Virus record (IMG/VR): IMGVR_UViG_3300042478_002150
Location: 1-48,757 of that record
Length of the DNA stretch: 48,757 nucleotides
Reading direction: 5' to 3' (one strand)
Source: a virus
In this document: positions 1-48,757 of the stretch, one piece after another
Position numbering within the stretch: position 1 is the first letter of the stretch
Layout of the letters: each line of letters begins with the position of its first letter
Position numbers and translations under genes: made by a program
Notes under the pieces: model-generated
Seen by the model: the letters and a program-made list of their open reading frames with translations, nothing else
Database searches by the model: none
What the model was told of the DNA's origin: nothing

Positions 1-609
1 GTTCCGCCGTGGGCGGCGCTGGACCGGGCGATGGGCTGGGCGCAGGGCGAGGCGCAAGCCCACCGCGCCGCCCAGGGGCAGAACCCCGAGGGCAACCTGA
101 CTCCGATGGAGCGCGAGCTGTTCTGCGCGAAGGTGAAGGAGCAGAACCCGCCCCCGCCCGCCGCGGCTGCGCGAGACTTCCTCTGGTATCTGGCGACGCC
201 CTACACGGCGGCGCCGGACGGCAAGCCGGTGGCGTGGAGGTTTGCAGCCGACGCTCTGTGCGAGCTGCTGCGCCGTGAGGTGCGCGTGTTCTCCCCCATC
301 GCCCACACCCACATCGCCGGCGCGCTTCTGCGCCAGGACCACGAGTTCTGGATGGCGGCGGACCGCCCGTTCATGGCCCGTTGCGACGGGCTGCTGGTGC
401 TGCGGCAGCCCGGCTGGAAGGAGTCGCGCGGCGTCACCGAGGAAATCCAGACCTTCGCCAAGGCTGGCAAGCCGGTGCTGTTCTTCGATGACCCGAACCT
501 GGAATACGCCCGCATCCAGAAATCCCAGGCCGCCGATTGGGACACGATGGTGAACACGCTCCGGGCCGCCGAGCGATCGCCAGAGCTTTACGGCCGGGGG
601 GCTGCCTGA
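1..609 (+). CDS. Nucleotide pyrophosphohydrolase/DUF1937 fusion, C-terminal part (allele 1, 5' partial)
   Basis: This frame is open from base 1 and has no start codon; it is the 3' end of the gene that begins at 47743. The visible 202 residues hold a linker rich in Ala, Gln and Pro, then a DUF1937-type domain (about residues 60-165) starting with FLWYLATPYTA and containing VFSPIAHTH. DUF1937 resembles nucleoside 2-deoxyribosyltransferases and nucleotide hydrolases, so a role in the nucleotide pool is likely but unproven. The stop overlaps the next ATG (TGATG), so translation is coupled. Compared with the copy at the other end, codons around 217-267 are almost completely replaced while the last 127 bp are identical. 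Confidence 0.8.
   Translation, partial: VPPWAALDRAMGWAQGEAQAHRAAQGQNPEGNLTPMERELFCAKVKEQNPPPPAAAARDFLWYLATPYTAAPDGKPVAWRFAADALCELLRREVRVFSPIAHTHIAGALLRQDHEFWMAADRPFMARCDGLLVLRQPGWKESRGVTEEIQTFAKAGKPVLFFDDPNLEYARIQKSQAADWDTMVNTLRAAERSPELYGRGAA
466..592 (+). repeat. Terminal exact repeat, left copy
   Basis: These 127 bp are identical to 48631-48757. Bases 1-465 also align without gaps to 48166-48630 but differ at about 44 positions by hand count. 127 is a common final assembler k-mer, so this is most likely a circular graph overlap and not a biological terminal repeat. Confidence 0.9.
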
Positions 610-1916
610 TGGGAACGCCCCCTGTCCCGAAGAAGAAGGCCGCCGCCTTCATCAAGACCATGCACACGCTGCTGCGCGACGGCTACGTGCCCCGCGGCAT
701 CCGCCCGCCCTACGGCCGATCCAGTGCCGCCTCCGAGGCGGCCGCGCGGTTCGGCCTGACGAACGGCAATCTCGCGGGGCTGATCGCGCGCATGGAGTTT
801 TCGTCCGGAATGAAGGTGGACTGGAGCCTCTACAACCCCACAAAGGCCGCGCCCGCGGCGAAGATCGCGCCGGCGCCAAAGGCGCCGAAGCCGCCCGCCA
901 GCGATGAGGAAGTGCGCGCGGCGCTGCTCAAGCGCCCCATGCCGATCGCGGATCTGGCGGAGCGCCTTGGGCTGCCGCTGGACCAGGCCGGCAAGTGGGT
1001 TGAGGCGCAGCAACGCGCGGGGCACAACATCGCCCTGGCCGGCAACAAGCTGCGCATCGAGCGCACTCACCAGACCGCCATCGTGAAGGGGCGCGAGCCC
1101 CTGGTGATCGAGAGTGACAATCAGAACCGCTTCGTGGTCGGCCTCACCGGCGACAATCACCTGGGCAGCAAGTATGCCCGGCTGGACGTGCTGGGCGAGC
1201 TCTACGACCGTTTCGCGGCCGAGGGCGTGCGGACGGTCCTGAATACCGGCAACTGGATCGAGGGCGAGGCCCGGTTCAACGTGCACGACCTGCTGCCGGA
1301 GGCGCACGGCTTCGATGCGCAGCTCCGCTACCTGGCGGAGCACTACCCGCGCCGGAAGGGCATCGCCACCCATGCCGTGTGGGGCGATGACCACGAGGGC
1401 TGGTATGGCCAGAAGTTCGGCGTGGATGTCGGTCGCCGCGGCGAGCAGGTGATGCGCGAGGCCGGCCGCAAGGACTGGCACGACCTGGGGTTCATGGAGG
1501 CGAACGTGATCCTCCGGAACCGCAACACCGGCGCCGAGGCCGCCATGCTGGTGGTGCACCCGGGCGGCGGATCGGCCTACGCCACCAGCTACACCATGCA
1601 GAAGCTCGTGGAGTCGCTGGACGGCGGCGAGAAGCCGGCGGTACTGGCCGCCGGGCACTACCACAAGCTGGAGGTGCTGAACGTCCGGAATGTCTGGTGC
1701 ATCCAGACCGGCACGACGCAGGATCAAACCCCCTTCATGCGCAAGAAGAAGCTGGAGGCGCATGTGGGCGGCGTGGTGCTGCGGCTGGAGCAAGATCCGC
1801 AGACCGGCGCCATCATCGAGTGCAACGGCCAGCGCCGCTACTTCGTGCGGGGCTACTACAATGGCCGGTGGTCGCACTCGGGGGCGGTGACGCAGGCCCG
1901 GAGGGCGGTGGCGTGA
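609..1916 (+). CDS. Metallophosphoesterase with N-terminal helix-turn-helix segments
   Basis: This is a 435-aa calcineurin-like phosphoesterase. The metal-binding motifs are visible in order: GDNHLGS (181-187), GNWIEG (214-219), GDDHE (259-263), VHPGG (near 315) and AGHYHK (near 348-353). These match the D-x-H, GD, GNH(D/E) and GHxH blocks of the family. Two helix-turn-helix-like stretches precede the catalytic domain (about 35-62 and 101-133), so it may act on DNA or RNA. The start at 609 overlaps the upstream stop as TGATG; a longer frame from 537 is less likely because it would run into the upstream gene. The substrate is unknown. A GTCCGGAAT motif lies inside it twice. Confidence 0.85.
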   Translation: MGTPPVPKKKAAAFIKTMHTLLRDGYVPRGIRPPYGRSSAASEAAARFGLTNGNLAGLIARMEFSSGMKVDWSLYNPTKAAPAAKIAPAPKAPKPPASDEEVRAALLKRPMPIADLAERLGLPLDQAGKWVEAQQRAGHNIALAGNKLRIERTHQTAIVKGREPLVIESDNQNRFVVGLTGDNHLGSKYARLDVLGELYDRFAAEGVRTVLNTGNWIEGEARFNVHDLLPEAHGFDAQLRYLAEHYPRRKGIATHAVWGDDHEGWYGQKFGVDVGRRGEQVMREAGRKDWHDLGFMEANVILRNRNTGAEAAMLVVHPGGGSAYATSYTMQKLVESLDGGEKPAVLAAGHYHKLEVLNVRNVWCIQTGTTQDQTPFMRKKKLEAHVGGVVLRLEQDPQTGAIIECNGQRRYFVRGYYNGRWSHSGAVTQARRAVA

Positions 1917-2611
1917 GCGACACCTTGGAGGGGCCACCCCTGCCGCTGGGATTGCCGCCGGAAACCCCCGCGGCACCGGCCAGCGCCTTCTCTGTGGGCA
2001 TGCGAGGCATGCCCACAGGCCGCGCACGCAAGGCGCGGGAGACGCGCGGCACCATCGGCATCAGCCAACCCGGCGACACCGGACGCCCGGCGGATGACTT
2101 CTACCGGACCCCGCCGGAGGCGGTGGATGCGCTGGTGCGGCTGGACCGGGGCCGGTGGCCCGAGGGTGGCGTGTGGGAGCCGGCGTGCGGGGATGGCGCG
2201 ATCTGCGAACGCCTCAAGCAGCACGACATCCACGGCTTTGGTACCGATCTGTTCTCCCACGGTGGCTACCACGATGGCGGCGTGGACTTCCTGGCCACCG
2301 ACACGCTCCTGGCCCCCACCATCGTGACCAACCCACCGTTCAAGCTGGCCGGCGACTTCGCGCGGCACGGCCTGGCGCTGGGCGCCACGCGGGTGTGCCT
2401 GCTGCTGCGGCTGGCCTTCCTGGAGGGCCAGAAGCGCACGGACCTCTGGCCGCAGCTTGACCGGGTGCTGCTGTTCAGCAAGCGCCTCACCCTCTGGCGA
2501 GGCGACCACGAGCGCCGCGACGAGACGAAGGGCGGCATGATCGCCTTCGCCTGGTTCTGCTGGGACCGCCGGAAGGCGCCTTGGCAAGAACCTACGATTG
2601 CGTGGATCTAG
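1913..2611 (+). CDS. Adenine-specific DNA methyltransferase-like protein
   Basis: This is a 232-aa class I SAM-dependent methyltransferase. Motif I is EPACGDGAI (89-97) and the catalytic motif IV is NPPF (140-143), the form used by amino-methyltransferases acting on adenine N6. The DDFYRTPPEAV stretch just before the domain is typical of phage adenine methyltransferases. The GTG start overlaps the upstream stop (GTGA). An in-frame ORF back to 1697 exists, but it lies over the coding end of the phosphoesterase and is rejected. No target-recognition domain is obvious, so specificity is unknown. It could protect phage DNA from restriction or alter regulation. It is the last gene before the attachment region. 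Confidence 0.75.
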   Translation: MSDTLEGPPLPLGLPPETPAAPASAFSVGMRGMPTGRARKARETRGTIGISQPGDTGRPADDFYRTPPEAVDALVRLDRGRWPEGGVWEPACGDGAICERLKQHDIHGFGTDLFSHGGYHDGGVDFLATDTLLAPTIVTNPPFKLAGDFARHGLALGATRVCLLLRLAFLEGQKRTDLWPQLDRVLLFSKRLTLWRGDHERRDETKGGMIAFAWFCWDRRKAPWQEPTIAWI

Positions 2612-2639
2612 CGGCGCCCAGGCAAATCAACGCCCTAGC

Positions 2640-2862
2640 TGTCCGGTATTGTCCGTAAGGGGGTCCGGAATAGTATTCCGCCGCTGTCCGGAAACCAAGA
2701 ACCCCGACTCATCCCATTGATGAGCTGGGGTTTTTCTTGGTCGGAGTGAGAGGATTCGAACCTCCGGCCCCTGCGTCCCGAACACAGTGTCCGATTTTGT
2801 CCGTCACAATTGCGGACAGAGAGTTCAATTACTTGGCCGCGATCCTGTCCGCCGGCTGTCCG
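2640..2862. other. attP: Phage attachment site (attP) over a tRNA-Pro(CGG) 3' fragment
   Basis: On the minus strand, 2787 down to 2738 reads as a tRNA from the anticodon arm to CCA. It has anticodon stem CTGTG/CGCAG with loop TTCGGGA (anticodon CGG), variable loop GGGCC, a 17-nt T arm with loop TTCGAAT, acceptor strand CACTCCG, discriminator A, then CCA. There is no D arm or 5' acceptor strand, so it is not a working tRNA. The fragment ends 41 bp from the 3' end of the integrase gene. Around it TGTCCG or its complement occurs at 2640, 2650, 2685, 2788, 2798, 2813, 2846 and 2857, possible arm-type integrase sites. Use as attP is inferred from this arrangement. Confidence 0.85.
2694..2741. terminator. 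Bidirectional rho-independent terminator
   Basis: An inverted repeat pairs ACCAAGAACCCC..CTCATC with GATGAG..GGGG plus a T run and CTTGGT, with a 5-nt loop at 2714-2718. The T run follows the stem on the plus strand, and the mirrored A-rich arm gives termination on the minus strand. It would end rightward transcription from the methyltransferase. On the minus strand it directly follows the CCA of the tRNA-Pro remnant, so after integration it would serve as the tRNA gene's terminator. Confidence 0.85.
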
Positions 2863-3722
2863 TTGAGAGCCGTCGCGAGGTCATGTTCGGTGACGTGAAC
2901 ATAATTACGCAGCACGGTAGCGATGCTGTCGCCCATCATGGCGGCGATCACCGCCGGCGGCACGCCGCGCAGCGCGGCCTTGGTTCCCCAAGTATGCCGG
3001 AAGGTGTGGGCGGTGGCATCCTCCACGCCGGCCAGGCGGGCGGCGCGGGCCCGGGTCTTGCGGGTGGAGACACCGCCCGGCACCACGTAGGGGTCGTTGC
3101 CCCGCTCGGCGCGGGCGCGCTCCAGGATCGGCCGCAGGGCCGAGTCGATCGGCACCGGCACGCGGCGCTTCTTGGTGCGCTTGCGGCCAGGCTCCCGGTA
3201 GTCGATCCGGCCCGCCTCCAGGTCCACACGGTCCCAGGTCAGATCCTCGATAGCGGTGCGGCGCGCCGCCGTCCAGCGCGCCAGCGCCAGGAAGATGTAG
3301 CCGGGGGTCAGCTTCTCCAGGTGCTCCGGCTGCACCGCCGCCATCATGGCGTCCATCTGCTCGTCGGTCAGCACCAGCGACCGCGGCTCCGCCGCGGCGG
3401 GCATGGAAATGAAGGGCACCTGGTCGGGCTGCACACCGGTGCGGCGCGAGTTGCGGGCGGCGAACCGGATCACGGCGCGCAAGTGCTGGAGCTCGCGGCG
3501 GATGGTGGAGTCGCTCACGGCCCGTCCGTTTTTGCCCTGGCGCCGTCCGCTGGAATACCGGACAAGCTCCACATCATCAATCTCGTCCACGGCCATGGCG
3601 CCGAAGTGCCGGCGGAGCGGGGCGGCGGCGTGCGTCAGGCGCTCGCGGTCGGTGACGTGCTCGGCCGCGTGGTGGGTATCGTAGAAGTCGATCAGCCAGG
3701 ACACGGTGCGCGCGGCGCTCAT
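2829..3722 (-). CDS. int: Tyrosine-type site-specific integrase
   Basis: This is a 297-aa phage integrase that joins attP to the host tRNA-Pro gene. The N-terminal SAM-like core-binding domain covers about 1-105 and the catalytic domain about 112-285. Catalytic residues visible are Arg in TAARR (154/155), a basic beta-hairpin KRTKKRR (181-187), the H239-x-x-R242-H243 box, and the nucleophile Tyr274 in NYVHV. The ATG at 3722 overlaps the repressor stop (ATGA); an in-frame extension to 3797 would sit inside the repressor gene. Overlap with the repressor implies both are made from one leftward transcript, so integrase would also be expressed in the lysogen. Confidence 0.95.
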   Translation of the reverse strand: MSAARTVSWLIDFYDTHHAAEHVTDRERLTHAAAPLRRHFGAMAVDEIDDVELVRYSSGRRQGKNGRAVSDSTIRRELQHLRAVIRFAARNSRRTGVQPDQVPFISMPAAAEPRSLVLTDEQMDAMMAAVQPEHLEKLTPGYIFLALARWTAARRTAIEDLTWDRVDLEAGRIDYREPGRKRTKKRRVPVPIDSALRPILERARAERGNDPYVVPGGVSTRKTRARAARLAGVEDATAHTFRHTWGTKAALRGVPPAVIAAMMGDSIATVLRNYVHVTEHDLATALNGQPADRIAAK

Positions 3723-4135
3723 TCCTGGATCTCCTGGAGGATGGCGAAAATCTTGGCGGCGGCGCTGGCCGGGACCATGCGGTTGACGCGGAGCCACACC
3801 GCGCCGCGCTGCCCGGCGATCTCGGTCATGGCGAACGCAGGCACCTCGTCCTGCGCCACCATGCCCATGGAGGCGGGCACCAGGTCGTCCGGTTTCATGT
3901 GCAGCGCGTCGCAGATGCGGCGGAGGCTCTTGGGGGTGGGAAACGACACGCCGCGCACGTAGGTGGAAATGAGCTCCCGCGGCAGCCCGGAGGCCCGCGC
4001 GAGGTCGGATTGGTTCATGTCCCGGTCCTGGAGGGCCTTGGCCAGCCGGCGCGCAAGCTCTTGCCGGGCAAGGTCGCGCGCTCCACCCGGGGGTGGAGAC
4101 GCGGACGGTTCCGCCAGCATGCGGGGTTTGGGCAT
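3719..4135 (-). CDS. CI-like repressor, XRE helix-turn-helix family
   Basis: This 138-aa protein has a Pro/Ala-rich N-terminus and a helix-turn-helix at about 40-72 (MNQSDLARASGL, then a recognition helix and SFPTPKSLRRICDAL). The C-terminal part (80-138) is a short sheet/helix region and not the S24 LexA-like peptidase of lambda CI, so induction by RecA-driven cleavage is not expected. It is likely the lysogeny repressor. Its own promoter contains a 17-bp palindrome (4191-4207), suggesting autoregulation. It is co-transcribed and translationally coupled with the integrase, as in P2-type phages. Confidence 0.8.
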   Translation of the reverse strand: MPKPRMLAEPSASPPPGGARDLARQELARRLAKALQDRDMNQSDLARASGLPRELISTYVRGVSFPTPKSLRRICDALHMKPDDLVPASMGMVAQDEVPAFAMTEIAGQRGAVWLRVNRMVPASAAAKIFAILQEIQE

Positions 4136-4185
4136 ATCATTGATTCCAAGACATTTACCGCCCGACAGGGGGGGGCGGCGGCGGC

Positions 4186-4215
4186 ACTATGGGGACATTA
4201 TGTCCCCACTGTCAA
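4186..4215 (-). promoter_or_regulatory. Leftward repressor promoter
   Basis: On the minus strand a perfect -35 TTGACA (4215-4210) is followed after 18 nt by CATAGT (4191-4186) as the -10. The spacer is almost entirely filled by the 17-bp palindromic operator. The distance to the repressor ATG at 4135 is about 50 nt. Confidence 0.65.
4191..4207. promoter_or_regulatory. Operator O1 (perfect palindrome)
   Basis: GGGGACATTATGTCCCC is a perfect 17-bp palindrome. It shares the GGGACA...TGTCCC arms with the second site at 4260-4274, so both are likely bound by the same dimeric repressor. It lies between the -35 and -10 of the leftward promoter, the position expected for negative autoregulation or for Cro-type shut-off of the repressor. 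Confidence 0.8.
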
Positions 4216-4255
4216 GCGCAACTGCGGACGAATCATCACACGAACACTTGAGGGC

Positions 4256-4285
4256 TTGCGGGACATGGTGTCCCTGTGGTCTATT
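4256..4285 (+). promoter_or_regulatory. Rightward early promoter
   Basis: A -35-like TTGCGG (4256-4261) and -10-like TCTATT (4280-4285) are separated by 18 nt that contain operator O2. The start codon of the Cro-like gene follows 28 nt downstream. The same CTATTGTCCG word recurs at 14686, upstream of the resolvase gene. Confidence 0.55.
4260..4274. promoter_or_regulatory. Operator O2 (palindrome)
   Basis: GGGACATGGTGTCCC has 6-bp arms identical to those of O1, with a 3-nt centre. Its centre is 68 bp from the centre of O1, between six and seven helical turns. It sits in the spacer of the rightward promoter driving the Cro-like gene and the early operon. Confidence 0.75.
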
Positions 4286-4313
4286 GTCCGCACCAGAATC
4301 ATCGACTCCGGAC

Positions 4314-4559
4314 ATGACCGCCAGCACCGCCATCCCCACCGCACGCGAACTGATCGCCCACTTCGGGGGGCCGTCGAATCTCGTGCGCCTGGCGGAGCAC
4401 CACCGCATCGAGCCCTGCCCGAACACTGAGCAGGCCAAGAAGTGGAAGCAGCGCAACAGCCTGCCGCATGACTACGCGCTGGCGCTGGTTGGGCTGGGCG
4501 ATCTGATCGGAAAGCCGGTGGACTTGCTGGGCACCACACACCACGGAGCATCCACGTGA
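4314..4559 (+). CDS. Cro-like small DNA-binding protein
   Basis: This 81-aa protein is divergent from the repressor. Residues 9-75 fit a Cro/YdaS-like helix-turn-helix: ELIAHFGGPSNLVRLAEHH forms the first helices and QAKKWKQRNSLPHDYALAL the recognition part. The ATG at 4314 is the first start after the promoter; the frame open from 3963 runs across the promoter and the repressor gene and is not used. The stop overlaps the GTG of the next gene (GTGA), so it heads the early operon. It likely binds the two operators and blocks repressor synthesis. The family call rests on the motif and position. Confidence 0.75.
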   Translation: MTASTAIPTARELIAHFGGPSNLVRLAEHHRIEPCPNTEQAKKWKQRNSLPHDYALALVGLGDLIGKPVDLLGTTHHGAST

Positions 4560-5467
4560 CCACACCCACCACACCGCAGCCCGCCGGGCTGCGCTTCGTC
4601 TCCGCCGACGAGAGGCTGTCCCGCCCGCCGGCCGTCAAGATGGCCCTGCTGGGGCCGTCCGGTTCGGGCAAGACCTACCTGGCCCGGAGCCTCGACCCCA
4701 AGACCACCCTGTTCCTGGACGGCGAGGCGGGCACGCGCTCGCTGGGCTCCTGGGGCGGCCGCGTGCTGGAGCTGCTGCCCACAGCCACCGCGCTGGGGCT
4801 GCACCCCTGGGAGCTGTGCCGCGCCGTCGCCTGCCTGCTGTCGGGCCCCGACACCAGCGACTACGAGCGCCAGCCGTCCGGCCTGATTCCCGGCCCCTAC
4901 TCGCCCGAAGCCTACGCCACCTACAAGTCGCGCCTGGGCGATCCGGCAGAGCTGTTCGGCACGATCCGCACCCTGTTCGTGGACAGCATCACCGTGGTGT
5001 CGCGCTGGAGCTTCGCCTGGGCGGACGCCCACGAGGCGTCCATCAGCGACAAGGGCAAGAAGGACACCCGCGGTGCCTACGGGCTGCACGGCCGCGAAAT
5101 GGTGCGCTGGCTCACCCGCGTGCAGCACGCGCCCTACAACGTCATCGCCGCCGGCATCCTCGACAAGCAGAAGGACGACCTGAACCGCATCACCTGGGAA
5201 ATCCAGATCGAGGGCGGCAAAGCCGGCCGCGAGCTGCCCGGGATCTTCGACAACGTGGTGAGCCTCGGCCGCTTCGACCTGGCGGACGACCCGGTTACGG
5301 GCGCCAAGACCATGCAGTTCAATCCGGACGGCGGCACCATCCGCGGCATGGTCTGCACGCAGAACCCGTGGGGGCTTCTGGCCAAGGACCGTTCGTCGCA
5401 GCTCGACATGGTGGAGCCCGCGGACCTGGGCAAGCTGATCGAGAAGATTGGCCGCGTCATCCACTGA
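4556..5467 (+). CDS. Sak4-like RecA-fold ATPase
   Basis: This 303-aa nucleotide-binding protein has Walker A GPSGSGKT (33-40), DGEAGTRS soon after, and a Walker B-like stretch TLFVDSIT near 140. Phage proteins of this type (AAA_24, Sak4) are RecA-like annealing or recombination factors that work with a phage SSB. An SSB-like gene follows directly, which supports the call. The GTG start overlaps the Cro-like stop. The Sak4 assignment is by motif order and neighbourhood, not by alignment. Confidence 0.8.
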   Translation: MTTPTTPQPAGLRFVSADERLSRPPAVKMALLGPSGSGKTYLARSLDPKTTLFLDGEAGTRSLGSWGGRVLELLPTATALGLHPWELCRAVACLLSGPDTSDYERQPSGLIPGPYSPEAYATYKSRLGDPAELFGTIRTLFVDSITVVSRWSFAWADAHEASISDKGKKDTRGAYGLHGREMVRWLTRVQHAPYNVIAAGILDKQKDDLNRITWEIQIEGGKAGRELPGIFDNVVSLGRFDLADDPVTGAKTMQFNPDGGTIRGMVCTQNPWGLLAKDRSSQLDMVEPADLGKLIEKIGRVIH

Positions 5468-5532
5468 CCCGGCGCGCATCGCGCGCCGTCGCACCCATTC
5501 CATCGACACACACAAGAAAGAGAGAGGGGCAC

Positions 5533-6246
5533 ATGCCCGTTTTCACCGAAGAAACCGCCAGCCAGGGCTCCATGGACCTGATCCCGGCCGGCACGCTGGC
5601 CTGGGCCACCGTGATGGTGAAGGAGTTCGCCCGCAGCAAGTCCACCGGCGGCGAGCAGGCCAGCATCGAGGTCGTCCTGGCCAGCGGCCCGTTCCAGCGC
5701 CGCAAGGTGTGGGGGTTCGTCGCCAATCCGGACGACGCGGCCCACAGCGAGGGCTACCGCACCATGGGGCAGGGCCAGCTCGTGCGTATGCTGGAGGCGC
5801 TGGGCGTCTGCGTGCCCGGCCAGCCGAACACCTACCAGCGGCCGGAGCTCGCCACGTTCCAGGGCTGCTTCGACATCATCCAGCGCGGCATCCAGGCGGG
5901 CCGCTACATCGGCGTGAAGGTCGGCATCGAGAAGGCGCAGGCCGGCTCCGGCTACGGCGACAAGAACAAGATCGAGAGCTTCCTGACGCCGAACCCGAAG
6001 TCGGGTTCGGCCAACGACTGGTCGCGCCTCCAGGCGGGCGACAAGCCGGGGGAGTCGAGCACTCCGGCGCATGCGCAGCGACTCAGCGCGGCGCCGGCCC
6101 CCGGCTCGTTCGGTGGCTTCGGCGCGCCGGCGGCACCCCGGCCCAACGCCATGGCGCAACCCGCGTGGGTCGGTGGGCCGGCCGGTAGCCCCCCGGCGCC
6201 GGTCGGTGGCGCGGGCGCCATTGTCAATGACGATATCCCGTTCTGA
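5533..6246 (+). CDS. ssb: Single-stranded DNA-binding protein with acidic tip
   Basis: This 237-aa protein has a compact N-terminal region (1-150) likely to form an OB-like fold, then a low-complexity Gly/Ala/Pro linker. It ends in NDDIPF, which closely matches the DDIPF tip by which bacterial SSBs recruit partners. It directly follows the Sak4-like ATPase, the usual pairing. The ATG at 5533 is preceded by a strong purine-rich ribosome site (GAGAGAGGGG) inside a CA-rich leader. The OB fold itself is inferred. Confidence 0.75.
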   Translation: MPVFTEETASQGSMDLIPAGTLAWATVMVKEFARSKSTGGEQASIEVVLASGPFQRRKVWGFVANPDDAAHSEGYRTMGQGQLVRMLEALGVCVPGQPNTYQRPELATFQGCFDIIQRGIQAGRYIGVKVGIEKAQAGSGYGDKNKIESFLTPNPKSGSANDWSRLQAGDKPGESSTPAHAQRLSAAPAPGSFGGFGAPAAPRPNAMAQPAWVGGPAGSPPAPVGGAGAIVNDDIPF

Positions 6247-6260
6247 TGATGATTGAAGAT

Positions 6261-6274
6261 TAACGCTCGCGTTA
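6261..6274. promoter_or_regulatory. Palindrome after the SSB gene
   Basis: TAACGC-TC-GCGTTA is a perfect 6-bp inverted repeat with a 2-nt centre, placed 14 bp after the SSB stop. It is followed by an AT-richer stretch. It may be an operator or a weak terminator; the sequence does not decide. Confidence 0.4.
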
Positions 6275-6315
6275 GCACATTCCTGTTGCATTACAAGAAT
6301 GTGAATGTCAGCCTA

Positions 6316-6346
6316 CGTCCGGCGGCGCTACGTTTGCCGCCGGACG
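6316..6346. terminator. GC-rich hairpin between SSB and a small gene
   Basis: CGTCCGGCGGC and GCCGCCGGACG form a perfect 11-bp stem with a 9-nt loop. No T run follows on the plus strand, so it is either a weak attenuator or an RNA processing/stability element. It could lower transcription from the Sak4-SSB pair into the helicase. Confidence 0.45.
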
Positions 6347-6377
6347 CCACCACGCCATCACACACCACAGGGATCAC

Positions 6378-6557
6378 ATGAACGACACCACCGTTCCGCC
6401 CGCCGCCACGTGCAATGCCGAATTGCGCGCTCTCGGCGCGTTCCTTGCTGCCGTGCCTGACTGCGGCCAGGACCATGACATCATCCTGGCGGAGTGCTCG
6501 CGCCTGCCGATCGGCTGCGCCGGGTGCGAGTTGAACCCGGCGCAGCCGGCGCCCTGA
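6378..6557 (+). CDS. Small cysteine-containing protein, 59 aa
   Basis: An ATG at 6378 follows a CA-rich leader (CACACCACAGGG). The product has Cys at 12, 29, 40, 47 and 50, with CAGC near the end. It ends one base before the helicase ATG, so the two are coupled. I do not recognise the family; a small metal-binding protein is possible. Its leader and tight coupling support it being real. Confidence 0.6.
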   Translation: MNDTTVPPAATCNAELRALGAFLAAVPDCGQDHDIILAECSRLPIGCAGCELNPAQPAP

Positions 6558-6558
6558 C

Positions 6559-8310
6559 ATGCAGCTCCGCCCCCGGCAAAAGGCGCTGGTGGATCGGTTC
6601 GTCGCGGCGCTGCATGAGCACAAGAGCACCCTTGCCGTCGCCCCCACAGGCGCCGGCAAGACGGTGATGCTCTCCGCGGTCGGCGGCGCCCTGGGCGGCG
6701 CCGGCCTGGTGCTCCAGCATCGCGATGAACTGGTCACGCAGAACGCCCGAACCTTCCACAAGGTCAACCCATCCACGCCCCTGTCGCTCTACACCGCGGA
6801 CCGCAAGCGGTGGGAGCGCAAGGGCTGGACGTTCGGCATGGTTGGCAGCGTGGTCAACGCGCTGGCCAAGCTGGACCCTGGCGACGTGCCCCACGTCGAT
6901 ACCGTGCTGGTGGACGAGGCCCACCACACCACGGCCAACAGCTACATCAAGACGATCGAATTGTTGCGCCGCAAAAACCCGGGCCTGCTGCTGGGCGGGT
7001 TCACGGCCACGCCCATGCGCGGGGACAAGCGCGGGCTCTCCAGCGTATTCCGGTCGGTGGCCGATCAGATCAGCTACCGCGAGCTGATCGAGGGCGGGTT
7101 CCTGGTGCGGCCACGCACCTTCGTGATCGACGTTGGTGTGCGCACCCAGCTCGAATCGGTGCGCAAGCTGCCGTCCGATTTCGACATGGAGGCGGTGGCC
7201 GCGATCATGGACCACGCGCCGGTGAACACCCGCGTGGTGGAGGAATGGGCAAAGGTCGCCGGCGACCGCCGCACGGTGGTGTTCTGCGCCAACGTGGCCC
7301 ACGCCGAGCACGTCGCCGCCGCCTGGCAGGCGGCCGGCTACAAGGCGGCCGTGGTCGAGGGCTCCATGGCCGGCGGCGAGCGCGAGCGCGTCCTGGCGGC
7401 GTTTGACCGCGGCGAGATCCAGGTAATCGTGAACGTGGCGGTGCTCACCGAAGGGTGGGACTGCCAGCCTGTGTCATGCGTGGTGCTGCTGCGGCCCAGC
7501 TCGTTCAAGTCCACCATGATTCAGATGGTGGGGCGCGGCCTGCGCAAGCTGGACCCGGAGCGATACCCGGGCATCGTCAAGACCGACTGCGTGGTGCTGG
7601 ACTTCGGAACGTCCATCCTCACGCACGGCTCGATCGAGGCGGACGCGCACGCGCTCCGCCAGGACCACGGGCGCAAGGACTGTCCGCAATGCAACACGAC
7701 AATTCCGGACGCCTGCCCCGAGTGCCCCATGTGCGGCTACGAGTGGCCGAAGCAGGACGTAAGCCAGGCGCCCCGGGTGTGCACCGGCTGCGGGCACGAG
7801 AACGCGGCCAATGCGCAGACCTGCAAGGCGTGCGGCCTGGCGCTGGTGGCGCCCAAGGAGAAGGAGGCTCTGGCCGACTTCGTGCTGACGGAGGTGGACC
7901 TGTTCAACCAGAGCCCCTTTGCGTGGGAGGAACTGTGGAGTGGCGCCGTCTGGATGGCGTGCTCGTTCGAGTCCTGGGCGGCTGTGGTGAACGTGGCCGG
8001 CGAGTGGTTCGCCGTGGGGGGCGCCACGGAGGGCGACCGCAAGGGTGTGCACTTGCTGGCGGCCCGACAGAACGACCGGCTGCTGGCGCTGGCCGCCGGC
8101 GACGACTGGATGCGCGAGTGCGGCGACGCGGGCGCCGCCGCCAAGACCAAGCGGTGGCTGACCATGCCCATCAGCGACAAGCAGCGCGAGGCGCTGGGGG
8201 TGTCGGCCATGGAGGCGATCGGCGTCACGCGCTACCGGGCCGCGTGCCTGATGACGTGGAAGTGGAGCCAGAACGCCATCAGGGCGAAGGTGATGGGGGC
8301 GAGGGGATGA
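6559..8310 (+). CDS. DEAH-box superfamily 2 helicase with C-terminal zinc fingers
   Basis: This 583-aa DNA/RNA helicase has motif I APTGAGKT (28-35), DEAH box VDEAHH (118-123), FTATPM for motif III, a helicase C domain with TEGWDCQP, and motif VI QMVGRGLRK near 320. Residues 375-432 carry two Cys4 ribbons (CPQC..CPMC and CTGC..CKAC). The tail (440-583) is unassigned. It resembles phage ATP-dependent helicases of the UvsW/RecG-like branching type used for fork remodelling. The ATG at 6559 lies one base after the upstream stop. Confidence 0.9.
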   Translation: MQLRPRQKALVDRFVAALHEHKSTLAVAPTGAGKTVMLSAVGGALGGAGLVLQHRDELVTQNARTFHKVNPSTPLSLYTADRKRWERKGWTFGMVGSVVNALAKLDPGDVPHVDTVLVDEAHHTTANSYIKTIELLRRKNPGLLLGGFTATPMRGDKRGLSSVFRSVADQISYRELIEGGFLVRPRTFVIDVGVRTQLESVRKLPSDFDMEAVAAIMDHAPVNTRVVEEWAKVAGDRRTVVFCANVAHAEHVAAAWQAAGYKAAVVEGSMAGGERERVLAAFDRGEIQVIVNVAVLTEGWDCQPVSCVVLLRPSSFKSTMIQMVGRGLRKLDPERYPGIVKTDCVVLDFGTSILTHGSIEADAHALRQDHGRKDCPQCNTTIPDACPECPMCGYEWPKQDVSQAPRVCTGCGHENAANAQTCKACGLALVAPKEKEALADFVLTEVDLFNQSPFAWEELWSGAVWMACSFESWAAVVNVAGEWFAVGGATEGDRKGVHLLAARQNDRLLALAAGDDWMRECGDAGAAAKTKRWLTMPISDKQREALGVSAMEAIGVTRYRAACLMTWKWSQNAIRAKVMGARG

Positions 8311-8313
8311 GCG

Positions 8314-8790
8314 ATGGCAAGACTGCCCACGCTCAAGCCGCCCACCGATCGCACCTGCCAGGTGTGCGGCGCGCCGCGCAGCGCATCGTTCGGGATCTCC
8401 GGCGCGTGGATGTGTCGGGCGTGCTGGACGGTGCATCCGGACAATCAGGTGTGGAGAGCGGCGCAGGCTGCAAGCGCGCGGGCCGCGGCGCTGGAGGGGG
8501 TGGACGATGACATGGCTGAACGAGAGGGCGCCGGTGACAGCCGCGATGGTGACGGCGGACCCCGATCTGATCCCGGTCGAGAAGGGCATCCCCCTTCCAC
8601 CGCGGCGCGTGGGGCGAGTATCGAATCCAGGGAAGGGGAGGGGGGCGGAGGTTGTGTATCCGTGGGACAAGATGGAGGTGGGAGACAGCTTCCGGACCCA
8701 CCCCCGCCACACGCGAAGCGCAATTCAGTCCGCCGCCTACGGGTTCGGCTGCCGGCTGGGCCGGGACTTTTCCCTCCGGGAAATGGATGA
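8314..8790 (+). CDS. Small zinc-finger protein, with doubtful C-terminal extension
   Basis: Residues 1-70 look like a genuine small protein with a Cys4 finger (CQVCG, then CRACW). Beyond that the frame runs for 284 nt inside the next gene (8507-8821) and becomes Gly/Arg/Pro-rich, like an out-of-phase reading of GC-rich DNA. Either the two genes truly overlap, or a base change removed the normal stop near 8500. A ribosome site (GAGGGG) lies before the ATG. Function unknown; nucleic-acid binding is possible. Confidence 0.55.
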   Translation: MARLPTLKPPTDRTCQVCGAPRSASFGISGAWMCRACWTVHPDNQVWRAAQAASARAAALEGVDDDMAEREGAGDSRDGDGGPRSDPGREGHPPSTAARGASIESREGEGGGGCVSVGQDGGGRQLPDPPPPHAKRNSVRRLRVRLPAGPGLFPPGNG

Positions 8791-8821
8791 CGGCACAATT
8801 CGCGTCTGGAGGACAGGGTGA
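8507..8821 (+). CDS. Conserved-looking phage protein, 104 aa
   Basis: An ATG at 8507 has a good ribosome site (GGAGGGGG, 7 nt upstream). The C-terminal half is a compact domain: VYPWDKMEVGDSF, a basic helix, FGCRLGRDFSLREMDDGTIRVWR. This layout is seen in many small phage DNA-metabolism proteins of unknown function. The stop overlaps the next ATG (TGATG), placing it in one translational unit with the nuclease. Confidence 0.7.
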   Translation: MTWLNERAPVTAAMVTADPDLIPVEKGIPLPPRRVGRVSNPGKGRGAEVVYPWDKMEVGDSFRTHPRHTRSAIQSAAYGFGCRLGRDFSLREMDDGTIRVWRTG

Positions 8822-9678
8822 TGGTCAAGCTGACCGATGAAAGCGCGGAGCGCCCCGAGCTGGCGCACATCAATGCCCTAGTGGATGCCGGGTGGAGCGC
8901 GCAGCGCGCGCAGGACACGCCACGCGGCTACCTGGGCGGGAGCCGGTTGGGCGAGGACTGCGAGCGCCGCCTGGGCTATGAGTGGCACCGCGCCCCGGAG
9001 GACGAGGGCAAGGGGTTCACCGGCCGGACGCTGAGGATTTTCGAGCGCGGGCACCACGCTGAGGACAGGATGGCGCGGTATCTGCGGGAGGCCGGGTTCG
9101 ACTTGCAAACAGGCGACCGGGGCGGCCAGCTTGGCTTCGGCGTGGCACGCGACCGCGAAACCGGACAGGCGCGTATCGCCGGGCACATCGACGGAAAAAT
9201 CCTGGGGTGGGAGCACAATCTTTGGATCAATCCGGCGTCCGGCGAATGGGCCGCGGCCCTTCCCTACCCTCTCCTGTGGGAGCACAAGGGCCTGAACGCG
9301 AAGAACTTCAAAGACCTCAGGCGACACGGCATCAAGAAGTCCAAGCCGATCTACTACACGCAGGTGAATATTTACATGGCCTACATGGACCTCAAGCACG
9401 CCATGTTCACGGCCGAGTGCCAAGACACCTGCGAGGTGTATGTGGAAATTGTGCCACTGGACATCGCGACGGCGCAAGCCGCCAGCGACAAGGGGCTGCG
9501 CGTGGTGATCTCGCGGCGCCCCGAGGATCTGCCGCGGTGCGCCGCCAATGCGGACGACTTTCGCTGCCGGTTCTGCCCGTTCGCTGGGACGTGCTGGGCG
9601 GAGCCCACCACATGCGCGCCCGAGGGCGCGGTGGTCGCGCCGGCGTGGTTGTCCGCATTGAAGCCGGACGGCACGTAG
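8821..9678 (+). CDS. Cas4/RecB-like PD-(D/E)XK exonuclease
   Basis: This 285-aa nuclease has the motifs of the RecB/Cas4 family: GHID with Asp124, the E-x-K box as E154-H-K156, and the Q181-x3-Y185 motif. Cys47 and the C-terminal cluster Cys240, Cys249, Cys252 and Cys258 could hold an iron-sulfur cluster as in Cas4 and AddB. No CRISPR array is present, so the likely role is end resection in phage recombination beside the Sak4 ATPase and the helicase. ATG 8821 is chosen over GTG 8818 because it overlaps the previous stop in TGATG. Confidence 0.85.
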   Translation: MVKLTDESAERPELAHINALVDAGWSAQRAQDTPRGYLGGSRLGEDCERRLGYEWHRAPEDEGKGFTGRTLRIFERGHHAEDRMARYLREAGFDLQTGDRGGQLGFGVARDRETGQARIAGHIDGKILGWEHNLWINPASGEWAAALPYPLLWEHKGLNAKNFKDLRRHGIKKSKPIYYTQVNIYMAYMDLKHAMFTAECQDTCEVYVEIVPLDIATAQAASDKGLRVVISRRPEDLPRCAANADDFRCRFCPFAGTCWAEPTTCAPEGAVVAPAWLSALKPDGT

Positions 9679-9686
9679 CCTAGACT
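9658..9686 (+). promoter_or_regulatory. Promoter of the small membrane protein gene
   Basis: TTGAAG (9658-9663) and TAGACT (9681-9686) are spaced by 17 nt. The -10 overlaps the end of the nuclease gene region, and the transcript would begin with the hairpin at 9685-9716. Confidence 0.5.
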
Positions 9687-9716
9687 CTCCGGGCTGGATG
9701 AATTCAGCCCGGAGAG
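9685..9716 (+). promoter_or_regulatory. RBS-sequestering hairpin
   Basis: CTCTCCGGGCTG and CAGCCCGGAGAG form a perfect 12-bp stem with an 8-nt loop. The ribosome-binding site GGAGAG of the gene starting at 9721 is the 3' end of the stem, so the folded RNA would hide it. It may instead act as a terminator for the nuclease gene, but no T run follows. Confidence 0.65.
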
Positions 9717-9720
9717 CCAC

Positions 9721-9969
9721 ATGAACCTGATCGACCTCCTGACCCTGATCCCGAGCGCCGCCTGGCTGGTGCCCTACGTGCTGGCCGTGAGCGGCGCTGC
9801 CGCGTGGCTGGTGGCGACGATCCCCGCGCCGCAGGCGGAGCCCATGGCGACCGTGTGGCGGGTGCTGAACTGGTTCGGGGCCAATGTGCGGCACGCGCGG
9901 AACCGCGAGCCCGCGCCCCAGCCCCTCATGCCCGACAGCGCCACGAAGCCGCCCGACACGGGCGGTTGA
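9721..9969 (+). CDS. Small membrane protein (holin-like size), 82 aa
   Basis: The N-terminal half is hydrophobic: MNLIDLLTLI and WLVPYVLAV...AAWLVATI form one or two membrane segments (about 2-12 and 14-36). A charged tail with Arg and Pro follows. Size and topology would suit a holin or a superinfection-exclusion protein, but the sequence does not decide. It has its own promoter-like element and a hairpin over its ribosome site, so expression is probably controlled separately. Confidence 0.6.
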   Translation: MNLIDLLTLIPSAAWLVPYVLAVSGAAAWLVATIPAPQAEPMATVWRVLNWFGANVRHARNREPAPQPLMPDSATKPPDTGG

Positions 9970-9975
9970 TTCAAC

Positions 9976-10004
9976 TTGACACTGACGGGGCGGTGTGTCT
10001 GAGT
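9976..10004 (+). promoter_or_regulatory. Possible promoter before the pentapeptide gene
   Basis: A perfect -35 TTGACA (9976-9981) is followed after 17 nt by CTGAGT, a poor -10. ATTGTCCG lies just downstream. The strong -35 suggests an activated or regulated promoter. Confidence 0.4.
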
Positions 10005-10056
10005 GCGATTGTCCGTCATCACAACGGACTTCACCACACACCAGGGACACCACCCC

Positions 10057-10611
10057 ATGACCACCACGAAAGACAATCTCCCGCACATTCTGGCGGAGCA
10101 TCGCAAGTGGCTCCGTGGCGAAGGTGGCTCGCGCGCCGACCTGTCGCGCGCCGACCTGTCGGGCGCCGACCTGTCGCGCGCCGACCTGTCGGGCGCCGAC
10201 CTGTCGGGCGCCGACCTGTCGCGCGCCGACCTGTCGGGCGCCAACCTGTCGGTCGCCGACCTGTCGGGCGCCGACCTGTCGCGCGCCAACCTGTCGGGCG
10301 CCGACCTGTCGGTCGCCGACCTGTCGCGCGCCGACCTGTCGGGCGCCGACCTGTCGCGCGCCGACCTGTCGGGCGCCAACCTGATCGACGGCGGCCAGCG
10401 CGTGGACGGCTACCGTATTGTGGCGTGGCTCGCGGCTGATGGGCGGATCATGATTCGGGCGGGCTGCCGCAACTTCGACATGGCGGACGCTCGCGCCCAT
10501 TGGGAGAAAACCCGGGGCGGCACACCGCTGGGCGCCGAAACTCTGGCGATCCTGAGCCACATCGAAAGCGTGGCGCGCATCCGCGGCTGGGCGGTGCGGG
10601 AGGGCGCGTGA
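10057..10611 (+). CDS. Pentapeptide-repeat protein with C-terminal phage domain
   Basis: This 184-aa protein has 17 tandem pentapeptides of the form (R/G/V)A(D/N)LS (about residues 27-110), which fold as a right-handed quadrilateral beta helix. A globular domain (110-184) follows with [24 protein letters not shown] and [14 protein letters not shown]. Pentapeptide proteins can mimic DNA and inhibit gyrase, but many have no known partner. The ATG at 10057 follows a CA-rich leader; the in-frame ATG at 10003 lies inside the promoter region. The repeats use the same codons nearly throughout, a sign of recent expansion. Confidence 0.85.
10128..10383 (+). repeat. 15-bp tandem repeat, 17 units
   Basis: The unit CTGTCGGGCGCCGAC repeats in phase with the pentapeptides. 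Variation is almost limited to one codon (GGC, CGC or GTC) and GAC/AAC. Near-identity at silent positions means the array can grow or shrink by slippage or recombination. Confidence 0.95.
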
Positions 10612-10612
10612 C

Positions 10613-10840
10613 ATGGACATTCTGATGGCTGCGCGCGGATGGCGCGCGGATCTGCCGGAGGGCCGCCGCGGCAGCGCAGCCCCGCAGGATACCCGTCCCG
10701 ATTCGATCGTCACGCTGGATGACGACGAGCCCCGCGACCCGCCCACCACGCCCCTGTGGGTGCTGGGCATGGCGCTGTTCACCGGGGGGGCGCTCGCCTA
10801 CCTCCTGTGGGCGGCGGTCGCCGGCTTGGTCAGTGGGTAG
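10613..10840 (+). CDS. Small single-pass membrane protein, 75 aa
   Basis: A charged N-terminal half (with an acidic DDDEP patch) is followed by one C-terminal membrane segment, PLWVLGMALFTGGALAYLLW (about 47-66), plus a short tail. It would place the N-terminus in the cytoplasm. ATG 10613 is one base after the previous stop. I do not recognise the family. Confidence 0.6.
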   Translation: MDILMAARGWRADLPEGRRGSAAPQDTRPDSIVTLDDDEPRDPPTTPLWVLGMALFTGGALAYLLWAAVAGLVSG

Positions 10841-11084
10841 GCGCTGCGAGCCCTGCGCGGAGCCGGGGTGCGGGCACCCCGCGCAGCGGGGCTCCTACTG
10901 CACCGAGCATGGCGCGCTCTACTACATGGCGGCGCGCGGCATGATGATGAGCGCCGAGCACATCCAGAAGCTCGACGCCGGGCCTGACCTGGGGGTGCCG
11001 GGCTCTGCGCTTGCGCAGAGCGAGGACCGGGTGCGGCTGCATCTGCGCGCCATCGTCCGGAATAAGGCTGGACGATGGGAGTGA
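10833..11084 (+). CDS. Small zinc-finger protein, 83 aa
   Basis: The GTG at 10833 overlaps the end of the previous gene by 8 bp. The N-terminus holds CEPCAEPGCGHP and SYCTEH, a Cys/His cluster resembling the zinc module found in front of some phage HNH nucleases, but no HNH catalytic core follows. The second half is helical. Possible DNA-binding adaptor; function unknown. Confidence 0.55.
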   Translation: MGRRCEPCAEPGCGHPAQRGSYCTEHGALYYMAARGMMMSAEHIQKLDAGPDLGVPGSALAQSEDRVRLHLRAIVRNKAGRWE

Positions 11085-11125
11085 TGCCTGCACCACCACG
11101 AAACACCACACACCACGAGGATGTG

Positions 11126-11446
11126 ATGACACCCGAACGACAGACGGCCCTGGAGGCCGTGGTGAAGGCTGCACGGGCGTGGCGGCAAACCAACATGCAT
11201 ATTGAACCGCATTCGAATGAAGAATGCGAAGCATATGAAAGGTTTGAGGACGCATTGCACGCCCTCGACGCCCTGCCCCCCGATCCCGCGCCTGCGGGGA
11301 ACGTGGTGGAGGTGGGCGCTGTCGAATACCGAGACGGAGAAATACGTTTTGCGCGCGTTGGCAGCGAATGGTGGGGCGGGTTGATTGACCGGCAATGGCG
11401 GCCCCTCGGCACCGTCCGCCTCCCGCTGACGGAGGGCGGGCGATGA
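11126..11446 (+). CDS. Hypothetical protein, 106 aa
   Basis: An ATG at 11126 lies after a CA-rich leader (CACCACACACCACGAGG). The N-terminal 50 residues are helical and charged; the second half has short strands (VEVGAVEYRDGEIRFARVGSEWW). Codons in the 11200-11230 stretch are more AT-rich than their neighbours. It ends in ATGA with the next gene. Function unknown. Confidence 0.6.
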   Translation: MTPERQTALEAVVKAARAWRQTNMHIEPHSNEECEAYERFEDALHALDALPPDPAPAGNVVEVGAVEYRDGEIRFARVGSEWWGGLIDRQWRPLGTVRLPLTEGGR

Positions 11447-11853
11447 ACAGCCGCACATTGACGCTGACGACGCTCAAGAAAAAAGGCGCGTGCAAGGAAC
11501 AGGTGGCGCTGTTCCGCAAGATGTTCGGCCGATCCGTGGAAATCACCGAGGCGCTGTGCGTGGAGCATGCGGCCGTGTTTAGTTGGGGATGGGCTGCGCA
11601 AAATTTGCTGACGGCGCCGGCATGGGCCGAATGCGAGCGCGTGACGGCGCCGGCACTGGCGGAATACCAGCGCGTGAGGGCGGCGGCACTGACGGAATAC
11701 CAGCGCGTGAGGGCGGCGGCACTGACGGAATACCAGCGCGTGAGGGCGGCGGCACTGACGGAATACCAGCGCGTGAGGGCGGCGGCACTGGCGGAATACC
11801 AGCGCGTGACTGCGCCGGCATGGGCGCGCGCATACATCGGAGACACGCCATGA
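11443..11853 (+). CDS. Protein with 11-residue tandem repeats, 136 aa
   Basis: Residues 1-55 form a small domain (LTLTTLKKKGACKEQVALFRKMFG, then VEITEALCVEHA). It is followed by about six copies of an 11-residue unit, AAALTEYQRVR, which would form a long amphipathic helix or coiled coil. Such tails occur in small phage proteins of unknown role, often varying in copy number. The ATG overlaps the previous stop. Confidence 0.7.
   Translation: MNSRTLTLTTLKKKGACKEQVALFRKMFGRSVEITEALCVEHAAVFSWGWAAQNLLTAPAWAECERVTAPALAEYQRVRAAALTEYQRVRAAALTEYQRVRAAALTEYQRVRAAALAEYQRVTAPAWARAYIGDTP
11612..11825 (+). repeat. 33-bp tandem repeat
   Basis: A 33-bp unit begins CGCGTGAGGGCGGCGGCACT and ends GACGGAATACCAG. 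It is repeated about four times almost identically at 11672-11803, with degenerate copies on both sides. It keeps the reading frame (11 codons) and can change copy number without a frameshift. Confidence 0.9.
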
Positions 11854-11889
11854 CTGACGCGCCGCCATGCTCGCGGGGAGGGTGACGCT

Positions 11890-14235
11890 GTGAACCTCAA
11901 TCCAGACACCGAAGAACCCATCGACCGCAACGCCATCGGGCGCTTCCTGGGGGCGGTGTTCGGGCCGGTCGATTGGGAGGCCGGTCAGTCCATCGCGCTG
12001 CGTGGGTTGGGCGAAAAGGGCACGTTGGCCGAGGGGCTGTTCCGGGAGCAGCAATGGGCCGACTGGTCGCCGCCGGATGGCGGGGCCGGCGCCATCGCCA
12101 CGCACGCCGAACGCTGGCGGGGGGTGAACGGGGGCGCGTTCCTGATCCCCGGCGTGATGCGGCCCGAGTCGCTGGAGAACCGGCGCCAGACCGAGGCGGA
12201 CGTGGCCTGGCTTACCTCCGTTGTGGTGGACCTGGACAATCCGGACACCGCCGAGGACAGCCTGCTCCGCCTGGAGCACGCGCTGGGGCCGGCGGGCATC
12301 GTGGTGGAAAGCTCGCCCGGGAAGCTGCACGCCTATTGGCTGCTGGATGAGCCGGAAGATCCAGCGCGCGTCGCGCGCCTGCGGCATCTGTTGGCGCTCA
12401 AGGCGGGCGGCGATCCCTCGTTCCAGCGCATCCCGCAGGTGATCCGGATTCCCGGCACGGACCACCAGAAGAACGGTGGCCGGTTCCGCGTCTGGATGCG
12501 TCATTGCGACCCGGACTGCCGGCACTCGATTTCCGGGATCGAGGAACGAATCCAGGATCTTCACCCGCTGCCGTGGGCGTCAGACCAAGCCCTGGCGATG
12601 GCCGCGCAGGGCACGCTCACTCTGTCCGGATTGGAAGCTGGCAACTGGACCGCGCGGGAGCGACTCACCCAGGACGTGCACGCCGGCGGGCAGGGCGCGG
12701 CGACTCGGTGGGATGCGGCGTCCCAGGTGTTCGGGCATTACGTGCACTCGGTCCGGACTGGCGCCATTGCGACCGCCGACGAGGCCCGCGCGCTGGCGCA
12801 GGGCTGGATGCTGGCGCACATGCAGCCGCCGTGGCCGCCCGAGCGGTTCGATCAGGAATGGTCCGCCATTGTGCGCCTGGACGTGGAGCGGCACGGGCCT
12901 CTCGTGGCGCCGGCGCAGCTCTACGGGAGCGGGCGCGTGGAGGTGCCGGCGGCGCAGGGCGCCGGGTTGGAGGCAGGCGACATCCGCGGCTGGGCGGTGC
13001 ACCGATGGGTGCCGCCGGAGGCGCCGCCCGAGCGCAAGTGGCTGGTGCGGGGGCTGATCCGCACCGGGGCCACGCATGTGCTCGCCAGCGAGGGCGGGGT
13101 GGGCAAAACGTTCGCGCTCCTGGATCTGTGCATGGCCGTGGCCGAAGGCGCAGAGGGCACGCAATGGCTGGGACAGCCGATCGACCCGCGCCACACCGGC
13201 GGCACGGCGGTGTTGCTGACCGCCGAGGACGACGAGGACGAGCTGCGCATCAGGTTGCACGACATGGACCCGACCGGCCGGCGGTTCCGGACGGCGGACC
13301 GCTTCATCGTGCTGCCCTTGGTGCAGGCCGGCGGCGTGTTCCCGCTGGCGGAGATAGGGCCAGGCGGCACGTCCCGGCCCACGCCGGCCTGGCAGCGCAT
13401 GATGGACGCGCTGACCGCGCTGCCGAACCTCCAGCTCGTGGCGGTGGACACCATGGCGGCCACGCTGCACGGGGAGGAAAACGCCTCGATCATCGTGCAG
13501 CAATACATGACCGCGCTGGCGCTGATCCGGGCGAAGCACCCGCAGGTGGCCACGTTCGTGACTCACCACGTCCGGAAACAGGGCACCAAGGACGCGCCCA
13601 TCCAGTCGGCCAGCGACATGCGCCAGGCGATCCGTGGGTCCAACGCGCTGCTGGGCGCGGCGCGCATGGTGCTGGGGGTGTGGCAGCCGCCCGACTATGC
13701 GGACCGGCTCAAGCGCATGAACAAGCCGGCCAAGCCCGGCACGTTGTTTCACTTCGCGGTGGTGAAGGCGAACAACCCGGAGGCGATGAGCGACATGCGG
13801 ACCCTGGTGCGCGCAGCGCACGGAGGGTTGGAGGACGCGACCGCGCTGGACCGGGCCACGAGTAAGACGGACGAGCATATCGCGTGGCTGGTGGCGGCCG
13901 TCGAGCGGGCGGTTGCGGCCGGGCTGCCCTACAACACGACCGGCAAGAACGGGCTGGCCGGCGACCGCAAGGGCGAGCTGCCGCCCGCCCTCAAGATGAA
14001 CGACAAGGCGCTGATCGCCCTGGTGGAGCACGCGACCGGCGACGGTGGCCGGCTGGTCAACTCCAAGGCGGGCAGCGGCCACGGCTATCTGGATGTGCCT
14101 GGCGGGCCGCTGGCCAAACCGGACCCGCTGGATGGCTACACGCTGGGGAAGGGGGCACACACCCCCGACTGGAGCGGCTGGACCTACAACCGGATGTTGG
14201 GGGCGGCGCAGCCGCCCGTGGGAGGTGGAGTGTGA
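11890..14235 (+). CDS. RepB-like primase fused to RepA-like helicase
   Basis: This 781-aa replication initiator has an N-terminal archaeo-eukaryotic-type primase region (about 60-230) with the acidic pair in VVVDLDN (108-114), HAYWLLDEP and the QRIPQVIRIPG/DHQKNG block typical of RepB primases. A C-terminal RecA-like ATPase domain (about 375-600) has Walker A SEGGVGKT (400-407) and Walker B LVAVDT (515-520), as in RepA hexameric helicases. An iteron cluster follows 0.2 kb downstream, so it likely starts replication there. GTG 11890 is preceded by GGGAGGGTGACGCT; an 11-codon ORF at 11850-11885 bridges it to the previous gene. No polymerase was found nearby. Confidence 0.85.
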   Translation: MNLNPDTEEPIDRNAIGRFLGAVFGPVDWEAGQSIALRGLGEKGTLAEGLFREQQWADWSPPDGGAGAIATHAERWRGVNGGAFLIPGVMRPESLENRRQTEADVAWLTSVVVDLDNPDTAEDSLLRLEHALGPAGIVVESSPGKLHAYWLLDEPEDPARVARLRHLLALKAGGDPSFQRIPQVIRIPGTDHQKNGGRFRVWMRHCDPDCRHSISGIEERIQDLHPLPWASDQALAMAAQGTLTLSGLEAGNWTARERLTQDVHAGGQGAATRWDAASQVFGHYVHSVRTGAIATADEARALAQGWMLAHMQPPWPPERFDQEWSAIVRLDVERHGPLVAPAQLYGSGRVEVPAAQGAGLEAGDIRGWAVHRWVPPEAPPERKWLVRGLIRTGATHVLASEGGVGKTFALLDLCMAVAEGAEGTQWLGQPIDPRHTGGTAVLLTAEDDEDELRIRLHDMDPTGRRFRTADRFIVLPLVQAGGVFPLAEIGPGGTSRPTPAWQRMMDALTALPNLQLVAVDTMAATLHGEENASIIVQQYMTALALIRAKHPQVATFVTHHVRKQGTKDAPIQSASDMRQAIRGSNALLGAARMVLGVWQPPDYADRLKRMNKPAKPGTLFHFAVVKANNPEAMSDMRTLVRAAHGGLEDATALDRATSKTDEHIAWLVAAVERAVAAGLPYNTTGKNGLAGDRKGELPPALKMNDKALIALVEHATGDGGRLVNSKAGSGHGYLDVPGGPLAKPDPLDGYTLGKGAHTPDWSGWTYNRMLGAAQPPVGGGV

Positions 14236-14483
14236 CACTACAGGAGGCGCACAGGCGCGCGCTGGCGAAAGCGGCTGACGCGCTGATCTACGAGGACTCC
14301 ATGGCGCGAAGCACCGGCGAGCACTTCGCACAGATCACCATTGCGGCATACCAGACGCAGATGCTTGCGGATGGGTGGATGTGGACGAAGGCGGGAATCC
14401 CACCGCACGAGACACCCGGACACGTTGGAATTGACCCCACCCCAAATTCCAACGCTCAGCCCGTTGGAACCGCAAACCCTTGA
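14232..14483 (+). CDS. Hypothetical protein overlapping the origin, 83 aa
   Basis: The GTG at 14232 overlaps the primase stop (GTGA). The first 50 residues look like a helical small protein (LQEAHRRALAKAADALIYEDS, with AAYQTQMLADGWMW). The last 20 are low complexity because the reading frame passes through three iterons. Function unknown; position suggests a replication accessory. Confidence 0.55.
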   Translation: MTLQEAHRRALAKAADALIYEDSMARSTGEHFAQITIAAYQTQMLADGWMWTKAGIPPHETPGHVGIDPTPNSNAQPVGTANP

Positions 14484-14577
14484 AAAGGCGGCGTTGGATC
14501 GCTGGAATGGAATTTTCGTTCCAACGGTTCCAACGCCTAAATTAACCCAATAATTTCAATGCGTTGGAAGATTGGAA
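14423..14577. repeat. Iteron cluster, candidate replication origin
   Basis: The word CGTTGGAA, or its complement TTCCAACG, occurs at 14423, 14447(-), 14462, 14519(-), 14528(-) and 14562. Close variants lie at 14492 (one change), 14500 (one change) and 14570 (two changes). Copies lie in both orientations around an AT-rich stretch (14538-14560). Iterons next to a RepA/RepB-type gene mark plasmid and phage origins, so this is the likely ori. Direct evidence of initiation is lacking. Confidence 0.75.
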
Positions 14578-14585
14578 GCCGTTTG

Positions 14586-14671
14586 CTCTCTTAGAGAGAG
14601 ATATAAATATCCTCTCTCTAAGGGAGAGTGTAACTCTCCCAAGAGAGGGGCTCTCAGAGAGGCGCGCGTTC
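14586..14671. repeat. CTCTC/GAGAG inverted-repeat block with AT-rich apex
   Basis: A long hairpin pairs CTTAGAGAGAG (14590-14600) with CTCTCTCTAAG (14612-14622); the apex ATATAAATAT pairs further, leaving one bulge. Next to it GGGAGAGT and ACTCTCCC (14622-14640) make a perfect 8-bp stem with a 3-nt loop, and more CTCTC/GAGAG arms follow to 14671. The arms can pair in several ways. This is suited to DNA unwinding or cruciform formation beside the iterons, or to transcription termination before the resolvase gene. Confidence 0.75.
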
Positions 14672-14722
14672 CCGGTTGGAGCGTGCTATTGTCCGGAATC
14701 GGACCGGACGGAAGGCACCCCT

Positions 14723-15367
14723 ATGGACGACGATGAAGACGGCGAGCACGACCCCCGGATGGATGGCGCGATGGCGGTCATGGCGATGGGGCCGCCCCGC
14801 CTGTCGGATGAGGGGCTGACCCTGCAATTCGGGTGGAGGGGCGACATGGTGATGACCTCGGGGGCGGATCTGGCGAGCGGCTGGATACTCGGAACGCCCG
14901 CGCCCCTGCCCAGGCCGCGGTTTGTCCGGGGACGGGTGGTGTCATGGCGCGCCGCTGGGCGGGCTACAGGGCTGTGGAGGGCTCGGGTGGTATCGTCGCT
15001 GCGGACAGCGGCGGACAGCCTTGGGGATGCCCTGGAGGGCGTGCGCGGGGGGTGTGATCTGGCGGTGTCGCTGCGGTTCGTGTTCCCGACCGTGGATGTG
15101 GGCTTGCACGGGGCGCCGCACACGCGCCGGCCGGACACGGACAACCTCGCAAAGCTCTGGATGGACGCGGCCCAGGAGGTGGGACTCCTGCTCGGGCAGG
15201 ATGACGCCAGCGTGGCTGGCCTGGAATCCTGGAAGGTGTGGGGCGCCGTGGGTGGGTGCGGCTGGACCCTGCGGGCGCTGGAGCGGGTGGAGCCGGGCCA
15301 GGATAGGGTTGCGGCGGGGCGCTGGTGGGAAACGGACGCGCCCGAATGGGTGGGCGGCGAGCGGTAG
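14723..15367 (+). CDS. RusA-like Holliday junction resolvase
   Basis: This 214-aa protein has a RusA domain in its second half. The catalytic acidic cluster is visible as RPDTDNLAK (D138, D140), the helix ending in D148, and D160-D161 followed by K171, the usual order of the family. The N-terminal 60 residues are extra. ATG 14723 is chosen because it follows a CTATTGTCCGGAAT promoter-like word and GGAAGGC; an in-frame ATG at 14564 would place the iteron-side hairpins inside the gene. It would resolve junctions before packaging. Confidence 0.8.
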   Translation: MDDDEDGEHDPRMDGAMAVMAMGPPRLSDEGLTLQFGWRGDMVMTSGADLASGWILGTPAPLPRPRFVRGRVVSWRAAGRATGLWRARVVSSLRTAADSLGDALEGVRGGCDLAVSLRFVFPTVDVGLHGAPHTRRPDTDNLAKLWMDAAQEVGLLLGQDDASVAGLESWKVWGAVGGCGWTLRALERVEPGQDRVAAGRWWETDAPEWVGGER

Positions 15368-15374
15368 GGGGGCG

Positions 15375-15482
15375 GTGGGCTGGGCTGACTTGGAATCCTA
15401 CCGAGGGAGAGGGCGCGCGGAGCGCGTCAGGTGTGTGAGGCGCGTGAGCCGGCGGGGCTGGATACCGGACAGGTGGATGTGA
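15375..15482 (+). CDS. Possible small basic protein, 35 aa
   Basis: A GTG at 15375, eight bases after the resolvase stop, has GGGGGG in front. The product is Arg-rich with three Trp. It could be a real short gene or chance coding in GC-rich DNA; an orphan leader of the opposite strand lies inside it. Confidence 0.25.
   Translation: MGWADLESYRGRGRAERVRCVRRVSRRGWIPDRWM
15387..15400 (-). repeat. Orphan start-context repeat
   Basis: On the minus strand TAGGATTCCAAGTC matches the sequence placed directly before the ATG of three genes at 16111, 16685 and 17252. Here no start codon follows. This suggests a gene was lost from the downstream end of the leftward operon. Confidence 0.6.
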
Positions 15483-15616
15483 TACGCTGGAGCACTAGCC
15501 GGTGTGGTGTCGGCAAGCTCGCTCCCTCGCGCCCCTTGGGCGCGCCCCGCTGTGGTGGCGGGCGGGGCGGGCGGTGATCCAGGCCGCCGGGCTGCGGCCC
15601 GAAGGGCCGGACACGA
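15483..15616. other. Non-coding spacer after the resolvase
   Basis: Together with 15368-15482 this makes about 300 bp without a confident gene. It is GC-rich, with GGCCGCC/GGGCTGCGGCCCG inverted repeats near 15580-15610. Open frames here on both strands are low-complexity Arg/Pro/Gly strings. I see no function beyond separation of the convergent operons. Confidence 0.5.
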
Positions 15617-15652
15617 AAGGGGCCGGGGCGCTGTGGTGGCGCCCCGGCCCTT
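15617..15652. terminator. Strong terminator between convergent operons
   Basis: AAGGGGCCGGGGCGC and GCGCCCCGGCCCTT form a stem of about 14 bp (one bulged G) with a 7-nt loop, followed by TTGGTGTTTT on the plus strand. It lies between the rightward resolvase gene and the leftward accessory operon. Confidence 0.75.
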
Positions 15653-15673
15653 GGTGTTTTGGGTGGGTTGGGT

Positions 15674-15847
15674 CTAGGAGCGCAGGATCTCCGCGGCATC
15701 CCGGACCACATCATCCCCGCAGCAGTTCGCTTGCGCCGACTCGCGCGTCGGCCACTTGCGGGCGCGTTCGAGCGATTTGGTGTAGCTCTTGGCGGAGCCG
15801 GCCGGGGCGACGTAGGCGCGAAGCGTCGCGTTCCAGATCACATACAT
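15674..15847 (-). CDS. Small basic protein, 57 aa
   Basis: The ATG at 15847 lies three bases after the stop of the upstream gene and has GGAGGG about 9 nt upstream. The product has MYVIWNATLRAYVAPAG, a basic helix SYTKSLERARKWPTRES, then NCCGDDVVRDAAEIL. Many phages carry a short protein of this type in early operons, with no known role. Tight spacing and normal composition support it. Confidence 0.6.
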   Translation of the reverse strand: MYVIWNATLRAYVAPAGSAKSYTKSLERARKWPTRESAQANCCGDDVVRDAAEILRS

Positions 15848-15850
15848 CGC

Positions 15851-16111
15851 TCAACCCTCCCCGTCCGCATTGGTGGGGTAGGCGTTCATCCAGCGCGCCA
15901 CCTTCGCGTCACGCTTCGGGATCTGCGCCTCCAGGGCTGCCGCGTCCTGGCTGGCGGCGGTGAGGGCGGACGCGAGGGCGGAGAGTTCGGCGGGGTCCTC
16001 GCCGTATTCAGGTTCCATGGCATCCGCCATGCCCCGCACCTGCTCGGCCATGGTGGCGAGGCGGGCGGAGAGGGACGCGGGGGTGGTGGTCGGTTCGGTG
16101 GTCGCGTTCAT
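15851..16111 (-). CDS. Hypothetical helical protein, 86 aa
   Basis: A Thr-rich N-terminus is followed by a helical stretch rich in Ala, Glu and Leu (about 12-75), likely a coiled coil. The ATG at 16111 is set by the repeated context GAAGGATTCCAAGCC and a CA-rich leader. An acidic patch (EPEYGEDP) sits mid-protein. Function unknown. Confidence 0.6.
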   Translation of the reverse strand: MNATTEPTTTPASLSARLATMAEQVRGMADAMEPEYGEDPAELSALASALTAASQDAAALEAQIPKRDAKVARWMNAYPTNADGEG

Positions 16112-16126
16112 GGCTTGGAATCCTTC
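16112..16126 (-). repeat. Start-context repeat copy
   Basis: GAAGGATTCCAAGCC sits directly before ATG 16111. The AAGGA part gives the ribosome site at correct spacing. Near-identical copies are at 16686-16700 and 17253-17266, with an orphan at 15387-15400. Confidence 0.75.
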
Positions 16127-16163
16127 GGGGTGTGGTGGGTTGTCGGGTGGGATTGCGGACGAT

Positions 16164-16685
16164 CTACGCGCTCGCGTCCGGCCGCTCGGTGTTGGGTGTG
16201 GTGAGCCGCGCGACACGCAGGAGGTTCGCGACGCTGCCATAAAACACCTCGTAGTCCTCGGGGGTGGTGTCCTCGTCCGCGTGCCGATCCTCCAGCTCGT
16301 GCACCTCGTCCTTGACGTCGCGGAGAGCTTCGAGCTGGCGGCGCAAGGTCGGCCACGCCTCACCAGGAAGATCCACCTTCACGAAGTGGGCCATCTCGTC
16401 GCGGAAGTGGGCGAAGGGCGCGCCGTCCGTGGTGGGAGCGTAGGGCGTGATGGCGGCACCGGTCGCCGGGCAGACCATCGTGTAGGCGCACACGGACCCG
16501 GCGGGGTGGCTGCCGTTGGGGCCGCTGTAGGCCGGGTATTCGTAGCGGTTCACGTCCGCCACATACCAGAGCGAGCCGGCCGGGGTGACGCGCTCGCGCC
16601 CGGTGTGGTCCTCGTCCGTCTCGTCGTGGATGCCGGCAAACACGTCGCCCAGGTCGTGCGCTGCGTAAGGGTGCATGTCAGTCAT
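16164..16685 (-). CDS. Hypothetical acidic protein, 173 aa
   Basis: The N-terminal half has many aromatic and Gly residues (SLWYVADVNRYEYPAYSG) and two Cys. The C-terminal half is an acidic helix region (DVKDEVHELEDRHADED). It looks like a folded cytoplasmic protein of unknown family. The start at 16685 is set by GAAGGATTCCAAGTC; an in-frame ATG at 16775 lies in the leader. Confidence 0.6.
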   Translation of the reverse strand: MTDMHPYAAHDLGDVFAGIHDETDEDHTGRERVTPAGSLWYVADVNRYEYPAYSGPNGSHPAGSVCAYTMVCPATGAAITPYAPTTDGAPFAHFRDEMAHFVKVDLPGEAWPTLRRQLEALRDVKDEVHELEDRHADEDTTPEDYEVFYGSVANLLRVARLTTPNTERPDASA

Positions 16686-16700
16686 GACTTGGAATCCTTC
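16686..16700 (-). repeat. Start-context repeat copy
   Basis: GAAGGATTCCAAGTC sits directly before ATG 16685, preceded by a CACCACACTCACCAC leader. It differs from the copy at 16112 at one base. Confidence 0.75.
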
Positions 16701-16811
16701 GTGGTGAGTGTGGTGGTGTCCCAGGCGGGCGCCTCGCGCCCGGCCCTGGCCAGAGCCGGCGCCGTCCGGTTGCATTGCGGACAGCGCCGGCAGGGGTCAG
16801 GGTCGGGGCGC

Positions 16812-17252
16812 CTAGCAAGCCTGGATGACGAGGAAGCCGGCGTCCTCTAGTTGCCGGCGCCAGTCGATGCCGCCGTTGCCGTTGATCCCGCCGGCCGTGC
16901 CATCGGGCGCGACAAACCGGGCGCCGTGCATGGCGGCGCTGCGCTTGTCGTAGCCGCCCCCGTGCGCCTTGCCGGTGTGCCGGCCGCCCATGCGGCCCGT
17001 CTCGTCGGGGAGCCACGCCACGGCCATGCAGGAGCCGCCCGCGCCCCAGGTCAGGACCACGCAGCCCCAACGCTGCGGGTTGGTCGGGTCCACGATGGCC
17101 CACGCCTGCGTGTTGCGGGTCCGGCTCTCCATCTGGTGGACAGCGGCCAGGAACGCGGCGTCGAACCGTTCGCGCTGGCGCTCGCCGCGCTGCTCGTCGG
17201 TGAGGCGCCGCGGGCGCTTGGTGTCGGGGGTGGTGTCGGTGGTGGTGCTCAT
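16812..17252 (-). CDS. Hypothetical protein, 146 aa
   Basis: A basic N-terminus (KRPRRLTDEQRGERQRERF) is followed by a mixed alpha/beta region with WAIVDPTNPQRWGCVVLTW, the conserved-looking HGGGYDKRSAAMHG loop and a C-terminal IDWRRQLEDAGFLVIQA. GYDKxSAA loops occur in phage early proteins of unknown role. The start at 17252 follows TAGGATTCCAAGCC. Function unknown. Confidence 0.65.
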   Translation of the reverse strand: MSTTTDTTPDTKRPRRLTDEQRGERQRERFDAAFLAAVHQMESRTRNTQAWAIVDPTNPQRWGCVVLTWGAGGSCMAVAWLPDETGRMGGRHTGKAHGGGYDKRSAAMHGARFVAPDGTAGGINGNGGIDWRRQLEDAGFLVIQAC

Positions 17253-17266
17253 GGCTTGGAATCCTA
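17253..17266 (-). repeat. Start-context repeat copy
   Basis: TAGGATTCCAAGCC precedes ATG 17252. The upstream leader contains repeated CACCACACCACACC. Confidence 0.75.
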
Positions 17267-17369
17267 GTGGTGGGAGGGTTCGCGTTGTGGGGTGTGGTGT
17301 GGTGTGGTGGTTGCGTGGTCCGGCGTCATTCCGGACGCCGCAGGCGTCCGGATGCGCGGGGGTTCGGGG

Positions 17370-17861
17370 TCAGTGGATGATGCCGGCGGGCGGGCGCTTC
17401 GGGGGCGCGCGGTCCGCTTTCGGGTCGCGGGCGAAGCCCTCGCGAAGCGCCGCCTCCAGACGGTCCGGATCGGCCATGAAGCCGGGCGCGGTCGCGGCGT
17501 TGCGCTCGCCAAGCTGGCGGGCGGTCGTCACCTGGGTGGGGGTGAGGGTGGCGGATGCCACGTCCATCATGCCGGCAATCATGCCGCGCGAGGCGGCCAC
17601 GCCGAGAGCTATTCCGGCGGCCAGGATGCCGATAACGCAATCGGGACCGTGCCCGGCGTGCTGCTCGGCGAGGGCTTCGGCTTCGTGCTCGCGCTCGGCC
17701 AGCATGGCGGCCAGGGTCGCCAGATTGGCCACGGTCGAGGCGGCCAAGGTGGAGCGGACGGCAAGCCATAAATCCGCCGGAATGCCGGGGTGTGGCGGTG
17801 CCTCGTCGGTCAGGTTGGTGGGGATGTAGTCGCCACGGGGGGCGGTGGGATCGGTGGGCAT
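17370..17861 (-). CDS. Hypothetical protein with hydrophobic segment, 163 aa
   Basis: After a polar N-terminus comes a long helical region with a Glu-rich part (AMLAEREHEAEALAEQ). A weakly hydrophobic stretch (CVIGILAAGIALGVAAS, about 89-105) could touch a membrane. The C-terminal tail is basic (DPKADRAPPKRPP). ATG 17861 follows a leader with CACCACACAAGGAC. Longer in-frame starts to 18053 run through the leader. Function unknown. Confidence 0.6.
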   Translation of the reverse strand: MPTDPTAPRGDYIPTNLTDEAPPHPGIPADLWLAVRSTLAASTVANLATLAAMLAEREHEAEALAEQHAGHGPDCVIGILAAGIALGVAASRGMIAGMMDVASATLTPTQVTTARQLGERNAATAPGFMADPDRLEAALREGFARDPKADRAPPKRPPAGIIH

Positions 17862-17997
17862 GGTCGGGGTCCTTGTGTGGTGTCGGTCGGTGGTGTGGTT
17901 GGTCGTCCGGTATGGGGTGGCGCGGGATGCGCCATCCGCCGGCCAGGGGAGGCGCGGGCGGATGCCTGCGCGCCTCCAGGGGTCGGGGGATGGGGGG

Positions 17998-18843
17998 CTA
18001 GTCGGGGGCGTAAGTGGCGAGGTGCTTCCTGATCCACGCGAGGGGGTCCGCAATGCTGGCGTCGCTGATGTGCGGGGCGGGAATCAAGAGGGAGTCGCCA
18101 AGGTGCGGGAGGGCTTGCGCCACGATGCCGGAATACCCTTCGGGGGAGAGGCGCGCGCCAAACGGCCAGCCGCCGTCAAAACCATACTCACCCTTGGCGG
18201 TGGCGTAGGTGATGCGGCGGGCGAATCCGACATGGCCAAGGATGAAGGCGGCGCGGGCGAGGTCTAGGGGGGCCGTGTCGATCTTTACCCATTGGAAAAT
18301 CCCATTGGTCCAGCCCTGCGCGCCAGACCCCGCAACCGCCCAACACTCGACGGGGCGGCGGGCAGCCAGAAGGCGCACAAGCGCCACGATGGCGGCGCCA
18401 CGATTCATCATGTCGCGCGTCGAAATTGTGCCGGAGCAAACGACATCCACCACAATGCCAAGGGGGGCGGCCTCGTCCATCGTCCGCACGCGGCGGCGCA
18501 TGGCCATGGGGGCGCCGGCAAGGTGCGCTGGCACGCAAGGGATACCGCCGGCCACGTCCAAGCGGGTGACGGTGCGGGGGGTGGGCATGTCTAGCGCGGT
18601 TTCAATCTCGGTCAACATTGCATCGGATGCGGCGGCGCAGGCGTTGTCACCATGGGCGATTGCGGCCAAGGCTTGGGCGCGGGTCACGCTGCCGAACCAT
18701 TCGCGGCGCCCGGCGGTGGGTTCCTCATGGCGGTGGCTGGTGACGTATGCGTGATACTCGGACGCATCGGCACAAACGACGTGGTGCGCTTTGCGGCCAG
18801 GGGCGGCGGCTTCGGGAGCGTCAAGGGTGAAGATGCGGGCCAT
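17998..18843 (-). CDS. Partner protein of the AAA+ ATPase, 281 aa
   Basis: This protein is coupled to the AAA+ gene upstream: TAG of that gene and this ATG are five bases apart. Residues 130-185 read IVVDVVCSGTIS, MMNRGAAIVALVRLLAARRPVECWAV, a beta-alpha-beta order like the core of a von Willebrand A domain, but without a full DxSxS metal site. The rest is alpha/beta with several Trp and His. MoxR/CobS-type ATPases usually work with a VWA partner, so this is likely that partner. I recall similar phage proteins listed as DUF7192, but could not check. Exact role unknown. Confidence 0.65.
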   Translation of the reverse strand: MARIFTLDAPEAAAPGRKAHHVVCADASEYHAYVTSHRHEEPTAGRREWFGSVTRAQALAAIAHGDNACAAASDAMLTEIETALDMPTPRTVTRLDVAGGIPCVPAHLAGAPMAMRRRVRTMDEAAPLGIVVDVVCSGTISTRDMMNRGAAIVALVRLLAARRPVECWAVAGSGAQGWTNGIFQWVKIDTAPLDLARAAFILGHVGFARRITYATAKGEYGFDGGWPFGARLSPEGYSGIVAQALPHLGDSLLIPAPHISDASIADPLAWIRKHLATYAPD

Positions 18844-18847
18844 GGGT

Positions 18848-20176
18848 CTAGCCTTCGATCTGCTGGCGCTGGGCGGGCGCGAGGTTCGCGAGGTAGGTGA
18901 TACCGGCGGCGTCGTCCGGTGTCATTCCGGACGCAATGAGCGCGGCGCCGGCGTAGGTGGTGCGGGGGTCGATGATAACCTTAAGCCCGGCCTCCTGGGC
19001 GCGACGGCGGGCACGCTGCACGCGATCGCACCATGCGGGATTGCCAGACAAGGCGCGCTCGGTGTTCTCGTCGTAGGTCCAGCCGAGTCGGATCGGGAAG
19101 CGGGACATGAACGCCGCGTCGATCCGGGACCGGCCAACGAATTCCGCAGTTGCGCCCATTCCCCAAGTGTTGGCGGTGGCGATGCAAATGAAGTCGGGAT
19201 GCATCTTCACGGCGCCGTCCGGGAAGGTGCACGCGCCGTTTGCGAGGGCGCCGTTCAAGGCCAGCAAGGCCGCGTTGTCGGATGCGTCAACCTCGTCAAA
19301 GCAATAGATGCCGCCGAGCTCGTAAGCGGCGCGGAACGCGGTGCCGTGGTAGGTTCCGCCCGCGTCCTGGTAGCCGAGTAGGGCGTAGGGGTCGGCAAGG
19401 GCGCCGTTGTGGTGGAAGGCGAGGGCGAGGGCTTCGGCTACCTGCTTCGCGGCGTGGGTCTTGCCGCTACCGGTCGGGCCGGCGATCCAGACTCCCATAC
19501 CGCCCCGGCCCCGCACGGCCTGACAGGCGGCCAGGAGCTTCGGCAGCATGGGGTGGGCGATACCTTCGATGCGGCGGGGCTCGGCGCCGTCCGTCCGGAT
19601 TTCGATGGTCAGCGGCTTGTGCGCCTTGGCGAGTTCCTCGGCCACGATGGCGCGCACGGTGTCGGCGTCCACATGCGTGGCCTTGGGCTGCATGGCGGCC
19701 AGGGCGGCGGCCAGGGCGGTTGCGGCGGATGCCACGTCCGGGGCCATTGCGGACGGGGCGGGCGTGGGAGTGGGTTCGTGTTCGATGGTGGGGGCCGGGC
19801 GGCGGGTGCCGGGGCGGAGATCAAGGGCGTTCATGGTGGGGGGTTCCGTGGTGGTGGTGGTGGTGTCGGTCGGCACATAGTGGTGCGTGGCATAGAAGGC
19901 GGGGACGCTGCGGCCGTGGGGGCGCAGCAAGGCGGCAAGCTGGTGGTTGTCGGGGTCGATCCATGCGCAGGTAAGCGCTTCTAGGCCAAGGCTGCGGGCT
20001 GCATCGGACGGAACGCCGCACGCGGTCAGCCATGCGCGGACCGGGCCACGGTTGCCACTATGAATCGCGATGTGGGACGCGGGGTTGCCATTCGCGCGGA
20101 AGCAGTCGCGGGGGCCGTAGGCTTCAAGACAAGCGGCGTGGGCTTCCTCTACGGATAGGGCGGGGGTTCGGGCCAT
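18848..20176 (-). CDS. CobS/MoxR-like AAA+ ATPase with N-terminal extension
   Basis: This 442-aa protein has an AAA_5-type domain (about 205-410) with Walker A GPTGSGKT (233-240), Walker B CFDEVD (292-297), sensor 1 ATANT (333-337) and the arginine finger region MSRF (357-360). Residues 1-100 form a separate small domain with two Cys. They are joined by VPTDTTTTTTEPPT, which is the translation of a CA-rich leader, and a Met at 115 (19834) follows it. So a second, 328-aa product may start at 19834, or two genes were fused by loss of a stop. Such ATPases remodel protein complexes or insert metal ions (CobS) with a VWA partner; that partner follows. Confidence 0.8.
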   Translation of the reverse strand: MARTPALSVEEAHAACLEAYGPRDCFRANGNPASHIAIHSGNRGPVRAWLTACGVPSDAARSLGLEALTCAWIDPDNHQLAALLRPHGRSVPAFYATHHYVPTDTTTTTTEPPTMNALDLRPGTRRPAPTIEHEPTPTPAPSAMAPDVASAATALAAALAAMQPKATHVDADTVRAIVAEELAKAHKPLTIEIRTDGAEPRRIEGIAHPMLPKLLAACQAVRGRGGMGVWIAGPTGSGKTHAAKQVAEALALAFHHNGALADPYALLGYQDAGGTYHGTAFRAAYELGGIYCFDEVDASDNAALLALNGALANGACTFPDGAVKMHPDFICIATANTWGMGATAEFVGRSRIDAAFMSRFPIRLGWTYDENTERALSGNPAWCDRVQRARRRAQEAGLKVIIDPRTTYAGAALIASGMTPDDAAGITYLANLAPAQRQQIEG

Positions 20177-20230
20177 GTGGTGTGGTGGCTCCTGGGTGGT
20201 GGTGTGGTGTAGGCTGTAGTCCGGTCCCGT

Positions 20231-20287
20231 TCCTCTCATTGGATCGCGTTGACTGTCAAGTGGCGAAATCGCGTGGTTTCACGATTT
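20231..20287. promoter_or_regulatory. Divergent promoter/operator region
   Basis: TTGACTGTCAA (20249-20259) supplies a -35 for both strands: TTGACA leftward and TTGACT rightward. Clear -10 boxes are missing on both sides. An inverted repeat AAATCGCG/CACGATTT (20266-20287, one mismatch, 6-nt centre) lies on the rightward side. The region separates the leftward AAA+ operon from the packaging genes and is likely regulated. Confidence 0.5.
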
Positions 20288-20304
20288 AACGGTAAGGGTG
20301 CGGC

Positions 20305-20871
20305 ATGTCGGGAGCGGCGGCGGGTTCGGGGAGTGCGGCAGGGGCGGGGCGGGCCGTTCCGGACGGGGGCGGGCGGCCGAATGGGGGAGGTGTGGCGGCG
20401 GCATCTGGCGCCATCGTCAACGGCGCTGGGGGGCGGTTCGTGGCGTCGTCGGGGCTGACTCCTCAAATGGAGATTGCGGCGGGTTTCTGGGGTAATGGCG
20501 AAAAACCGGCGGAGGCGTGTCGGCAGGCTGGTTATGCGTATCCGGACCAAGAGGCGCAGAGATTAAAGGGCCATGAATCGTTCATGCGGCGGGTTCGGCA
20601 GGTGCAACGCCGAAGCGGCGTTTCCCTCATCGCGGCCGGCGTCAAGGCTTGGACACGGGTTGCGGAGGATGCGGGGACGCCGCCGGCCGAAGTGATCCGG
20701 GCCGGAGAGCGGCTTGTTGAATTGGGCCTCCGGCTTCGTGATGAAGCGGAGCGGTCCGAAGCGGACGGCATACCGGACGGGCCGGCAATCGTTCCGGACG
20801 GGGCGCCAGGGTTCGACCCGGACGGGTTCTTGGCGCAAGTCCTGGCCGCAACCAAAACGAACGCACCGTAA
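20305..20871 (+). CDS. Putative terminase small subunit
   Basis: This 188-aa protein has a Gly/Ala-rich low-complexity N-terminus (1-48), then a helical region with GLTPQMEIAAGFWGNGEKPAEACRQAGY, which fits a helix-turn-helix-like segment of terminase small subunits. Further helices and an acidic C-terminus follow. It is the first gene of the rightward late block, 1.9 kb before the large terminase, the usual order though not adjacent. The family call is from position and fold impression only. Confidence 0.5.
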   Translation: MSGAAAGSGSAAGAGRAVPDGGGRPNGGGVAAASGAIVNGAGGRFVASSGLTPQMEIAAGFWGNGEKPAEACRQAGYAYPDQEAQRLKGHESFMRRVRQVQRRSGVSLIAAGVKAWTRVAEDAGTPPAEVIRAGERLVELGLRLRDEAERSEADGIPDGPAIVPDGAPGFDPDGFLAQVLAATKTNAP

Positions 20872-21160
20872 CCCACTGATAACGCTACGTAATCCGGACC
20901 GGGTCACTGTGTCGTTAGCGCAGTGGCCCATGATGGTGGGCCGTGGCGCGGCGCGGCGCAGCGAAGCGGACGGCGGACAGACGGACGGACAGCGGCGATC
21001 GACCCCCACCCGGGGGTGCGACACGCGCGTTCGCCGGTCTGACGGGGGCTCCGACAAAATATGAGTCCGCAACGACTTCCGGGGACATAGACCCTGGTGC
21101 AATCGCCGTCCGGTTGGTCTATTCTGTCCGCCGGACACGACACCGCGGACGGACATCTTC
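20872..21160. other. Intergenic region before the tail fibre gene
   Basis: These 289 bp hold no confident gene. They contain a GGCCCA/TGGGCC hairpin (20925-20942), an ACCCC/GGGGT palindromic stretch near 21002-21017, and a half-operator-like GGGGACAT near 21080. A TATTCT -10-like box (21120-21125) is followed by the 13-bp palindrome TGTCCGCCGGACA (21125-21137). It likely carries a terminator for the small gene upstream and the promoter of the tail fibre gene. A packaging (pac or cos) site is possible here but no known signature is seen. Confidence 0.45.
21125..21137. promoter_or_regulatory. Palindrome at the tail fibre promoter
   Basis: TGTCCG-C-CGGACA is a perfect palindrome that directly follows the -10-like TATTCT. 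TGTCCG half sites also cluster at attP, so one regulator or the integrase might see both. Confidence 0.45.
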
Positions 21161-22363
21161 ATGCCTGCGCCAGCCCCCACCAACTATCTGGTCAGCTACA
21201 GCTTCACCAGCCACCAGGCGGTGGAGCCTGCGGCCCCGCCGCCGGGCGGTGCGCTGGACAGTCAGTTCTACGCCATCCAGGCGTCCATCGCCTCCGTGAC
21301 CCTGGCCCTGGCGGACATCCGCCGCGCTGATGGCTTCGCCGCCAACGCGAGCGTGAAGCCGGAATCGCTGCACGCGAGCACCGCGGCCCTGCTGGGGACA
21401 GGCTTCAATCCGCGGGGCGCCTGGCTCACCGGGACCGCCTACGCGAAAGGCGACCTGGTGCAAGGCACCCTCCACGGCGCCACCTGGGTGGCGACCGAGG
21501 CCCACACCTCCGGGGTGTTCCTGACGGACGTGGCCGCCGTGAAGTGGCTCTGCCTCGCCCCCTTCTCCCCCGGCCAGAACGCCTTTATCCCGCCGGCGGT
21601 TGCCGGCGACGCCGGCAAGATCCTCTACGCCACCGGCGCGGACACCTACGCCTGGAACACGCTGATCGGCGCGGTGGGCTTCCGCAACCGCATCATCAAT
21701 GCCGATTTCCAGGTGAACCAGCGCGGTTTCGTGTCGGGCAACAGCCTTTCCGCCGGGGCCTACGGCCACGATCGCTGGAAGGGTGGCGCGAGCGGCTGCA
21801 CCTACACCTTCACGTCCGTTCTGCCGTCCAACAGCGTGACCATCTCCGCCGGCACGCTGGTGCAGGTGGTGGAGGGCGGGCATGTGGACGGCGGCACCTT
21901 CGTGCTGTCCTGGATCGGCACCGCGCAGGCGCGGGTGAACGGCGGTTCCTATGGCGCGTCGCCCTTGACGGTGGCCGGCCTGACGGCCGGCGTGAACGCC
22001 ACCATCGAATTCGGGACCGGCACGCTGGCGGCGCCGCAGTTCGAGTCGAATGTGGCGACCACGTATGAGCGTCGCCCGCCGGCGATCGAGCGGTTGATGT
22101 GCGAGCGGTATTACCGGCTGGTGCAGGTGCACGCGGGCGCGAGCGTGGCGACCGGCGGCGACAAGGTGCAGGTGCCGGTGCACTGGCCCGCGATGCGGGC
22201 CGCGCCCGCGGCGACGGTGACGGCGAACGGCACCAGCACGAACGCCGCGGCGAACGCCTTGGAGGCGATCACGGCGTATGGGGCGCGGTTCGCGGTCACG
22301 TCCACGAGCTCCGGCAAGACGGAGACGGTGGATCGGACCTACGCGCTGGATGCGGAGCTGTAG
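21161..22363 (+). CDS. Tail fibre / receptor-binding protein
   Basis: This 400-aa structural protein has an N-terminal attachment part (1-75), a beta-rich module with GAWLTGTAYAKGDLV and WVATEAHTSG (83-113), and from about 175 a C-terminal domain starting FRNRIINADFQVNQRGFVSG and containing AYGHDRWKGG. That last pattern is common to phage tail fibres that bind surface polysaccharide. Its place between the two terminase genes is unusual. Host-range variation would be expected in the C-terminal half. Confidence 0.8.
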   Translation: MPAPAPTNYLVSYSFTSHQAVEPAAPPPGGALDSQFYAIQASIASVTLALADIRRADGFAANASVKPESLHASTAALLGTGFNPRGAWLTGTAYAKGDLVQGTLHGATWVATEAHTSGVFLTDVAAVKWLCLAPFSPGQNAFIPPAVAGDAGKILYATGADTYAWNTLIGAVGFRNRIINADFQVNQRGFVSGNSLSAGAYGHDRWKGGASGCTYTFTSVLPSNSVTISAGTLVQVVEGGHVDGGTFVLSWIGTAQARVNGGSYGASPLTVAGLTAGVNATIEFGTGTLAAPQFESNVATTYERRPPAIERLMCERYYRLVQVHAGASVATGGDKVQVPVHWPAMRAAPAATVTANGTSTNAAANALEAITAYGARFAVTSTSSGKTETVDRTYALDAEL

Positions 22364-22365
22364 CC

Positions 22366-22488
22366 GTGAGGGTGTGCGACGCCTGCCAGAACACCGGCGA
22401 GGTGCGCGTGGGCGCCGGCACAACGGTGCCGTGCCCGTTCTGCAAGCCGGGCGTGGTGAAGCGCCCACCGACCCCGAGGGCGCCATGA
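22366..22488 (+). CDS. Small zinc-ribbon protein, 40 aa
   Basis: A GTG three bases after the tail fibre stop starts a protein with CDAC and CPFC pairs (about 4-7 and 24-27), the hallmark of a zinc ribbon, and a basic tail. It overlaps the next gene by ATGA. Short length lowers certainty, but the Cys spacing is not likely by chance. Function unknown. Confidence 0.6.
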   Translation: MRVCDACQNTGEVRVGAGTTVPCPFCKPGVVKRPPTPRAP

Positions 22489-22730
22489 GCGATGAAGAAC
22501 GGCTGGCATTGGCGCGCACCATCGGCCACTTGGAGGGGCGGATGGACGCGCTTGAGAACGATGTCACCAGTGTGAAGTCGTCCATCAAAACGGTGGACGA
22601 GAAGCTGGACGCCATCATGGCCAAGCTGAATCAGTCGATGGGCGGCTTGGCGGTCGGCAAGCTGATTGCGGCGGGCTTGGTGGCGGTGGGCTCCGCGGCC
22701 TGGGCGGTGTGGAGTCACATCGCGCGGTGA
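22485..22730 (+). CDS. Coiled-coil membrane protein, putative lysis/holin-associated, 81 aa
   Basis: Residues 5-50 form a heptad-like helix (IGHLEGRMDALENDVTSV) and 53-76 one membrane segment (VGKLIAAGLVAVGSAAWAVW). This resembles XhlA/haemolysin-type proteins and other small phage lysis proteins. It sits just before the large terminase, a usual place for lysis genes in podoviruses. No endolysin was seen beside it, so the role is open. Confidence 0.6.
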   Translation: MSDEERLALARTIGHLEGRMDALENDVTSVKSSIKTVDEKLDAIMAKLNQSMGGLAVGKLIAAGLVAVGSAAWAVWSHIAR

Positions 22731-24388
22731 AGAAGCCGCCCTCTCAGCCTACGATCGACCCGGCTGCGCTGGAGCGCATGCTGTCGCAGCTCACGCCTGA
22801 GCAGCGGGTGGAATTGCAGCGCGCGGCGGAACGGATGCAGTTGGCGCACGCGCAGCGCGCGCACGGCGCGCTGGTGGAGTGGGCCCGCAGCGACTTGATG
22901 TCGTTCGCGAAGGTGACGATGCCGGACCTGTCGAACCGGACAAATCCCTACCTGAGCCGGTATCGCGATGCGCGGCACCATCGGGCGCTGGCGGTGGCGC
23001 TGGAAAAGCTGGAGCGTGGCGAGAAGGGGTGGCTAAACCTGATCGTGACGATGCCGCCGCGGCACGGGAAGTCCGAGCTGGTGAGCAAGCGGTTCCCGTG
23101 TTGGTTCATCGGCCGCGACCCCTACCGGCAGGTGATCTTCGGCACCTACAACGAGGATCTGGCCGGCGATACCGGACGCGAGATCCGCGAGATTTTCCGG
23201 TCCGAGCCGTTCCGCCAGGTGTTCCCGGGTTCGCAGCTCGCGAAGGGCTCGCAGTCGGCGGACCGCATCAAGACCACGTTCGGCGGCGGCGTGCTGTTGG
23301 CGGGCCGCGGCGGCAGCGTGACCGGCCGCGGCGCGGATTTGCTGGTGGTGGACGACCCGATCAAGGGCCGCGAGGAAGCGGAGAGCCGGGCCGTCCGGAA
23401 GAAGCTGTGGGAGTGGTATCAGGACGATTTGCGGACGCGCCTGCTGGACGAAATGGGGCGCACGGCGATCGTGATGACGCGCTGGCACGAGGACGACCTG
23501 GTGGGGCGGCTGATCGACCCCAGCAACCCGCACTACATCGAGAAGGAGGCGGCCAAGTGGCGCATCCTGCACCTGCCGGCGCTGGCGGAGGAAGATGACC
23601 CGATCGGCCGGGCGGTGGGCGATGCGCTGTGGCCGGAGAAGTTCGGGCGGGAGTTCCTGGAGGCGCTGCGCGATGCCAACCCGCGCGGGTTCGTGTCGCT
23701 CTACCAGGGCCGGCCGACGCTGGAGGATGGCGACGAGTTCAAGGCCGAGTGGCTGACGGAATACCGATCCATGGGCGACGTGCCGAAGAATCTGCGCACC
23801 TACGGCGCGAGTGACCATGCGGTGTCCACGAAGGAATCCGCGGACAAGACGTGCATGGGTGTCGCCGGCGTGGACGACGAGGGGGTGATCTGGATTCTGC
23901 CGGACCTGGCCTGGCGGCGGATGCCGCCGGACGAGACGGTGGAATCGATGATCGCGCTGATGCGCCGGCACCAGCCCTACAACTGGTGGGCCGAGGATGA
24001 GCATATCAGCAAGTCGCTGGGCCCGTTCCTGCGCAAGCGGATGCAGGAGGACCGGGTGAACACGGTAGTGGTGCCGTCGAGCCCGGCCAAGGACATGCTG
24101 TCGCGGGCGCAGGCGATCCGCGGGCTGATGGCGCTGGGGCGCGTCCGGTTTCCGGCGTTCGCGCCCTGGTGGCAGGACGCGAAGCAGGAATTGCTCAAGT
24201 TCCCGAACGGCTCGCACGACGATTTCGTGTCGTTCCTCTCGCACTTGGGGCGGGGGATTGACCGCATGGCGCAGGCGGCGCGTCCGGTGGAGCCGGACGC
24301 GGGGCCGCCGCGGGGTTCGATGGCATGGTTCCGGCGGCTGACGCGCGGACCGCAGCAGGACGCGCGGCGCGCGTTCAAGGGGTGGTGA
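22727..24388 (+). CDS. terL: Terminase large subunit
   Basis: This 553-aa DNA packaging motor has an ATPase domain with Walker A PPRHGKS (around 110-116), TTFGGG, and Walker B LLVVDDP (around 205-211), with the VTGRGADL loop just before. The RNase H-like nuclease domain begins near 360 (YGASDHAVS, GVAGVDDEG) and continues with the acidic stretch HDDFVSFLSH near 500. The GTG start overlaps the previous stop. It cuts and pumps phage DNA into the prohead through the portal encoded next. Confidence 0.95.
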   Translation: MKKPPSQPTIDPAALERMLSQLTPEQRVELQRAAERMQLAHAQRAHGALVEWARSDLMSFAKVTMPDLSNRTNPYLSRYRDARHHRALAVALEKLERGEKGWLNLIVTMPPRHGKSELVSKRFPCWFIGRDPYRQVIFGTYNEDLAGDTGREIREIFRSEPFRQVFPGSQLAKGSQSADRIKTTFGGGVLLAGRGGSVTGRGADLLVVDDPIKGREEAESRAVRKKLWEWYQDDLRTRLLDEMGRTAIVMTRWHEDDLVGRLIDPSNPHYIEKEAAKWRILHLPALAEEDDPIGRAVGDALWPEKFGREFLEALRDANPRGFVSLYQGRPTLEDGDEFKAEWLTEYRSMGDVPKNLRTYGASDHAVSTKESADKTCMGVAGVDDEGVIWILPDLAWRRMPPDETVESMIALMRRHQPYNWWAEDEHISKSLGPFLRKRMQEDRVNTVVVPSSPAKDMLSRAQAIRGLMALGRVRFPAFAPWWQDAKQELLKFPNGSHDDFVSFLSHLGRGIDRMAQAARPVEPDAGPPRGSMAWFRRLTRGPQQDARRAFKGW

Positions 24389-24389
24389 C

Positions 24390-26657
24390 ATGAGCGGTGC
24401 GATGATGGCGGACCCGGCGGTGGAGACGGGTGTTCCGGCTGGCCCGATGGATGGGATGCTGCCGTTTGGGGATGTGGTGGCCGCGGCGGCGGCCAACCCG
24501 AACGAGTCGCCGCGGATGATGCGGCGCGACGTGCCGGCCCCGACCGAGGCGCGCGGGCGCTTCGTGCGCGAGATGCAGTCCGACATCGAGGCCAGCAAGC
24601 AGCGGTGGCAGAAGGACTTTGACCGGATGCGGGACAACCTGCGCCTGTTGCGCCTGGGCGCGGACCCGGCGTGGGTGGAGGCGGGGCTGTATCGGGCCAA
24701 CATCCTCCAGGAGCACGTCAACAGCCGCACGGCGCGCCTGTATGCGCGCAACCCGGTGCTGCGGGTGGACCGCCGGTCGAGCGTGGACTTCGAGATGTGG
24801 GACGGCAGCGCGGAAACCCTCCAGGCCGCGGCGATGGACCCGGTGAACCCGGCGAGCGCGCCGCTGATGCAGGACGTGATGAAGGGCGGCATGCGCCGGC
24901 GGATGATGGACGGCGTGGCGCGGAGCCTCAACCTGGTGGCCAAGCACCAGATCCAGCAGGTGAGGCCGCCGTTCAAGCAGTCGATGAAGCGGACCGTGGC
25001 GCGCACGCTGTCCATGGGGGTGGCGTTCGTGAAGCTGGGCTATGAGCGGCACATGCAGCCGTCGCCCGAAACCATGGCGCAGACGGCGAACATGGAGGTG
25101 CGGCTGGCGCATATCGAGCGCCTGATGGCGGACATCCACGATCCGGAGGCGGTGGCGGCCACGCCGGAGGCGGCCGAGGCGGAGGAACTGCGCCTGGCGA
25201 TCGAGTCGATGAAGTCGCAGGCCACGGTGGTGTCCGACGAGGGGCTGCGGTTCGATTTCCCGGCGCCGTTCTCGATCATTCCGGACCGCGGGCTGGTGGA
25301 TCTGCGGGGGTTCCTGGGCTGCGACCGCGTGACCGAGGAATTCGTGTGGACCGTGGCGCAGATCCAGGAAATGTTCGGCGTGGACGTGCGCGGCGCGGGC
25401 ACATGCTACTACACCGACGACTCAAAGGCGGCCCCGAGCACGTTGGCGCCGGCGCGCGAGGGCGACCTGCCGTCCGAGTCGAAGAAGTGCTGCGTGTGGA
25501 TGACCTATTCCCGCAAGGATGGCCTGGTCTATTGGTCCGTGAAGGGCTACCCGGACTTCCTGGCGGAACCGGCGGAGCCGCCGGTGAAGCTGACCCGGTT
25601 CTGGCCGTGGTTCGCGCTGGTGTTCTCGCAGTCCGACGCTATTCCGGACGACGAGGTGGTGACGCCCTATCCGGTGTCCGATGTCGAGCGCATGCGCCAC
25701 ATGCAGGACGAATACAACCGCTCCCGCCAGGGGCTCCGGGACCATCGCATCGCGGCCCGCCCCAAGGCGGTGTCGCCGCGGGGCAAGCTGCCGCCGGATG
25801 ACCGCGATCGCTTGCTGACCGGCGACGCGCATGTGCTGGTGGAGCTCGATGGGCTCCAGCCGAACGAGAAGATCGAGGACGTGGTGCAGTGGATGAAGCA
25901 CCCCGGCATAGACCCGGCCATGTATGACACCTCCCCGCAGTTCCAGGACATCGGCCGCGTGGTGGGAGCGCAAGGCGCGGACATGGGCAACGTGACCGGC
26001 GCCACGGCCACGGAGGTGTCGCGGGCGGCCAATTCTTCCGACCAGGCGTCCGAGTCCTACGTGGACGACCTGAACACCTTCCTGAGCGAGATGTTCGTGG
26101 AGGCCGGGCGCGTGCTGCTGATGGAGATGGACCCGGCGACCGTGAAGAAGATCGCGGGCCCCGGCGCGCAATGGCCGGAGATCCCGACTCCGGACCTGTT
26201 CGACGGGCTCTATCTGGACATCCAGGCCGGCACCGCCGGCCGGCCGAACCGCATGGCCGACCTCCAGGCCCTCCAGATGGTGGCGCCCACCCTGCTCCAG
26301 ATCCCCGGCATCAAGCCGTCCGCGCTGGCGAAGGAAATCCTCAAGCGGCTGGACGAGAACCTGGACCCGGCCGACATGATCTTGGACGGGCTGCCGTCCA
26401 TCATGGCCATGGCCAAGATGGCGGGCGGCGTGGGGTCGGGGGCGGGCGTGCCGGGCGAGGGTGGTCCCGACAAGGGCCCGTCCGACCCGGGCGCGGCAGC
26501 CGCCGGCGCGGCTGGCGGCGGCCCCAACGGCCAGGGCGGCGCGGCCAACACACCGGCGGCGCCGGGCCTGGTGATGCGGCCTCCGGCCAACCCGGCGGGC
26601 GAGCCGAGCTCGACCGTATCCGGGCGCGGCGGCCCGATGGGGATGATGGGCGCCTAG
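24390..26657 (+). CDS. Portal protein, podovirus type
   Basis: This 755-aa protein follows the large terminase by one base, the typical order. It has helical N-terminal stretches (RGRFVREMQSDIEASKQRW), a central body with FDFPAPFSIIPDRGLVDLRGF, and a long low-complexity Gly/Pro/Ala C-terminus (665-755). Length and order resemble the long portal proteins of P22-like phages, which form the dodecameric DNA gate. No enzyme motif is expected. Confidence 0.85.
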   Translation: MSGAMMADPAVETGVPAGPMDGMLPFGDVVAAAAANPNESPRMMRRDVPAPTEARGRFVREMQSDIEASKQRWQKDFDRMRDNLRLLRLGADPAWVEAGLYRANILQEHVNSRTARLYARNPVLRVDRRSSVDFEMWDGSAETLQAAAMDPVNPASAPLMQDVMKGGMRRRMMDGVARSLNLVAKHQIQQVRPPFKQSMKRTVARTLSMGVAFVKLGYERHMQPSPETMAQTANMEVRLAHIERLMADIHDPEAVAATPEAAEAEELRLAIESMKSQATVVSDEGLRFDFPAPFSIIPDRGLVDLRGFLGCDRVTEEFVWTVAQIQEMFGVDVRGAGTCYYTDDSKAAPSTLAPAREGDLPSESKKCCVWMTYSRKDGLVYWSVKGYPDFLAEPAEPPVKLTRFWPWFALVFSQSDAIPDDEVVTPYPVSDVERMRHMQDEYNRSRQGLRDHRIAARPKAVSPRGKLPPDDRDRLLTGDAHVLVELDGLQPNEKIEDVVQWMKHPGIDPAMYDTSPQFQDIGRVVGAQGADMGNVTGATATEVSRAANSSDQASESYVDDLNTFLSEMFVEAGRVLLMEMDPATVKKIAGPGAQWPEIPTPDLFDGLYLDIQAGTAGRPNRMADLQALQMVAPTLLQIPGIKPSALAKEILKRLDENLDPADMILDGLPSIMAMAKMAGGVGSGAGVPGEGGPDKGPSDPGAAAAGAAGGGPNGQGGAANTPAAPGLVMRPPANPAGEPSSTVSGRGGPMGMMGA

Positions 26658-26820
26658 TCTGTCCGTATTCGGGCTTGCGTTGGACGGACATTCCGGACAT
26701 CATGGTTGCGCTTCGCAGGCTCTCCGGGGCGCTCCGCCGGCTTGAAGGCACTTGAGAAGAAAGCCGACCCTGATCGGCGGGGCGCTGACCTGGAGGGAGT
26801 TGCTGACCAAGGACGAGCGC

Positions 26821-27873
26821 ATGTCGGGATCGCAACCCGCGACTGAGCCGGCCAACGGGCCGGTGGAGAACCTGGACCCGACTCCGTTCCAAGAGACGAT
26901 CCAGGCTGCCGCGGACGGAAAGGCGGATTCGTCCACCGCGCCGGAGACAGGCGAAACCCGCGAGACGCTGCTGGAGGCTACCCGGCGCGCGCTCCAGGAG
27001 TCGGACTCGCCACCCGACAGCACGGACAAGGGCGCCGAGGCCAAGGACGGCGAAGCCGCGAAAGCGGACGCGCCGGTGGATGGCGAGGCCAAGCCGGACG
27101 AGACGGCGGAGGGTGACACCGACGCCGACAAGGACGAGCCGCCGCCGTTCCACAAGCACCCCCGCTGGCAACAGGTGACGCGCGAACGCGCGGAGCTGCG
27201 CCAGAGGGTCGATGAACTGCAACCCCGCGCCGAGCGGATGCAGCAAATCGAAGCCTACATGGCCACGAACGAGCTTTCGCCCGAGGACGTGCGCCAGGGC
27301 TTCGCGATCATGGCGGCGCTTCGCCAAGATCCCGCGGAAGCCTGGAAGCTGATGGAGCCCATCGTTCGCTCTGTGCGGACGTTCCTGGGCGACGATCTGC
27401 CGGACGACCTTCGCGAGAAGGTGGATACCGGGCTCGTGGATGAGGACACGGCGCGGGAAGCCGCGCGGCTGCGCCACCAGCAGACGTTCCAGGCGGAGCG
27501 TCAGAGGCGTCAGGCAGACCGCCTGGCGCAGCAACAGGTGACGGCGCAGACGGTGCAGGCCGAACAGGCGCGCGTGTCCGCGGTCGATACGTGGTTCCAG
27601 GCCAAGCAGGCCGATCCGGACTTCGCGTCGATCGCTCCGTTCGTGGAGGGTGAAACCCTCCGGATGCAGGCGCGGTGGCGGGCCGAGGGCAAGTCCTTCG
27701 ACGCTCCCGAGCAGGCGGTGGTGCTGATGAACCAGGTCTGGACGGACCTGCGTTTGCGCCTCAAGCCGCAGCGCCAGGCCATCCGGAGCACTCCCGCCGC
27801 GTCACCGTCGCCCACCGCCGCCACCGGCGCGCGTCCGGCGACTCTCATGGACGCTCTGCGCGCCGCGGTCTGA
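26821..27873 (+). CDS. Scaffolding protein
   Basis: This 350-aa protein between portal and capsid genes is acidic at its N-terminus (many Asp/Glu/Ala/Thr) with long charged helices later (QQVTRERAELRQRVDELQ, and 240-290), as in prohead scaffolds. The start at 26821 is preceded by AAGGACGAG. A frame open from 26752 (TTG) would add 23 residues and is less likely. The 163-bp gap before it (26658-26820) has no gene and carries an ATTCCGGAC copy. Confidence 0.75.
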   Translation: MSGSQPATEPANGPVENLDPTPFQETIQAAADGKADSSTAPETGETRETLLEATRRALQESDSPPDSTDKGAEAKDGEAAKADAPVDGEAKPDETAEGDTDADKDEPPPFHKHPRWQQVTRERAELRQRVDELQPRAERMQQIEAYMATNELSPEDVRQGFAIMAALRQDPAEAWKLMEPIVRSVRTFLGDDLPDDLREKVDTGLVDEDTAREAARLRHQQTFQAERQRRQADRLAQQQVTAQTVQAEQARVSAVDTWFQAKQADPDFASIAPFVEGETLRMQARWRAEGKSFDAPEQAVVLMNQVWTDLRLRLKPQRQAIRSTPAASPSPTAATGARPATLMDALRAAV

Positions 27874-27899
27874 CCAGCGCGCCGATGGGGGATTGACCC

Positions 27900-28934
27900 A
27901 TGCCTTTCACCGCCCAGCAGCTCACCAGCATGGCGAACGCTGCGCTCGACTACTTCATCAAGGGCCAGCCCCTTGCGCAGACCATCCAGGACAAGCCGCT
28001 TCTGTCCGCGATGCGCTCCGCGCAAAAGACGTTCTCCGGCGGCGCCGGCCTGATCCGCCGCAACATCAAGGCCGACTACAGCACGGCCATGACCGGCTTC
28101 GAGAACGACGATGTGCTGACCTTCGGCAACCCGGGCAACATCCGGCAGATCAACTTCCCCTGGAAGGAGCTGCACGCCGGTATCGAAACCACGCTGACCG
28201 AGCTCAAGAAGGACGGCATCAGCGTCGTGGACTCCATGACCGGCGCGCGCACGGTGGACCACTCCGAGGCCGAGATGCACCGGATCTCCGGCATCTGGCA
28301 GGACAAGCTCGATGACCTGCGCGAAGGCGTGGAGCGGTCGATGAATTCGATCTTCTGGCGCGACGGCACGCAGGACTCCAAGGCGCCCCCGGGCGTCCTG
28401 GCGTTCATCAGCGACACCCCGACGACCGGGATCATCGCCGGCATCGACCGGGCACAGTCCGCTTGGTGGCGCAACCGCGCGTCCCTGAACATCAACGCCG
28501 CCACCCCGGCCAACCAGACCCTCACCACGACCCTGCGTCGCGAGGTGCGCCAGCTCCGCCGGTATGGGGGCAAGCCGAACAAGTGCCTGTGTGGCAGCGC
28601 CTTCCTGGAGGCGCTGGAGGCCGAGGTGCACAACAAGGGCGTCTATACGCAGACCGGCTTCACCGGCCGGCGCGACATCTCGATGGGCTCCATCGTCCTG
28701 CAAGGCGTGGGCGAATTCGAGTATGACCCCACGCTGGACGACCTGGGCCGGTCCAAGCACGCCTACATCATGGACACGACCAAGCTGTATCCGATGGTCA
28801 TGGATGGGGAGGACATGAAGAAGCACGTCCCCGCCCGGCCGCACGATCAGCTCGTGATCTACCAGGGCGTGACCTGGACGGGCGCGATGGTCTGCACGCA
28901 GATGAACGCCCACGGCGTCTATTCGATCGCCTAG
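27900..28934 (+). CDS. Major capsid protein
   Basis: This 344-aa protein follows the scaffold and has features of HK97-fold capsids: an N-terminal arm, then FPWKELHAGIETTLTELKKDGISV, a long spine-like helix DKLDDLREGVERSMNSIFW, and a C-terminal DGEDMKKHVPARPHDQLVIYQGVTWTG. Codon use is very regular with C at third positions, as expected for the most highly made protein. A hairpin follows 8 bp after its stop. Confidence 0.85.
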   Translation: MPFTAQQLTSMANAALDYFIKGQPLAQTIQDKPLLSAMRSAQKTFSGGAGLIRRNIKADYSTAMTGFENDDVLTFGNPGNIRQINFPWKELHAGIETTLTELKKDGISVVDSMTGARTVDHSEAEMHRISGIWQDKLDDLREGVERSMNSIFWRDGTQDSKAPPGVLAFISDTPTTGIIAGIDRAQSAWWRNRASLNINAATPANQTLTTTLRREVRQLRRYGGKPNKCLCGSAFLEALEAEVHNKGVYTQTGFTGRRDISMGSIVLQGVGEFEYDPTLDDLGRSKHAYIMDTTKLYPMVMDGEDMKKHVPARPHDQLVIYQGVTWTGAMVCTQMNAHGVYSIA

Positions 28935-28942
28935 TCCGGAAT

Positions 28943-28973
28943 GAAAGCGGACGGTCCCTAACTGTCCGCTTTC
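28943..28973 (+). terminator. Hairpin after the capsid gene
   Basis: GAAAGCGGAC and GTCCGCTTTC form a 10-bp stem with an 11-nt loop. The T-rich end (CTTTCTC) makes a weak rho-independent terminator that would set the high level of the capsid mRNA relative to downstream genes. Confidence 0.65.
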
Positions 28974-29014
28974 TCGGGCTTGGCTACCCTTCGGTTCTGG
29001 CAGAGGACACCTCG

Positions 29015-29989
29015 ATGCCCGCCAATCAGGATACCCTTTCCACCGTTCTGGCGTCCGCCGTGACGACCAGCGGCACCATCACCTTCGGCTACCCGGCCGG
29101 CCGCTCCCGCGGCGACTACACCCTGGGCGTTTCGCACCGCCTGGCCTGGAACGGCACCGTCTATCGGTTCGGCCGGGACATCACGATTGCCTTCAACGCC
29201 TCCACGGTGGTGGTGACGCTGGTGGCGACCGCGGCCATTCCGGCCGGTGCCGCGGTGGTGCTGGAGCTGGACCGCAACGGCGGCGGCGGGGAGTTCTCGT
29301 TCCTCGACCAACTCCGCGCGCTGGATGTGCGCCTGTCCGCCTCCGGCCTGGCGTCGGTGCTGGCCCCGACCGTGCTCCTGTCGATGGGCTCGCCCATCAC
29401 CATCGACCGCGACGGCATCCGCGCCAGCGCGGCCTTTACGAACCCGTCCGGCACCACGGTGGCGACCGGCACGACCCTGACGCTGGATGGCGCGCGCGTC
29501 ACCGGCGGCGTGGCCATCCTGGACGTGCCGCGCAACGTCACGATCTACTCCGGGTCCAACATCTCCACCTTCACCTTCCGGGTGACGGGCACGGACATGT
29601 ATGGCGTGGCCATGATCGAAGACATCGCCGGCCCGAACAACTCGACCACGCAGGGCCTCAAGGCGTTCAAGACCGTCACCTCCGTGGTGGCCTACGGCGC
29701 CACCACCGGCAACGCCGCCACCGAGGTGGGTTTTGGCAAGGTGCTGGGCCTGCCCGTCTATGTGCCCAACACCGGGCACGTTCTGCTGGAGCGCGAAAAC
29801 AACGCGGCCCCGGGCGGCGGCGCCGGCACGTTCGTGGCCGGTGTCATCTCCACCCCCACGGCGACCACGGGCGACCCCCGCGGCACCTACACGCCGACCG
29901 CGACCGTGGACGGCTCGATCGGCTTCCACCTGCTGATGGCGCTGCCGCACTCGGTCACGGGCGTGACGCCGTTCGGCATCACGACCTGA
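29015..29989 (+). CDS. Virion surface / decoration-like protein
   Basis: This 324-aa protein is rich in Thr, Gly, Val and Ala with many short strands, so it should fold as beta sandwiches. The first 115 residues (YPAGRSRGDYTLGV, LDQLRALDVRL) look like the phage fibre-type adapter module; the rest is a separate beta domain. Its place directly after the capsid gene suggests a head decoration protein or head fibre. No family could be named with confidence. Confidence 0.6.
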   Translation: MPANQDTLSTVLASAVTTSGTITFGYPAGRSRGDYTLGVSHRLAWNGTVYRFGRDITIAFNASTVVVTLVATAAIPAGAAVVLELDRNGGGGEFSFLDQLRALDVRLSASGLASVLAPTVLLSMGSPITIDRDGIRASAAFTNPSGTTVATGTTLTLDGARVTGGVAILDVPRNVTIYSGSNISTFTFRVTGTDMYGVAMIEDIAGPNNSTTQGLKAFKTVTSVVAYGATTGNAATEVGFGKVLGLPVYVPNTGHVLLERENNAAPGGGAGTFVAGVISTPTATTGDPRGTYTPTATVDGSIGFHLLMALPHSVTGVTPFGITT

Positions 29990-30002
29990 CCTGATGCGCT
30001 TA

Positions 30003-30028
30003 CCCGGGCCGGCATCAGCCGGCCCGGG
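30003..30028. terminator. Perfect GC-rich hairpin
   Basis: CCCGGGCCGGC and GCCGGCCCGGG make an 11-bp perfect stem with loop ATCA. No T run follows. It may pause or partly end transcription, or stabilise mRNA ends, between two structural genes. Confidence 0.5.
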
Positions 30029-30054
30029 CTCATCCCACACCACGAGAGCACCAC

Positions 30055-30441
30055 ATGCAGTATGTGAATTGCGACCTTCTGCTGGCCGGCGATCGGAACT
30101 TCCAGATCCCGCAGGCGGACATCTCCGTGGCCGAGGCGGTCCTGCTGCGGCACATCCACGGCGAGGACTCGGTCATCAACATCACGCCGACCCGCAAGGA
30201 CACCAAGAGCCTGCCGCAGATCCGCGAGGTGCTGCTGGCCAAGTATGGCGAGGCCAACCCGCAGCGGCCCAAGCTGATCGACGCCATGTTCGCCAACGTG
30301 CACATGCAGGGCCTTACCAAGCTGTCCGACCTGGTGCGCGGCGCCAGCGACGGCGATGCGCCGGCGGGCCGCGCCGGCGCGGCCAGGCCCGTGACTGCCG
30401 GCGACCTGCCCAAGTCCGGCGACGAGGGCGACGGCGAGTAG
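30055..30441 (+). CDS. Hypothetical virion-module protein, 128 aa
   Basis: The N-terminal 90 residues are well ordered (QYVNCDLLLAGDRNFQIPQA, then AEAVLLRHIHGEDSVINI); the tail is low-complexity and acidic. It lies between decoration-like and adaptor genes, where many podoviruses have a small head-assembly protein. ATG 30055 follows a CACACCACGAGAG leader. Function unknown. Confidence 0.65.
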   Translation: MQYVNCDLLLAGDRNFQIPQADISVAEAVLLRHIHGEDSVINITPTRKDTKSLPQIREVLLAKYGEANPQRPKLIDAMFANVHMQGLTKLSDLVRGASDGDAPAGRAGAARPVTAGDLPKSGDEGDGE

Positions 30442-30443
30442 CC

Positions 30444-31169
30444 ATGGCAACCGGCACCAACCTGGCGGAGCTGCTGCGCCGCGTGCGCGCCGAGGCGCGG
30501 CACTCGCCCAATGCCGGGGCCGGGATCAATGCGGACAGCACGATCCGCGAGATGCTGGCGCGCATCCAGCGCGTCGAGTGGATGGACCGCCCCTGGCGGC
30601 ATCTGCGGGTGCGCCGGGAGATTACGACCGTCGCCGGGCAATACCTCTACGATTGGCCGGCGGACCTGGCGTTTGACCGGGTGATCTACGCCTTCGTGCG
30701 GTGGGGCACCGACTGGCTGCCGCTGAACGCCGGCGTGTCCGAGGCGGACTACAACGTGCTGGCCGAGGGGGAGCGCCAAGATCCTCCGAAGCGGTGGGAC
30801 TACCGCGAGGGCAACAAGCTGGAGCTCTGGCCGGCGCCCGTCACGGCCCTGACGATCCGGCTGTGGGGCATCAAGGCCCTGGGTCCGCTGGTGGCGGACG
30901 GCGACACCGCCGCGCTGGATGACGACCTGCTGGTGCTCCTTGCGGCCGCCGAGCTGCTGGCCCAACAGAAGGCCCCCGACGCGCAGGCCAAGCTCGCCGC
31001 AGCGAACCGCGTGCGGAGCTCGCTGCTGGGCAACCCGAACAAGTCCAAGGTGGGCTCGTTCCTGGCCGGCCAGCGCCGCGGCTTCCACAGCTCGATCGGC
31101 AGCCGCCTCGAAGTGGTGCGTGGCGTCGGCAGCGTCCAGTGGGATGGGTCCGGCGTGTGGGCGGAGTGA
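30444..31169 (+). CDS. Head-to-tail adaptor protein
   Basis: This 241-aa protein has the make-up of the SU10/P22 gp4-like adaptors: helical N-terminus, a segment with RPWRHLRVRREITTVAGQYLYDWPAD, a beta region KLELWPAPVTALTIRLWG and a C-terminal helix bundle rich in Ala (LLAAAELLAQQKAPDAQAKLAAANRV). It would attach below the portal ring. ATG 30444 is two bases after the previous stop. Confidence 0.7.
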   Translation: MATGTNLAELLRRVRAEARHSPNAGAGINADSTIREMLARIQRVEWMDRPWRHLRVRREITTVAGQYLYDWPADLAFDRVIYAFVRWGTDWLPLNAGVSEADYNVLAEGERQDPPKRWDYREGNKLELWPAPVTALTIRLWGIKALGPLVADGDTAALDDDLLVLLAAAELLAQQKAPDAQAKLAAANRVRSSLLGNPNKSKVGSFLAGQRRGFHSSIGSRLEVVRGVGSVQWDGSGVWAE

Positions 31170-31172
31170 CCC

Positions 31173-32735
31173 ATGGCCAGCTACCCGAGATACGAAACCA
31201 CGCTTGACCGGACGATCCCGCAGCGCGGGCAGCCTCTCAGTTCCGGCCAGGTCCGCAAGCTGCTGGATCAGCTTGGCGATGACGTGGATCGGATCTACGG
31301 CGTCCTGGATGACGTTCGCCGCCCCGAGGACTACGGGGCGATCGGGGATGGCGAAAGCCACCCGGCGCGCAATGTCCTGAACGTCACGACCCTGGCCGAG
31401 CTGCAAGCCTACAACGGCGGCGTGTTCTGGTTCGCGGACTCCATCGAGAACGACATGGACTGGCTGGCCTTGCAGGCGGCGCTCTACCACGGCGGCGTGG
31501 TCGAGGGCCGCCCCCGCGCCAAGTATGCGCTGCACAAGGGGCTCACCATCCGCAACGGCTTCGTCCAGTTCAACGGGCGGAATTCGGACCTGCTGTTCCA
31601 GCGCATGACCGAGATTCCGGACGATGGCAGCAATCTCGTTTCGAATCCCAGCTTCACGGACGGCGGCACCGGCTGGCAGAACACATCGCTTTCGCCGCGC
31701 GTGAATGTGGTGTTCTCCGGCGGCAAGGCGACCTTCACCGACCCGCCGGTGACGTTCCTGCCGGGCGAGACGCATTTCGGGCAGTTCGGCCAACAGCTCA
31801 CAATCCCCGCCGGCAAGTGGACCGTGAAGGCCCGGGTGAAGCTGTCCGAGGGCGCGAGCCAGGGCTTTTGGGGCGCGCGCGTGCTGGGCATGGGCTTCTT
31901 CCGCAATGGCCCGGGCATGGGTGGATGGGACTGGCCGGACCCGCTGTTCAATGTCTCATCGGCCGGCGTCACGGTGGCGTCGCCCTATGATGACTGGATG
32001 TATTTCGATGTCGAGACACCGGAGGACGTGACGCTCTGGCTGACCTTCTCCGGATTCAATTGCGATTGGGAGGTCCAGGAGGTTCGGATCAGCCCATTCC
32101 TGATGAATTATGCGGTCTGGTGCAGCGGTGACTACTCGGGCTTCGGGGTGCGCTACGACGAAACCACCCTGAGCAACTTCCAGATCATCGGTCCGGCAAC
32201 GCAGCTATATGGTCCCGACAGCGAGCAGGGCACCTACAACAACTATGCCGGACCGCAGGTGAGCGGCTTCCTGCACAAGAGCTTCAAGTTCGAGTCGCCG
32301 CGGTCGAATCTGGTGAACGTGCATGTCCGGGATTTCTACCGGGGGGTGACGTTCTCCGACCAGGCGTTCCTCATCCGGCACGAGCAATGCACGATCGGCT
32401 ATTGCGCCGAGTGCATCTACTTCACCCCGGCTGTCCGGAATGCCGGCGAAAACCTGCGGTTCACCAACTGCATCATCTTCAACGCCGGGCTGGCGCTGCA
32501 CGCCGCCGGCGGTGCCGAATGGAATTTCGTCAATTCCTCGATCGACTACTGCCGCCGCCTCATCAAAGCGGACAAGGGCGCCGTGATCTTCTTCAACAAC
32601 CACCATTTCGAGTTTAACCCGGCCGAAACCAAGCTGTTCTTGAAGGGGGTCACGTCCGACTTTGCCGCGGGCGCGACCCTGACGGGCGGCACGAGCGGCG
32701 CCACGGCCCGGATCATCCGCTACGTTCCACCTTGA
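31173..32735 (+). CDS. Tailspike with pectate-lyase-like beta helix
   Basis: This 520-aa protein begins with a short virion-anchor part (1-50), then RPEDYGAIGDG, DWLALQAALYHGGVVEG and YALHKGLTI, the N-terminal signature of parallel beta-helix tailspikes. A jelly-roll-like module (about 150-310) interrupts the helix. Such spikes bind and often cut capsule or LPS. Catalytic residues cannot be assigned by eye. It is the most likely host-range determinant together with the fibre at 21161. Confidence 0.75.
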   Translation: MASYPRYETTLDRTIPQRGQPLSSGQVRKLLDQLGDDVDRIYGVLDDVRRPEDYGAIGDGESHPARNVLNVTTLAELQAYNGGVFWFADSIENDMDWLALQAALYHGGVVEGRPRAKYALHKGLTIRNGFVQFNGRNSDLLFQRMTEIPDDGSNLVSNPSFTDGGTGWQNTSLSPRVNVVFSGGKATFTDPPVTFLPGETHFGQFGQQLTIPAGKWTVKARVKLSEGASQGFWGARVLGMGFFRNGPGMGGWDWPDPLFNVSSAGVTVASPYDDWMYFDVETPEDVTLWLTFSGFNCDWEVQEVRISPFLMNYAVWCSGDYSGFGVRYDETTLSNFQIIGPATQLYGPDSEQGTYNNYAGPQVSGFLHKSFKFESPRSNLVNVHVRDFYRGVTFSDQAFLIRHEQCTIGYCAECIYFTPAVRNAGENLRFTNCIIFNAGLALHAAGGAEWNFVNSSIDYCRRLIKADKGAVIFFNNHHFEFNPAETKLFLKGVTSDFAAGATLTGGTSGATARIIRYVPP

Positions 32736-32786
32736 TTTGTCCGGAATGACAGCGGACAATGAACATCCCTCCGGACGGAGAACCCC

Positions 32787-33197
32787 ATGGCCACGTTCAA
32801 CAAGTTCAACAGCTTCGTGGAGGCGCTGTCCGAGAAGGTGCACAACCTGGGAAGCGACACGCTGACCTGGGCGCTGACCAACTCCGCGCCGATTGCGTCG
32901 AACACGCAGCTCTCGAACCTCACGCAGATTACCTACACGAACCTCTCGTCCCGGGTGGCCAGCATCACCACTTCGTCGCAGACCAGCGGCACCTACAAGC
33001 TGGTGCTGGCGGACCTGGTGCTGACCGCCTCCGGCGGCAGCGTGGGGCCCTTCCGCTACGCGGTCCTGTTCAACGACACGGCGACCAATGACGAGCTGAT
33101 CGGCTGGTATGACTACGGCAGCTCCATCACGCTGGCGGACGGCGAGACGTTCACGATCGACGCCGATCCGACCAACGGCGTGATCCAGATTGTGTAG
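32787..33197 (+). CDS. Virion-associated protein, 136 aa
   Basis: It starts MATFNKFNSFVEALSEKVHNLG and continues as a beta-rich protein (TSGTYKLVLADLVLTASGGSVGPFRYAVLF). Proteins with this start recur in podovirus and siphovirus structural modules, with no firm function. The gap before it holds a GTCCGGAAT copy. Confidence 0.65.
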   Translation: MATFNKFNSFVEALSEKVHNLGSDTLTWALTNSAPIASNTQLSNLTQITYTNLSSRVASITTSSQTSGTYKLVLADLVLTASGGSVGPFRYAVLFNDTATNDELIGWYDYGSSITLADGETFTIDADPTNGVIQIV

Positions 33198-33203
33198 CCG
33201 CGC

Positions 33204-33644
33204 ATGAGCGAGAACCCCTACCTGCGGCTGCGCGCTCTGGTGACGGGCGACGGCGCCTATGCAGCCATGTCGGCCGCCGACGCCGAGGCGGCGCTGAATG
33301 ATGCGACGGTGCCGACCGCGGGGGTCTGCCTTCTGGCGCCGGATGAGTTCGTGGACCTGTTCACCGCGGCGGAATTCGTGGCCGTCGAGGACAGCCCGGA
33401 CCCGCGGGTGCGCAAGTTGGTGTTTCGCCTTCGCACGAGACAAGCGCCGCTGGATATGAACAGCCCCACGGTGCAGCAGGGCCTCGCCCACATGGCGGCG
33501 ATCGGCCTGCTCACGCCGGAACGCGCTGCCGCCATCGGCGCCGCCCCGGCTGGCCCGAACATCACCCCGCGCGAGCAAATCGCCTGGCCCGGCCCGCACA
33601 TCTACGCGGCCGATGTGATCGCCGCCCGCGAGATGGAGGGTTGA
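33204..33644 (+). CDS. Hypothetical structural-module protein, 146 aa
   Basis: It has mixed helices and strands, with DEFVDLFTAAEFVAVEDSPDPRVRKLVFRLRT in the middle and a hydrophobic stretch LAHMAAIGLLTPERAAAIGAA. It is six bases after the previous gene and one base before the next, so it is co-translated with the virion block. Function unknown. Confidence 0.6.
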   Translation: MSENPYLRLRALVTGDGAYAAMSAADAEAALNDATVPTAGVCLLAPDEFVDLFTAAEFVAVEDSPDPRVRKLVFRLRTRQAPLDMNSPTVQQGLAHMAAIGLLTPERAAAIGAAPAGPNITPREQIAWPGPHIYAADVIAAREMEG

Positions 33645-33645
33645 C

Positions 33646-34128
33646 GTGGCGAACATTGCGAAACTCAGCTACGGCGCTTCGACATCGACTTGGCAGAGCG
33701 CCGGGTTCACCGCCAGCGACTTCAATTCGCGGGCCAACGGCTCAGTGGTGGTCGCGGCTACAGCGATCGACCAGGACACGAACCTCGATCTGGAGTGTGA
33801 GGTGTCGTTCACTTTCGAGGTTGGCGGCACCACGACCTCGGCCAGCCGCTTCCACCTTTACATCCTGCCGTTGGACCAGGGCGGCACGATCTACGGCGAC
33901 AACGTAGCCACGGGCACCACGGCGCCGGCTGATACGTATTGGGCGGCCTCATGCGGGGTGTTAAGCGGCGTCACGAGTGGCAACAAGGTGTATGGGACGT
34001 TCCCGCGCGTGCCTCTGCCTGCGGCTGATTTCAAGTTCGCCATCGTCAACAGCATGGGCGCGGCGCTGGATGCGACGGCGGCGGCGGACGTGAAATACCG
34101 GACGGTCAACCGCAACCTGAATGGGTGA
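33646..34128 (+). CDS. Beta-rich virion protein, 160 aa
   Basis: GTG 33646 is preceded by GGAGGG. The product has many Thr, Ser, Gly and Ala and alternating hydrophobic residues, e.g. ANGSVVVAATAIDQDTNLDLECEVSFTFEV, and fits a beta sandwich. Likely a tail or head accessory. No family recognised. Confidence 0.6.
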   Translation: MANIAKLSYGASTSTWQSAGFTASDFNSRANGSVVVAATAIDQDTNLDLECEVSFTFEVGGTTTSASRFHLYILPLDQGGTIYGDNVATGTTAPADTYWAASCGVLSGVTSGNKVYGTFPRVPLPAADFKFAIVNSMGAALDATAAADVKYRTVNRNLNG

Positions 34129-34131
34129 CGG

Positions 34132-36696
34132 GTGCTGATCCGCTACAGCCGCCCGCGCGTCCGCCCGCCCGCCAGCGTTGCGCTGCGGCTGCGGCGCTCG
34201 CATCCGTTGGCGCGGGGGCTTGTCGGGTTGTTCGTGACAGGCGGACAGTTCGGCCTCGGGCGCGACATGGTGACGGGGGCGCTTCTCAGTGGCACCAGCG
34301 CCCCCACGGTGGGCCTGACACCGGACGGGCCGGCGCTCGACCTGTCGGGGACTGCGTTCGCGTCGGCGGCGCATGATCCGATTTGGAATGTGACCGGGCC
34401 TCTGACGGTCGCGTGGCGAGGCATCGTTCGGTCCAACGCGCATGGGTTTTTGGTGGGCAAGGCGCCAGTTAGCGGGAACGGCGCAACAGACACGCCTTTT
34501 AACCTGGAATACGGCAACCCGACCGCCGACAAGGTTCTTTTAGTGCGCTCGTCCGGTCCTGGGTTTGTATATAGAGCGTGGCAAAGCGCAGCCGCGTTAT
34601 TGCCGACCAACCAGATTACAACGGTGTCGGTGTCTGCGGGCGCTGCAATAGAGGTGGCGCCTGTATTCTATTTCAATGGCATTCTCGACGCAGGGGCGCC
34701 GACAAATGAGCACGGCGGGACGGCGACCGGGGCGCCAAACTCAAACACAGCGCCTATCAGGTTCGGGCGACGCGCCGACAACGTAGGACAGCAAGACGGG
34801 CAGACGGCCATCATCGCCCTCGCCTCCCGCCAGTGGAGCGCGGACGAGCACGAAATGTTCGCGGCGGACCCGTGGTTTCTGCTTGAGGATGCGCCGCTCT
34901 GGCATTTTCTGGGGCGGGCTGTAGCCACCGGCTACACCCTCGCCGCCGACCAGGGCGGCTTCTCCCTTTCTGGGCAGACGATCAACCTCAAGGCCGGCCG
35001 CCGCGTTGTGGCCGACCAAGGTTCCTTCGCGCTCACCGGCCAGGCGATCAGCCTCAAACACGGCCGGCGGCTGGGCGCGGATCACGGCGCTTTCTCCCTT
35101 TCCGGACAAGGCATCAGCCTCGAATTCGGCCGGCGCCTGGCCGCTGCCCATGGCGCCTTCTCGCTCACCGGCCAGGATGTGATCTTCCGCCGCGGGCGGA
35201 GCATGGCGATCGAGGCCGGCAGCTTCGGCCTGGCGGGTCAGGATCTTCGTCTGCTGGTGGGGCGGCGCATCACGCTCACGCACGGCGCGTTCACCCTCAC
35301 CGGCCAGGCCATCGACTTCCTCCAGGCCGAAGCGGAGCCGGGGGGATACCTCATCATCGAGGTGCTGTCCGGCACCTTCCAGGACGGCGAGATTCTGACC
35401 GACAGCCAGGGCGGCGCGGCGCTGGCCCTGGGCACCGTCCGGTATGGCGACTACCTGGTGGACCTACGCGGCGGCTCGATCATGAACATGGTCAGCGGCG
35501 AATGGCTCCAGTCCGGCGCGTCGCACCGCGGCGCGCTGCATGCGGTGCGACTGGAGTCGGTGGCGGACACGCTCGCGTTCGGGGATGTGTGGGCCTACAA
35601 CCTCCAGACCGCTTCCGGCGATTGGGCCACCGGCGGCGGGCGCATCATGTGGAACAACCACACCGGCCCGGGCAACGCCCTGTTCCCGCGGATGCTGCTG
35701 CGGAACAACCATATGGACGCCTACGGCGGCAACGGCGGCATCGCCGGGCCGGGCTCGTGGGAGGATCAGGGCTTCACCGGCCCAGCCGATGGGATCGGCC
35801 TGGATTTCTCGGCGCACTCCGACGAGGGCAACGCCGCGGTGTCCCGGAGCCTGGTGCCGTGGGAGCAGGAAATCACCGCGGACGCTACCGTATTCCGGAC
35901 GACCGGGAAATCCTCACTCAAGATGGATCTGAATCCGGTCTACACGGGTGGCGCGGAGCTGCGCGTGTATCTGCCGGTTTCCCCGGGCAAGCTGGTGCTG
36001 GATGAGTTCTGGTATTCCAAGCCGTCCGGCGAATCCGCGCGCACGCTGGGGCCCTACGTCTCCGGCGTGCCGACTGTGGATGACACGATCCTCGTGTCCA
36101 CGCAGGAGGGGCGGTCCCTGGTATCGGTCGAGGACAAGCACGCGCAATGGATCGGCGGCAGCGGGCCACGGCCGGGCTGGACGGTCACTCTGGCCGGCGT
36201 GACGGGCGACCCTGGCGGTATCCTGAACGCCGTCTGGAACGGCACGCACACGGTTGTCGAGCGCCTGAGCCCTTTCCGGTATTCGATCGACCTGGGGACC
36301 GGCAACGAGGCGGACACCGCCGTGGGGGGCGCCGGCGGCGCGGCAATCGAGGCGACCTACTCGCAGACCAGCGTGCTCATCTTCGTGCGGACCTTTTGGG
36401 TTCGGCGCATGGGTTTCGACTCCGTGGGGCGGCCGGTCATTGCGCAGGCCCAATACCAGGGCGAGAAGAATATCGAGGTCACGCTGGCCACGCAGGACTG
36501 GACGCGGTGGGACCGCGGCACCTGGTATTCCGAGAATGTCATTCCGGACAGCCTGGACGACCGCGTGGCGCGCGGTCGCGCGCCGGAATGGGCGTCGCAC
36601 TACATGCTGGTGCTGAACTGGCAGAACATCCGGGAGGCGAATCTGACCACGCCACCGGCGCTCCACCTGACCGACTTCTACGCGAACGTGATCTGA
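34132..36696 (+). CDS. Large virion protein: LamG-like domain plus 23-residue repeats
   Basis: This 854-aa protein has three parts. Residues 20-262 read like a concanavalin/laminin-G lectin fold (HPLARGLVGLFV, WSADEHEMFAADPWFLL). Residues 264-400 contain six repeats of about 23 residues with the core G(A/S/G)F(S/A/T/G)L(S/T/A)GQ. The last part is beta-rich. A carbohydrate-binding tail component is likely. GTG 34132 is three bases after the previous stop. The repeat part could be an adhesion spacer. Confidence 0.65.
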   Translation: MLIRYSRPRVRPPASVALRLRRSHPLARGLVGLFVTGGQFGLGRDMVTGALLSGTSAPTVGLTPDGPALDLSGTAFASAAHDPIWNVTGPLTVAWRGIVRSNAHGFLVGKAPVSGNGATDTPFNLEYGNPTADKVLLVRSSGPGFVYRAWQSAAALLPTNQITTVSVSAGAAIEVAPVFYFNGILDAGAPTNEHGGTATGAPNSNTAPIRFGRRADNVGQQDGQTAIIALASRQWSADEHEMFAADPWFLLEDAPLWHFLGRAVATGYTLAADQGGFSLSGQTINLKAGRRVVADQGSFALTGQAISLKHGRRLGADHGAFSLSGQGISLEFGRRLAAAHGAFSLTGQDVIFRRGRSMAIEAGSFGLAGQDLRLLVGRRITLTHGAFTLTGQAIDFLQAEAEPGGYLIIEVLSGTFQDGEILTDSQGGAALALGTVRYGDYLVDLRGGSIMNMVSGEWLQSGASHRGALHAVRLESVADTLAFGDVWAYNLQTASGDWATGGGRIMWNNHTGPGNALFPRMLLRNNHMDAYGGNGGIAGPGSWEDQGFTGPADGIGLDFSAHSDEGNAAVSRSLVPWEQEITADATVFRTTGKSSLKMDLNPVYTGGAELRVYLPVSPGKLVLDEFWYSKPSGESARTLGPYVSGVPTVDDTILVSTQEGRSLVSVEDKHAQWIGGSGPRPGWTVTLAGVTGDPGGILNAVWNGTHTVVERLSPFRYSIDLGTGNEADTAVGGAGGAAIEATYSQTSVLIFVRTFWVRRMGFDSVGRPVIAQAQYQGEKNIEVTLATQDWTRWDRGTWYSENVIPDSLDDRVARGRAPEWASHYMLVLNWQNIREANLTTPPALHLTDFYANVI
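34935..35330 (+). repeat. Coding repeats in the LamG protein
   Basis: Six in-frame copies of a 69-bp unit encode (R/H)GxFxLxGQxIxLxxGRR. Copies differ more in DNA than in protein pattern, so they are older than the 15-bp and 33-bp arrays in the early region. Confidence 0.7.
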
Positions 36697-36703
36697 GGCT
36701 GCC

Positions 36704-38119
36704 ATGGCACACCAGACGATTGCCGATTTTCGGGGTGGCCTCGATGTCCGCAAGGGCATCCAGGCCGGCACGCCCGGGACGTTCTTCGACGGGCTGAACG
36801 TGCACATCAATTCGGGCGGGCAGATTGAGAACCGCCTGGCGCTGGTGCCGTGGGCGAACGTGCCGGCCAACAGCTACGGCCTGGCCGCGAGCGCGACCAA
36901 GCTCTACGTGTTCGGGCCGACCGCAAGCCCGGCGCTGCCGTCGAACATGACCTACCAGGCGGTGACGCATCCCAGCGCGCACGCGCTGGTCCGGATTCGC
37001 GATGTCGATATGTTCCAGGGCAAGCCCTACGTGCTGGCGGAATTCGCGAATGGCGACGTGTTGCATTTTTACAACGGTGCATCCGTGGCGGCCTGGGCGC
37101 CATCGGGCGCGCTCTACGGCCAGAGGGCGGTCGCCTGCGTGACTCTGGGCGAGAAGGTCTATGCCATCGCCGGCAATACGCTGCACTTCTGCGAGGTAGG
37201 CGACCCGACAAAGTGGGGCACGGCGGCCAACGGCGCGGGCAACACCGACCTGAGCACGAACCTGGGTGGCAGCGAGAGTCTGACCGGGATCGCGGTCTAT
37301 ATCGACCGCCTGGCGGTGTTCTCGGGCACCGCGGCGCAGATATGGTCTGTTGATCCCGACCCGGACAAGAACTTCCTCGTGCAGACGATCCCGAACATGG
37401 GCGCGCTGGCGGCGATGGCGACGATCCCCTATGGCGAGAGCGACGTGTTCGTGCTGACCCGGAGCGGCGTGCGCAGCCTGCGCGTGCGCGAGATGAGTCA
37501 GACCAACCTCGCCACGACATACGACATTGGCGCCCCGATTGATGACCTGATCCGGGTGGCCGTGCGGGGCATGGCCGATGTGACGCGCGCCTGCGCGGTG
37601 GTGGAGCCGCTGTGGAGCCGCTACCTGATCGCGCTGGGGCAGACCGTCTATGCCTTCTCCTACTTCCCCGCCAGCAAGGTGAGCGCCTGGAGCCCCTACG
37701 ATTTCGGGGGCGCGGTGGATGCCTTCGCGGTGCTTGGCAACCAGCTCTACGTCCGGATTGGCGCGGGCGTGTATCTGCTGGGCGGCGAGAGCGGCGCCAC
37801 CTACGACACCAGCCCCTACGAGGTGGTGCTGCCGTTCATGGATGGCCAGTCGCCCTACACCATCAAGGCCCTGGACGGCATCGACGTAGGCTGCCAGGGG
37901 CGGTGGGACATCGACGCGGGGGCAAACCCCAAGCGCCCCGATGAGCGGGTGAACATCGCCAACATCCAGGATTCCACCTGGGGCGACGGCCGAATCCCGG
38001 TGGGCATCAACGGCACGCATGTGGGACTGCGCTTCCATGGCAGATCCCCGCAGAAAGCGGTCCTGGAGTCGGTGGTGCTGCACTACACCCCCTTCGATGA
38101 CAAGGACAACGGCGCGTGA
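36704..38119 (+). CDS. P22 gp10-like packaged DNA stabilisation protein
   Basis: This 471-aa protein begins DFRGGLDVRKG...TPGTFFDGLNVHIN..GQIENRLALV, like tail-hub stabilisation proteins of podoviruses, and continues as repeated four-strand blades (e.g. LYVFGPTASPALP, VYAIAGNTLHF, RLAVFSGTAAQIW, VFVLTRSGVRSL), a beta propeller. It would close the tail channel after packaging. Gene order agrees. Confidence 0.65.
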   Translation: MAHQTIADFRGGLDVRKGIQAGTPGTFFDGLNVHINSGGQIENRLALVPWANVPANSYGLAASATKLYVFGPTASPALPSNMTYQAVTHPSAHALVRIRDVDMFQGKPYVLAEFANGDVLHFYNGASVAAWAPSGALYGQRAVACVTLGEKVYAIAGNTLHFCEVGDPTKWGTAANGAGNTDLSTNLGGSESLTGIAVYIDRLAVFSGTAAQIWSVDPDPDKNFLVQTIPNMGALAAMATIPYGESDVFVLTRSGVRSLRVREMSQTNLATTYDIGAPIDDLIRVAVRGMADVTRACAVVEPLWSRYLIALGQTVYAFSYFPASKVSAWSPYDFGGAVDAFAVLGNQLYVRIGAGVYLLGGESGATYDTSPYEVVLPFMDGQSPYTIKALDGIDVGCQGRWDIDAGANPKRPDERVNIANIQDSTWGDGRIPVGINGTHVGLRFHGRSPQKAVLESVVLHYTPFDDKDNGA

Positions 38120-38583
38120 GGGTTGTCCTGCACCAGAACGATGTCGAGGGCCTGCGGCACGTCGCGCGCCACATGCGCGAGTGGGACAGGCGCGAGATTT
38201 TCGCCCGCCGGTGGGGCGACGACCCCGAGTCGATCGTGCGCGACGTGACGCAGGCGGGCTTCCCTTGGTGGGTGGCCTATGTGGATGGCGAGCCGGTGAG
38301 CGCCATCGGCGCGATGCACGGCACGCCCGGCGCGTGGTTCCCCTGGTGCTTCGGCACGGAGGGGTTCGCCATGAGCGCATTGGCGCTGACAAGGCTCGCA
38401 AGACGGGTTATCATGCCCGCTGTCCGGAATGCCGGCGGACTCCGCATGGAGGTGAAGTCCATCGACGGGCACACCGACGCGCAACGCTGGTTGGAGAGGT
38501 CGTTCGGCGCCAGGCGCGAGGGGACTCACCCCAAGGCCGGCAAGGGTGGCGAGACGTTCCACACCTACGGGCTGGAGCTGTGA
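38116..38583 (+). CDS. GNAT-like internal virion protein, T7 gp13 type
   Basis: This 155-aa protein resembles a GNAT acetyltransferase fold: WWVAYVDGEPVSAIGAM forms strands 3-4, and later TDAQRWLERSFGARREGTH the C-terminal helix and strand. The acetyl-CoA loop is poor, as in T7 gp13 relatives, which are virion proteins rather than active enzymes. The GTG start overlaps the previous stop. It begins the internal-protein block. Confidence 0.65.
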   Translation: MRVVLHQNDVEGLRHVARHMREWDRREIFARRWGDDPESIVRDVTQAGFPWWVAYVDGEPVSAIGAMHGTPGAWFPWCFGTEGFAMSALALTRLARRVIMPAVRNAGGLRMEVKSIDGHTDAQRWLERSFGARREGTHPKAGKGGETFHTYGLEL

Positions 38584-38591
38584 GGTAGGCA

Positions 38592-39167
38592 ATGTGCTTC
38601 GGCGGCGGCGGCGGGGATGGTGGGGCGGGTGAGCGCGAGGCGGAGCGGCGCGCGCGCGTCAAGGATGGCATGACTGCCATCAATTACGCCTTCGACCAGT
38701 TCGATGAGCCGTTCTACCAAAAGACCCGGGACGCCTACCGCGCCTACACGCAGCCGCAGTTCGACCGCCAGGTGGACTCGGCCGGGCAGCAGCTTGAATT
38801 CGCGCTGTCGCGCGGCGGCCAGCGCAATTCCAGCGTGGGGGCGAAGCAGCGCGCGGACATGGCGTTCGATGTCGGCACGCAGCGCCAGGCGATTGCGGAC
38901 CAGGGCGAGGACGTGGTGCGCCGGCAGCGACAGGGTGTGGAGGACACGCGGCAGTCGCTCGTGTCCCAGCTCCAGGCCGATGCGGACGCTGGGGCGGCAA
39001 CCAATGCGGCGGCGGCGCGCTACACGATCGCCAACCAGACCCCCGTGTTCTCCCCGGTGGGTGAGATGTTCCGCAACGTGGGGCGGACGCTGGCCACGGC
39101 CACCGGCGGCGAGGGGATGCTTCCAACCTATCGCGGGGCCGGCGGCAGCGCCCGCCTGTTCGGGTGA
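38592..39167 (+). CDS. Internal virion protein, small (gp14-like)
   Basis: This 191-aa protein starts MCFGGGGGDGG, like many podovirus ejection proteins, followed by a long helical Gln/Ala/Arg-rich region (AYRAYTQPQFDRQVDSAGQQLEF). A membrane-active ejection role is inferred from position and composition. Confidence 0.6.
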   Translation: MCFGGGGGDGGAGEREAERRARVKDGMTAINYAFDQFDEPFYQKTRDAYRAYTQPQFDRQVDSAGQQLEFALSRGGQRNSSVGAKQRADMAFDVGTQRQAIADQGEDVVRRQRQGVEDTRQSLVSQLQADADAGAATNAAAARYTIANQTPVFSPVGEMFRNVGRTLATATGGEGMLPTYRGAGGSARLFG

Positions 39168-39174
39168 CGGTCCC

Positions 39175-39885
39175 ATGTGCGAACCCCTGACCCTCACCGC
39201 CATGGGCTTGGCTGCGGCCGGCACGGTTCTCCAGCAGATGGGGCGCGCGGAGCAGCAGGACGCCATGTCTGCCGCCGCGGCGCGGGGCAATGAGCAGAGC
39301 CGGCAATATGCCACCGACGCCAACAAGCTGTTCCAGGACTCGCTCGGCAAGGCGAACCGCGAGGCATACGACGAGGCGCAGGCCAAGGCGGTGGCGCAGC
39401 GGCGCGCGCTCCTGGTGCCGCCGGATCTCGTGCCCGGCGCGCAGCGCCGGGAAGGCGAGTCGGACGTGACCGCCGGCGTGGCGCAGGCCGCCACGGACAG
39501 GGCGCGCAATGACCTGGTGCAGCAGGGCGAGGCGCGGGCGGAGCTGGGCGGCGGCACGGATGCCTTTGCGGACATCAACCGCGCCATCCGCCCGAACGCG
39601 GAGGGCATCGGCTTCCTGCGCCGCGACATCGACGCGAACGATGCCCTGACGCAGATCAACATGTCCGCGGCGCGCGCCGCCGGCGGCGGGTTGCGGACGG
39701 TCGGATCGCTGGTGTCGGGCCTGGGCTCGATGGCCGGGATCGCGCGCGGCGGCGGCGAGACATTCAGCTCGCTCGGCGGGCGCGTCTCGGATGGGTGGGA
39801 CTGGCTGACCGGCAAAAGCAAGAACCTCGTGAGTCCGGGGCAGATGGTCCCGGCGATCAACCCGCACACCGGCATGAACTGGTAG
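39175..39885 (+). CDS. Internal virion protein, 236 aa
   Basis: It starts MCEPLTLTAMGLAAAGTVLQQMGRAEQQ, a short hydrophobic stretch then a long charged helix, the pattern of T7 gp14-like ejection proteins. The second half has Gly-rich loops (SLVSGLGSMAGIARGGGE). It likely forms part of the channel through the outer membrane. Seven bases after the previous gene. Confidence 0.65.
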   Translation: MCEPLTLTAMGLAAAGTVLQQMGRAEQQDAMSAAAARGNEQSRQYATDANKLFQDSLGKANREAYDEAQAKAVAQRRALLVPPDLVPGAQRREGESDVTAGVAQAATDRARNDLVQQGEARAELGGGTDAFADINRAIRPNAEGIGFLRRDIDANDALTQINMSAARAAGGGLRTVGSLVSGLGSMAGIARGGGETFSSLGGRVSDGWDWLTGKSKNLVSPGQMVPAINPHTGMNW

Positions 39886-39895
39886 GGGCACTCAG

Positions 39896-42100
39896 GTGGC
39901 AATCCAGCCCAACTATCTGGCGCGCGGCGGCGACCCCTACGCGGGGCAGGCCGCGATCAACGAAGATTCGATGGCCAGCATCGGCACGGCGCTGTTTGGC
40001 AACCCGCAGGTGGCCGGGCAGCGCGCGCTCCGCACGGCGCAGGCGGAGCAAATCGGGCTGGAGAACGAGCGGGCCCGGCGCGGCCTGGAGTATGGCGACC
40101 GCTTCGGCGCAGACATGGCCGGTGTGTTCACGGTCAAGAATCCGGACGGCAGCACGCGCCCCGCCACCTTTGCCGAGGCCGCGCCGCGGCTGGGCGACCT
40201 GTTCAAGTCCGCCTATTGGGCGAACAACGGCGACCCGACCCGCACCGCCAACTGGCTGCGCGCCTTCACGGCGATGACCGGTAACGAGGATCTGACCCGG
40301 GCCGGCTACGCCGCGTCCGGCCTGGCGCTGGGTCCGGATTTTGCGGCCACGACCGGCCGCGCCGATCAGGTGCAGGCCCGCAACGCCGCGTCCGACAAGG
40401 ACCGCGCCACGGCTGTGGCGGGAATTGGGGCGGGGGCGACCGTCCAGGCCGCGCGGATCGGCCAGGAAGGCGCGGCCACGCGCCAGCGCGACGAGCTCAA
40501 GTGGAAGTCGGAGAACCCCACCTACGACCAAGTGCGCGCCCGCACGACGCAGACCTTCGTGGATGACCCCCTGCTGGGGCCGGACCAGCGCACGGAGCGG
40601 CAGGAGCTCATTGTGGCCCCGGGCGTCCAGACCGCGCGGGAGCGCGCGGCCGGACAGGCGCAGGCAGCGAGGGAGCGAGGCGACGCGAGCGTGCGCGTCG
40701 CAGAGATCCGCGGCCTGTCGGCCGAGAACGTGGCGCGCCTGGTGCAAGAGGGCAAGGTGACGGCGGCTGACATCGCCGCGCACGCCCGGGTGGAGGCGGC
40801 GGAGACGACTGCCGGCGCCACGGTGACGGCGGCGGACAAGGCCGCTGCCGCCCGGGTGGAGGCGGCGGTGATCGGGCTCCAGGGCACGCAGGACACGAAC
40901 ACGACCCGCCGTGACATCGCCCAAGGGAACAACCAGACGCAGCTTGCGACCACGGCCATGCGTGGGGCATCCAGCGAACGTGTGGCGGAGTTGACGGCGC
41001 AGGGGCGAGTCGACGCTGCGGACGCGGCGGCACATTCGCGGGTGGAGGCGGCGCGCCTGCGGGGCGACGCGCAGATTGCCTCCGCGGACCTTGCCGCGCA
41101 CGCCCGGGTGGAGGCGACCGCTGCGGTGGGGCAGACCGCCCGCGATGTGGCCAACACCAATGCGTCCGCACGGCGCGATACCGCGTCCACGGCAGCAAGC
41201 GCCGCCCGCGATGTGGCCAACACAGCGGCGGACGCACGACGCGATACGGCCCTCATCCAAGGCGAGACGGCGCAGAATGTGGCGGCCACACGCGCCAACG
41301 CCTCTGTTGTTGTGGCTGATCTGGCGAAGCAGGGGCGTATCTCTGTGGCAGAATCGGCGGCGTGGTCGCGCGTGGAGGCGGCGAAGGCCAGCGGCAGCGC
41401 ACAGATTGCCGCTGCGGACTTGTCCGCCCACGCCCGCGTTCAAGCCGCGCTCGCAGCCGCGCAAGCCGCGCGTGACGTGGCCGAGACGGGTGCTTCGGCG
41501 CGTCGCGATGTGGCTTCCACAGCGGCGGGGGCGGCCCGTGATGTAGCCACCGCCGCCGCCGGCTCCCGCACGGAAGCGGCGCAAATTCAGGCCGATGCCG
41601 ACCGCGACGTTGCCGCCACGCGCGCCGGCGCGCCGAAGCCCGCCATCGCCATTCCGTCCGCCGTGTCGAAGGGCTGGGATACCGAAATCGAGGCGCTGGT
41701 GGGCGAGTCGAACTTCTCGGTGAACGACGAGGCCAAGCTGTGGCTCAAGCAACGCGCCGGCGAAATCTACCAGCAGCCGGGCCCGGGGCAGCGGAACTCC
41801 ACCGCGGCCATGCGGCAAGCCTGGGAGGACTTCAAGGCGGCCGATCCGGCAAACACGCGTGGGAGCCTGGGGCGCATGCTGTTCAGCCCTCGTTTTGGCG
41901 CTCCCACCCCGCCGTCCGGCACGGCGCCACTGGTGCCTGGCCGTTCCGCCGCGCCTGCGGCGCCCGCCACCCCCGCTGCCGGCGCGACCCCGCCCCGTCC
42001 GCCGAACGTGCCCCCGGGCAGCGCCTACAGCCCGAGCCGCGATATGTGGCGCGCGCCTGACGGACGCATGTTCACCAAGGACGGAGTGCCTGCGGCGTGA
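39896..42100 (+). CDS. Internal virion protein with long Ala-rich coiled coil, 734 aa
   Basis: Residues 1-230 are mixed and contain NPTYDQVRARTTQTFVDDP. From about 240 to 580 an unbroken Ala-rich helix has repeated blocks such as AADxAAHARVEAA (at least five) and ARRDxAxTAA. A short domain (GWDTEIEALVGES, 580-670) and a Pro/Ala tail follow. This is a rod-like ejection protein comparable in place to T7 gp15. The start is GTG 39896; the stop overlaps the next gene. Confidence 0.65.
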   Translation: MAIQPNYLARGGDPYAGQAAINEDSMASIGTALFGNPQVAGQRALRTAQAEQIGLENERARRGLEYGDRFGADMAGVFTVKNPDGSTRPATFAEAAPRLGDLFKSAYWANNGDPTRTANWLRAFTAMTGNEDLTRAGYAASGLALGPDFAATTGRADQVQARNAASDKDRATAVAGIGAGATVQAARIGQEGAATRQRDELKWKSENPTYDQVRARTTQTFVDDPLLGPDQRTERQELIVAPGVQTARERAAGQAQAARERGDASVRVAEIRGLSAENVARLVQEGKVTAADIAAHARVEAAETTAGATVTAADKAAAARVEAAVIGLQGTQDTNTTRRDIAQGNNQTQLATTAMRGASSERVAELTAQGRVDAADAAAHSRVEAARLRGDAQIASADLAAHARVEATAAVGQTARDVANTNASARRDTASTAASAARDVANTAADARRDTALIQGETAQNVAATRANASVVVADLAKQGRISVAESAAWSRVEAAKASGSAQIAAADLSAHARVQAALAAAQAARDVAETGASARRDVASTAAGAARDVATAAAGSRTEAAQIQADADRDVAATRAGAPKPAIAIPSAVSKGWDTEIEALVGESNFSVNDEAKLWLKQRAGEIYQQPGPGQRNSTAAMRQAWEDFKAADPANTRGSLGRMLFSPRFGAPTPPSGTAPLVPGRSAAPAAPATPAAGATPPRPPNVPPGSAYSPSRDMWRAPDGRMFTKDGVPAA

Positions 42101-45100
42101 GCGGCGCACAGCAAGACGATTGGATCGTTCCGGACGCCGGCGACGATTGGGTGGTGCCGGACGCCGCCCCTGCCCGCCCCGGCCTGGGCGATCGGTTCCG
42201 CCTGAACGCGGAGGACGGCTACCGCGGCACCCTGATGGGCGCCACGCAGAACTACATCGAAAGCCAATTCGACGCGCCACCGGCGCCGGCCATCCTGCGG
42301 GAGCCGCCGGGCGCCTTCCCGGCGCTGCCGGGCGTGGGCCCGAACGCGCAACGCGAGGATCTGCTTCGGCTGTTCCAGGAAGGCGTGGCGCAGAACCCGG
42401 CGCAGGCCGCTCCGCCCGTGGTGGGGCAGCAGCGCGCGGCGGAGATGGCGGACTTCCGCCGGCGCGACGCGGCGATGCCATCGTGGACGACCGCCCCGAC
42501 CTGGGGCGGCATGGCGCTGGAAGGCGGCGCGGCCCTGGCGGGCCAGCTTGCCGGCGGCATGCTGTCGCCGGAGAACCTGGTGGGGCCGCTGGCCGGCGGC
42601 GCGCGGCGCGCCGGGCAGGGCGCCATGTCCTACCTGGGCAACCTGTTTGCCCGCGGCGCCGCCACGCAGGCCCCGGTGGCCGGTGTGGCGAATGTCGGCG
42701 TGCAGGGCCTCGATATGGCCGCCGGTGACAAACAGGCGTTCTCACCCGAGGAAGTGGCCCTGGCCACGGCGCTGGGTGGCGCCTTGGGCGGCGGCCTGAA
42801 CGCGACTCCCGGCCTGGCGCGCATGGCGATCGCCCGCATCCGCGAATTCCGGACAGCGCAGGGCGCCACGCCCGAACAGGTGAACGCGCCGGTCACGCCG
42901 GAGGAAGCCCTGGCCACATGGTCCAGCGAGGACGTGCGCGCGTTGGCGGCGGCCAACGGCGTGACGGACCCGGCGGGCCCCTTCGTGGCCCGCATCGAAG
43001 AACGGCTGGGCCTGCGGCGCGCCGCGGAAGCCGACCCCCTGGAGGCGGCGCGGCAGCGGGTCGACGCCGTGAACCTGCCGCAAGGCCAGGCACCGCAGAC
43101 TCCGGCGCAGCAGGTGGCGCGCCTTCTGCCGGAGGTCGAGGACCAGGTGGCCGGCGAGGTCGAGTCCGGCATGCGGTTCCTGCCGAAGCGGCCGGAAGAT
43201 CCGCCGCCGCTGGACCAAGAGGTGGCCGCCGGCGTCAACACGCGCCTGCGCTCCCTGGTGCCGGGGTTGGAGCCGCGGCCGGAGCCGCCGCCGGTCATCG
43301 CCCTGCCGGGCGAGAACGGCCGCGTGCGCGGCCAGATCATCGAGCCGAACGCGCGTGATCTGTCGTCGCCCCGCGAGGTGACGGTGCCGGTGCGCGGCAC
43401 CGGCGAACCTGGCGTGCAGGCGGGCGCGGAATTGCGGACGGGGCAGGGCACCGCGTTGGTGCCGGTGGAGCGTCCCGTGACCGACCCCGCGCCGCGCGCC
43501 ATGGACACCGGCGAGGTGGCTCGTGCGCAGGCGCAGAACGCCGGCGGGACGCTCCCGGCCGAAGCGCGCCTGGCGCGCGTGGTGCAGGAAGTGGATGCCG
43601 ACATTGCCGCCCGGCGCGTGCCGCGGGCGCAGCGCCGGCAGGAAATCATGGCGCGCCTGGCGGCGCAGGACATCCCCGAACCCCTCCGCGTGGGCGCGGA
43701 GACTCCGCCGCGCGGGCTGGAGCCGCCGACGCCGCCGCAGACCTACGCCGGGCAGAACCGCGAAGCCATCGCCGCCCGCGAGGGCTCCCGCCCGTCCGGA
43801 AACGACCGCCCGCCGGGCTGGACGGGCGATCGCCCCCCGGACGGCACGCCCCCGCCGCCCACGCCCAGGCCGCCCGAGCCCCGCCCGCCGGAAGGTGGCC
43901 GCGCCCCGGAGCCGGACGCGCCCGCACCCCCCGACATGACCCCGTGGCGCTCCGCCGCGGACAAGGCCACCGCGCGCGCGGCGGCGCTACGGCAGGAAGC
44001 CGCCGCGCTGCGCGAGAGTCGGTTCACGCGAGTGGCGCAGAGGGGCGAGAAATCCCGCAGCAAGGAAATGGCCACGCTGGACCGGACGATCGCCGCGAAG
44101 GACCGCCGGGCCGAGGCGTTGGAGGGGCGCGCGAAGGTGCTGGAGCGCGCCATGCAGGACATGGCCGAGGGCCGGCAGCCGCCGGTCCGGCTGGCTTACG
44201 ATGATCCGGCCGCCAATGCGCCTGCGGTGCCGGGCAAGCCGGTGCCGCCCACCAGCGCGGTGCAGCGTATCCGCGAGCTGGGCGGCATGCGCGATGACCG
44301 CGGCGACTTCGTGCGCTACCAGATCCCCGGCCTGGTGAACAACCGGGCGGATTTGACGTGGGAGCAGATGGTCGACCGCCTCGCGGTGGAGGGGTATTTC
44401 CCCGAGCGGCGCGCGGAGATAGAGAACACCACGCGGCCGGACGAAATCAACACCAAGAATCTTCTCACCGAGGCGATCGAGGAAACCCAGGCCGGGAATC
44501 CCCGCTACACCCCCGAGGAATGGGCGGACTACGAGGCCCGCGTGGGCGAGCGTAAAGTGGCGATCGAGCAAGCCCGCGAGGTGGCGAATGCGTTGGGGCT
44601 GTCCGAGGGCGAGGTGCGCGGCCTGTCGCGCGGCCAGGTGGCGGACCTGCTGCGCGACATTCGCAGCCAGGACGAGCTCGCGGCGCTGATCCGCAGCGCG
44701 GACGAGGCGCACGCGGCGGACCTTGCGGACTTCGAGGCCCGGATGAATGATCCGGACGAGTTCAATTCCAACCTCCCGCCGCTTGACGAGGAACGCGCTC
44801 GCAGCCGGCCGGCGACCCAGGAGGACATCGAGCGTGTCCCGCCCCCCGACAGTGAGAGCGACTACCGACCCTCTGGAGACGGAGAGGCTGGCGGACAAGG
44901 TGCTGGCCGACCCGAAGGCCAGCGCAGCGCAGAAGGCCGCGGCCAAGAGGCTCAAGGGCAGCTCGATCGCGCTCCAGATCGCCCGGATGGCGGCGGCACG
45001 GGGCAACCAAGGGATGAAGTCGGGCGTGACGGACAAGGGGCCGGGCGCGAGGCAGCCCGTGCCGAAGGGCAATCCGGACAGCAACGCGACCTGATCCCCA

Positions 45101-47661
45101 ACGAGCGCCCGGCCATCCAGGCGCAGGCGGCGCGCGACGCCGCCGGCAACAAGGGCAAGGTGCCGCAGAAGGGCGTTGAGGACTTCGCCCTGTTCGATCC
45201 GGACGCGCGCAACCAGAAGAACCTCGACATCGAGGGCGCGGCGCAGCGCACCGCGGACGAGGTGAACAAGGGGCTGGGCAACAAGCTCTACGGCGGCTTC
45301 CCGCCGGGCGACCCGGACTTCTGGCGGTTCCTGTTCGGGCCGGTCAGCAAGAAGTTGATCCAGCCGTTCGCGGATGCCTTCAAGGAGATGAACGACGCGC
45401 GCGTGGGCTCGCGTGAGGCCGTGCGCGCTCAGGACAACCGCACCCCCCGCGCGCCCGGCATCGAGGACAAAGTGGCGGCGATCCGGTGGATGAACGCCGC
45501 GGTCCGCGCTGTCACCTATGGCGACGGCATCAACATGCGCGCCATCGCCGATCGCCTGCCCGCGCGCGCCAAGGCGGCCCTGCACGAGTTCCTAGACGGG
45601 TGGCACGCTAATGCCGGCCGCGCCGGCAGCGGAAAGGGCGCGACCTACGGCGAGGGTGTCGAGGCACGGTTTCTCAGCGCGACCAACGACCTGAATCGGA
45701 TCTTGCAGCCCGTTCTCAAGGGTGGCCGCGTGGTGGCGGACAAGGCCGGTATGGAGCAGATCGTGCGCCTGGTGCAGAACCCCAGCCAGATCCGGCCAGG
45801 CACCCCGCTCCACGATGCGGCTGCCGGTATCCGCGACTGGCTCAAGAGCCAGCGCGATTACATGGTGCGCCACGGCGTCGAGATTGGGGAGATCAAGCGA
45901 GGCTACTTCCCTCGCCGCCTGGACACGGACGCCGTGTGGGCCAACCAGACCGGCTTCCTCCAAGCTGCGGAGCGCGCCTACCGCGCGTCCGGAATGGGCG
46001 CGGTGGAGGCGAAGGCAGCCGCGACCGCGTGGCTGGATCAGATCAAGCACAACGGCGCCGACCCCACCAACCCGATTGCACACAAGGGCGGCCCTGGCCT
46101 GGCGCCGGACCATGTGTCTGAGCGCGTGCTGGCCAAGAGCGCCGACGAACACCTGTCCGCTTTCCTGCTGAAAGACCCGCTCCAGACCCTTGTGGGCTAC
46201 GCGCACACATCCGCCCGCCGGGCGGAGCTCGCGCGGGTGATGGGTGCCGAGAACGAAGCCTGGACCAAGCTGGCCGATGCCTTCCGCGCGGACGGCGCGG
46301 AGGCCGCGCTGGAGCGCGTGGGCGACTTCGTGCGGACGCAAACCGGGCACACTGGCGGCGAGTGGCAGAACCGCCCCGGGCTCCAGAAGTTCGTTGGGTG
46401 GGTGCGCCTTTGGGGGGCCATGGGCACGCTCTCCAAGGCCGCCATATCCTCGCTCACGGAGGTGTTCGCCACCGGCGCGCGCTCCGGCCGCGTGATCGAC
46501 TCCTGGCACTCCGCGCGCACCGCGGTGGGCTACTGGATGGGCAAGGAGTCCGGCGAGCGGTTGCGCCTGCTGGCCGAGGACATCGGCACGATGACCAACC
46601 ATCTGGCCGGCAGCATGGCCGCCGCGCGCTGGACGGGCGGCCGTCCGGCCGCTGGGTTCCAGGCGGCCGTGACCGAGAAGTATTTCCGGATGAACATGCT
46701 GGAACAGCTCACCAGCGGCCTCAACATCGGGGCCACCGGCGTGGGCGAGACGTTCATCCGCCGCATGGCCAGCGACCTTGGGGTGGAGGGGCGCTATGGC
46801 CGCCAGGCGGCGTTCGCCCTGGCAGAGTTGGGCATCGCGCGCGACAAGCACGCGGCGTTCGCGAAGTGGCTCAACGGCCGCGGCAAGGTCGCCATGACCG
46901 CGGAGGCGCTGAGCCAGGCCCCCAAGGAAATGGCCGATGCCTACCGCGCGGCCATGTTCCGGTTCGTGTCGCAGTCGGTGATGCGGACGGGCCCGGTCAG
47001 CCGTCCGCGCTGGGCGAACAACCCTCTGGGGAGTCTCGCTTTCCATCTGAGCGCGTATTCCTACGCCGTGCATGACAACGTGCTACTGCGCGCGAAGCGC
47101 CTCTACCAGAACGGCGACCTGACCACCGGTGATAAGCTGGTGATGTCCGGCAAGATGCTGGCCAGCCTGGTGCTGGCGATCCCGACGCAGCTTGCCTTGG
47201 GCGAGGCGCGCATGGCGATCTACGACTCCGAAAAGAGCCGTAAGGCCGCCGAGGAAAACCGCGGGGCGAACGCCGTCAGTCGCGCGGGGTTCTTCACCGG
47301 AGCCTTCGATCCGTGGCTCCAGCTCATCGGCGGGGTGCGGTATCGCAAGTCGCTGTCCGAGTCCGTCTTGGGGCCGACGATCGGGCGCGCTCTTGGCGCG
47401 GCCACGGTGGGCGTGGACCGGGTGCAGAGCACGATCAACCCATTCGGGCCGGACAAGAAGTCCAGCGATACCGAGAAGCGGAAAGTTGCTGCTGCCATCT
47501 ACGATATGGGGTTCCAGCCGGCCGCCAATCTCGCGGGCACGTTCGCGCCCCTGCCGATCGGGCAGGTAATCACGCAGGTGATGGGCGCGGCCCGGACCCG
47601 CGAGGCGTACATGACGGCCGCCGGCGCCCCGCCACCCCGGGACAACCGCCGGCGCAATTGA
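42097..47661 (+). CDS. Giant internal virion / DNA-ejection protein, 1854 aa
   Basis: This is the largest gene. The N-terminus repeats DDWIVPDAG/DDWVVPDA, followed by a Gly/Ala-rich hydrophobic part (about 130-230), a Pro-rich disordered middle (400-620), coiled coil (625-690), and a long C-terminal region (about 1150-1750) with GKGATYGEGVEARFLS, IKRGYFPRRLD and SLAFHLSAYSYAVHDN. It is comparable to T7 gp16 and to large polyvalent-type proteins. A murein-lytic domain would be expected somewhere, but no motif could be assigned. GTG start overlaps the previous stop. Confidence 0.7.
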   Translation: MSGAQQDDWIVPDAGDDWVVPDAAPARPGLGDRFRLNAEDGYRGTLMGATQNYIESQFDAPPAPAILREPPGAFPALPGVGPNAQREDLLRLFQEGVAQNPAQAAPPVVGQQRAAEMADFRRRDAAMPSWTTAPTWGGMALEGGAALAGQLAGGMLSPENLVGPLAGGARRAGQGAMSYLGNLFARGAATQAPVAGVANVGVQGLDMAAGDKQAFSPEEVALATALGGALGGGLNATPGLARMAIARIREFRTAQGATPEQVNAPVTPEEALATWSSEDVRALAAANGVTDPAGPFVARIEERLGLRRAAEADPLEAARQRVDAVNLPQGQAPQTPAQQVARLLPEVEDQVAGEVESGMRFLPKRPEDPPPLDQEVAAGVNTRLRSLVPGLEPRPEPPPVIALPGENGRVRGQIIEPNARDLSSPREVTVPVRGTGEPGVQAGAELRTGQGTALVPVERPVTDPAPRAMDTGEVARAQAQNAGGTLPAEARLARVVQEVDADIAARRVPRAQRRQEIMARLAAQDIPEPLRVGAETPPRGLEPPTPPQTYAGQNREAIAAREGSRPSGNDRPPGWTGDRPPDGTPPPPTPRPPEPRPPEGGRAPEPDAPAPPDMTPWRSAADKATARAAALRQEAAALRESRFTRVAQRGEKSRSKEMATLDRTIAAKDRRAEALEGRAKVLERAMQDMAEGRQPPVRLAYDDPAANAPAVPGKPVPPTSAVQRIRELGGMRDDRGDFVRYQIPGLVNNRADLTWEQMVDRLAVEGYFPERRAEIENTTRPDEINTKNLLTEAIEETQAGNPRYTPEEWADYEARVGERKVAIEQAREVANALGLSEGEVRGLSRGQVADLLRDIRSQDELAALIRSADEAHAADLADFEARMNDPDEFNSNLPPLDEERARSRPATQEDIERVPPPDSESDYRPSGDGEAGGQGAGRPEGQRSAEGRGQEAQGQLDRAPDRPDGGGTGQPRDEVGRDGQGAGREAARAEGQSGQQRDLIPNERPAIQAQAARDAAGNKGKVPQKGVEDFALFDPDARNQKNLDIEGAAQRTADEVNKGLGNKLYGGFPPGDPDFWRFLFGPVSKKLIQPFADAFKEMNDARVGSREAVRAQDNRTPRAPGIEDKVAAIRWMNAAVRAVTYGDGINMRAIADRLPARAKAALHEFLDGWHANAGRAGSGKGATYGEGVEARFLSATNDLNRILQPVLKGGRVVADKAGMEQIVRLVQNPSQIRPGTPLHDAAAGIRDWLKSQRDYMVRHGVEIGEIKRGYFPRRLDTDAVWANQTGFLQAAERAYRASGMGAVEAKAAATAWLDQIKHNGADPTNPIAHKGGPGLAPDHVSERVLAKSADEHLSAFLLKDPLQTLVGYAHTSARRAELARVMGAENEAWTKLADAFRADGAEAALERVGDFVRTQTGHTGGEWQNRPGLQKFVGWVRLWGAMGTLSKAAISSLTEVFATGARSGRVIDSWHSARTAVGYWMGKESGERLRLLAEDIGTMTNHLAGSMAAARWTGGRPAAGFQAAVTEKYFRMNMLEQLTSGLNIGATGVGETFIRRMASDLGVEGRYGRQAAFALAELGIARDKHAAFAKWLNGRGKVAMTAEALSQAPKEMADAYRAAMFRFVSQSVMRTGPVSRPRWANNPLGSLAFHLSAYSYAVHDNVLLRAKRLYQNGDLTTGDKLVMSGKMLASLVLAIPTQLALGEARMAIYDSEKSRKAAEENRGANAVSRAGFFTGAFDPWLQLIGGVRYRKSLSESVLGPTIGRALGAATVGVDRVQSTINPFGPDKKSSDTEKRKVAAAIYDMGFQPAANLAGTFAPLPIGQVITQVMGAARTREAYMTAAGAPPPRDNRRRN

Positions 47662-47664
47662 GTC

Positions 47665-47693
47665 TTGCATGTGCGGAATGTCAGGCGTAGTGT
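47665..47693 (+). promoter_or_regulatory. Promoter of the nucleotide-metabolism gene
   Basis: TTGCAT (47665-47670) and TAGTGT (47688-47693) are spaced by 17 nt. The start codon lies 50 nt downstream after a CACCACACACCACG leader and GAGGAC. It would restart transcription after the late genes. Confidence 0.55.
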
Positions 47694-47742
47694 GATTCAA
47701 GCCGGACAACGGCGGACACCACACACCACGCACGAGGACATC

Positions 47743-48757
47743 ATGCCGCAGGATGGAAGCCCCTACATGGGGTGGCTTGGCCGGGAAGCGCCTGGCATCT
47801 CGGCAGGCGCGCGCATGGGCGCGCTGTCGAACAACCCCAAGGATGCGATTGGCCGAACCAAGACGCCGATGCACCTGATCCCGCCCACCGCGCTGGTGGA
47901 AATGGCCCGGGTGATGGGCCTGGGGGCTGAGAAATACGGGCCCTACAACTGGCGCGACGCCAGCGTGGCCGCCACCGTCTATCTCGCCGCCGGGCAGCGG
48001 CACATCGTCGCGTTCCTGGATGGCGAGAACGCGGACCCGGAGTCCGGCGCCTCACACCTGGCGCACGCGGCGGCCTGCATGAGCATCCTGATCGACGCTT
48101 TCGCCACCGGCAACGTGGTGGATGACCGGCCGAAGCCGGGCCCCGCGGCAGCCATGATGGCGGGCGTTCCGCCGTGGGCGGCGCTGGACCGGGCGATGGG
48201 CTGGGCGCAGGGCGAGGCGCAAGCCCACCGCGCCGCCCAGGGGCAGAACCCCGAGGGCAACCTGACTCCGATGGAGCGCGCGCTGTTCTGCGCGAAGGTG
48301 AAGGAGCAGAACCCGCCCCCGCCCGCCGCGGCTGCGCGGGACTTCCTCTGGTATCTGGCGACGCCCTACACGGCGGCGCCGGATGGCACGATCGCCGGGC
48401 ATTTCCACGCCGTCCATGCCCTCCGCGAGCTGCTGCGCCGTGAGGCGCGCGTGTTCTCGCCCATCGCCCACACCCATACCGCCGGCACACATCTGCGCCA
48501 GGACCACGAGTTCTGGATGGCGGCGGACCGCCCTTTCATGGACAGGTGCGACGGACTGCTGGTGTTGCGGCAACCGGGATGGAAGGAGTCGCGCGGCGTC
48601 ACCGAGGAAATCCAGACCTTCGCGAAGGCCGGCAAGCCGGTGCTGTTCTTCGATGACCCGAACCTGGAATACGCCCGCATCCAGAAATCCCAGGCCGCCG
48701 ATTGGGACACGATGGTGAACACGCTCCGGGCCGCCGAGCGATCGCCAGAGCTTTACG
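47743..48757 (+). CDS. Nucleotide pyrophosphohydrolase (dGTP/dATP type)/DUF1937 fusion (allele 2, 3' partial)
   Basis: The frame runs off the window end; joined to 593-609 it makes 343 aa. Residues 25-118 fit the dATP/dGTP diphosphohydrolase N-terminal family (DUF5664, MazG-like helices): TPMHLIPPTALVEMARVMGLGAEKYGPYNWRD in part, then GQRHIVAFLDGE and ESGASHLAHAAACMS. Residues about 203-310 are the DUF1937 domain (FLWYLATPYTA). The fusion suggests removal or trimming of purine deoxynucleotides during infection, perhaps to shape the dNTP pool. No PurZ or special polymerase is present, so a 2-aminoadenine genome is not indicated. It has its own promoter. Confidence 0.75.
   Translation, partial: MPQDGSPYMGWLGREAPGISAGARMGALSNNPKDAIGRTKTPMHLIPPTALVEMARVMGLGAEKYGPYNWRDASVAATVYLAAGQRHIVAFLDGENADPESGASHLAHAAACMSILIDAFATGNVVDDRPKPGPAAAMMAGVPPWAALDRAMGWAQGEAQAHRAAQGQNPEGNLTPMERALFCAKVKEQNPPPPAAAARDFLWYLATPYTAAPDGTIAGHFHAVHALRELLRREARVFSPIAHTHTAGTHLRQDHEFWMAADRPFMDRCDGLLVLRQPGWKESRGVTEEIQTFAKAGKPVLFFDDPNLEYARIQKSQAADWDTMVNTLRAAERSPELY
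48631..48757 (+). repeat. Terminal exact repeat, right copy
   Basis: Partner of 466-592. Joining at this repeat restores one intact gene across the ends and gives a circle of about 48.2 kb that drops the variant segment 1-465. Confidence 0.9.

Follow-up and report, generated by a model that had tools for sequence, protein, structure and literature searches.

An iteron- and hairpin-containing locus, very probably a replication origin, downstream of a primase-helicase gene in a phage genome

Gene content and organisation of the locus

The window analysed here is the complete IMG/VR virus record IMGVR_UViG_3300042478_002150, with a length of 48,757 bp. Its first and last 592 bp match except for 44 mismatches, and the genome is therefore probably circular or terminally redundant. 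The mismatches between the two end repeats (1-592 and 48166-48757) are found mostly mid-repeat (about 219-470), within a DUF1937 gene, and represent either strain variation at the circular join or two alleles of this gene. The locus under study contains the following features:

11890-14235, plus strand: initiator gene (781 aa), a primase-helicase fusion (PF16793 RepB_primase and PF13481 AAA_25)
14232-14483, plus strand: 83-aa ORF without a family, overlapping the helicase stop (GTGA)
14423-14569, both strands: iteron array with six exact copies of CGTTGGAA, at 14423 (+), 14447 (-), 14462 (+), 14519 (-), 14528 (-) and 14562 (+)
14474-14488, plus strand: AT-rich box AAACCCTTGAAAAGG, a candidate melting element that resembles the TAAGTCATTGAAAA boxes of relatives
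14492-14499 and 14500-14507, plus strand: near iterons with one mismatch
14537-14561, minus strand: second AT-rich box, CATTGAAATTATTGGGTTAATTTAG
14570-14577, plus strand: near iteron with two mismatches, just outside the array
14580-14600, plus strand: CGTTTG tail and hairpin 1 (CTCTCT-tag-AGAGAG at 14586-14600), a candidate single-strand priming site
14590-14622, plus strand: hairpin 2, 15 bp with one bulged C and an all-AT apex
14622-14640, no strand assigned: hairpin 3, GGGAGAGT/gta/ACTCTCCC, a perfect stem of 8 bp
14641-14662, no strand assigned: extra CTCTC/GAGAG arms, with which the hairpin cluster can form a closed, branched structure
14723-15367, plus strand: RusA-like Holliday junction resolvase, the next gene 3' of the putative origin region

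The product of the initiator gene starts with a RepB-type primase domain (PF16793 at aa 113-196, 28.5 bits against a cutoff of 24.3), followed by a RepA-type helicase domain (PF13481 AAA_25 at aa 378-565) whose profile matches RSF1010 RepA (E = 1.5e-20; structures 1g8y, 1nlf and 1olo). This confirms the gene fusion that had been proposed in the initial annotation. For the C-terminal domain (about aa 644-781) neither a Pfam family nor a convincing PDB match was obtained. Its identification as RepC was not supported (hhalign probability 0.1%, with a RepC profile made from two sequences only), and no RepC gene was seen near the initiator gene.

The repeats had been described as lying directly downstream of the fusion gene. 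They do lie downstream, but the 83-aa ORF is situated in between. The first repeats overlap the 3' end of this ORF, in agreement with the claim that the iterons enter the end of a coding frame, and GC3 drops from 0.78 to 0.50 where they do so. Probably, the 3' end of the ORF is constrained by the first iterons it contains.

Further replication and recombination genes in the window encode a Sak4-like protein, a helicase and a Cas4-like exonuclease. Both a large terminase (8 kb from the repeats) and an integrase are encoded as well, which bears out the phage setting, and a small repressor-like ORF (3719-4135, minus strand; judged by eye only) adjoins the integrase. Based on this combination of genes, the window is probably derived from a temperate phage.

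Several other genes were recorded. A pentapeptide-repeat protein (PF00805, 3e-34), possibly a DNA mimic, is encoded at 10003-10611 by DNA with strong repeats, and a small protein without a Pfam family at 11395-11853 contains tandem AAALTEYQRVR copies. An AAA_5 ATPase (18848-20239, minus strand) matches phrog_249, which is labelled 'porphyrin biosynthesis', and adjoins a phrog_1909 protein (17998-18843). Two neighbouring very large ORFs at 39896-47661 (734 and 1854 aa) are both without a Pfam match.

Iterons and AT-rich elements

Exact CGTTGGAA is present only six times in the entire record, and every copy is located at 14423-14569. Dinucleotide shuffles of the whole record contained 1.07 copies on average and six were reached in none of 100; likewise, when the 480 bp downstream region was shuffled 100 times, no 8-mer ever reached six copies within 260 bp. 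The reported six exact copies in both orientations were thus recovered in the full record, in excess of the shuffled sequences. Of the three near copies that had been reported, two have one mismatch, and the third holds only if the copy with two mismatches at 14570-14577 is counted.

The 50-mer with the lowest G + C content of the record (34%) begins at 14511, in line with the AT-rich centre noticed before. The TTGAAAA box is present in the window as CCCTTGAAAAGG, and as CATTGAAATTATT on the minus strand. The window therefore shows what is looked for in an iteron origin: a short motif clustered near an initiator gene beyond chance, with an adjoining AT-rich region. The detrended GC skew of the circularised record turned at 7.7 and 25.7 kb and not at 14.4 kb; since the genes are strand-biased, the skew is confounded by gene strand and uninformative here.

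Conservation of the layout in relatives

No close relatives were obtained, either by DNA blast or when viral and genome contigs were scanned with single proteins, and distant relatives were therefore used for comparison. Homologues found by tblastn (26-35% identity) were those of Rhizobium phage RHph_Y3_1, Wolbachia phage WO and four plasmid records. RHph_Y3_1 contains eight CGTTCCCA copies and a hairpin directly 3' of the helicase gene. Azospirillum and Agarilytica have different short repeats directly 3' of the gene, in each case followed by a hairpin. Profile searches added 75 viral loci, 80 viral loci with a RepB-type N-terminus and 46 genome loci. Reduction at 80% protein identity resulted in a conservation set of 60 non-redundant loci, all distant relatives.

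In 36 of the 60 loci a single 8-mer was present four or more times near or after the helicase stop (500 bp), against 7 of 565 control windows from elsewhere in the same loci, which included coding DNA and were unmatched for intergenic DNA (odds ratio about 120, Fisher p 2e-35). In 10 of the 60, no 8-mer was present in three or more exact copies close to the gene. The repeat sequence differs by group (CGTTCCCA, CGTTTCCA, CATTTCCA, ACTTCCCG, ACTTCCGC, AGTTGCCA, CAGTTTCG, CTAACTCC and others), whereas its position is constant across phages, prophages and plasmids. The expectation that the repeats would be conserved in relatives consequently holds for position and not for sequence. In some loci intervening DNA displaces the array to 0.5-2.4 kb 3' of the helicase gene (among others L019 and L037, about 2.1-2.4 kb from the helicase stop, and L055-L080, 0.5-1.8 kb). 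The idea that iterons are missing where the C-terminal domain differs proved wrong, as many such loci have arrays 0.5-1.8 kb further off. The densest arrays, with 9-10 exact and about 18 near CGTTCCCA copies, were seen in two Magnetococcales contigs (L244 and L255), within 360 bp of the helicase stop.

The TTGAAAA box is a second shared element. With the iterons masked it was present in 14 of 37 loci, where 2.1 were expected, often in the form of TAAGTCATTGAAAA.

Because many other phages and plasmids show this layout behind related genes, region 14423-14662 is very probably where replication starts: on comparative grounds, we consider it the predicted origin of a temperate phage, read by the initiator that is encoded just upstream. 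The positional conservation of the repeats beside homologous helicase genes likewise supports the plasmid-like phage origin put forward in the initial annotation. Packaging (pac/cos) and partition sites also have repeats and hairpins, and such a site could have come to lie beside a replication gene by chance; in locus L002 the terminase genes are about 2.5-3 kb downstream. We regard this as very improbable. The same repeat type occupies the same place in a 72-kb plasmid (Agarilytica pSU2), the neighbours of the helicase gene differ between loci while the AAA_25 helicase is the constant partner, and the large terminase gene of the window is far from the repeats.

Overlapping hairpins next to the iterons

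Both hairpins that had been indicated downstream of the repeats were found, the long one with its all-AT apex (14590-14622) and the second perfect stem (14622-14640). Hairpin 1 (14586-14600) is a third one, absent from the initial annotation. It overlaps hairpin 2: its right arm is part of the left arm of hairpin 2, so that on one strand only one of the two can form at a time. The layout of hairpin 1 matches the TTTGCCCCTCT-ttc-AGAGGGG of relatives; CGTTTGCTCTCT-tag-AGAGAG in the window is closely similar to CGTTTGCCCCTCT-ttc-AGAGGGG in L020. Read on the minus strand, hairpin 3 has a TAC loop, as does hairpin 1 in several relatives. Folded as single-stranded DNA, the 83 nt from 14580 to 14662 reached about -20 kcal/mol on either strand, which was far better than shuffled sequences on both strands (z -4.3, 0/200).

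Many arrays have at their far end two overlapping hairpins that share one arm, A', which can pair either with arm A or with a third arm. As iterons mimic inverted repeats, the scan for this element used iteron masking and control windows. A score of at least 16 was obtained for 17 of the 60 origin regions and for 9 of 628 control windows. The stems are unalike between loci, with retention of the pairing (CCCCTCT/AGAGGGG, TATATAT, CCCATAC/GTATGGG, CTTTCTTT and CCTTACTTA). In L074 (5128-5430) the usual order is reversed: the helicase gene is followed first by the hairpin element, on the opposite strand, and then by the repeats. A module that acts as DNA would fit this better than an mRNA terminator for the helicase gene.

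The latter observation bears on a regulatory explanation, in which the repeats are an operator for repression by the initiator or another phage protein and the hairpins a terminator or attenuator between helicase and RusA. Iterons often double as autoregulation sites, the element is intergenic, its two alternative hairpins are attenuator-like, and on the minus strand one site weakly resembles a terminator. However, the coding strand has no terminator-like site and no sigma-70-like promoter, and the hairpin region gave no Rfam match. The arrays are located 3' of the initiator gene and not in front of it, in other loci intervening DNA parts the repeats from the helicase gene, and in L074 the hairpin element is gene-proximal and on the other strand, with the gene orientation unchanged. 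An operator with an attenuator is therefore improbable, and we retain the interpretation of the region as a replication origin.

Suggested exchange of initiator domains and probable reader of the iterons

The primase that is fused to the helicase varies between loci, being of the TOPRIM type in L008, L036, L074 and L078 and a Prim-Pol in L055. Iteron arrays are retained with each of the three fused primase types (TOPRIM, Prim-Pol and RepB), and the hairpin element is not specific to the RepB primase, as it is also present with TOPRIM helicases. This suggests a modular initiator, of which the primase and DNA-reading domains are exchanged while the helicase and the origin layout are retained.

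Across groups, similarity of the iterons correlated with similarity of the C-terminal domain when the helicase was controlled for (partial r 0.41-0.51, p<0.001). Among 58 loci the value was 0.51, against -0.03 for the helicase with the C-terminal domain controlled for. Within the C-terminal-domain type of the window no domain-specific covariation was found (partial r 0.16, p 0.066), and covariation with the helicase was stronger (0.32, p<0.001). The assignment thus leans on differences between groups and on the analogy with SaPI Rep and Cch2 (PMC7581432), from which the C-terminal domain is likely to be the part that binds the CGTTGGAA iterons.

The stronger helicase covariation within the window's own type, and the retention of the hairpin element with unrelated primases, would also fit a true origin of which the iterons are read by a host factor, the 83-aa product or the helicase core, and/or of which the hairpins are cruciform or structural and not primer sites. 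This is the less likely reading. In the relatives that were examined the arrays generally start soon after the helicase stop, without an ORF like the 83-aa one; between domain types the iterons vary with the C-terminal domain; and several relatives have TTTACCC/TTTGCCC tails in front of hairpin 1 that are reminiscent of the ssi layout of the RSF1010 type. Recognition by the C-terminal domain remains the reading we favour.

Comparison with known replicons and proposed mechanism

The phage P4 alpha protein is a fusion of primase, helicase and DNA-binding domains, and the helicases of SaPI Rep, SCCmec Cch2 and P4 alpha belong to families other than the RecA-fold RepA type. In the window, as in these three systems, the iterons are situated 3' of the helicase gene, but its helicase does belong to the RecA-fold RepA type (PF13481, with RSF1010 RepA nearest). 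We know of no overlapping hairpin element in SaPI, SCCmec or P4 origins. In SaPI Rep and Cch2, it is the C-terminal domain of the protein that binds the iterons situated 3' of its helicase gene (PMC7581432).

In RSF1010 the work is divided over three proteins: RepC for binding of the iterons, RepA for unwinding and RepB' for priming. Each strand has one ssi hairpin as its priming site, where RepB' makes contact with the 5' tail and with the first hairpin pair (PMC4434180; PMC4234260). An IncQ1 relative, which stood in for RSF1010 in the comparison of gene order, has the order RepB primase, RepA, RepC, cargo, iterons and hairpins (with RepC and oriV identified by inspection of the sequence). 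The window shares with RSF1010/IncQ oriV the RepA-family helicase, the RepB-type primase domain and the order primase-helicase-origin, with iterons and then hairpins 3' of the rep genes. It differs in that a single fused protein takes the place of three; the iterons are short (8 bp) and present in both orientations, where those of RSF1010/IncQ are direct and ~20 bp long; RepC homology is not detectable; and the hairpins overlap, where RSF1010/IncQ has two separate ssi sites, each on its own strand. The locus appears to work like an IncQ replicon, and we read it as the RSF1010 (IncQ) replicon in one-protein form, with repeats, a melting region and hairpin priming sites; it was not classified as an IncQ replicon, because the C-terminal domain is not detectably RepC.

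In the mechanism that we propose, the C-terminal domain of the 781-aa protein would bind the CGTTGGAA iterons, after which the bound RepA-type helicase would melt and then enter the adjoining AT-rich DNA. The single strands thus exposed would fold into hairpins acting as ssi (single-strand initiation) sites, where the attached primase would prime and a host polymerase would extend the primer. The three-protein scheme of RSF1010 would in this way be merged in one polypeptide, with the origin beside its own gene. Priming at the hairpins is a more tentative part of this scheme than binding of the iterons.

By analogy, pRN1 is a second functional parallel. As in phage BIP-1, primase and helicase are fused and an origin stem-loop is located just 3' of the gene; unlike the window, pRN1 has an SF3 helicase and one stem-loop of ~100 bp, and iterons are not key (PMC4234260). 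Wolbachia phage WO gp5 and RHph_Y3_1 have a homologous helicase and C-terminal domain (about 30-35% identical), but the match leaves out the RepB-type N-terminus of the window. In the open-access literature no published origin assignment was found for either.

More speculatively, these loci could belong to a large replicon class that has not been described in the open-access literature, with a RepA-type helicase, swappable primases and C-terminal DNA readers, and an adjacent origin with a core of three arms. As the middle arm pairs with either neighbour, each strand might show a different hairpin after melting; the two priming sites that would result, in about 45 bp, could set direction or coordinate the strands. 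The compact hairpin element, conserved in shape and not in sequence, is a possible DNA priming signal comparable with the RSF1010 ssi sites. A testable rule is to seek origins within about 0.5 kb 3' of an AAA_25 helicase gene, which would apply to many proteobacterial phages, prophages and plasmids.

Repeat arrays elsewhere in viral contigs

The exact 8-mer alone is not a marker of this family, since none of 77 stretches with CGTTGGAANCGTTGGAA arrays elsewhere in viral contigs encodes a relative of the initiator. In a viral contig (L110, 9150-9230), of which the stretch covered encodes no such relative, nine copies of CGTTGGAA follow each other at an exact spacing of 9 bp.

What the first reader, a model, noticed from the sequence alone, without database searches (positions are those of the whole stretch)
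15674..20176. Leftward accessory operon with a CobS/MoxR-like AAA+ ATPase and a coupled partner
Seven genes run against all neighbours between replication and packaging modules. The first two are an AAA_5-type ATPase with intact Walker A, Walker B and sensor motifs and a 281-aa protein with a VWA-like beta-alpha-beta core, five bases apart. The other five are unknown small proteins sharing the same leader design. MoxR/VWA pairs act as chaperones or metal inserters in bacteria; their phage role is not established. Candidates are host takeover, virion maturation or anti-phage exclusion in the lysogen. This is the strongest candidate for an undescribed system here.
Basis: partly seen in the sequence, partly recalled or inferred. 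Interest (0 to 1): 0.72.

Follow-up and report, generated by a model that had tools for sequence, protein, structure and literature searches.

The report
Phage AAA+ motor with VWA-like partner
A virus of bacteria carries, in a swappable cargo slot, a two-gene protein-remodelling machine (a ring-forming ATP-burning motor plus an adaptor) that is found as the same inseparable pair in very different phages but whose target nobody has yet identified.

Summary
Seven leftward genes lie at 15674-20176, bounded by rightward genes, with a terminator behind. Gene 1 is a MoxR-class AAA+ ATPase: all catalytic motifs are intact and the nearest solved structures are NorQ and CbbQ. Gene 2 belongs to Pfam DUF7192; its confident AlphaFold model matches, outside its own family, phage CobT/VWA-domain proteins. 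So the VWA guess is supported by fold, though not by sequence, and the metal site (MIDAS) is not conserved. The kind is already known: MoxR-vWA and "CobST" pairs are described in tailed viruses. This is a distinct, MIDAS-less variant filed under unknown function. The slot is accessory. A relative with the same virion genes carries a classical CobS/CobT pair there; another carries neither. That argues against a core virion-assembly role, and the pair is not a cobaltochelatase. Most likely it is a protein-remodelling pair acting on a host, competitor or defence target; the target is unknown. Five small genes are orphans; three share an exact 15-nt leader.

The parts
18848..20176 (-). Gene 1: MoxR/NorQ/CobS-class AAA+ ATPase (442 aa); helical N-terminal domain 1-96, disordered Thr-rich linker 97-147, AAA+ module about 170-441
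   Evidence: Pfam AAA_5 E 3e-7; PHROG 249 E 9e-47; catalytic residues K239, E295, N336, R359, R390, R405 invariant and D294 33/34 in 34 relatives; AF2 model, best PDB matches NorQ and CbbQ E about 2e-10
17998..18843 (-). Gene 2: DUF7192 partner (281 aa), VWA-like b-a-b-b-a core from residue 128, MIDAS not conserved
   Evidence: PF23822 E 3.7e-11, PHROG 1909 E 1.8e-20; AF2 pLDDT 88, pTM 0.84; Foldseek to phage VWFA/CobT proteins E 5e-5 to 2e-4; column counts
17370..17861 (-). Gene 3: 163-aa orphan
   Evidence: no Pfam/PHROG hit; no relative in fetched loci
16812..17252 (-). Gene 4: 146-aa protein, weak PHROG 7028 match
   Evidence: phrog_7028 E 2e-4; no tblastn hit in phages
16164..16685 (-). 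Gene 5: 173-aa orphan
   Evidence: no tblastn hit in phages
15851..16111 (-). Gene 6: 86-aa orphan
   Evidence: no significant family
15674..15847 (-). Gene 7: 57-aa orphan, starts 3 nt after gene 6
17250..17264 (-). Shared translation leader GGATTCCAAGCCATG at gene 4 start
   Evidence: exact pattern
16683..16697 (-). Shared translation leader GGATTCCAAGTCATG at gene 5 start
16109..16123 (-). Shared translation leader GGATTCCAAGCCATG at gene 6 start
15384..15398 (-). Decayed leader copy without start codon, possible relic of a lost eighth gene
   Evidence: 2 mismatches
15620..15650 (-). Terminator-like hairpin behind the operon (12 G-C pairs)
17318..17336 (-). Palindrome GTCCGGAATGACGCCGGAC between genes 3 and 4 (dispersed element)
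16764..16782 (-). Palindrome GTCCGCAATGCAACCGGAC between genes 4 and 5 (dispersed element)

Best explanation
Genes 1 and 2 encode a phage version of a MoxR AAA+/VWA remodelling pair. Gene 1 most likely forms an ATP-driven hexameric ring like NorQ and CbbQ. The fast-evolving DUF7192 protein is its adaptor: a reduced VWA-like domain that docks on the ring and recruits a target through surfaces other than a metal site. ATP hydrolysis is then transmitted to pull apart or remodel the target complex. The pair sits in an accessory slot between the replication and packaging modules and is transcribed against them with small cargo genes. The target is therefore more likely a host, competitor or defence complex than the phage's own virion. 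Shown: intact AAA+ motor motifs, VWA-like predicted fold, constant gene linkage, co-variation, accessory slot. Inferred: hexamer, docking mode, remodelling activity, nature of the target.
For: AAA+ class: the family profile hits CobS, CbbQ, NorQ and midasin in the PDB, and the AF2 model's best 20 matches are NorQ and CbbQ, including NorQ-NorD VWA complexes, E about 1e-10 to 1e-8. Motor intact: K239, E295, N336, R359, R390 and R405 invariant, D294 in 33 of 34. Partner fold: AF2 pLDDT 88. After 12 matches that are DUF7192-named or unnamed, the next BFVD matches are phage VWFA/CobT proteins, E 5e-5 to 2e-4, probability 0.97-1.0; 6 of the 10 best weak PDB matches are also VWA-containing proteins or complexes. 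Linkage: a DUF7192 gene lies directly downstream, same strand, in all 35 loci L008-L042 and two remoter ones, median gap 23 nt, and in 12 named phages. Co-variation: Mantel r 0.42, p 0.0002; mean partner identity 20% against 41% for the ATPase domain. Slot: L013 has the pair counter-oriented between RusA and the w21161 homologue plus TerL, as here. Mae-Yong1326-1 has classical CobS/CobT in the equivalent place. RHph_N65, with related capsid, portal and tail genes, has neither. In 7 of 36 loci a SprT-like HExxH peptidase gene lies immediately upstream, echoing the peptidase-VWA fusion of phage CobT.
Against: No experiment on any family member was found. Sequence profile comparison of DUF7192 with the VWA domain of a phage CobT gives no support (probability 2%), and PDB Foldseek E-values are 0.1 or worse, so the VWA call rests on predicted folds. 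MIDAS residues, needed for target activation in NorD (PMC9976466), are not conserved (D133 column is D in 7 of 35). The complex itself could not be modelled. The target is wholly inferred.
Confidence: 0.55

Rival explanations
1. Virion assembly or maturation chaperone, as proposed for ATV p618/p892 and for the jumbo-phage MoxR-vWA pair: the pair folds or processes a structural protein.
For: ATV p618 binds the VWA protein p892 and virion proteins (PMC4124505). Jumbo-phage MoxR-vWA(peptidase) was proposed for assembly (PMC7824862). A SprT-like peptidase neighbour occurs in 7 of 36 DUF7192 loci.
Against: RHph_N65 has homologues of the window's terminase, portal, scaffold, capsid and tail genes and lacks both proteins. 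The operon runs against the structural module. In phages K, LP-114, Lumos and Tunturi_4 the pair lies outside annotated structural clusters. phiM5 gp63/gp64 carry no 'detected in particle' note although another ORF does.
Confidence: 0.15
2. Cobaltochelatase accessory (CobST) that boosts host cobalamin, as proposed for cobST clusters in tailed viruses.
For: ATPase family is distantly CobS-like; PHROG label 'porphyrin biosynthesis'; proposed in PMC8651126.
Against: CobS equivalog TIGR01650 scores 19.4 bits against a 558-bit cut-off. The partner has no conserved MIDAS and no detectable sequence relation to CobT. No CobN in the window. The same pair is in Staphylococcus phages, whose hosts do not make cobalamin (own knowledge, not tested here).
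Confidence: 0.05
3. Superinfection exclusion or anti-phage defence expressed by the lysogen: the pair and small genes are a moron that protects the prophage-bearing host.
For: The phage has an integrase and repressor. The counter-oriented accessory slot between modules is typical of morons. MoxR-vWA modules occur in bacterial conflict systems (PMC7159879).
Against: The same pair is kept by phages regarded as strictly lytic, such as K and A511 (lifestyle from own knowledge), so exclusion cannot be the general role. No toxin or effector domain recognised among the five small genes.
Confidence: 0.15
4. The VWA resemblance is only a generic Rossmann-like a/b core; DUF7192 is an unrelated adaptor and the ATPase is a NorQ-like motor with a new kind of partner.
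For: Weak PDB matches include Rab and ARF GTPases among VWA hits; no sequence support; MIDAS not conserved.
Against: Matches ranked 13-25 in BFVD, outside the DUF7192 block, are nearly all named VWFA/CobT proteins at E below 0.005, a class known to partner CobS-like ATPases; order b-a-b-b-a fits VWA.
Confidence: 0.2

Closest known systems
DUF7192 (PF23822, PHROG 1909) plus PHROG 249 ATPase pairs in phages phiM5, Lumos, K/S25-3, P106B, A511, Tunturi_4
   Same: same two families, same order and strand, adjacent or a few small genes apart
   Different: window copy has an extra folded N-terminal domain on the ATPase and lies in a seven-gene counter-oriented cargo operon of a temperate phage
NorQ/NorD and CbbQ/CbbO (MoxR AAA+ / VWA)
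   Same: AAA+ module best structural match; two-gene motor plus VWA-like partner
   Different: partner here is 281 aa, lacks a conserved MIDAS and the large N-terminal region; no metalloenzyme target nearby
Phage CobS/CobT (cobST) pairs, e.g. Mae-Yong1326-1 ORF3/ORF4, haloarchaeal tailed viruses
   Same: equivalent genomic slot in a related phage, same gene order, VWA-like fold of the partner
   Different: Mae-Yong CobT has an HExxH peptidase motif and canonical DMSDSM MIDAS; DUF7192 has neither; the ATPase family profile hits the Mae-Yong CobS only at 8e-14
ATV p618/p892 and jumbo-phage group 2.2 MoxR-vWA pair
   Same: virus-encoded MoxR with VWA cochaperone (PMC4124505, PMC7824862)
   Different: proposed for virion assembly; no sequence relation tested here

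Membership tests
MoxR/CobS-class AAA+ ATPase | intact Walker A, Walker B, sensor 1, arginine finger and sensor 2 arginine | tested here: met
   K239, E295, N336, R359, R390, R405 invariant and D294 33/34 in 34 sequences; assignment of individual arginines is inference
MoxR/CobS-class AAA+ ATPase | closest structures within the NorQ/CbbQ/midasin clade | tested here: met
MoxR/CobS-class AAA+ ATPase | hexameric ring and ATP hydrolysis | not testable with these tools
   needs biochemistry or a complex prediction
VWA domain | Rossmann-like b1-a1-b2-b3-a2 core and similarity to VWA structures | tested here: met
   model secondary structure order; BFVD matches to VWFA/CobT proteins E 5e-5 to 2e-4; PDB support only weak, E at least 0.11
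VWA domain | sequence-profile similarity to VWA | tested here: not met
   hhalign probability 2% against one phage CobT VWA; no VWA Pfam hit in 35 members
VWA domain | MIDAS (DxSxS...T...D), not universal in VWA | tested here: not met
   D133 column D 7/35, N 11, E 7; +2 position S 5/35
DUF7192 / PHROG 1909 | score above curated Pfam cut-off | tested here: met
   43.3 bits against 27
CobS/CobT cobaltochelatase | CobS equivalog score | tested here: not met
   TIGR01650 19.4 bits against 558.55
CobS/CobT cobaltochelatase | CobN subunit encoded nearby | tested here: not met
   no PF02514 in the window; host genome not available
Virion assembly MoxR-vWA | required by the virion module | tested here: not met
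   RHph_N65 shares the virion module and lacks the pair

The most novel reading that the evidence does not exclude
DUF7192/PHROG 249 pairs, together with an optional SprT-like peptidase, form a widespread phage counter-defence or host-takeover machine in which a MoxR ring dismantles host complexes through a VWA-like adaptor that has lost its metal site and diversifies rapidly to follow its targets.
Probability: 0.3. Interest if true: 0.78.

Novelty: new variant of a known kind. Interest (0 to 1): 0.52.

Why it matters
AAA+/VWA pairs are known to remodel other proteins, but their role in phages is an open question, usually papered over with the label 'porphyrin biosynthesis'. This case gives a widespread family (phages of Staphylococcus, Listeria, Mycobacterium, Gordonia, rhizobia, Acinetobacter, Alteromonas and Tunturiibacter) a fold for its unknown subunit. 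It also gives a reason to drop both the cobalamin label and the virion-assembly default, and a natural comparison (one slot, three cargo states) that makes the question testable in laboratory phages.

Tried and rejected
Direct protein search of IMG/VR with the 281-aa partner found nothing, and A1 was too divergent for pattern search; the ATPase alignment worked. Weaker ATPase hits L045-L088 mostly lack DUF7192; the few whose downstream genes were read lie beside sliding-clamp-like proteins. Comparison by HMM profile with CobT failed. Kayvirus transcriptome papers do not name the timing of this gene in the main text. tblastn of genes 4 and 5 found no relatives. The pattern scan with the 15-nt leader hit many contigs, one match each: at 14 fixed bases it is not specific. 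Neighbour survey: no fixed third partner; most neighbours unknown, with SprT-like peptidase, DUF3846 and ArdA recurring.
Full report
WHAT IS THERE. The seven leftward genes are real. A codon-usage gene caller trained on the window chose all seven, and they lie between a rightward primase/RusA block and a rightward gene plus terminase block. A strong terminator-like hairpin follows the last gene. No sigma-70-like promoter was found in this 69% G+C DNA, which means little. The phage has an integrase and an HTH repressor (2829-4120, also leftward), so it is probably temperate. Genes 1 and 2 are 4 nt apart.

THE ATPASE. Gene 1 matches AAA_5 (E 3e-7) and PHROG 249 (E 9e-47). A profile of 34 relatives hits midasin, CobS, CbbQ and NorQ among solved structures. 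The AlphaFold model (pLDDT 84) has NorQ and CbbQ as its 20 best matches, several of them NorQ-NorD VWA complexes. K239, E295, N336, R359, R390 and R405 are invariant and D294 is kept in 33 of 34. It is not CobS itself: the equivalog model scores 19.4 bits against a cut-off of 558. The first 96 residues form a separate helical domain, joined by a disordered Thr-rich linker.

THE PARTNER. Gene 2 belongs to DUF7192 (PF23822) and PHROG 1909, both of unknown function. With 35 relatives the AlphaFold model reaches pLDDT 88 and pTM 0.84, with strand-helix-strand-strand-helix from residue 128. Against viral structure models, the first 12 matches are DUF7192-named or unnamed. The next block consists almost entirely of VWFA or CobT proteins of haloarchaeal, Gordonia and uncultured tailed viruses, at E 5e-5 to 2e-4. 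PDB matches are weak (E 0.1 or worse), but 6 of the 10 best are VWA-containing proteins or complexes. Sequence profiles show no link to VWA. The MIDAS aspartate column is D in only 7 of 35 and the following Ser position is S in 5 of 35. I therefore accept 'VWA-like fold', not 'VWA with a working metal site'. The most conserved part is a Gly/Pro motif upstream of the core (G99, G110, P112, M115) and R209; I infer that these may be docking surfaces.

LINKAGE. In 35 of 35 IMG/VR loci of the ATPase family (L008-L042) a DUF7192 gene lies directly downstream on the same strand, and also in two remoter loci (L044, L053). The median gap is 23 nt, and 32 of 37 gaps are 100 nt or less. L043 ends inside the ATPase gene. 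It also holds in 12 named phages: phiM5, Lumos, S25-3, K, RHph_X2_24, P106B, Tunturi_4, A511, LP-114, AM24, Octobien14 and R22Y (R22Y's partner is weak, E 8e-6). More distant CobS-like hits lack it. The pair co-varies (Mantel r 0.42, p 0.0002). The partner diverges much faster than the motor, 20% against 41% mean identity, as expected of a target-facing subunit.

SLOT. Contig L013 carries terminase (55% identical), the homologue of window gene 21161, the counter-oriented DUF7192 pair, and RusA, in the same arrangement as the window. Microcystis phage Mae-Yong1326-1 shares integrase, repressor, terminase, portal, capsid and tail genes. Read in the window's orientation, it has a counter-oriented classical CobS plus CobT operon in the equivalent place. 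Its CobT keeps the MIDAS motif DMSDSM and an HETLH peptidase motif (PMC9503304). Rhizobium phage RHph_N65 shares the virion genes but has neither protein; four small leftward genes lie between its primase and the same rightward block. So the slot holds alternative cargo, and the virion module does not need the pair. Caveat: the three named genomes are about 25-47% identical in shared proteins, so slot equivalence is by gene order.

THIRD COMPONENT. In 7 of 36 loci (two nearly identical) a protein with HExxH, in several a weak SprT-like match, and a C-terminal zinc-ribbon Cys motif in most, is encoded immediately upstream of the ATPase. This is a separate-gene parallel to the peptidase-VWA fusion of phage CobT and of the jumbo-phage MoxR-vWA pair (PMC7824862). 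The window lacks it.

SMALL GENES. Genes 3-7 have no convincing relatives. The 15-nt leader GGATTCCAAGNCATG is exact before genes 4, 5 and 6; a decayed copy lies at 15384. This suggests modular gain of cargo genes with a common ribosome-binding leader. It does not show a shared function with the pair.

MECHANISM. From NorQ/NorD work (PMC9976466): the VWA domain is proposed to plug the AAA+ ring; MIDAS mutations spare ring binding but abolish target activation. A partner without MIDAS could thus still dock while recognising its target by other surfaces. The best reading is an ATP-driven remodelling pair acting on a non-virion target. Whether that target is a host enzyme, a host defence complex or a competitor cannot be told from sequence.

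NOVELTY. AAA+/VWA pairs in tailed viruses are published as cobST (PMC8651126) and MoxR-vWA (PMC7824862). No paper in the searched library mentions DUF7192. I file this as a new variant of a known kind.

Noticed in passing
window, e.g. 9651-9669, 14691-14709, 16764-16782, 17318-17336, 18914-18932, 19736-19754, 28934-28952, 32739-32757, 38422-38440: A dispersed palindrome GTCCGSAATGNNNSCGGAC occurs across the genome: 31 matches with up to 3 mismatches against 2.4 expected; the strict form GTCCGS-N7-SCGGAC occurs 10 times against 0.2 expected. Several copies lie just behind stop codons; could be a terminator, an mRNA hairpin or an operator.
   Followed up: partly
window 1-592 and 48166-48757: The first and last 592 bases are 93% identical, carrying two copies of one gene end (31-609 and 47815-48756): a near-terminal repeat or strain variants at a circular junction.
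   Followed up: partly
L008, L015, L020, L021, L028, L032, L033, upstream of the ATPase: SprT-like HExxH zinc-ribbon protein (PHROG 6361) encoded immediately upstream of the AAA+/DUF7192 pair.
   Followed up: yes
L009:7298-9021: Two tandem DUF7192 genes behind one ATPase in the closest contig; L038 also has a second DUF7192 about 3 kb downstream.
   Followed up: no
L002:1349-1546 (phiM5 gp65): A small ORF in another frame inside the phiM5 ATPase gene is annotated 'detected in phage particle proteome', while the ATPase and its partner are not.
   Followed up: no
neighbours of the pair in L008-L042: One neighbour protein matches TROVE and one matches VWA_2 in Pfam (possibly the same Ro-like protein), and two match ArdA antirestriction.
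   Followed up: no
window 15384-15398: Copy of the small-gene leader without a start codon behind the operon, possibly a relic of a lost cargo gene.
   Followed up: no
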